From NCBI GenBank assembly GCA_017545095.1, contig JAFYCU010000150.1:1-26763 (forward strand): 26,763 nt of DNA. Direction: 5' to 3'. Both the position numbers and the translations under genes were made by a program. Of the stretch, positions 1 through 26,763 are shown in pieces; within the stretch, counting starts at the first letter, position 1, and each line of letters begins with the position of its first letter. This DNA comes from Muribaculaceae bacterium. Its GTDB lineage: Bacteria; Bacteroidota; Bacteroidia; Bacteroidales; Muribaculaceae. The notes below the pieces were generated by a model, which was not told the origin of the DNA, ran no database searches, and saw only the letters and a program-made list of their open reading frames with translations.

Positions 1-136
1 GGACGACAACGTGGTGTTTGTCAAGGGCGATGTGAAGGGCCACATCGACACCGAAGGCCGCTTCATCACGCTCGAGGACTACGAGAACGGCAACTACGAG
101 GGTGACGGCTGCATCCTGAGTTTCGCCTGCGACTAA
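1..136 (+). CDS. WG-repeat-like protein, C-terminal fragment (cut by window edge)
   Basis: This is the last 44 codons of a gene whose 5' part lies outside the window. The 136 bases match positions 1014-1149 of the next gene with only two substitutions that I can count, so the two are recent tandem copies. The visible peptide contains the pattern VKGDVKGHIDTEGRFITL, a degenerate beta-hairpin repeat of the WG type, and ends CILSFACD (the downstream copy ends CILNVACD). No function can be assigned from the tail alone. It presumably shares the unknown role of its full-length neighbour. Confidence 0.8.
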   Translation, partial: DDNVVFVKGDVKGHIDTEGRFITLEDYENGNYEGDGCILSFACD

Positions 137-168
137 CCACTGGAAAACGAAGATTGCGTTGATGGAAA

Positions 169-250
169 CTTCCAACCCGACTCGGTCGTCAGCCCTGTTG
201 CCTGTTGATGCCGAGACATCAACCCTGATGGCCGATTCGGGCCTCGGAAG
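169..250. repeat. Long imperfect palindrome, copy 1
   Basis: A nested stem-loop lies between the two WG-type genes. The main stem is 17 positions (176-192 with 225-241), with one C-T mismatch and two G-U wobbles. Inside it is a 7-bp stem GTTGATG/CATCAAC (204-210 with 217-223) around the loop CCGAGA. Outside it is a short CTTCC/GGAAG pairing (169-173 with 246-250). No U-run follows, so it is not a standard terminator. A second copy lies exactly 1013 bp downstream. Confidence 0.75.
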
Positions 251-269
251 GGGACGTACTCAGGTTTCC

Positions 270-320
270 ACCCATATAGTTTCAGCAGAGACCCATACAG
301 TTTCAGCAGAGACCCATACA
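270..320. repeat. 21-bp tandem repeat, about 2.4 units
   Basis: The unit ACCCATACAGTTTCAGCAGAG occurs at 270-290 (with one C-to-T change) and 291-311, followed by a partial unit at 312-320. The matching place in the downstream duplicate (about 1283-1310) carries only one diverged unit, so the copies differ by expansion or loss of this repeat. It lies just upstream of the promoter box of the next gene. Confidence 0.8.
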
Positions 321-348
321 AGGCCCATTGTATATCAAAAATCCATTG

Positions 349-356
349 TAATTTTG
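349..356 (+). promoter_or_regulatory. Bacteroidetes -7 box (TAATTTTG)
   Basis: TAATTTTG fits the Bacteroidetes TAnnTTTG consensus. A weak upstream element (ATTG at 327-330) sits 18 bases away. Transcription would start near 363, giving a leader of about 55 nt for the gene at 418. The same box occurs in the duplicated copy at 1330-1337. Confidence 0.6.
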
Positions 357-417
357 ACCGCCAAATCAAAAACGAGAGAAAAAAAGCAACAATGTCTAAC
401 TAATATTTTTTTCAACA

Positions 418-1149
418 ATGAACACTGAAGCAAACCTTCCGCGTGCTACTGCTGAAATGGCAGGCCGCTATGATGAGATCGAGAAGATGTTCCGTGGGGA
501 ACTGAGTGATGAACAGCGCGACTCCCTGAACAAGGAGCTTGCCGAGCTGGTGGAGAGCCACAACTGGTTCAACTGTGAGTTCACCGACCCGGAGACGGGC
601 AAGGTGGGGGTGAAGGACGTTGCAGGCAATGTGCTGGTGCCTGCCCGCTACGATGGTGCCCTCTTCCTGGAGAACTACCGGTGGACTCCCCGTGCCCCGC
701 ATGGCATGTCCCGCGATGGCAAGTGCGGCCTCGTCGCCGCCGACGGCTCGGGTGTGGAGCTCTCGCCCTTCACCTACGACGACGTGCAGCGAGTCGTCTA
801 CACACCATTGTATGCCGCATGGTGGGGTGGCGTCGCCGACCGCTTCGGGTTGATCCTGTCTGATGGCACGGTGGTGGTCGAGAACATCCTGACCGAGGTC
901 GGCGATCCGCTTGGCGGCATCTTGGAGGTGACCGCGGGCGACAAGCATGGGGCCATCGACACCGAGACGCTCCAGGTGGTGGCTCCTGAATATGACGAGA
1001 CGTACATCGACGCGGACGACAACGTGGTGTTTGTCAAGGGCGATGTGAAGGGCCACATCGACACCGAAGGCCGCTTCATCACGCTCGAGGACTACGAGAA
1101 CGGCAACTACGAGGGTGACGGCTGCATCCTGAATGTCGCCTGCGACTAA
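418..1149 (+). CDS. WG-repeat-like protein
   Basis: A 243-residue protein without signal peptide or membrane segment, so probably cytoplasmic. After a charged, probably helical N-terminus (residues 1-50) come about five short beta-hairpin repeats of the form K-x-G-x-x-D-x-x-G-x-x-x-x-P-x-Y-D. Clear examples are KVGVKDVAGNVLVPARYDG, KCGLVAADGSG, RFGLILSDGTVVVE and KHGAIDTETLQVVAPEYDE. This is the WG-repeat pattern with the tryptophan mostly lost. WG-repeat proteins are common in Bacteroidetes and some occur in toxin-immunity loci, but no function follows from the sequence here. The start at 418 is the first ATG after the promoter box. The 3' end is nearly identical to the fragment at 1-136, and the following intergenic region is duplicated too. 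Confidence 0.85.
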   Translation: MNTEANLPRATAEMAGRYDEIEKMFRGELSDEQRDSLNKELAELVESHNWFNCEFTDPETGKVGVKDVAGNVLVPARYDGALFLENYRWTPRAPHGMSRDGKCGLVAADGSGVELSPFTYDDVQRVVYTPLYAAWWGGVADRFGLILSDGTVVVENILTEVGDPLGGILEVTAGDKHGAIDTETLQVVAPEYDETYIDADDNVVFVKGDVKGHIDTEGRFITLEDYENGNYEGDGCILNVACD

Positions 1150-1180
1150 CCCCCGGAAAACGAAGATCGCGTTGATGGCT

Positions 1181-1264
1181 CCTTCCAACCCGACTCGGTC
1201 GTCAGCCCTATTGCCTGTTGATGCCGGGACATCAACCCTGATGGCCGAATCGGGTCTCGGAAGG
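1181..1264. repeat. Long imperfect palindrome, copy 2
   Basis: Second copy of the nested stem-loop. The main stem pairs 1189-1205 with 1238-1254. The inner 7-bp stem pairs 1217-1223 with 1230-1236 around the loop CCGGGA. The outer stem CCTTCC/GGAAGG pairs 1181-1186 with 1259-1264. Within 176-241 the differences from copy 1 fall at the unpaired mismatch (C-T becomes C-A), in the loop (CCGAGA becomes CCGGGA) and in the bulge, so the pairing is unchanged. Confidence 0.75.
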
Positions 1265-1329
1265 GGACGAACTCAACTTTCCACCTATACAGTTCCAGCA
1301 GACGCCAAATGTATGTCGAAAAAACACCG

Positions 1330-1337
1330 TAATTTTG
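1330..1337 (+). promoter_or_regulatory. Bacteroidetes -7 box (TAATTTTG)
   Basis: TAATTTTG occupies the same place relative to the palindrome as the box at 349-356 and was evidently duplicated with it. It would give a leader of about 95 nt for the retropepsin-like gene at 1440 and could drive the three-gene block up to the terminator at 3641. I see no clear upstream TTTG element. Confidence 0.55.
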
Positions 1338-1439
1338 AGCGCCCAATCAAAACCGGCCTTTACAAACCATTGATTCTATTACCTTGAAAAACACGCAACG
1401 CGAACCAAACAACAGTTATTCACTTTTAATAAAACGATT

Positions 1440-2117
1440 ATGACACAGACATTTAACATCCAAGTGTATCATGGTCACCTAATTATGAACTGCAACGGAA
1501 ACGAGGTGCTCCTCGACACAGGCAGCCCTATGACTTTGGGCAAAGGGCAGACCCTGGAGTTCATGGGACGGTCGGTGCGCTGCGAGGAGAGCGCGATGGG
1601 CTACAGCTTCGACACCATCAAACAACAGCTGGGACGCGACATCGACGCACTCTTGGGCATGGATACGCTAGGCAGCCTGTGCATGCTGGTGGACTGCGAG
1701 GCTGGCGAGGTGGTGTTCAGCGACGAACCGATGGCTCCCGACAACGCGGTGAATTTTCCCCTGCTGGTGTCACCAGTCGGCGTGATGACCGAGGTCGATG
1801 GCAAGGTGGTGAAGCTGGTCGTGGACTCGGGAGCGCAACTGTCGTATTTTGACGAACAGCTCCTTGAAGGGCTGGAGCCCACCGACGTGCGCGAGGACTT
1901 CTATCCCGGCATTGGCACGTTTGAGGTGCCCGTCTACGATGTCATGATCGACCTGGACGGCATCCAGCTGCAGGCACAATGCGGTGCGATTCCGGCAAGC
2001 GTGTTGATGGACATCTCAAAGATTAACGTTGGTGGTGTCATCGGCCAAGACCTCTTCGCCAGCCACAAGGTCGCCTTCGACTTCCAGCAACGCAACATGT
2101 ACATTTTCAATAACTAA
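1440..2117 (+). CDS. Two-lobed retropepsin-like aspartic peptidase domain protein, copy A
   Basis: A 225-residue protein with no signal peptide. It carries two aspartyl-protease signatures: VLLDTGSP (Asp26-Thr-Gly) and LVVDSGAQ (Asp129-Ser-Gly). Each is followed later in its lobe by the hydrophobic-hydrophobic-Gly-x-Asp turn typical of retropepsins (LLGMDTLG and VIGQDLF). One chain therefore holds both halves of a pepsin-like active site, whereas most bacterial retropepsin-like proteins have one lobe and dimerise. Both catalytic aspartates are present, so it may be an active intracellular endopeptidase; the substrate is unknown. It is paralogous to the gene at 2963, including about 30 bases of leader (1363-1395). 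The next gene starts 19 nt after its stop, which suggests an operon. Confidence 0.8.
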   Translation: MTQTFNIQVYHGHLIMNCNGNEVLLDTGSPMTLGKGQTLEFMGRSVRCEESAMGYSFDTIKQQLGRDIDALLGMDTLGSLCMLVDCEAGEVVFSDEPMAPDNAVNFPLLVSPVGVMTEVDGKVVKLVVDSGAQLSYFDEQLLEGLEPTDVREDFYPGIGTFEVPVYDVMIDLDGIQLQAQCGAIPASVLMDISKINVGGVIGQDLFASHKVAFDFQQRNMYIFNN

Positions 2118-2136
2118 CCCCAAAACCTTAACAACT

Positions 2137-2907
2137 ATGACTGACATGATTACTTATCTCAAGGAGTATCGCGAGGAGACCCCGGCATGGATCGAGAACT
2201 ACCTTCGCGGCCAGCGAATCACGTTCCAGGACGTGATGTCGTCAAGAGTCGGCTACTACCCCGGCTGCGGTTTCGATGGCGCGCTCATCAAGGTGTGCAA
2301 CATGGCCCATTGCGTCCATTCCTTCCTCTACGTTGATTATCTCATCGAGAAACACGAGCTGGAGCAGCATCTGGCCCAGCCCCGCAGCATCCACGGGTAC
2401 CATGCCGTAGGGCGCATCGATTGGACAGAGTCGGACCTGACGCCGCACGGCCAGTACCCCTTTAACGTGCACAAAAGGCCGAGGATGAACCCGCTTGCCT
2501 TTGTGGACCGCACGGCACAACCCTTCTGCTTCACCCTCATCATGGAGCGCGACGAAGGGCGCGACGACTCGTGGGGAGCCGAGCACTTCGCTGTCACCTT
2601 CTTGCTTGCCGACGGCATCGCCACCTACTACCAGCTCTTTGCCCGTGAGTATGGTGTGGCACCCTGGATTTTTCTCCTTCAGGACCACGGCTTCGGGTGC
2701 AACTACGACTGTTTCGGCCGGGGCGGGGTGCTCGATGCCATCATCAAGAGGAACAACTGCCGGCCTCCGTTCGTGATCTGTGGCGACAACACCCGCATCT
2801 GGGACGGCTACGAGCACATCAAGCAGGTAGAACCCGTTTGCGGCGGTATGCACCACAACCCCCGCAGCCTGTTCCAGCTGTCTTCACAAACCTTGAATCT
2901 TTCTTGA
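2137..2907 (+). CDS. Conserved protein of unknown function (YYPG-x-GFDG motif)
   Basis: A 256-residue protein with no signal peptide or clear membrane segment. I do not recognise a named family. Visible marks are VGYYPGCGFDGALIKVCN near residue 35, then HSFLYVDYLI, a central GYHAVGRIDWTESDLTPHG, and a C-terminal stretch with many Cys and aromatic residues. The charged and aromatic residues in these blocks look like the fixed positions of a real family rather than noise. The start at 2137 lies 19 nt after the preceding stop; upstream in-frame ATGs would lie inside the retropepsin gene and are less likely. The last residues (SSQTLNLS) are encoded by DNA resembling the leader of the retropepsin genes, so the C-terminus may have been rewritten by the duplication. 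Confidence 0.75.
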   Translation: MTDMITYLKEYREETPAWIENYLRGQRITFQDVMSSRVGYYPGCGFDGALIKVCNMAHCVHSFLYVDYLIEKHELEQHLAQPRSIHGYHAVGRIDWTESDLTPHGQYPFNVHKRPRMNPLAFVDRTAQPFCFTLIMERDEGRDDSWGAEHFAVTFLLADGIATYYQLFAREYGVAPWIFLLQDHGFGCNYDCFGRGGVLDAIIKRNNCRPPFVICGDNTRIWDGYEHIKQVEPVCGGMHHNPRSLFQLSSQTLNLS

Positions 2908-2962
2908 AAAACACACAAAGAGAACCAAAACAAATTTTATTAATAATCAAATAGTTACAACC

Positions 2963-3637
2963 ATGAAACAGACTTTTAAACTTGAAGTGTATCGCGGACA
3001 TCTGATCATGACGTGCAACGGCAACGAAGTGCTCATCGACACCGGCAGCCCGGAAACCATCGGCAAGGGGCAGACCCTGGAGTTCATGGGCAAGAAGGTT
3101 CACTGCCGCAAGAGCTTGATGGGCTTCAGTTTCAACTCCGTCGTCGAGTTGCTGGGTCGCGACATCGATGCCCTCATGGGCATGGACGTGCTGGGCAGCC
3201 TGTGCATGCAGGTGGACTGCGCCGCCGGCGAGGTAACGTTCAGCGATGAGCCACTTGCGCTCGACAACGCCACGTCCCTGCCCTTGCGCGTGTCTGCGTT
3301 CGGCGTGACGACCGAGGCCGAGGTGGCAGGCCGCCACGCCAACCTGATTGTGGATACGGGAGCCCAGCTGTCGTACATCAATGAGCCGTTCGTCGCCGGG
3401 CTGGAGTCTACCGGCATGCGCGAGGACTTCCACCCGTTTATGGGGCGGTATGAGGTGCCGACCTATGACATGACTGTCAAGCTGGCTGGCCGAGACGTGA
3501 AGATGGTGTGTGGTGCTTCGCCGGCACAGGTGCAGCAACTCATCGCAATCATCCATGCTGATGGGGTGCTTGGCCACGACCTGTTCGCGCAGGGCAAGGT
3601 GGTGCTCGACTTCATCACCAAGCGGCTGCTGTTCTGA
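2963..3637 (+). CDS. Two-lobed retropepsin-like aspartic peptidase domain protein, copy B
   Basis: A 224-residue paralogue of the protein at 1440, colinear over its whole length. Both active-site motifs are kept: VLIDTGSP (Asp26) and LIVDTGAQ (Asp131). The late-lobe turns are LMGMDVLG and VLGHDLF. No signal peptide is visible, so it is probably cytoplasmic. The homology includes the noncoding leader (about 2885-2962 compared with 1363-1439), so the duplication took a gene plus its leader. No promoter box stands directly in front of it; it probably depends on the operon promoter at 1330. A strong hairpin terminator starts 4 bases after its stop. The substrate is unknown. Confidence 0.8.
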   Translation: MKQTFKLEVYRGHLIMTCNGNEVLIDTGSPETIGKGQTLEFMGKKVHCRKSLMGFSFNSVVELLGRDIDALMGMDVLGSLCMQVDCAAGEVTFSDEPLALDNATSLPLRVSAFGVTTEAEVAGRHANLIVDTGAQLSYINEPFVAGLESTGMREDFHPFMGRYEVPTYDMTVKLAGRDVKMVCGASPAQVQQLIAIIHADGVLGHDLFAQGKVVLDFITKRLLF

Positions 3638-3640
3638 ACA

Positions 3641-3677
3641 TTGGAAAAGGGGGGGAGCCCCCCCAACTCCAAGTTTT
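3641..3677 (+). terminator. Rho-independent terminator after the retropepsin operon
   Basis: A TTGG/CCAA base (3641-3644 with 3669-3672) encloses a run of seven G facing seven C with a minimal loop, followed by TTTT at 3674-3677. It marks the end of the left-hand gene array. Confidence 0.7.
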
Positions 3678-3781
3678 GTTGCATGTAGCACAGGGCTGAA
3701 ACTGAGGACAAGACACTCAAAAATCATCAAAAACCACAAAGCCATTAGTATGCCTATTATTTCACCCAAAAAAACAGAGTT

Positions 3782-3886
3782 ATGGATGAAGAATACACTT
3801 ACGCCCAAGGCCTTAAAGACGGGTTCATGATTTATACAATTCTGAGTATTGTAATGGGAATTATATCCGCATTATTGTGGGGTTGA
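3782..3886 (+). CDS. Possible 34-residue single-pass membrane peptide
   Basis: A short reading frame, ATG to TGA, in an AT-rich intergenic region. The peptide starts MDEEYTYAQGLKDG, which is charged and polar. It ends with about 19 hydrophobic residues (FMIYTILSIVMGIISALLW), enough to span a membrane once. The polar-then-hydrophobic layout is typical of small membrane proteins. A stem (3893-3925) begins seven bases after the stop and could end the transcript. Against it: no clear promoter box or ribosome-binding site is visible, and a short AT-rich frame can look hydrophobic by chance. No function is proposed. Confidence 0.35.
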   Translation: MDEEYTYAQGLKDGFMIYTILSIVMGIISALLWG

Positions 3887-4042
3887 AAGTTCCCAATGGC
3901 ATTACACCAGGAAAATGCCTATTGGAGTAATCGATAAAAAATCAATTTTTAATTCTGCCAATGCATTTTATACGTATCAAAACATCTTTATTGGCACGAA
4001 TCTTGCTCAACATTATCCAAAAATCATATTAAGCATTTAGGT
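3887..4042. other. AT-rich intergenic spacer with a hairpin
   Basis: No convincing gene lies here. The visible structure is an 11-bp stem with a one-base bulge (3893-3903 with 3914-3925; CCAATGGCATT against AATGCCTATTGG). There is no adjacent U-run, so it is only a possible terminator. I could not place a clear TAnnTTTG box for the following addB-like gene. Confidence 0.4.
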
Positions 4043-6724
4043 ATGGTATTACATTACTCTCCTTACTTCGACTCGCACAGTCACTTGGACGTGGCACAGC
4101 GAGGCCCCGCGATGCTTGGCATCGTGGTGTGCGGCACGGCACGGCTGCTCGAGCAGCTGGAGCTGCGCTGCGGCATCGTTGCACCGCAGCTGAGCGGCCA
4201 TGAGCGGCTGGCGGCGTACCACCGCGCACTGTCGGCAGTGGCTGTCAACACCGTGTTCAACAACTCATTCGCTGTCGACCCCATCGGCACCGCCCGCCAG
4301 GTGATGGCATGGTGCGAAGCCCTCGCCATGGAGGGTTGGACACCCGACACGCCAAACGGCGACTCTGCCAAATTGTCATCGCTGGCGCAAGTAGCGCGTG
4401 ACGTGAAAATCAAGGGTATGGCACAACGCTGGAACGACATTTTGTCATATGTCACCCGACATCGTATCATGGCTGATGATGACACCATCGAGGTGCATGC
4501 CCCGCGCGAAATTATCCCCGCTGTGGTGCTCCGCGTGCTCGACCAATTGGGGGCTCAATTCTGTTACGACTCCAAGCCGCAACTTGTGGCAACGGGCGAC
4601 TTGCTGAAAGCGCAGCGTGTGCTCCAAGGTGGCGAGGCCGAGCCCTTGCAGCACGATGAGTCGCTGGCAGTCAAGCATTTCAAACACCGTGCTGCGGCGT
4701 GCCAGTGGTACTTGCTCAATCTCAACGACTTTGCCAAGGGAGTCACCGTGTGCAACGACACCAGCTTGGTCAACGATTTGGCACATGCCATTGGCTGCCA
4801 ACCCGTGGACTCGACCACATCGCAGAGCAACCCCCAAACGCTTCAGCTGTTCAAGTTGGGGCTGTCGTTGTTTGCTCGTCCTCTCAATGTCAACAACTTG
4901 TTGTCCTACTTGCGCGTGCCGGGTCATCCTGCTGGCGGAGTGGCAGGCATGCTGGCCGAGGCACTGGTCGAGGAGGGCGGAATCGGCGAGAAATGGAATC
5001 AGGTGCTGGAAGAATATGATTTCACCGACGACAAAGGCAGAGACCGCCGTGCCGATAGCATGAAGTTCGTTGAGTTGGTTACCAAAAGCCACCCGAACAA
5101 CGTCATCATCACCGACGATGTGCGGCAGTATGCCCACGACCTGGCTCACTGGGCCGACACGATGTTGCGCAGCGAGCACATCGACGACTTGCGCAAGGAG
5201 CAGCTGGCTGTGCTGGGCGACTACTGCCGGGCTTTGGTCGACATGTTGTCCGCTACGGCCACAATTGCTGCCGACAAACTGCAACAACTGGTCAACGGCA
5301 TCTATCAACCCCATGCGTTCACCCATTGCCGCGCCACGCGACACTCGGCGGAGACTGTCGCCTCGCCGCTGCAGCTGGTCGACCCCGCCAGGTCGTTGTG
5401 CTGGCTGGGCTGCGTGGGCAGCGATATGATGCCTTATCCGTTCGAGTTTGTGAATGAGGTGGAATTTAGTCATCTTGCCGTTCAGGGAATTAAGCTGATC
5501 ACGAGAACCGACTACTATGCCCTTCAGCAACAGATGGTCATGAGTGCTTTGGCACGCGTCACTGAGCGGTTGACTCTCATCACTTGGGACTACGATGGCA
5601 ACGCATCGGTGGAGCAACACCCCGTGGTCACCCACTTGGCCACCGCGTTCAAGAATTCGAGGTGGAAGGTCGACGAGCCGCAGTTGCCGACCAACACTGT
5701 GCCCATCTCCCGTCTGGAGCATCAAGCCGCCTATGAAGTGGACAACCTGCTCAGCGGTTGCCGTCGTGCCTATGAGAGCAACACGAGCCTTGACAAGTTG
5801 ATTCAGTTCCCGTTTGATTATGTGGTGGAATATATGGCCAAACTGTATGAGGCTGGCGACGCGCAGTTGTCCGACCTGGATATGACCATGGGCAATGTGG
5901 CGCACTTGGTGGTGGAGCAGTGGGTCAACGACTTCAAGGGTGGCAATGCGCCATTCGCTTTACCCGACAATCTGGACGACCGCATCAATGCAGCCATCAA
6001 CCAGAAGGGTGCTGTCCTGCTCCTTCCCGAAAACCAGATGGAGTGTACCTCATTCATCGCAAAGCTCAAGGAAAGCCTGCGCACACTGGCCGACATTATC
6101 CTGAGCCAGCATCTGCGCCCTGTGGGCAGCGAGGAAGAGTTGCTCGTTGACCTGCCCGAGATTGGGCCGTTCAAGGCCTTCATCGACCTGCTGCTGAAGG
6201 ACACGAAGGGGCGTTATGTTATCTTTGACCTCAAGTGGACCATGTCGGGCCGCCACAAGGAGAGCTTGGAGAAAAACGTATCGCTGCAGCTGGAACTTTA
6301 CCGCCAGGCTGCGAAAGTGCACTATGGCCTGGACTATCTGCCCCGCGTGGCTTACTACTTGCTGCCGCAATGCAAACTCGTTGCTGCCGACACCTTTGCT
6401 CCTCACAATGCCATTGAGCAGGTCAAGGTGGATGCTGCGCGTGCACAATGCAACCTGTTTGAGGAGATAAAAGCCGCTGTGCGTTATCGTCGTGGCGAAC
6501 TCGACACCGGGCATATTGAGCAGAGCGAGCTGATGCCACTTGATGGCATTCCCTATGCCAAGCAGGCAGGACTTGTGCCGCTCAAGGAGCATGACTATCT
6601 ACAGGGGTGCAAGAGGGGACCTTACGCTTCTCAGCCCCAAAAAGATAAGAAATCGTGGGACAAACCCACAGACCCCAAGAAAATCGCAACCACCCATCCC
6701 ATTTTAAAAGACAGACTGCAATGA
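4043..6724 (+). CDS. addB: AddB-like helicase-nuclease subunit (PD-(D/E)XK family)
   Basis: An 893-residue protein, the probable second subunit of an AddAB-type enzyme that resects double-strand breaks for RecA-dependent repair. No Walker A motif is visible in the N-terminal helicase-like part (residues 1-500), as expected for an inactivated helicase fold used for scaffolding and DNA scanning. The C-terminus has a RecB-type PD-(D/E)XK nuclease core: FIDLLL (Asp715), then VIFDLKW (Asp729, Lys731), then the Q-x-x-x-Y helix LQLELYRQ. The next gene, the ATP-dependent helicase subunit, starts inside the stop codon (ATGA overlap at 6721-6724), which suggests translational coupling. I could not identify the four-cysteine iron-sulphur set known from Bacillus AddB. 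Identification rests on the nuclease core and the partner gene. Confidence 0.82.
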   Translation: MVLHYSPYFDSHSHLDVAQRGPAMLGIVVCGTARLLEQLELRCGIVAPQLSGHERLAAYHRALSAVAVNTVFNNSFAVDPIGTARQVMAWCEALAMEGWTPDTPNGDSAKLSSLAQVARDVKIKGMAQRWNDILSYVTRHRIMADDDTIEVHAPREIIPAVVLRVLDQLGAQFCYDSKPQLVATGDLLKAQRVLQGGEAEPLQHDESLAVKHFKHRAAACQWYLLNLNDFAKGVTVCNDTSLVNDLAHAIGCQPVDSTTSQSNPQTLQLFKLGLSLFARPLNVNNLLSYLRVPGHPAGGVAGMLAEALVEEGGIGEKWNQVLEEYDFTDDKGRDRRADSMKFVELVTKSHPNNVIITDDVRQYAHDLAHWADTMLRSEHIDDLRKEQLAVLGDYCRALVDMLSATATIAADKLQQLVNGIYQPHAFTHCRATRHSAETVASPLQLVDPARSLCWLGCVGSDMMPYPFEFVNEVEFSHLAVQGIKLITRTDYYALQQQMVMSALARVTERLTLITWDYDGNASVEQHPVVTHLATAFKNSRWKVDEPQLPTNTVPISRLEHQAAYEVDNLLSGCRRAYESNTSLDKLIQFPFDYVVEYMAKLYEAGDAQLSDLDMTMGNVAHLVVEQWVNDFKGGNAPFALPDNLDDRINAAINQKGAVLLLPENQMECTSFIAKLKESLRTLADIILSQHLRPVGSEEELLVDLPEIGPFKAFIDLLLKDTKGRYVIFDLKWTMSGRHKESLEKNVSLQLELYRQAAKVHYGLDYLPRVAYYLLPQCKLVAADTFAPHNAIEQVKVDAARAQCNLFEEIKAAVRYRRGELDTGHIEQSELMPLDGIPYAKQAGLVPLKEHDYLQGCKRGPYASQPQKDKKSWDKPTDPKKIATTHPILKDRLQ

Positions 6725-9700
6725 GAAACATCACCTACATCAACGCCGGAGCCGGGTCGGGCAAGACCTACAAGCTCACCGAGACCTTGGCCGACGCGCT
6801 CCAGTCGGGCCAGTACAAGCCCTCGGAGGTCATCCTCACAACGTTCACCGAACTCGCCGCTGTCGAGTTTCGCGAGAAAGCGCGTGCCAAGCTCTATGAA
6901 CGCAACATGCCTGAAGTGGCCAACCAGCTTGCGGCAGCCACCATCGGCACCGTGCACTCGGTGGCACTGCGCTTCGTCCAGAAGTACTGGTATCTCATCG
7001 GCATCTCTCCCGACCCTAAGGTCATGACCGACGAGGACTCGAAGGTCTACACCAGCCAGTCGCTGGCCAACCACATCACGCCTCAGCAGTTGCAGTTCTT
7101 CAGGGAGTATGCCGACTTCTTCGGTTTGGATGACCCTGACTTCTGGCGCGAGAATTTGCTCAATCTCATCGCCAAGCTCGATGCCTATGCAATCGACATT
7201 CAGCAGAGCCGTGCGTTAAGCCTGGCTGCCATCGACCAGATTTTCACTGGCAGCCAACCTGTTGGATTTGAAGCACTGGTACGGCGGTTGCAGAACTCGC
7301 TGCATGTGTTTGACAATGAAACGACTAAAAAAGTGAAGTCGGCTGTTGAGGATATCCGCTCGTGGATTGTTGATGAGTCTCATCCGCTCCCATATCACAA
7401 GGCACTGGATTTGCTGGGTTACATCGGTGCTGAAGGCACATTCAAAAATGTGCGCGGTAATGCCCGATGTGACAAACTCAAGGCCGAAATGGGCGAGGCC
7501 GATTTCAACAGCCTTGCCAGCGACTTGGTCGATTACATCAAGGTGGCCCCGCGTGAGTGGATGAAAACGATGGTCAACCACATCTTCGACATCGCCGATG
7601 GATGGCACAAAGAGTTTATTGCCTTCAAGCGCGACAACCACATCATCGACTATAACGATATGGAGCGGCTGTTTCTGCAGTTGCTTGGTGTCGATGCCGT
7701 CAAGCAGGAAATCCAGGGCACTTACCGACTGCTCCTTGTTGACGAGTTCCAGGACTCCAGCCCCATCCAGATTGAGATTTTCAAGCGCTTGTCCTACCTG
7801 ATGAATCACTCTTACTGGGTGGGTGACCCCAAGCAGAGCATCTATGGCTTCCGTGGCACCGATGTCGAGTTGGTCAAGCAACTCGTTGATGAGTTGGGTG
7901 AGCTTGATGGCCAAAACGGCATCAATGTGGACCGCTTGAAGGAATCCTACCGCAGCCGTCCTGCACTAGTCAACTTGGTGACCGACTGCTTTGTACGCGC
8001 CTACAATGGCGTGTTGAGTCATGATCAAGTAGAACTCCAGCCTCACCGCAACGAGGTTGCTGGGCTTGCTGAGCCACTCTCGCACTGGATTCTGCCTGGA
8101 GGCCGAGCCAACGCCCCTCGGTTTAAGGCACTTGCTGCACGTGTCAAGCAACTGATTGACAGTGGAACAAAGGTGGTCATTAAGGATACCGAGACCACGC
8201 GCGACCTGCAACCGGGCGACATTGCCATCTTGTGTCGCACAAACAAGAATTGCAAAGCATTGGCGCAGAGTCTGAAGTGCGCCGGAGTGCCCGTGGCGGT
8301 GATTGATGGTGAAATCACACAGCAAACCGAGGTGCGGCTGGTCGTTGCTCTGCTCAACATGATGGTTTCGCCTAACAACAAGCATGTGCGTGCCGAGGTG
8401 CTGCATCTGCTTGGAGACAAAACCACGCAGGACGTTTTGCGTTGCCGTTTGCAATACCTCAAGAGTTTGGAACAAAAGCCTGAAGACGAGCGCAAGGACA
8501 TCTGGATGGATGACGAGCCATTGATCAAAGACTTGCTGGACTATCGTCGGCAAGTGGCCAATATGTCGGTCACCGACATGGTGCAGAGCATCGTCTATGG
8601 ATTGGGGCTCAACGAGGTGGTGGCCAAGTGGGGCGACCGTGAGGCACGGCAGCAGAACCTCGCCACGCTGGTCGACCTGGCACGACAGTACGACCAGCAC
8701 TGCGTGAACATGGGCATCGGTGCAGCCGTGGGCGGATTCATCAATTATCTGTTCAGCACAACCATCGAGCATCATGTCGACAATGCAGCCAATGCCGTCA
8801 AGGTGCTCACCTACCACAAGGCCAAGGGACTGGAGTGGAACTACGTTATCCTCTATGGACTCGAGAACGATGCGCTTGATGATCAGGAATTTGCCAAGAA
8901 TTCTTTTTGGGGTATGCGCGAACTGCGCCAGAATGACGGTACCTATCTCATCCAATATCTGCCGCGCATTTGGAAAGCGTTTAATTCCAACCTCGACAAC
9001 AGCGTTATTAATGCCATTCAGACCATGGCCTCTTATAGAGTGCTCATGGAACGCACTATCAACGAGGAACGCAACAAACTCTACGTGGGCATGACTCGAG
9101 CACGCGACTACCTCACCACCACCGGCCAGGACGGCAAGACACTCGAATGGGTGAAAAATACGGGCATCTCGGCTGGGGATGTCGACAATTTGTGGCAGTA
9201 CAATGCCCTCCGGCCCACCTTCGAGTCACTTCAGGCGGTCGATATCTCCACCATTGCCCCTACTGTGGAGCAACGCGTGGCATATCCCGAAAAGGGTATC
9301 ATCAGCAATGAACCCAAGTATCTCTCGCCCAGTGTTTTGACGCTGCCTGAGGGTGAGGCCGTGGACGTTGAGGTGGTGGCACGATTTGGCGACCGCATAT
9401 CGCACGGCAGTGTAAGTGAAGAACTGGAAGCCATTTTCGGCACCTGCATCCACAACATTTTCGCGGTCTACGACCCCGCAGCGTCGCGTGAGGAGAACAT
9501 CACACGGGCAAAGCGCATCCGCGACGGCTACAACCTGTTAGATGCACTTCCGAACCTTACAGCAGTTATCGAATCGATTGAGTCGCTCTACTCCTTCCTT
9601 GAGCAAACCTACGGTCCTGCCCAACGCATCGACCATGAGACTCCATTTGTGCATGTGCTTGATGGGCAGGAGGTGCATGGCGAGATTGACCTGCTGTGGT

Positions 9701-9906
9701 ACACTGCACCCGGAGAGTGTGTGCTGGTTGACTTCAAGAACTATCTTGGCAGCGAGAAAGCACTGACCAACCCCGCCGACAAGCACTATGCTGGACGTTA
9801 TGCACCCCAGTTGCAAGCTTACTACAATGTGCTCACTCAGGCTGGAAACAACGTGCGTGACAAGCTCATCTACTATTCCGTCCTGCGCCGGGTGGTCAAG
9901 GTCTAA
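6721..9906 (+). CDS. addA: AddA-like UvrD/Rep-family helicase with C-terminal nuclease
   Basis: A 1061-residue superfamily 1A DNA helicase-nuclease. Motifs in order: Walker A AGAGSGKT (residues 9-16), Walker B LLLVDEFQDSS (Asp341-Glu342), motif III VGDPKQSIYGFRG (about 367-379), motif V YHKAKGLEW (about 697), motif VI YVGMTRARDYL (788-798). A RecB-type nuclease follows: HGEIDLLW (from 986) and VLVDFKNY (Asp1004, Lys1006), with a QLQAYYNVL helix. It would unwind and degrade DNA from breaks with the AddB-like partner. The start at 6721 was chosen because it overlaps the upstream stop and lies just before the P-loop; an in-frame ATG at 6655 would add 22 residues that do not resemble helicase sequence. 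Confidence 0.92.
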   Translation: MRNITYINAGAGSGKTYKLTETLADALQSGQYKPSEVILTTFTELAAVEFREKARAKLYERNMPEVANQLAAATIGTVHSVALRFVQKYWYLIGISPDPKVMTDEDSKVYTSQSLANHITPQQLQFFREYADFFGLDDPDFWRENLLNLIAKLDAYAIDIQQSRALSLAAIDQIFTGSQPVGFEALVRRLQNSLHVFDNETTKKVKSAVEDIRSWIVDESHPLPYHKALDLLGYIGAEGTFKNVRGNARCDKLKAEMGEADFNSLASDLVDYIKVAPREWMKTMVNHIFDIADGWHKEFIAFKRDNHIIDYNDMERLFLQLLGVDAVKQEIQGTYRLLLVDEFQDSSPIQIEIFKRLSYLMNHSYWVGDPKQSIYGFRGTDVELVKQLVDELGELDGQNGINVDRLKESYRSRPALVNLVTDCFVRAYNGVLSHDQVELQPHRNEVAGLAEPLSHWILPGGRANAPRFKALAARVKQLIDSGTKVVIKDTETTRDLQPGDIAILCRTNKNCKALAQSLKCAGVPVAVIDGEITQQTEVRLVVALLNMMVSPNNKHVRAEVLHLLGDKTTQDVLRCRLQYLKSLEQKPEDERKDIWMDDEPLIKDLLDYRRQVANMSVTDMVQSIVYGLGLNEVVAKWGDREARQQNLATLVDLARQYDQHCVNMGIGAAVGGFINYLFSTTIEHHVDNAANAVKVLTYHKAKGLEWNYVILYGLENDALDDQEFAKNSFWGMRELRQNDGTYLIQYLPRIWKAFNSNLDNSVINAIQTMASYRVLMERTINEERNKLYVGMTRARDYLTTTGQDGKTLEWVKNTGISAGDVDNLWQYNALRPTFESLQAVDISTIAPTVEQRVAYPEKGIISNEPKYLSPSVLTLPEGEAVDVEVVARFGDRISHGSVSEELEAIFGTCIHNIFAVYDPAASREENITRAKRIRDGYNLLDALPNLTAVIESIESLYSFLEQTYGPAQRIDHETPFVHVLDGQEVHGEIDLLWYTAPGECVLVDFKNYLGSEKALTNPADKHYAGRYAPQLQAYYNVLTQAGNNVRDKLIYYSVLRRVVKV

Positions 9907-9935
9907 CACTGCGTGGTAGCAACCGATTTGTAGGA

Positions 9936-9976
9936 CAATCAGGGCGTGTGCCAAGTGATAGCACGCGCCCTGATTG
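9936..9976. terminator. Bidirectional hairpin terminator between addA and the lipoprotein operon
   Basis: A 16-bp stem (9936-9951 with 9961-9976, one G-U wobble) with a 9-base loop lies between two convergent genes: addA ends at 9906 on the plus strand and the lipoprotein gene ends at 9991 on the minus strand. It has no strong U-run, but its place and strength fit a shared terminator. Confidence 0.7.
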
Positions 9977-9990
9977 GCTTCTGGCCATCC

Positions 9991-10962
9991 TCACTGGAGC
10001 AGGTGCTGCAGGAAACGGCGCTGGGCGGTGTCGGGGACCGACTGGAGGGCGGTGGCGATGGGTTGGCTGCTGGCGGGGGTGTGGCGTGCGGTGCGCACGA
10101 GCAGGGGGACCAGAGGGCTGTCTTGGTGCAGGTGCAGCCAGTGGGCGGTGGTCCACGGCGAGGCGAGGAGGCGTTGGTAGAGTGCCTGGCCGAGGCTGTC
10201 GGGGGCGGTTGGGGTGGTCGTGAGAAGCCGTTCGATGGCGTCGAGGGCTTGTTCGTCCTGGATGGAATACCAGGTGAGGGCTTCGACGAGTCGGCTGGTG
10301 CGGCCGCCGTCATCCATCTCGTCGAGGGCGGCGTTGGCGTCGCGGTGCATGATGTGGCCGCGCTGATCCACCTCATAGGTGTCGCTGCCGGTGGCTGTCC
10401 ACGTGGCGTGGCCTTGCTCCGACTGCTGTCGCAGCTCGCGCGCCACGGTGAGCTGGCGGCCGGCGGCGGTGAGGTGTGCCTGCTCCAGGGCGGTGTGGCC
10501 GGGCGAGGTGTAGCGCTCGTTCGCGCCGGCGCATGTGCCCAGGTTCAGGCGGTCGATGGGTGTGCCGGCGGCGTTGTAGGTGAGCAGCAGCCATGTGGCC
10601 GAGTGGCCGCGCTGTTGGCGGAGCATCACAGCGGTGATCTCCTTGTCGACCGGGTAAACGCCCATGAGGGCTATGGGCTGCGTGGCGGTGTCGGCGTCGC
10701 ACAGTTGGTCGAGCCCCAGGGTGGTGATTTGGTCGATGGTGAGCCAGCGGTTGTGCTGGGTGGCCCAATTGTCGTCGTGGGGTGGGGCATAGTCGCTGGG
10801 AATCATCATCGTGTCGGGGTTGATGCCTGCTTCGCGCAGGAAGTGTGTGCCGCCGTCTTGTGCGGCGCGGCGTGCTGCCACCTCGCGGTCGTGGCGGCTG
10901 CCGGTGCAGGCGGCCAGGGTCAGCACCAAGATGCACAGCGTGAGTGTGAGGGTTTTATCCAT
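9991..10962 (-). CDS. Exported lipoprotein, tandem paralogue 3
   Basis: A 323-residue protein with a lipoprotein signal peptide (hydrophobic residues 4-18, LAAC lipobox, Cys19). The mature part is soluble, so it is probably anchored in the outer or inner membrane. It is the most diverged of three tandem paralogues. It keeps the layout of a conserved internal block (about residues 100-145; LLLTYNAAGTPIDRLNLG here) and a C-terminal helical region matching the WLPLNDPSRI block of its neighbour. I do not recognise a named family. It is the last gene of the minus-strand run, about 100 bp after the preceding paralogue. A long open frame on the opposite strand lacks protein features and was rejected. 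Confidence 0.75.
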   Translation of the reverse strand: MDKTLTLTLCILVLTLAACTGSRHDREVAARRAAQDGGTHFLREAGINPDTMMIPSDYAPPHDDNWATQHNRWLTIDQITTLGLDQLCDADTATQPIALMGVYPVDKEITAVMLRQQRGHSATWLLLTYNAAGTPIDRLNLGTCAGANERYTSPGHTALEQAHLTAAGRQLTVARELRQQSEQGHATWTATGSDTYEVDQRGHIMHRDANAALDEMDDGGRTSRLVEALTWYSIQDEQALDAIERLLTTTPTAPDSLGQALYQRLLASPWTTAHWLHLHQDSPLVPLLVRTARHTPASSQPIATALQSVPDTAQRRFLQHLLQ

Positions 10963-11063
10963 ATAGTAAACAAGTTTTTTGGCTACGAGCTACGAGCGTC
11001 GCGATGTGGTGGTGTTTCGCAAAGCAGCCTTGCGACCTGCTGACGGATTGTGCTCTTGGTTCT

Positions 11064-12104
11064 TCATTGCTCGTTGCAGTTGAGCAGTTGCAGGAAGTAG
11101 GCTCGCTGTTTGGCGTTCTTGATGCGGTGTGCGGCGCGGCAGGCCATGTCGTGGCTCATGAGTCCGCTGTCGATGATTTCCAGAACCATGGCTGTGAGGT
11201 GGTTGCCGGGCTGGTCGCGGTGGGCATACATCCATTGGAAGAAGGCTTGTGGCGACTGCTCGAAGTAGTTCCAGATGAGCAGATTGACCAAATAGACGGC
11301 ATCGCTCGTGTAGTCCTTGTCGCTGCGCTCGCGGACCATCTCGGTCTGGATTTCCTTGTCGTCGATGAGCTGGTTCAGCCGCTGGATGCGGCTGGGGTCG
11401 TTCAAGGGCAGCCAGTTCATTTGCTTGAGTGCCTCGAAGCGGAAATACTGCTCGAACACTTGGCCCGTGTCGTGGCTGTCGACATCGGCCAGGGTGAGGT
11501 GTCCGTGCTGGTCGATTGTGTAATGATAGGTGTAGGTGCGTTGCCCCACTACCTCGGCTTGGCTGGAGTTGCCGTTGTGCCACACACAACATTGGTAGGT
11601 GCGCTGGAGACTGAAGGCGTTGTCGCCCTTGCCCTGGGTGATGATGGCGGAGTTCCAGCGCACATCGGCCTCGCTCTGTGGGTCGTCGTCGATGCTGAGC
11701 GGGCTGGTGTCGGTCCAGTAGCCTGTGTCAATGTAGTCGGTGAGCTGCCCCTGCTGGTTGTAGATGGCCAGCTCCTGCTCTGCGCCATCGCCATGCTCAT
11801 GCGAGAAGAGCACGATGGTGTGCTGTGGCGTGATGCGGAACACGCCCACGATGGAGCGCATGCCCTCGGCCAGGTCGGCCTCGATGGCGTCGCTCCAGTG
11901 CACGGCATCGTCGAGCAGGGCAATCACCAGCGAGTCGGTGATGAGGTAGTGGCGCGTGGTGTCGTTGATGGTGAAGCGCTCGTTGTGGCCGATGACGGTC
12001 ACTTGGCCTATGTCCACACCTAAGCGTGTGAGGAAATGGGTGGATGCTGCGGCCATGGCGGCGGACAAGCACAGCAACATCGTGAGTAGCAATGACTTTT
12101 TCAT
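11064..12104 (-). CDS. Exported protein, tandem paralogue 2
   Basis: A 346-residue protein with a signal peptide (MKKSLLLTMLLCLSAAMAA). It has no clear Cys after the cleavage region, so unlike its two neighbours it looks periplasmic or secreted rather than lipid-anchored. The shared family block SHEHGDGAEQELAIYNQQG (about 101-119) is followed by an LTDYIDTGYW stretch. A second block, YHYTIDQHGHLTL, precedes the conserved NWLPLNDPSRIQRL helix. The molecular role is unknown. It lies 51 bp downstream of paralogue 1 on the same strand, probably cotranscribed. Confidence 0.75.
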   Translation of the reverse strand: MKKSLLLTMLLCLSAAMAAASTHFLTRLGVDIGQVTVIGHNERFTINDTTRHYLITDSLVIALLDDAVHWSDAIEADLAEGMRSIVGVFRITPQHTIVLFSHEHGDGAEQELAIYNQQGQLTDYIDTGYWTDTSPLSIDDDPQSEADVRWNSAIITQGKGDNAFSLQRTYQCCVWHNGNSSQAEVVGQRTYTYHYTIDQHGHLTLADVDSHDTGQVFEQYFRFEALKQMNWLPLNDPSRIQRLNQLIDDKEIQTEMVRERSDKDYTSDAVYLVNLLIWNYFEQSPQAFFQWMYAHRDQPGNHLTAMVLEIIDSGLMSHDMACRAAHRIKNAKQRAYFLQLLNCNEQ

Positions 12105-12155
12105 GTTGGTGGAATCAAAACAAAATCCCGTGAGTACAGTGCTCGCAATGGGGTG

Positions 12156-13235
12156 TCAGCCCACGGCGCCGTCGGGTCCCCACTGCGCGGTGAGCTGGTC
12201 GAGCCAGGTGCGTGCCTCGCCGTCGGGCAGTTTTTCCAGCTCCTGAATCATGCGCTCCTTGCGCAGCCAGCCCGAGGCGAACACTTTGCGCAGCAGTTCA
12301 ATCACGGCAGTCTGGTGACGGTTGGCCGCCATCCAGCCCAGCACCATGGGTGCATTTTGCTCAAATGCGCTCTGCATCACGCCCAGCAGCACATAGGCAG
12401 CCAGACCCTCGGGGTGAGCCAATTCCTGTTGCACTTCGTCGCGCTGCAAAAGCGTGGCCATTTTTTCTAAACGTGCAGGGTCGCTGGCGGGAATGTAATT
12501 CAGGTCGCTGATTTCGTCGAGCAACAGGATGCGTGGGTCCACGGGACCTTTTTTTTCGATGTCGGTGCCATCGTGCACAAAGTGGCCGTCGCCGTTGATG
12601 GTGTAGCGGTAGTTCTTGAGCAGTGCCCAGTGTATGGTGCCGAAAGTGGTGGTGCCGTCGTCGGTGATGCAATAGTCGCACAGGGCATAGTCGCGCTTGA
12701 GCGTGAAGCCGTGCCGGTCATCGTTGAACTCGCAGCACATCAGCTCGTGGTAGGCTTTCCCCTGAATGTAGTCGGAGTTCTCGTCGGGATGGAAGGTGTC
12801 CCAAGCCCCGGTGTCGAGGAAGTCGGTCATCTTGCCGTTTTGGTCGTAGATGGCCATCTCACGCCCTGCGCCGTCGCCATATTCGATGTGGAAGAGTACC
12901 AAAGTGTGGTCGCCTGCCAGCGGGCGCAGGCCGGCGATGTAGAAGCCGCCCTCCATGTCGTTTTCGTCTTTTGATAAGTCTAGGTGGTAGACATCGTTGA
13001 GCAACGAGCGCACTTGGGCGGGGTTGAGGCTGACCATGTTGTCGCTGTTGCGGTACTCCACTTTGCCGTCCAGGGTGGGAATCTTGCTCACGTCGATGCC
13101 CAGTTGCTCGAGCATCGGGCAATGGGCCTTGGACTTGCTCGTTTGCCCGTTGGCTTGACGCTCAGTGTGGCTGCTCGAGCCGCAGCTGGCCAGCAGCACT
13201 GCCGCAAGCAGGACGATGAAAATCGTTTTATTCAT
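12156..13235 (-). CDS. Exported lipoprotein, tandem paralogue 1
   Basis: A 359-residue lipoprotein (MNKTIFIVLLAAVLLASC, Cys18 as lipid-modified residue) with a Ser/Thr-rich linker. The family block HIEYGDGAGREMAIYDQNG (about 117-135) is followed by MTDFLDTGAW. Later come YRYTINGDGHFV and LNYIPASDPARLEKM, which line up with the same places in paralogue 2. No catalytic motif is recognised. I chose the ATG at 13235 because it begins a standard signal peptide; an in-frame ATG at 13247 adds only four residues and directly abuts the stop of the relic upstream. The only promoter box visible for this gene lies upstream of that relic at 13427-13457. Confidence 0.78.
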   Translation of the reverse strand: MNKTIFIVLLAAVLLASCGSSSHTERQANGQTSKSKAHCPMLEQLGIDVSKIPTLDGKVEYRNSDNMVSLNPAQVRSLLNDVYHLDLSKDENDMEGGFYIAGLRPLAGDHTLVLFHIEYGDGAGREMAIYDQNGKMTDFLDTGAWDTFHPDENSDYIQGKAYHELMCCEFNDDRHGFTLKRDYALCDYCITDDGTTTFGTIHWALLKNYRYTINGDGHFVHDGTDIEKKGPVDPRILLLDEISDLNYIPASDPARLEKMATLLQRDEVQQELAHPEGLAAYVLLGVMQSAFEQNAPMVLGWMAANRHQTAVIELLRKVFASGWLRKERMIQELEKLPDGEARTWLDQLTAQWGPDGAVG

Positions 13236-13247
13236 ATAAACAAGCAT

Positions 13248-13394
13248 TTATAACGCATTGATTTGTTCTATGGTCAGCCCCGTGACATCGGCGATAAACG
13301 CGGGCGACTGGCCCTTGTCCTTGAGCCTGCTCACTTCCTGGCCAAAGATGCGCTTGAAGCCCTCGTCGGTAAATGGATTGATAAATCGGCTCAT
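13248..13394 (-). pseudogene. Relic of Rpn/PD-(D/E)XK transposase-like gene (48 codons)
   Basis: The 48-codon frame starts MSRFINPFTDEGFKRIFGQE, the hallmark N-terminus of the Rpn / PD-(D/E)XK nuclease transposase family, whose members are normally about 250-300 residues. It then jumps directly to SRLKDKGQSPAFIADVTGLT and ends TIEQINAL, which resembles the family's usual C-terminal end. The catalytic core is absent, so an in-frame internal deletion has joined the two ends. Its stop codon touches the lipoprotein reading frame and its promoter is still present. It may still be translated as a micro-protein, but no nuclease function is possible. Confidence 0.75.
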
Positions 13395-13426
13395 AGTTGT
13401 AGGTGGCTTGTACAGATTAAACTATG

Positions 13427-13457
13427 CAAAGATATAATGATTTTTTGAAACGGCAAA
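13427..13457 (-). promoter_or_regulatory. Bacteroidetes promoter for the relic and lipoprotein operon
   Basis: On the minus strand the -33 element TTTG (13454-13457) and the -7 box TATCTTTG (13427-13434) are 19 bases apart, a near-ideal Bacteroidetes promoter. Transcription would start near 13420, about 25 bases before the relic's ATG, and probably continues into the three exported-protein genes. Confidence 0.75.
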
Positions 13458-13463
13458 AAAATA

Positions 13464-13495
13464 TTTGCAGGTTATGCAATAAAGTGTTACCTTTG
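13464..13495 (+). promoter_or_regulatory. miaA: Bacteroidetes promoter for miaA
   Basis: The -33 TTTG (13464-13467) and the -7 TACCTTTG (13488-13495) are 20 bases apart. Transcription would start a few bases before the ATG at 13513, leaving a very short leader. The -33 element is only six bases from that of the divergent promoter, so RNA polymerase cannot easily occupy both at once. Confidence 0.75.
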
Positions 13496-13512
13496 CATGA
13501 AAACACTGCACG

Positions 13513-14412
13513 ATGAATACGCTTATCGTCATCACCGGCCCCACGGGAGTGGGCAAGACGGCTGCCGCCATCGAGGTGGCGCAGCAGCTGAACAGCGAGA
13601 TTGTGAACGCCGACTCGCGGCAGGTCTATCGTGGCCTACCCATAGGCACGGCGGCCCCCACGGCGGCCGAGCAGGCTCTGGTGCGACATCATTTGGTGGC
13701 TTGCCGCAACCTTGATGAGTCCTACAGTGCATCCCAGTTCGAAGCCGATGTGATGGCCTTGCTGCCCCAGCTGTGGCGGCAAGGGCCGGTGGCGGTGATG
13801 TGTGGCGGCTCAATGATGTATGTCGACGCGGTGTGCCACGGCATCGACCCGCTGCCCGACATCAGTCCGGCCATCCGTCAGCAGACGCTCGACCAGTTGC
13901 ACACACAAGGGTTGCCGAGCCTGCTGGCCGACTTGGAACGCCTCGACCCCGCCTACTTTGCCGAGGTGGACCGCTGCAACCCGCGACGCGTGGTGCACGC
14001 CGTGGAAATCTGCCGACAGGCCGGGGTGCCCTACTCCTCGCTGCGCACCGGGCAACGCCGTGAGCGGCCGTTCCGCATCGTGAAAGTGGCAATCGATATG
14101 GACCGCGACACGCTCTACGACCGCATCAACCGGCGCGTGGACACCATGATGGCTACCGGACTGCTCGACGAGGCCCGCAGCGTGTATCACCTGCGCCACC
14201 TCAACGCACTCAACACCGTGGGCTACAAAGAGCTTTTTGCGCATTTCGATGGCTCTACCCCTCTTGCCGAGGCCGTGCGACTCATCAAACGCAACACACG
14301 CCACTACGCCAAAAAACAGCTTACATGGCTCGCTCGCGACAACAATCTGCTGCATTGCACCCCTCGCGATGTGTGGCCCACAATCGAGCGAGAGTTAAAG
14401 GTTGATTATTAG
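13513..14412 (+). CDS. miaA: tRNA dimethylallyltransferase MiaA
   Basis: A 299-residue cytoplasmic enzyme, the usual length for the family. It transfers a dimethylallyl group from dimethylallyl diphosphate to N6 of A37 in tRNAs that read UNN codons. The P-loop GPTGVGKT spans residues 9-16. The family signature NADSRQVYRGLPIGTAAP follows near residue 33, with the catalytic Asp of DSRQVY. GGSMMYVDAVCHGIDPLP and the C-terminal NTVGYKEL and KRNTRHYAKKQLTW blocks are also typical. It has its own promoter and stands alone, divergent from the relic-lipoprotein operon. Identification is secure. Confidence 0.97.
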   Translation: MNTLIVITGPTGVGKTAAAIEVAQQLNSEIVNADSRQVYRGLPIGTAAPTAAEQALVRHHLVACRNLDESYSASQFEADVMALLPQLWRQGPVAVMCGGSMMYVDAVCHGIDPLPDISPAIRQQTLDQLHTQGLPSLLADLERLDPAYFAEVDRCNPRRVVHAVEICRQAGVPYSSLRTGQRRERPFRIVKVAIDMDRDTLYDRINRRVDTMMATGLLDEARSVYHLRHLNALNTVGYKELFAHFDGSTPLAEAVRLIKRNTRHYAKKQLTWLARDNNLLHCTPRDVWPTIERELKVDY

Positions 14413-14436
14413 CCATGTGTGTGTATAAAAACATGG
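14413..14436 (+). terminator. Weak hairpin after miaA
   Basis: A 6-bp perfect stem CCATGT/ACATGG (14413-14418 with 14431-14436) with a 12-base loop follows the miaA stop directly. It lacks a clear U-run, so termination here is only possible. Confidence 0.3.
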
Positions 14437-14507
14437 ATCTTTCGGATATTTCGACTGGGCTGCAAGGATTATAGCCCTTTGGAAGAACGAAATTCAAAAA
14501 TTATTTG

Positions 14508-14515
14508 TAATTTTG
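14508..14515 (+). promoter_or_regulatory. Bacteroidetes -7 box (TAATTTTG)
   Basis: TAATTTTG matches the consensus, and the coding start at 14588 lies about 70 bases downstream. The nearest TTTG (14478-14481) is 26 bases upstream, more than the usual spacing, so only the -7 box is well supported. Its presence argues against the in-frame ATG at 14513 being the protein start. Confidence 0.6.
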
Positions 14516-14587
14516 CCATTTCAAATGCCGAAGTGTATTTTGACAAACACGGAGACAACGATAACTAAAAACATAACAAAAAGCAGT

Positions 14588-17500
14588 ATGAAAAAGATTC
14601 TCACTCTGTTGGTTGCCTTGCTGACCATTGTCGGCATGCAGCCTGCCCGTGGCGAGGAGGCCCTGAAGCGCGAAATGCGCACGGTGTGGGTCGCCACGGT
14701 GTCGAACATCGATTGGCCGCGTACGCGCGGCAGCTCGGCGAGCGTCATCGCCACACAAAAGAAACAACTTACCGACCTGCTCGACGGTTTCGTCAAGGCC
14801 AACATGAACGCCATCTGCCTGCAGGTGCGCCCCATGGCCGACGCGCTCTACCGCTCGAGTTACGAGCCGTGGTCGAGCTACCTTACTGGCACGCGCGGCA
14901 AGGATCCTGGATGGGATCCCATGGAGTTTGCCGTGGAAGAGTGCCACAAGCGCGGACTGGAGTTCCATGCCTGGGTGAACCCCTACCGCTTCAGCAACAG
15001 CAGCGGCAACGACTGCAACACAGCCATCGACCAGCAAATCAAAGCCTCGGGCATCCTCATGCATGGGGCCGAGACTAGCCGCCTGGTGTTCAACCCCGCC
15101 CTGCAGGCCTCGCGCGACCTGCTGCTGAACGTGTGCCGCGAGATGATTGAGAACTACGACATCGACGGCATCATCTTCGACGACTACTTCTATCCCGGCG
15201 GCGGCATGCCCAGCGGCAGCGCAGCCGAGGACTACCAGCTCTGGCAGCAGACTGGCAATGGCATGAGCATTGGCGACTGGCGCCGCGAGAATGTGAACGA
15301 GATGGTGCGCCAGATGTGCGAGATGGTGCAGGAAACCCGTCCGGGCGTGAAGTTCGGCATCGGCCCCGCCGGTGTGGCCGGTACCGCAGCCACCAGCGCC
15401 AGCAAGCACGGCGTGACTCCCTGCCCCACGGGCAGCGACTGGCAATACAACCAGATTTACAGCGACCCGCTGGCCTGGCTCGAAGAGGGTACCATCGACT
15501 ACATCTCGCCACAGCTCTACTGGAAGTGCAACCACTCCACCAACCCCTTCGGACCGCTCACCCAGTGGTGGAGCTACATCGCGCAGCACTTCAACCGCCA
15601 CCACTACGCCAGCCACAACATCTACTTTATGGCCGACACCAACACCGAGGAGGATTGGGCCGAAATTGTGCAGCAAATCAACTACAGCCGCCTCTACAAC
15701 CTCGATGGCGCACCGGGCGTGAACTTCTACTCAGCCAAGTACATCGACGGCCCCACCTGTGCCGGTCTGGCCGACTACCTGAAGCAGACCGTGTTCACCA
15801 AGCCCGCCATCCCTCCCGCCATGACGTGGAAGACGCGCAAGGTTTACAACCCTGTGAGCAACGCAGCCATGAACGGCACCGCGCTCACGTGGACTGGCGT
15901 GAACGAGCGCGCACAAATCAAGTATGCCGTCTATGCCATCCCCAACACCGCCTCGCTGGAGGAAATCCAGAGCACGGTCACCGATGGCATTAAGAGCGAC
16001 TATCTGCTCGGCCTGACCTACAACACCACCTACACCATTCCCACCGCCTATCGCGACGGCTACTGGTATGCCATCACGGTGATTGACGGCTGGAATTACG
16101 AGAGCGCGCCGGCCTATGTCAACGCACCCGTGGGCGATGCTGATCAGGTGACGCTGCTCTCGCCTGTGGGCACCACCGTGAGGTCGTGGATGCCCAGCTT
16201 CCGCTGGACGGCTGCCGAGAATGCCACCTACACCCTGCAGGTGGCCAGCGATGCCGACTTCCTTGATGTGCTTATCCACCGCACCAATATCTCGACCAAC
16301 GAGGTAATGGTGAACTTGAATGCCTTAGCATCGAGTACCACCTATTACTGGCGCGTGATTACTTCACAGAATGGTCGCTTCGACAAGGCATCGGAATCGG
16401 CCACGTTCACTACCGCCCAGCGGCCCTATGCTCCGTCAGCCACCCTGCTCAGCCCAGCCAACGGTGCAAGCATCGACAACGACTTTGCTCTCGAATACAG
16501 CATTTCCGCCGAGGTTACCGGCAGCACGCTGCAAGTGGCCAGCGATGCTGCTTTTGCCTCCATTAAGCTCGAAAGCACCAATGCCGTGGAGCGCAACGGA
16601 CACCTGGCCGTGGACATCCAGCCGGGTCTCCTCGGCAAGGGCACATTCTACTGGCGTGTGCTCACCGAGGCCGATGGTTGTGACCCTGGCATCTCGGAGG
16701 TGCGTTCGTTCACCATTACCAGTCTGCCCACCGGGGCCTATGAGCCGGGATATGTGGTCAAGCGCGACATCGACACCTATCCAAACATCGACGGCCTCAA
16801 GCTCACCAACCGCTGGGTGCGCTCCATTAAGGAGGATTACGACAACATCGTGTTCGATGGCGATGGCCTGATGAACCGTGGCATCACCGCCATGGGCGAC
16901 CGTGTGCTCATGATTGGCCGCTCGGCAGGTGCCAGCGATGCCGATGTCTATATCGCTCACTTCGATGCCGCCACTGGCGAGCGCATCAAGACCGTGCCCG
17001 TCGACGATCAAGTACAGGCACTTTACTACCCTGGCAACGACATCTTCCTCGACGATGCCGGTCATGCGGTCATCAGCAACCTGGTGCTGCAAATCAGCTC
17101 GCAACCGATCCAGATTTTCCAGGTCGATCCCGACACTGGTGCTGCCACGCTGCGCGCAAGCCTCACGGCAAGTGGTACATCCACCAACCGCATCGACCAC
17201 TGCAATGTGCTGGGCGATGTGAGTAGCAGCAAGTTCTGGGTGATGGCTGCCATGTCGAGCGGTACGCAGATTATCCGCTGGACGGTGGAGAACGGCAACG
17301 TCACCGACACCAAGATTGTGAATGTTAAGGCTCGCTATCCTAGCTCGGCCAGCAACTTTGGCTTGGCACCGCGCATCTATCCTGTGAGCGAGACGAAAGC
17401 TTGGGTAAGCGGTGGCAGCACCCACCTCACGCTCTACAACCTGAACACTGGCAACATCATTGACAGCTTCTCCTATAACGAGGACATCGAGCCTGAAGGC

Positions 17501-17980
17501 ACCGAGAGCAATGGTGCCGCCTTCTTCGAGATGGGCGACAACAATTACCTGCTTTACAGCTACACCGATTTCCGCAGCAGTGTGGGTCACCGCTTCGCCC
17601 TGGCCGTGAATCGCGATGGCGATACTGCTCTGGAGGGCTTCAACCCGCTGTGGGTCTTCCCCGAGCGTGGCATGGGTGACTTCAATAGCCAAACGTGGGA
17701 TGCACCGTGCGTGACCACCCCGGGTGCCACCTCGCTCGAGCGCAACCTCTACGTGTATGTGCCGGGCAACGGACTGGCGGCCTACACGCTGGCCCTGCCG
17801 CTCGATGGCGACGTGAACCTGGATGGCAGCGTGGATGTGGAGGATGTGAACATCGTCATCAACATCATCCTGGAGCAGGACACCGACTTCGACCACTTCG
17901 CCCGTGCCGACCTCGACGACAACGGCGTGGTCGACATCAGCGACCTGAACATGCTCATCAACACCATTCTGGCTCAGTGA
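14588..17980 (+). CDS. Secreted GHL10 (YngK-type) glycoside hydrolase-like protein with dockerin-like C-terminus
   Basis: A 1130-residue exported protein. A signal peptide (residues 1-22) is followed by a glycoside hydrolase-like family 10 barrel (about 28-420), shown by EMRTVWVATVSNIDWPRTRG, NAICLQVRPMADALYRS, FHAWVNPYRFS, IIFDDYFYPGGG and DYISPQLYWK. Fibronectin-type-III-like modules follow at about 420-515, 520-615 and 618-705, then a long beta-rich, propeller-like region from about 722. Residues 1074-1130 form a dockerin-like module with two Ca-binding-type loops (GDVNLDGSVDVEDVN and ADLDDNGVVDISDLN). It probably acts on an extracellular polysaccharide or peptidoglycan-related glycan; the substrate cannot be read from sequence. 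The start at 14588 gives a standard MKK signal peptide. It appears monocistronic, ending at a strong hairpin. Confidence 0.88.
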   Translation: MKKILTLLVALLTIVGMQPARGEEALKREMRTVWVATVSNIDWPRTRGSSASVIATQKKQLTDLLDGFVKANMNAICLQVRPMADALYRSSYEPWSSYLTGTRGKDPGWDPMEFAVEECHKRGLEFHAWVNPYRFSNSSGNDCNTAIDQQIKASGILMHGAETSRLVFNPALQASRDLLLNVCREMIENYDIDGIIFDDYFYPGGGMPSGSAAEDYQLWQQTGNGMSIGDWRRENVNEMVRQMCEMVQETRPGVKFGIGPAGVAGTAATSASKHGVTPCPTGSDWQYNQIYSDPLAWLEEGTIDYISPQLYWKCNHSTNPFGPLTQWWSYIAQHFNRHHYASHNIYFMADTNTEEDWAEIVQQINYSRLYNLDGAPGVNFYSAKYIDGPTCAGLADYLKQTVFTKPAIPPAMTWKTRKVYNPVSNAAMNGTALTWTGVNERAQIKYAVYAIPNTASLEEIQSTVTDGIKSDYLLGLTYNTTYTIPTAYRDGYWYAITVIDGWNYESAPAYVNAPVGDADQVTLLSPVGTTVRSWMPSFRWTAAENATYTLQVASDADFLDVLIHRTNISTNEVMVNLNALASSTTYYWRVITSQNGRFDKASESATFTTAQRPYAPSATLLSPANGASIDNDFALEYSISAEVTGSTLQVASDAAFASIKLESTNAVERNGHLAVDIQPGLLGKGTFYWRVLTEADGCDPGISEVRSFTITSLPTGAYEPGYVVKRDIDTYPNIDGLKLTNRWVRSIKEDYDNIVFDGDGLMNRGITAMGDRVLMIGRSAGASDADVYIAHFDAATGERIKTVPVDDQVQALYYPGNDIFLDDAGHAVISNLVLQISSQPIQIFQVDPDTGAATLRASLTASGTSTNRIDHCNVLGDVSSSKFWVMAAMSSGTQIIRWTVENGNVTDTKIVNVKARYPSSASNFGLAPRIYPVSETKAWVSGGSTHLTLYNLNTGNIIDSFSYNEDIEPEGTESNGAAFFEMGDNNYLLYSYTDFRSSVGHRFALAVNRDGDTALEGFNPLWVFPERGMGDFNSQTWDAPCVTTPGATSLERNLYVYVPGNGLAAYTLALPLDGDVNLDGSVDVEDVNIVINIILEQDTDFDHFARADLDDNGVVDISDLNMLINTILAQ

Positions 17981-17994
17981 TGCACCAGTGAGTT

Positions 17995-18052
17995 CCGATA
18001 AAGCAAGCTCGCGGCGTGTGGCCATCCACATTCCGCGAGCTTGTTTTATCGG
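17995..18052. terminator. Strong bidirectional terminator hairpin
   Basis: Two 20-base arms (17995-18014 and 18033-18052) pair completely, with one G-U wobble. A nested 5-bp TGTGG/CCACA hairpin sits in the loop (18017-18021 with 18026-18030). An A-rich left arm and a U-rich right arm fit termination from both directions, between the convergent gene ends at 17980 and 18074. Confidence 0.85.
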
Positions 18053-18073
18053 GCGATGGACTATAGCCCTCTT

Positions 18074-19483
18074 TCACTCCTCCACTTCGGGCATCCACAC
18101 ATAGGCTCCCAGGTCGATGGCCTCGCGGGCGAAGCGATCGTTGCCATAGCGGTCGTAGCGTGCACTCTCGGGACACAGCGAGCGGTTGCCGCGACCGATG
18201 GCATCGCTCTCGTTGTGCAGGCGGTAGTCAAACACATAGTCCTCGCGCACGGTGTAGAACTTGGGGTCACCGGCCCACACGCAGTTGATGAACCGGGTGT
18301 CGTCACTGCCGTTGGAACGCAGCAGGCAGTTGCGCAGATACACATCGTAGTCGTCGAGCACACCCTGGTTGATGTCGCTCGCCAGGCCGTAGATCACGCA
18401 GTTGTCGAGATAAGCCACAAGGGGCAGCACGCTCTCGGTGGCATGGTCTTTCCACACGTTCACGATGGGCTCGCTCGGAGCGGCAAAGAGGTAGTAGTTG
18501 GCCAGCGTGCAGTTCACCAGATGCACATTGCCGCCAATGAAGTGCACCACGCCAGCTGCGCAGTCGCTGAATTCGGTGCCCTCGGCGTCGATGCGTGCGT
18601 TGAGCGAGGTGAGCACCGAGGAGCTGCTGTTGCGCAGCACGCAGTTGAACAGGTGCAGCGTGCGCTGTTCGGGGTCGGTGGAGCTGCAATGCATGCCCAG
18701 TTCCGAACTCTTCATGGTCACGTAGGCCCATTCGTTGTCGTAGCTGCCGTAGCCAAACACCACACCGCCCCATTGCCCGGGCATGATGTCGAAGCTGATG
18801 TCGCTCACCACGTTGTCCATGCGGTCGCCGCGCAAGGTGATGGGGGCTTGAGCGGTGCCCACCGCGAGCATGCGCCCATAGACGCGCAGCAGTGCGCCCT
18901 TGTGGAATAGCAGCTGCGCTCCGGGGTCGACGGTGAGCGTGACACCAGGTGAAACCACCAGTGTGTCGTAGATCACATAGGGCCGCTCGGCAGTGAGGTG
19001 CAGGTCTTCGTTGATGGTGTCGCCATGCAGGGTGATCACGTCCTGCCCCCATGCGGTGAGTGTGACGTGCTGGCGCACACCGTTGGTCACAAACTCGATG
19101 CTGTCGACCACGGCAAGCGGCTCCTGGGCGTTGGAGGCGTTCACCTTGCATTCCACAAACACAAAGATGCTGTCGCCGCCGCGAATGTCCACATCGTGGA
19201 ACTCCTCACCCTTCACGCCGTCCACATTGATGAAGAAGCGACCGTTGGGGTTGCCCAGCACTCGGATGCTGGAGATGCTCACCTGCTTGCTGGCACGATT
19301 GTAGACGATAAACTGCTTGGTGACAGTGCCTTGCTGGGTGACCACGGTGTCGAACGTCACGGTGTCGGTCGAGAAGGTGAGCACATCGCTGGACGAGGTG
19401 GTATAGCTGTCGTCGATGCAGGCGGTGAGCAGCAGCAGTGCCGCCAGAACGCTCCATATGAAATAATGAGATATTGACTTCAT
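18074..19483 (-). CDS. Beta-helix lipoprotein (choice-of-anchor Q-like)
   Basis: A 469-residue lipoprotein with a signal peptide ending LLLLTAC (Cys22). An N-terminal beta-sandwich-like region (about 25-150; TFDTVVTQQGTVTKQFIVYN) is followed by a right-handed parallel beta-helix. The helix is seen as repeated short strands with Asn-Cys ladders (HLFNCVLRNSSSS, VHLVNCTLANYYL, YLDNCVIYGLA, YLRNCLLRSN). The C-terminus DYRLHNESDAIGRGN ... IDLGAYVWMP resembles the choice-of-anchor Q domain end. It is probably a surface- or periplasm-facing binding or assembly protein; no enzyme residues can be identified. It is divergent from lpxB and shares a terminator with the GHL10 gene. Confidence 0.82.
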   Translation of the reverse strand: MKSISHYFIWSVLAALLLLTACIDDSYTTSSSDVLTFSTDTVTFDTVVTQQGTVTKQFIVYNRASKQVSISSIRVLGNPNGRFFINVDGVKGEEFHDVDIRGGDSIFVFVECKVNASNAQEPLAVVDSIEFVTNGVRQHVTLTAWGQDVITLHGDTINEDLHLTAERPYVIYDTLVVSPGVTLTVDPGAQLLFHKGALLRVYGRMLAVGTAQAPITLRGDRMDNVVSDISFDIMPGQWGGVVFGYGSYDNEWAYVTMKSSELGMHCSSTDPEQRTLHLFNCVLRNSSSSVLTSLNARIDAEGTEFSDCAAGVVHFIGGNVHLVNCTLANYYLFAAPSEPIVNVWKDHATESVLPLVAYLDNCVIYGLASDINQGVLDDYDVYLRNCLLRSNGSDDTRFINCVWAGDPKFYTVREDYVFDYRLHNESDAIGRGNRSLCPESARYDRYGNDRFAREAIDLGAYVWMPEVEE

Positions 19484-19550
19484 TGTAATTTCTGTTTCAA
19501 TTTAGAACGATTTTTGGGGGCAAATATTACCTTGGTAGCGAAAAAATGTG

Positions 19551-19558
19551 TACATTTG
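19551..19558 (+). promoter_or_regulatory. lpxB: Bacteroidetes -7 box (TACATTTG) for lpxB
   Basis: TACATTTG lies 22 bases before the lpxB ATG at 19581, which implies a very short leader. No exact TTTG is found at the expected upstream distance; the nearest candidate is CTTGG at 19531-19535. Confidence 0.6.
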
Positions 19559-19580
19559 CAGGCAAAACAGTCAACGAGCA

Positions 19581-20726
19581 ATGAAATATTTCCTCATAGC
19601 TGGTGAGGCTTCGGGCGACTTGCATGGAGCTGAGCTGGTGAAGTCGCTTCGGGAGCGTGACCCGCAGGCGGAGTTTCGCTTTCTGGGCGGTGACCTGATG
19701 GCCGCTGCAGCAGGCGTTGTGCCGCTGGTGCACTACCGCGACATGGCCTATATGGGCTTTGCAGAGGTGGCGCGCCACTTGCGCACCATCATGGGTTTCA
19801 TGCGCACCGCCAAGCAGGCCATCGAGCAGTGGCGGCCCGATGCGGTGGTGCTCATCGACTATCCATCGTTCAACCTGAAGATTGCCCGTCATGCCCACGA
19901 ACGGGGCATTGCCGTGGCCTATTTCATTTCGCCCAAGGTGTGGGTGTGGAAGGAATGGCGCGTGAAGGATATCAAACGTTATGTCGACCTGATGCTGTGC
20001 ATCCTGCCCTTTGAGCCCGATTTCTACCGCCGTCACAGCTACGAGGCCACCTATGTGGGCAACCCCACGGTGGGCGAGGTGTCGCGAGCGTTGACCGCCA
20101 TGCCCACCCGCGAAGCGTTTTGCGCGGCCCACGGCCTCGACGTGGAGCGCCCCATCGTGGCTCTGGTGCCGGGGTCGAGGGTGAAAGAGATTCGCGACAA
20201 CTTGCCAACGATGGTTGCCGCCGCCACGCGTCACCCCCAGTGCCAACTTGTGCTGGCGGCTGCTCCGGGCATACAGCGGTCGCTCTACGACCAGGTGCTG
20301 GATGGGGCTGCTGTGCCCGTGGTGGAGCAAGCTACATGGCCGCTCGTGCGTCACAGCCGAGTGGCGTTGGTCACCAGCGGCACGGCCACACTCGAGACGG
20401 CCGTGCTGGGCACGCCGCAGGTGGCTTGCTACCGCATGGGAGGCAGCAAGTGGCTCTATCGATTCTACCGCCGCCTGCTCAAGGGCGACTATGTGACGCT
20501 GCCAAACCTCATCACTGGCGAACCCGTGATTCCCGAACTGCTCATGCACCTGTGCACCCCCGACGCTGTGGACAGCCATTTGGCAGCTTTGCTGGCCGAT
20601 GGATCCGAACGCGACGCGCAGCTCGAAGGCTACCGGCGCATGGCGGCACGATTGGGCACTGACGACTGCACCGCCACGGCGGCCGAAATGATTGTTGCTC
20701 ACCTTGATAAACGTGAACGGCGATGA
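19581..20726 (+). CDS. lpxB: Lipid-A-disaccharide synthase LpxB
   Basis: A 381-residue GT19 glycosyltransferase of the lipid A (Raetz) pathway. It condenses UDP-2,3-diacylglucosamine with lipid X to give the lipid A disaccharide 1-phosphate at the inner face of the cytoplasmic membrane. Typical marks are the N-terminal IAGEASGDLHGAELV, then MGFAEV, DYPSFNLK, YFISPKVWVWKEWRVK, the nucleotide-binding PGSRVKEI, and VTSGTATLETAVLGTP near the C-terminus. The length is normal for the family. The start at 19581 was preferred to an in-frame ATG at 19548 because the earlier one overlaps the -7 box. Its last bases overlap the start of the next gene (ATGA at 20723-20726). Confidence 0.96.
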   Translation: MKYFLIAGEASGDLHGAELVKSLRERDPQAEFRFLGGDLMAAAAGVVPLVHYRDMAYMGFAEVARHLRTIMGFMRTAKQAIEQWRPDAVVLIDYPSFNLKIARHAHERGIAVAYFISPKVWVWKEWRVKDIKRYVDLMLCILPFEPDFYRRHSYEATYVGNPTVGEVSRALTAMPTREAFCAAHGLDVERPIVALVPGSRVKEIRDNLPTMVAAATRHPQCQLVLAAAPGIQRSLYDQVLDGAAVPVVEQATWPLVRHSRVALVTSGTATLETAVLGTPQVACYRMGGSKWLYRFYRRLLKGDYVTLPNLITGEPVIPELLMHLCTPDAVDSHLAALLADGSERDAQLEGYRRMAARLGTDDCTATAAEMIVAHLDKRERR

Positions 20727-21121
20727 AGATTGTGCGCTCGCGATATATACCGTTTAGCCGCTTCTCGGCCATCAATCTGCTCGGCGTGCTGTTTGTGCAT
20801 CCAGGGGTATATCTGTCGTGGGAGTTGATCAACCACGAGCGCATCCACACGCGGCAAATGCTTGAGATGGGCATCCTGCCGTTCTATGTGGTCTATGTGC
20901 TCGAATGGCTCGTGCGCCTGCTCATGCGCGGCAATGCCTACCGCAACATATCGTTTGAGCGCGAGGCCTACGCCCACCAGCGCGAGAAAGACTATCTGTC
21001 GCACCGACGACCCTACGCATGGCTGAGGAAAGATCCCAAAAGGTCGCCCCAAACCAAGAGGCCTCCCCAAACCCCTCCTAAAAGAGGGACTTCCCAACGA
21101 GTCAAAAACGTGGATGTTTAG
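20723..21121 (+). CDS. Small HExxH membrane protein, C-terminus running into a repeat
   Basis: A 132-residue protein overlapping the lpxB stop by four bases, so translationally coupled. It contains NHERIH (HExxH at residues 38-42) and a later FEREAY in which Glu81 could be a third zinc ligand. Two hydrophobic stretches (about 17-36 and 51-68) suggest membrane association. It resembles a small protein often found in Bacteroidales genomes, but I know of no established function; a peptidase role is inferred only from the motif. The conserved part seems to end near YAWLRK (about residue 102). The remaining Pro/Lys/Arg-rich tail is encoded by a palindromic intergenic repeat and is probably an accidental extension. 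Confidence 0.7.
   Translation: MKIVRSRYIPFSRFSAINLLGVLFVHPGVYLSWELINHERIHTRQMLEMGILPFYVVYVLEWLVRLLMRGNAYRNISFEREAYAHQREKDYLSHRRPYAWLRKDPKRSPQTKRPPQTPPKRGTSQRVKNVDV
21033..21120. repeat. Palindromic C-rich intergenic element forming a gene tail
   Basis: The stretch includes CCCCAAACC-type runs and a small CCCTC/GAGGG hairpin with an A-rich loop near 21076-21092. It resembles the C-rich/G-rich hairpin at 24883-24919. It lies inside the 3' end of the HExxH gene and biases its tail to Pro, Lys and Arg. Confidence 0.45.
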
Positions 21122-21159
21122 CGTAGAATCCATAGCTTGCGAAGTGGCGATAGAGGAGA

Positions 21160-21186
21160 CCTTAGATTCCTTAGAAGCCTTAGAAT
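21160..21186. repeat. 9-bp tandem repeat (CCTTAGAnn), three units
   Basis: CCTTAGA recurs at 21160, 21169 and 21178 with a strict 9-base period, in the spacer before the HD-domain gene. Confidence 0.7.
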
Positions 21187-21207
21187 CCCTAATTTGCGTA
21201 AGCTCCA

Positions 21208-21235
21208 AAAACTGAAAACTGAAAACTGAAAACTG
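21208..21235. repeat. Heptanucleotide repeat (AAAACTG)x4 just before a start codon
   Basis: Four exact copies of AAAACTG end four bases before the ATG at 21240, where a ribosome-binding site would normally lie. Confidence 0.85.
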
Positions 21236-21239
21236 TAAT

Positions 21240-21878
21240 ATGGATTACGATTTGAAAGCCGACAAGGCAGAATTTATCCAGCTGCTGCGCTCCACGGGGC
21301 GCGAGGGCGTGGACGACTTGATTGAATACCTCGACGACGGGCGCAACCACTTTTTCACCGCGCCCGCCAGTGTGAATCACCATTTGAACAAGGATGGCGG
21401 TCTGTTGCGGCACTCGCTCAACGTGTGCCACGCGGCACTAAAGCTGCGTGAGTTGGTCATCGCCGAGCGACCGGACTTGGAGCCGCGACTCGGTCGAGCC
21501 AGCGTGATTATCGCCTCGCTGCTGCACGATATTTGCAAGGCCGACATCTATGTGCCCACCCGTCGGAAGAAAAAAGATGCCAACGGGTTGTTTGTGGAGA
21601 TGGATACCTACAATGTCAGTTACACCAACTTCCCGATGGGGCATGGCGAGAAATCGGCCATTATGGCTCTGTGGGGCGGCCTGGACATCACCCAGGAGGA
21701 GCTGCTGGCCATTCGATGGCACATGACCGCCTGGGACTTGCCGTTCCAGAGTGTGGAGCTTGGCAAGAGCCTCAACACCGCCCGCGACCTGCACCCGTTG
21801 TGCTCACTCGTCCAGCTCGCCGATGGCATAGCCGCCAACCTGATGGAGTTCGACGACAAAGATGCCGATTGGGACTAA
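21240..21878 (+). CDS. HD-domain protein (putative phosphohydrolase)
   Basis: A 212-residue cytoplasmic protein with an HD metal-binding domain. Probable ligands are His58 (LLRHSLNV), the His96-Asp97 pair (SLLHDICK), His135 (HGEKSAI) and His161 (IRWHMTAWD), followed by an Asp in LVQLADGIAANL. HD proteins of this layout hydrolyse phosphate esters of nucleotides or nucleic acids; the substrate is not evident. The start at 21240 directly follows the heptamer repeat. It is followed after 21 bases by the MmcQ/YjbR gene, probably in one transcript. Confidence 0.85.
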   Translation: MDYDLKADKAEFIQLLRSTGREGVDDLIEYLDDGRNHFFTAPASVNHHLNKDGGLLRHSLNVCHAALKLRELVIAERPDLEPRLGRASVIIASLLHDICKADIYVPTRRKKKDANGLFVEMDTYNVSYTNFPMGHGEKSAIMALWGGLDITQEELLAIRWHMTAWDLPFQSVELGKSLNTARDLHPLCSLVQLADGIAANLMEFDDKDADWD

Positions 21879-21899
21879 TGTCCTCTGCTGCTAGGTGTG

Positions 21900-22241
21900 A
21901 TGAACGTTGAAGACTTTCGCAGCCACTGCCTCGCTCTGCCTGGCGCGGTCGAGGCTACGCCCTTTGAACGGTTCTCACGGGGGCGGTTCACCATTCTCGT
22001 GTTCTATGTGGCCACACACATGTTCTGCTATTTCAACATCGATGATTTCAAGGCCGTCACTATCAAGGGTGACCCAGCCGAGTTGGCCGATCTCAAAGAA
22101 CGTTGCCAAGCGGTGAGTGACCCGTTCAATGGCAACAAAAAGCATTGGGCAAGCGTGAGTTTTGGCTCGGATTTATCCGATGCCGAGGTATTGCGACTGG
22201 TCGACAAGTCGTATGAACTGGTGAAAAACCGAAAACGATAG
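21900..22241 (+). CDS. MmcQ/YjbR family protein
   Basis: A 113-residue protein of the MmcQ/YjbR family, a CyaY-like alpha/beta fold sometimes described as DNA-binding. Diagnostic parts are the N-terminal MNVEDFRSHCLALPGAVEAT followed by PFERF, the central MFCYFNIDDFKAVTIKGDP, and the C-terminal NKKHWASVSFGSDLSDAEVL ending in a helix SYELVKNRK. The biological role is not established. The ATG at 21900 was chosen; a GTG immediately upstream is possible. It lies between the HD gene and the carboxypeptidase gene, nine bases before the latter. Confidence 0.88.
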   Translation: MNVEDFRSHCLALPGAVEATPFERFSRGRFTILVFYVATHMFCYFNIDDFKAVTIKGDPAELADLKERCQAVSDPFNGNKKHWASVSFGSDLSDAEVLRLVDKSYELVKNRKR

Positions 22242-22250
22242 AAAATATTT

Positions 22251-23672
22251 ATGAGAACGCGTATTTACATATTGCTTCTAAGTTTAACGCTGGCTTTCGG
22301 GGCTTGGCCGATGACCGAGCAAGAGGCTGTTGACCTGTTCGTTGGCGACCCCGCACTGAGCCATGCCGCTGCCGGTGTGGCTGTGATGCGGCTCGACTCA
22401 GGTAGGGTGGTGGCCAGCCATCTGCTCGATCAGGCCATCATCACAGCCTCGACGATGAAAACGGTGACTTCCACAGCCGCTCTGGAAACGCTGGGTGGTG
22501 ACTTCCAGTTCGAGACCCGCGTGTTGCTGCGCGGCGTGGTGGTGGGCGACACGCTGTGCGGCGACCTGGTGATTGTGGGCGGCGGCGACCCCACCTTGGG
22601 TTCGCGGCACTTCCCCAAGCATCCTGACATCGTCACCGAGGTGGTGCAGGCCGTGAAACAGCGCGGCATCGCTGTGGTTGAGGGGCGTGTACTCACCGAC
22701 GAGAACCTCTATCCCTATCCGCCCTACAGCATCCACTGGGACGTGGGCGATCTGGCGTGGGACTATGGCGCCGCCGTGCATGCGCTCAACTATGCCGACA
22801 ACGAGGCGCACGTCTCGTTCCGCGTCGACAAATGGGGACGGTTCTCATCGTTCACCACCAAGCCTCACCTGAGCGATGTGCAGGTGGTGAACAAGATGCG
22901 CTTCAATGCCAGCCGCGAGAACGTGGACTTCGCCCTCGAATATGCCACACCGGCGCTGGTGCTCATGGGGCAGGTGTGCCCTGGCAGCTACAACCTCACC
23001 TTTGCCAATCCCAGTCCAGGGCAGCTGTTGGCCGACACCATGTTGCAAGCCCTGAAGCGAAAAGGGGTGAAAGTGCTTGAGCGCACTGGTTTGCGCCACA
23101 AGGGACGAGTGAGTGATGAGGTGCTGTTCACCCATCGCTCGCCCGTGCTCACCGACATCGTGTGTTCGTTGCTCGACCGCAGCGACAACATGTTCACCCA
23201 TGCCTTGCTGCGAGCCATCGCGGTGCGCGACAAGAGCTGGACGGGCGATGACCTCGACCACACCGGTGTGGAATGTGTGGAGCGGCTGCTCAAGGCGCGG
23301 GGCATCGACAGCGAGGCCCTGTTTATGCGCGACGGCAGCGGACTGGCTCGCGCCGGTAAGGCTTCGCCACACCTGTTTGTGCAGATGCTCGCCTACATGG
23401 CGCAGCGTCGCTATGGCAGCGATGAGCAGCGACTGTGCGACCTCATGCCGCCCGTGGGGTCACGCATCGGCTCACTCTTGCCCGGCACGCGCCTGAGCCG
23501 CAACATCGTCATCAAGTCGGGAAGCATGACCGATGTGCAGTGCTTTGTGGGCTATTACCCCGCCAGCGAGCCCCAATATGCCTTCGCCGTGCTGGTCAAC
23601 AACTACAACTGCCCCCGCAAGGAACTCAAAAACCTCATCGACCGCCTGCTCATCAACCTCTTCGGGCAGTGA
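22251..23672 (+). CDS. dacB: D-alanyl-D-alanine carboxypeptidase/endopeptidase (PBP4, S13 family)
   Basis: A 473-residue exported low-molecular-weight penicillin-binding protein. The signal peptide covers about residues 1-20. The three active-site motifs are present in order: STMK (Ser67-x-x-Lys70), SDN (311-313) and KSG (422-424, in place of KTG). A long insert between the first and second motifs is typical of PBP4. It trims pentapeptides and cleaves D-Ala-meso-DAP cross-links of peptidoglycan in the periplasm. It is probably the last gene of the HD - MmcQ/YjbR - dacB run, with nine bases before its start. Confidence 0.93.
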   Translation: MRTRIYILLLSLTLAFGAWPMTEQEAVDLFVGDPALSHAAAGVAVMRLDSGRVVASHLLDQAIITASTMKTVTSTAALETLGGDFQFETRVLLRGVVVGDTLCGDLVIVGGGDPTLGSRHFPKHPDIVTEVVQAVKQRGIAVVEGRVLTDENLYPYPPYSIHWDVGDLAWDYGAAVHALNYADNEAHVSFRVDKWGRFSSFTTKPHLSDVQVVNKMRFNASRENVDFALEYATPALVLMGQVCPGSYNLTFANPSPGQLLADTMLQALKRKGVKVLERTGLRHKGRVSDEVLFTHRSPVLTDIVCSLLDRSDNMFTHALLRAIAVRDKSWTGDDLDHTGVECVERLLKARGIDSEALFMRDGSGLARAGKASPHLFVQMLAYMAQRRYGSDEQRLCDLMPPVGSRIGSLLPGTRLSRNIVIKSGSMTDVQCFVGYYPASEPQYAFAVLVNNYNCPRKELKNLIDRLLINLFGQ

Positions 23673-23792
23673 GCTGCGTGATCCATGGGAAAGATTTTTT
23701 GTGTTACATGTTAAACATCAATGAGTGTGGTTTTGCCAATCTGCTGGGCTCCTCTCAACAATATGGAGAAAGTAAAAACGGAATATTTTGGT

Positions 23793-23800
23793 TATCTTTG
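23793..23800 (+). promoter_or_regulatory. Bacteroidetes -7 box (TATCTTTG)
   Basis: TATCTTTG in an AT-rich spacer gives a leader of about 100 nt before the ATG at 23910. No clear TTTG lies at the expected upstream distance. I see no gene in the rest of the spacer 23673-23909. Confidence 0.6.
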
Positions 23801-23909
23801 CTGCGAATTTTATGACAGAAACGCTTGAAGTGAGTTTCAATGTGAATTATGCAGTTCAGGCGAATTATACTAATTTTTATATAAGAAACAAGTAAAAAAC
23901 AAAAAGAAA

Positions 23910-24836
23910 ATGAACAAGAAACAATTCTCTTTACGCCATCTGCTGATGGCTTTTGGGTGTGGAATGCTACTGGTGGGCGGTGTGTCGCTCATGGCTCCTC
24001 ACCGTGTGTCGAGCGGCGTTTACGGTGATGTGAACGGCGACGGCGTGGTGGATGTCGACGACTTGAACGAGGTCATCAACGTGATGCTTGGCAAGCCCCA
24101 TGGTGGCAACCACGATGGCAACACCTTTACCGTGAACGGCGTCACGTTCAACATGGTGTCCGTTGAGGGCGGCACGTTTATGATGGGTGCGACCCAGGAG
24201 CAGCTCGGTGATGCCGACAGCGATGAGAAGCCTGCCCATCGAGTGACGCTGAGCAGCTACAGCATCGGCGAGACCGAGGTGACGCAGGAACTGTGGCAGG
24301 CGGTGATGGGCGATAACCCGAGCCACTTCACGGGCAACCTGCAACGCCCGGTGGAGCAGGTGAGCTGGAACGACTGCCAGGAGTTCATCACCAAGCTGAA
24401 CGCGCTCACGGGCGAGCACTTCCGCCTGCCCACCGAGGCCGAATGGGAGTATGCCGCACGCGGAGGAAACAAGAGCCAGGGCTACAAGTATGCTGGGAGC
24501 AACGCCCTCAGCCAAGTGGGATGGTATGAATTCAATGCCGAAGACGTGGGCGAAGACAGTCCCGACTATGGCACGCACGCGGTTGCCACTAAAGCTCCGA
24601 ACGAGCTGGGTCTCTACGACATGAGCGGCAACGTGTGGGAGCGGTGTAGCGACTGGCACAGCTACACTTACTACGATGAATCGCCTGAAATGAATCCCCA
24701 AGGGCCTTCTACGGGTTCCTATCGAGTGGCACGTGGTGGTGCTTGGGACTATCAGGCTTCTCGCTGCCGTGTATCGTACCGTCACCGCGCCGGGTCTGAC
24801 GGGGGACACAACGTAGGCCTGCGCTTAGCGCGGTAG
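23910..24836 (+). CDS. SUMF1/FGE-fold protein with N-terminal dockerin-like module
   Basis: A 308-residue exported protein. Residues 1-34 are a signal peptide or membrane anchor. Residues 38-62 are a single dockerin-like half (GDVNGDGVVDVDDLNEVINV), unusually at the N-terminus. The rest is a formylglycine-generating-enzyme (SUMF1) domain: NMVSVEGGTFMMGAT, IGETEVTQELWQAVMG, RPVEQVSWNDCQEF, RLPTEAEWEYAARGG, GLYDMSGNVWERCSDW, VARGGAWD. True aerobic FGE has two cysteines five residues apart near the end. Here one Cys is present (SRCRVSYRHR) but Arg stands at the second position, so sulfatase activation is unlikely. A structural or ligand-binding role is more probable. Confidence 0.87.
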   Translation: MNKKQFSLRHLLMAFGCGMLLVGGVSLMAPHRVSSGVYGDVNGDGVVDVDDLNEVINVMLGKPHGGNHDGNTFTVNGVTFNMVSVEGGTFMMGATQEQLGDADSDEKPAHRVTLSSYSIGETEVTQELWQAVMGDNPSHFTGNLQRPVEQVSWNDCQEFITKLNALTGEHFRLPTEAEWEYAARGGNKSQGYKYAGSNALSQVGWYEFNAEDVGEDSPDYGTHAVATKAPNELGLYDMSGNVWERCSDWHSYTYYDESPEMNPQGPSTGSYRVARGGAWDYQASRCRVSYRHRAGSDGGHNVGLRLAR

Positions 24837-24882
24837 TGTGTTTTTCTGCATCAAGAACGGGAAAGAGTGTGAAGTCCACTGT

Positions 24883-24919
24883 AAAGCTCCCCCTTTAAGT
24901 TGGATAGAGGGGGAGCTTT
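24883..24919. terminator. Perfect 12-bp hairpin after the SUMF1-fold gene
   Basis: AAAGCTCCCCCT (24883-24894) pairs perfectly with AGGGGGAGCTTT (24908-24919) around a 13-base loop. The UUU at the 3' side is part of the stem. It is a likely terminator, and also resembles the C-rich palindromic element at 21033-21120. Confidence 0.7.
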
Positions 24920-25029
24920 GCCGCTCTCATAGTAAACCCCCCCATCTTATTGCCCACGCTGTTTGACAAAATCCTACAGCATTAATAAATTTTAACTAAA
25001 TAATGTTGCGGATTATGGTTTACTGTTTG

Positions 25030-25037
25030 TAACTTTG
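25030..25037 (+). promoter_or_regulatory. Bacteroidetes -7 box (TAACTTTG) of a lost gene
   Basis: TAACTTTG fits the consensus; a partial upstream TTG (25006-25008) is 21 bases away. It would give a leader of about 70 nt before the ATGAAAAA at 25114, a normal layout for a Bacteroidales secreted protein, but what follows is only a dockerin remnant. Confidence 0.55.
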
Positions 25038-25113
25038 CTGCGAAACGCCTTTTGTGCTTGTTGTTTTGCTAAACAACTGAACACATTCATTAACCCCATA
25101 AACGATAACCGCT

Positions 25114-25199
25114 ATGAAAAAGCCGACGTGGACAACAGCGGCGGCGTGGATGTGGACGACCTGAACATCATCATCAACATCATGCTCGGCAAAGCGTGA
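25114..25199 (+). pseudogene. Relic: start of a secreted-protein gene joined to a dockerin tail
   Basis: The ATGAAAAA start typical of signal peptides is joined within a few bases to a dockerin C-terminus in another frame. Read from 25113 (TAT), the frame gives YEKADVDNSGGVDVDDLN followed by IIINIMLGKA and TGA at 25197-25199, a complete second half of a dockerin-like module. From the ATG itself the frame stops after 16 codons. The simplest reading is one deletion that removed nearly the whole coding body of a dockerin-tailed exported protein while sparing promoter, leader and tail. Confidence 0.65.
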
Positions 25200-25279
25200 T
25201 AAGGCGGCGACTACTCGTTTCCTTGCCTTCGCCATCTGCTTTTTTTTGTTAATTTTAGTGTGCGTGGTTGAAATAGTAG
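25200..25279. other. Spacer with a T-run after the dockerin relic
   Basis: A short GGCGA/TCGCC pairing (25206-25210 with 25229-25233) is followed by a run of eight T at 25240-25247. This could be the terminator of the lost gene, but the stem is only 5 bp. Nothing else is recognised before the promoter box at 25280. Confidence 0.35.
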
Positions 25280-25287
25280 TATTTTTG
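25280..25287 (+). promoter_or_regulatory. Bacteroidetes -7 box (TATTTTTG)
   Basis: TATTTTTG followed by CAAA, 45 bases before the ATG of the M3 peptidase gene at 25333. No clear -33 TTTG at the usual spacing. Confidence 0.6.
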
Positions 25288-25332
25288 CAAATTGAATGAA
25301 AAATCAAAACCTCATAATCAACTAAACGAAAG

Positions 25333-26763
25333 ATGAAGACATTGATGACAATTCTGGGCGTTTCGGTGGCAGCGGTGCTGGCATCGGCCTTGCTGCTGCT
25401 CACGTCGTGCGACAAGGGCGGCAAAAACAATCCCTTGTTGGAGAAGAGTACGTTGCCCTATGGTGCGCCTGATTTCAGCAAAATCAAGGCTGCCGACTAT
25501 CTGCCCGCCTTCGAGGCCGCTATCAAGCAGAAACGTACGGAGATTGACTCCATCACCGCCAACAGCGACTCGGCCACGTTCGAGAACACCATTCTCGCCT
25601 ACGCCGAAAGCGGCCAGCAGCTCGAGCGCGTGAGCCGCGTGTTCTTTGCCCTCGTCGAGGCCGACAAGACTCCCGAAATCGGTGAAGTGGAGAAGAAGGT
25701 GCAGCCCATGCTCACCGACCTGGAGAATGAAATCGCGTTCAACAAGGACCTCTTTGCCCGCATCCGCGTGGTGCACGACCGCGACTCGGCAAAGCTCGAG
25801 GGCGAGGATAAGAAACTCACCGAAGAGATTTACAAGGAGTTTGTGCTCAACGGTGCACTGCTCAACGACGAGCAGATGAAACGCATGAAGGAAATCAACA
25901 AGCAAATCACCGACCTGCAGCAAAAATGGGGTGACATGGTGCCCGAGGCCACCAACGAGGCCGTGGTGTGGGTCGACAGCAAGGAGAAGCTGGCTGGACT
26001 TAGTGCCGCCGACTTGGAGCAGTGTGCCAAGGATGCCGAGAGTCTGGGCAAGAAGGCCCCCTATGCCATCGTGATTGTGAACACCACGCAGCAGCCGCTG
26101 CTGGCAAGCCTCGACAACCGCGACCTGCGCAAGCAAGTCTATGAGGCCTCGGTGAAGCGCTGCGACGGCACCGGCAAGTACAACACCTATCCGCTGGTGG
26201 TAGAAATCGCCAAGCTCCGTGCCGAAAAGGCCGAACTGATGGGCTACAAGAACTATGCCGCCTACTCGCTCGAGAAGACCATGGCCAAGACACCCGACAA
26301 CGTGTACGCCTTCCTCACGAAACTCATCAGCGAGTACCGGCCCAAAGCCGACACCGAGACCAAGGAAATCGAGGAATATGCCCGCAAGACGATGGGCCCC
26401 GACTTCAAGCTCGAGCCCTACGACCGCTTCTACTACTCGGCCAAGATGAAAAAGGAGATGCTCAACGTGTCGGATGACGAGGTGAAGCCCTACTTCAACG
26501 TCGACAGTGTGCTTATCAACGGCGTGTTCTATGCCGCCAACCGCGTGTATGGCCTCTCGTTCAAGGAGCGCACCGACATCCCGGTCTATCACCCCGACGT
26601 GCGCGTGTTTGAGGTGACCGACAAAGAGGGCAAGCCCAAGGCATTGTTCTATTGCGACTACTTCCGCCGTCCCACCAAGCGCGGCGGAGCCTGGATGGAC
26701 GAGTTTGCCAAGCAGAGCCGTCTGCGCGACCAGCTCTCGGTGGTGTATAACGTGTGCAACAAC
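25333..26763 (+). CDS. M3-family metallopeptidase (peptidyl-dipeptidase Dcp-like) lipoprotein, 3' end outside window
   Basis: The first 477 codons of a gene that runs off the right edge. A lipoprotein signal peptide (LLLLTSC, Cys26) is followed by the long helical N-terminal half of an M3A oligopeptidase. Marks include FENTILAYAESGQQLERVSRVF, KINKQITDLQQKWG-like helix sequence near 190, LDNRDLRKQVYEASVKR, LRAEKAELMGYKNYAAYSLE, and VYHPDVRVFEV followed by ALFYCDYFRRPTKRGGAWMD just before the catalytic region. The zinc HExxH site would lie beyond the window and cannot be checked. It probably cleaves peptides, often C-terminal dipeptides, in the periplasm. The start ATG at 25333 directly precedes the signal peptide. 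It lies about 130 bases after the dockerin relic and has its own promoter box. Confidence 0.9.
   Translation, partial: MKTLMTILGVSVAAVLASALLLLTSCDKGGKNNPLLEKSTLPYGAPDFSKIKAADYLPAFEAAIKQKRTEIDSITANSDSATFENTILAYAESGQQLERVSRVFFALVEADKTPEIGEVEKKVQPMLTDLENEIAFNKDLFARIRVVHDRDSAKLEGEDKKLTEEIYKEFVLNGALLNDEQMKRMKEINKQITDLQQKWGDMVPEATNEAVVWVDSKEKLAGLSAADLEQCAKDAESLGKKAPYAIVIVNTTQQPLLASLDNRDLRKQVYEASVKRCDGTGKYNTYPLVVEIAKLRAEKAELMGYKNYAAYSLEKTMAKTPDNVYAFLTKLISEYRPKADTETKEIEEYARKTMGPDFKLEPYDRFYYSAKMKKEMLNVSDDEVKPYFNVDSVLINGVFYAANRVYGLSFKERTDIPVYHPDVRVFEVTDKEGKPKALFYCDYFRRPTKRGGAWMDEFAKQSRLRDQLSVVYNVCNN

Follow-up and report, generated by a model that had tools for sequence, protein, structure and literature searches.

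Family A1 peptidases, the pepsins, hold two lobes in one chain of 320-340 residues. Similarity between the lobes, in the account given by PMC2761423, is not observable apart from the psi-loop motifs, and the same account calls it a 'chicken and egg' question whether pepsins arose from fusion of a one-lobed enzyme or half a pepsin gave rise to the one-lobed viral enzymes. Bacterial pepsin homologues have been reported from seven species (PMC2761423, PMC4814920), and the shewasins among them are described there as two-lobed single chains that have no signal peptide and are cytosolic. Ddi1 and the retroviral proteases carry one lobe per chain and act as dimers (PMC11313796), and one lobe per chain is also described for bacterial RimB (PMC11957791). 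Engineered single-chain HIV protease (e.g. PDB 1hvc, 203 residues) joins two retropepsin lobes in a single chain, as a man-made tandem of identical lobes.

Here we describe two paralogous proteins, A and B, encoded on either side of a third protein, M, in a Muribaculaceae contig. The window, by which we mean the whole 26,763-nucleotide stretch of DNA analyzed, holds a tandem duplication of a WG-repeat-like gene, then A, M and B, then an AddAB-like pair (Table 1). A and M are separated by 19 nt and M and B by 55 nt, with all three ORFs on the forward strand.

Table 1. Features of the locus, with positions in the window
Feature	Position	Strand	Basis or remark
WG-repeat-like gene copy, 3´ end, cut by the window edge	1..135	+	direct repeat 1-289 / 1014-1302
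WG-repeat-like protein, 243 aa	418..1149	+	PF14903, 24.8 bits; relatives in 8 array loci
Leader common to A and B, copy 5´ of A	1383..1409	+	27 nt, 89% identical to 2903-2929
A, two-lobed aspartic-peptidase-like, 225 aa, Asp26 and Asp129	1440..2117	+	Pfam, predicted model, profiles
M, uncharacterised Bacteroidales family, 256 aa	2137..2907	+	253 homologues; Rossmann/methyltransferase-like model
Leader copy 5´ of B, overlapping the end of M	2903..2929	+	27-nt repeat
B, paralogue of A, 224 aa, Asp26 and Asp131	2963..3637	+	59% to A; PF08284 above cut-off
Hairpin followed by GTTTTGTT, possible terminator	3636..3690	+	folding energy; absent from terminator-scan output
AddB-like, PD-(D/E)XK-like C-terminal region, probably accessory	4043..6724	+	weak nuclease matches
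AddA/UvrD-like helicase, ORF listed from GTG	6655..9906	+	TIGR02785, 216 bits

Each chain carries two Asp-Thr/Ser-Gly motifs, D26-T-G and D129-S-G in A and D26-T-G and D131-T-G in B, and the clan AA hallmark, in which this motif is combined with hydrophobic-hydrophobic-Gly (psi-loop), is present in both lobes. A scored 26.7 bits against PF13650 (Pfam cut-off 24.3) and B 25.0 bits against PF08284 (cut-off 20.3). The AlphaFold model of A, with a mean pLDDT of 93.7, has a complete two-lobed aspartic-peptidase fold. The pepsin-like arrangement of two motifs per chain that the first-pass annotation had read from the sequence thus holds for both proteins at the level of motifs and, in A, for the predicted acid-protease fold; an unrelated fold, which would have spoken against that reading, was not what the model gave. 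Neither N-terminus has a hydrophobic leader by eye, in agreement with the signal peptide having been reported as not visible. Against the PADLOC candidate PDC-M08B (a model of 127-128 aa), A scored 28.3 bits over one lobe and B 26.8 bits, and no paper naming PDC-M08 was among the matches listed for open-access PMC. A and B are real, conserved proteins, and they very probably have an aspartic-peptidase fold.

The family is rare but widely spread in bacteria. A search with A returned 35 proteins, two of which are the window's own, and scanning one genome per species with a pattern yielded 42 genome loci, most of them in metagenome bins, with titles naming Bacteroidota, Ignavibacteria, Acidobacteria, planctomycetes, Neomarinimicrobiota, Denitrovibrio, Elusimicrobia, BRC1, Deltaproteobacteria, Anaerolineaceae, Opitutae and Hydrogenedentota. 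An earlier genome scan with A as the only query had found no relative. Some loci are near-identical across phyla (L022/L023; L032/L035/L036), suggesting transfer or misbinning. A match at E 1e-4 was obtained in 45 of the 393 Bacteroidales genomes sampled; the short family was found in only three, all within the 42 loci, and the remaining matches were weak, partial and mostly in longer frames. No relative was detected in viral contigs scanned with the A and M alignments, in phages for M or in plasmids for A, and a viral or plasmid origin was therefore set aside.

The expectation that the catalytic aspartates would be conserved was borne out in an alignment of 76 sequences, where D26, G73 and D129 are present in 76/76, though 41 of the 76 came from a scan requiring the second motif and were then kept by a filter for both motifs. 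G202 is present in 71, with gaps in the other five. The set includes near-duplicates (L022/L023; L032/L035/L036; L001/L004/L006; P0009/G429) and truncated frames (L009, L018, L036); L024 (two ORFs), P0016 (a fragment) and the window's own P0001/P0003 were left out, and in L018 the first motif was misassigned, the right one lying 104 residues from the second. Catalysis by A and B seems likely. One alternative is that the aspartic-peptidase fold binds a peptide or protein instead of cutting it, a reading which could draw on the lack of any characterized member and on Y136 (76/76) and F154, P156 and G159 (each in 72-74/76), which would also suit a binding site. We think it very unlikely, given that both aspartates, both glycines of Asp-x-Gly and G73 are invariant across very divergent sequences.

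The two lobes, about 105 and 120 aa, are retropepsin-sized and recognizably repeats of one another. Alignment of the lobe-1 and lobe-2 profiles gave an E-value of 9.1e-9 (probability 95.7), against 0.016 for the best among 30 controls with shuffled columns. When PDB sequences were searched with a profile, Ddi1 came first (E 2.4e-8), followed by 9iy9 at E 1.5e-6, with engineered single-chain HIV protease a weak match (E 0.0028) and candidapepsin, at E 0.013, the best match of pepsin type. Like A1 pepsins, the family has two lobes in one chain, and like the shewasins it combines this with no visible signal peptide, but A is far smaller than an A1 pepsin and its lobes are alike in sequence beyond the psi-loop motifs, a contrast in which the A1 side is the published statement and the profile test was run on the present family alone. 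With Ddi1, the retroviral proteases and RimB the family shares lobe size and the Asp-Thr-Gly-Ala and hydrophobic-Gly motifs, but it departs from the one-lobed homodimer of retropepsins (family A2) in having two full lobes in 41 of the 42 genome loci, the 42nd, L024, carrying one motif on each of two ORFs. Unlike 1hvc, which it resembles in its tethered lobes, it is natural and its lobes have diverged. The Bacteroides fragilis putative endopeptidase 9iy9 (420 residues), which is called an 'exported protein', is 10% identical to A and has a matched part of about 280 residues plus a further N-terminal part, larger than the whole of A; no paper in open-access PMC mentions 9IY9. The protein is best described as a natural tethered dimer of retropepsin-sized lobes. 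Intracellular two-lobed aspartic peptidases had been called uncommon in bacteria, which fits the seven species of the published accounts (PMC2761423, PMC4814920) but less well the present family of smaller proteins with its 42 loci. No paper on the short two-lobed family or on the M-carrying arrays described below was recognized among the matches listed for open-access PMC.

The locus had been thought to contain recent duplications. For the WG-like gene end this is correct: positions 1-289 and 1014-1302, comprising the gene end and the palindrome-rich spacer 3´ of the gene, are 94% identical over 289 nt, and the tandem duplication is recent. A and B, by contrast, share 59% amino acid and 67% nucleotide identity, and their dS of 0.95 (NG86) and dN/dS of 0.345 indicate old duplicates under purifying selection. 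In a FastTree tree, read for topology alone, B clusters with the A-like metagenome proteins P0002, P0004 and P0005 and A stands apart; a recent A/B duplication is ruled out by the dS and these separate positions. The 27-nt leader found 5´ of both genes had two matches in 2,055,356 bases searched with up to 4 substitutions allowed, and, since in these 2.06 Mb it is found only 5´ of A and B, the duplicated unit took in the 5´ region and B may have its own promoter. A single upstream promoter and a single terminator, previously assigned to the block, were not recovered by a scan of positions 1100-4100. The sigma-70 model, whose coverage does not extend to Bacteroidetes-type promoters, predicted 3 sites where 2.1 were expected, and no site on A's strand lay upstream of that gene; the terminator rule gave none after B. 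The G/C-rich hairpin that precedes GTTTTGTT at 3636-3690 does fold, at -21.7 kcal/mol (a folding energy without shuffle control).

Of the flanking genes, the WG-like protein falls just below the PF14903 cut-off of 25.6 bits, and the AddA-like helicase, scanned from 6727, is below the TIGR02785 cut-off. Relatives of the AddB-like protein were found in two of seven genomes and of the AddA-like helicase in two of six, at thresholds that may overlook diverged genes; in both cases the genomes were G429 and G719, beside M arrays, and the pair therefore looks accessory.

M belongs to a Bacteroidales family with 253 homologues, one of which, P0179, is labelled as coming from a Muribaculaceae bacterium, in keeping with a gut Bacteroidales source. 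The M model (pLDDT 91.9) is Rossmann-like and weakly methyltransferase-like, and methylase matches are weak; neither Pfam (at E <= 1) nor NCBIfam (at E <= 0.01) recognized M, and it has no PADLOC name. A resemblance to DUF7663 noticed by eye was not established: hhalign gave probabilities of 0.5 for M (E 0.11) and 11.6 for M together with its distant relatives (E 0.0026). One distant M relative is fused to a GIY-YIG (LEM-3-like) nuclease domain (L100:1791-3557).

The first-pass annotation had proposed A, M and B as a linked block and possibly an undescribed system. The genes are real, and in genome G429 a protease gene is again followed by M in the order seen in the window, with M at 73.5%, the protease at 54% to B, and a gap of 46 nt compared with 19 nt. 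However, M was found without a protease match in 4/5 M-bearing genomes of the G429 group, and among 25 genomes with the protease family the one match to the M profile was distant and lay on a different contig, with close M absent in 25/25. Homologues scattered without the partner genes, named beforehand as evidence against such a system, are thus largely what the neighborhood survey found. A fixed A-M-B unit is too strong a claim, and, given that the neighbors of the protease relatives differ, one fixed new system is not shown.

The same observations bear on a plainer reading, in which A/B, M and the WG genes are unrelated accessory genes in a gene-trading region and the protease-M order reflects shared descent of one locus. 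In its favor, besides the separate occurrence of M and the protease in other genomes, both copies of the protease-M block have WG and AddAB-like genes with them, and M matches far outnumber those of A (253 versus 35). Against it, the flanking and intervening genes differ in G429, yet protease-M adjacency and order have been kept while synonymous sites are near saturation. We regard it as a tenable, if somewhat doubtful, account.

Across the wider protease family, clustering of 500 ORFs from the 42 loci gave no family besides the protease in more than seven loci, and a fixed protease partner was rejected, no neighbor being constant. The adjacencies that follow are plain observations with no background rate behind them. 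The commonest neighbor (seven loci) is a methyltransferase, assigned by Pfam on L001 only and found mainly with one protease clade; in L001, L006, L007 and L011 there is a 4-nt overlap between its gene and the start of the protease, and in L017 a fragment overlaps likewise. ADP-ribosylglycohydrolase-type genes adjoin the protease in L002, L013 and L027, and a VWA gene does so in L005. L022/L023 have AAA_21 and DUF3226 neighbors resembling the PADLOC candidate PDC-M38, and L015 has a kinase-AAA gene two genes upstream of the protease, with an AAA domain related to the M-array AAA family discussed below, and a TerB-like protein just below cut-off. Other neighbors are a YoeB toxin (L029), an HhH-GPD glycosylase (L003) and a DUF7663 protein (L034). 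In three loci (L016:880-2916, L030:8684-10651, L031:8633-10663) the two-lobed protease is naturally fused to a VWA domain protein, and in a Denitrovibrio bin (L020:574-2145) it is extended at the C-terminus by about 250-300 aa that have no Pfam match.

In the G429 group, the five M loci (L092-L096) consist of small genes packed densely into arrays. A Pfam scan of 82 of their 99 ORFs of at least 90 aa, counted among 25 of 32 families listed, gave 8 SprT-like, 5 AAA, 3 PARG, 3 NADAR, 3 metallophosphoesterase, 2 ART-PolyVal, 2 SAM lyase and 1 ADP-ribosylglycohydrolase matches. WG relatives are present in L094-L096, and in L092 the matches are antisense shadow ORFs only. NADAR and ART-PolyVal/DUF3990-like genes lie side by side and adjoin M in L095:2608-3821 (by Pfam) and L096:10222-11432 (by similarity). 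An AAA+ of one family occurs less than 9 kb from M in 5/5 of these loci, and the two copies scanned scored about 100 bits against IetA models. The AAA+ family is roughly 570 aa with a long N-terminal part, and several copies per genome are often present (L092-L096, L167-L226), of which only some sit in arrays that also hold WG, SprT-like, metallophosphoesterase and M genes. It was matched in 40/86 genomes of the Bacteroidales group of G429, and in 41/163 at the level of Bacteroidota, over most of the protein in seven only.

In IetAS, a subtilisin-like protease accompanies IetA, and the combination of IetA-like AAA+ proteins and peptidases in the relatives' arrays is similar. The arrays are unlike IetAS in that the 25 of 32 Pfam families listed include no subtilisin and in the long extra N-terminal part of their AAA, and no AAA+ of this family is among the listed ORFs of the window. 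The likeness nevertheless invites a reading in which A and B would be swappable peptidase parts of an anti-phage or stress array under an IetA-like AAA+, with M, SprT-like proteins and ADP-ribose enzymes as other swappable parts. Consistent with this reading are the AAA+ near M in all five loci, the SprT-like, PARG, NADAR, ART-PolyVal, SAM-lyase and ADP-ribosylglycohydrolase matches, the same AAA family upstream of the protease in L042 (aligned over 475 columns) and the related kinase-AAA in L015. We consider it unlikely, as the AAA of L092 scored 94.6 bits against the NCBIfam anti-phage IteA model, whose cut-off is 510, the window's listed ORFs have no such AAA+, and no defence phenotype is on record. 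Further, of 66 loci examined, including the window, M is in 6 and the protease in only 3, where the window counts once (B is masked by a longer antisense ORF) and the third, L207, shares its contig with L042; on this count, a general role for the protease as a component of AAA+ arrays was rejected. Pfam, NCBIfam and PADLOC gave no toxin match for A, M, B or WG, within a window whose left edge cuts a WG-like gene. The immunity or defence setting suspected at first pass is therefore suggestive only: the M arrays of relatives, with their AAA+, ADP-ribose enzymes and SprT-like proteins, point that way, but A, M and B have no tie to a defence or toxin gene that has been tested.

These data are better explained by a duplicated mini-pepsin in a variable accessory array than by a fixed A-M-B unit. 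The explanation we favor, to which we give roughly even credence, is that A and B are cytosolic, monomeric 'tethered-dimer' aspartic peptidases in such an array. Each chain would fold as two retropepsin-sized lobes with one catalytic Asp per lobe and, since both aspartates come from one chain, each protein would work in monomeric form, with no zymogen stage and no secretion; its substrate would be a specific protein of the cell, cleaved probably close to neutral pH. In a Bacteroidales lineage the gene would have been taken into a variable accessory array beside the AddAB-like helicase-nuclease pair and the old duplicate retained, with the Rossmann, possibly methyltransferase-like M as a neighbor that is probably on the same transcript as A. 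Weighing against this explanation, no activity was found on record for any family member, the protease is rare in arrays, its adjacency to M is seen in two genomes only and could be shared descent, neighbors vary elsewhere, and the Asp invariance is partly that of a motif-selected set.

What stands out most is the family itself, viewed as a natural single-chain dimer of retropepsin lobes. At its boldest, and in our view improbably, it would be a cytosolic representative, in many phyla, of the fusion intermediate proposed to link half-pepsin dimers to pepsins, its two lobes still betraying a common origin in their sequences, duplicated in gut Bacteroidales and used in AAA+-linked arrays as a swappable effector peptidase. 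A widespread, minimal and still recognizably repeated two-lobed family is material with which the origin of pepsins could be tested by phylogeny and structure, and it also supplies a set of small soluble proteins for assay. The M arrays of gut Bacteroidales, with AAA+, SprT-like and NADAR/ART/PARG genes, look like little-explored accessory loci.

Farther along the window, three consecutive genes on the reverse strand (9991-13247) encode proteins of similar size whose N-termini resemble those of lipoproteins or signal peptides, and by eye the three look paralogous. By eye we also take the large protein encoded at 14513-17980 to carry dockerin-like repeats at its C-terminus, and the protein at 23910-24836 to be formylglycine-generating-enzyme-like, with dockerin-like repeats near its N-terminus.
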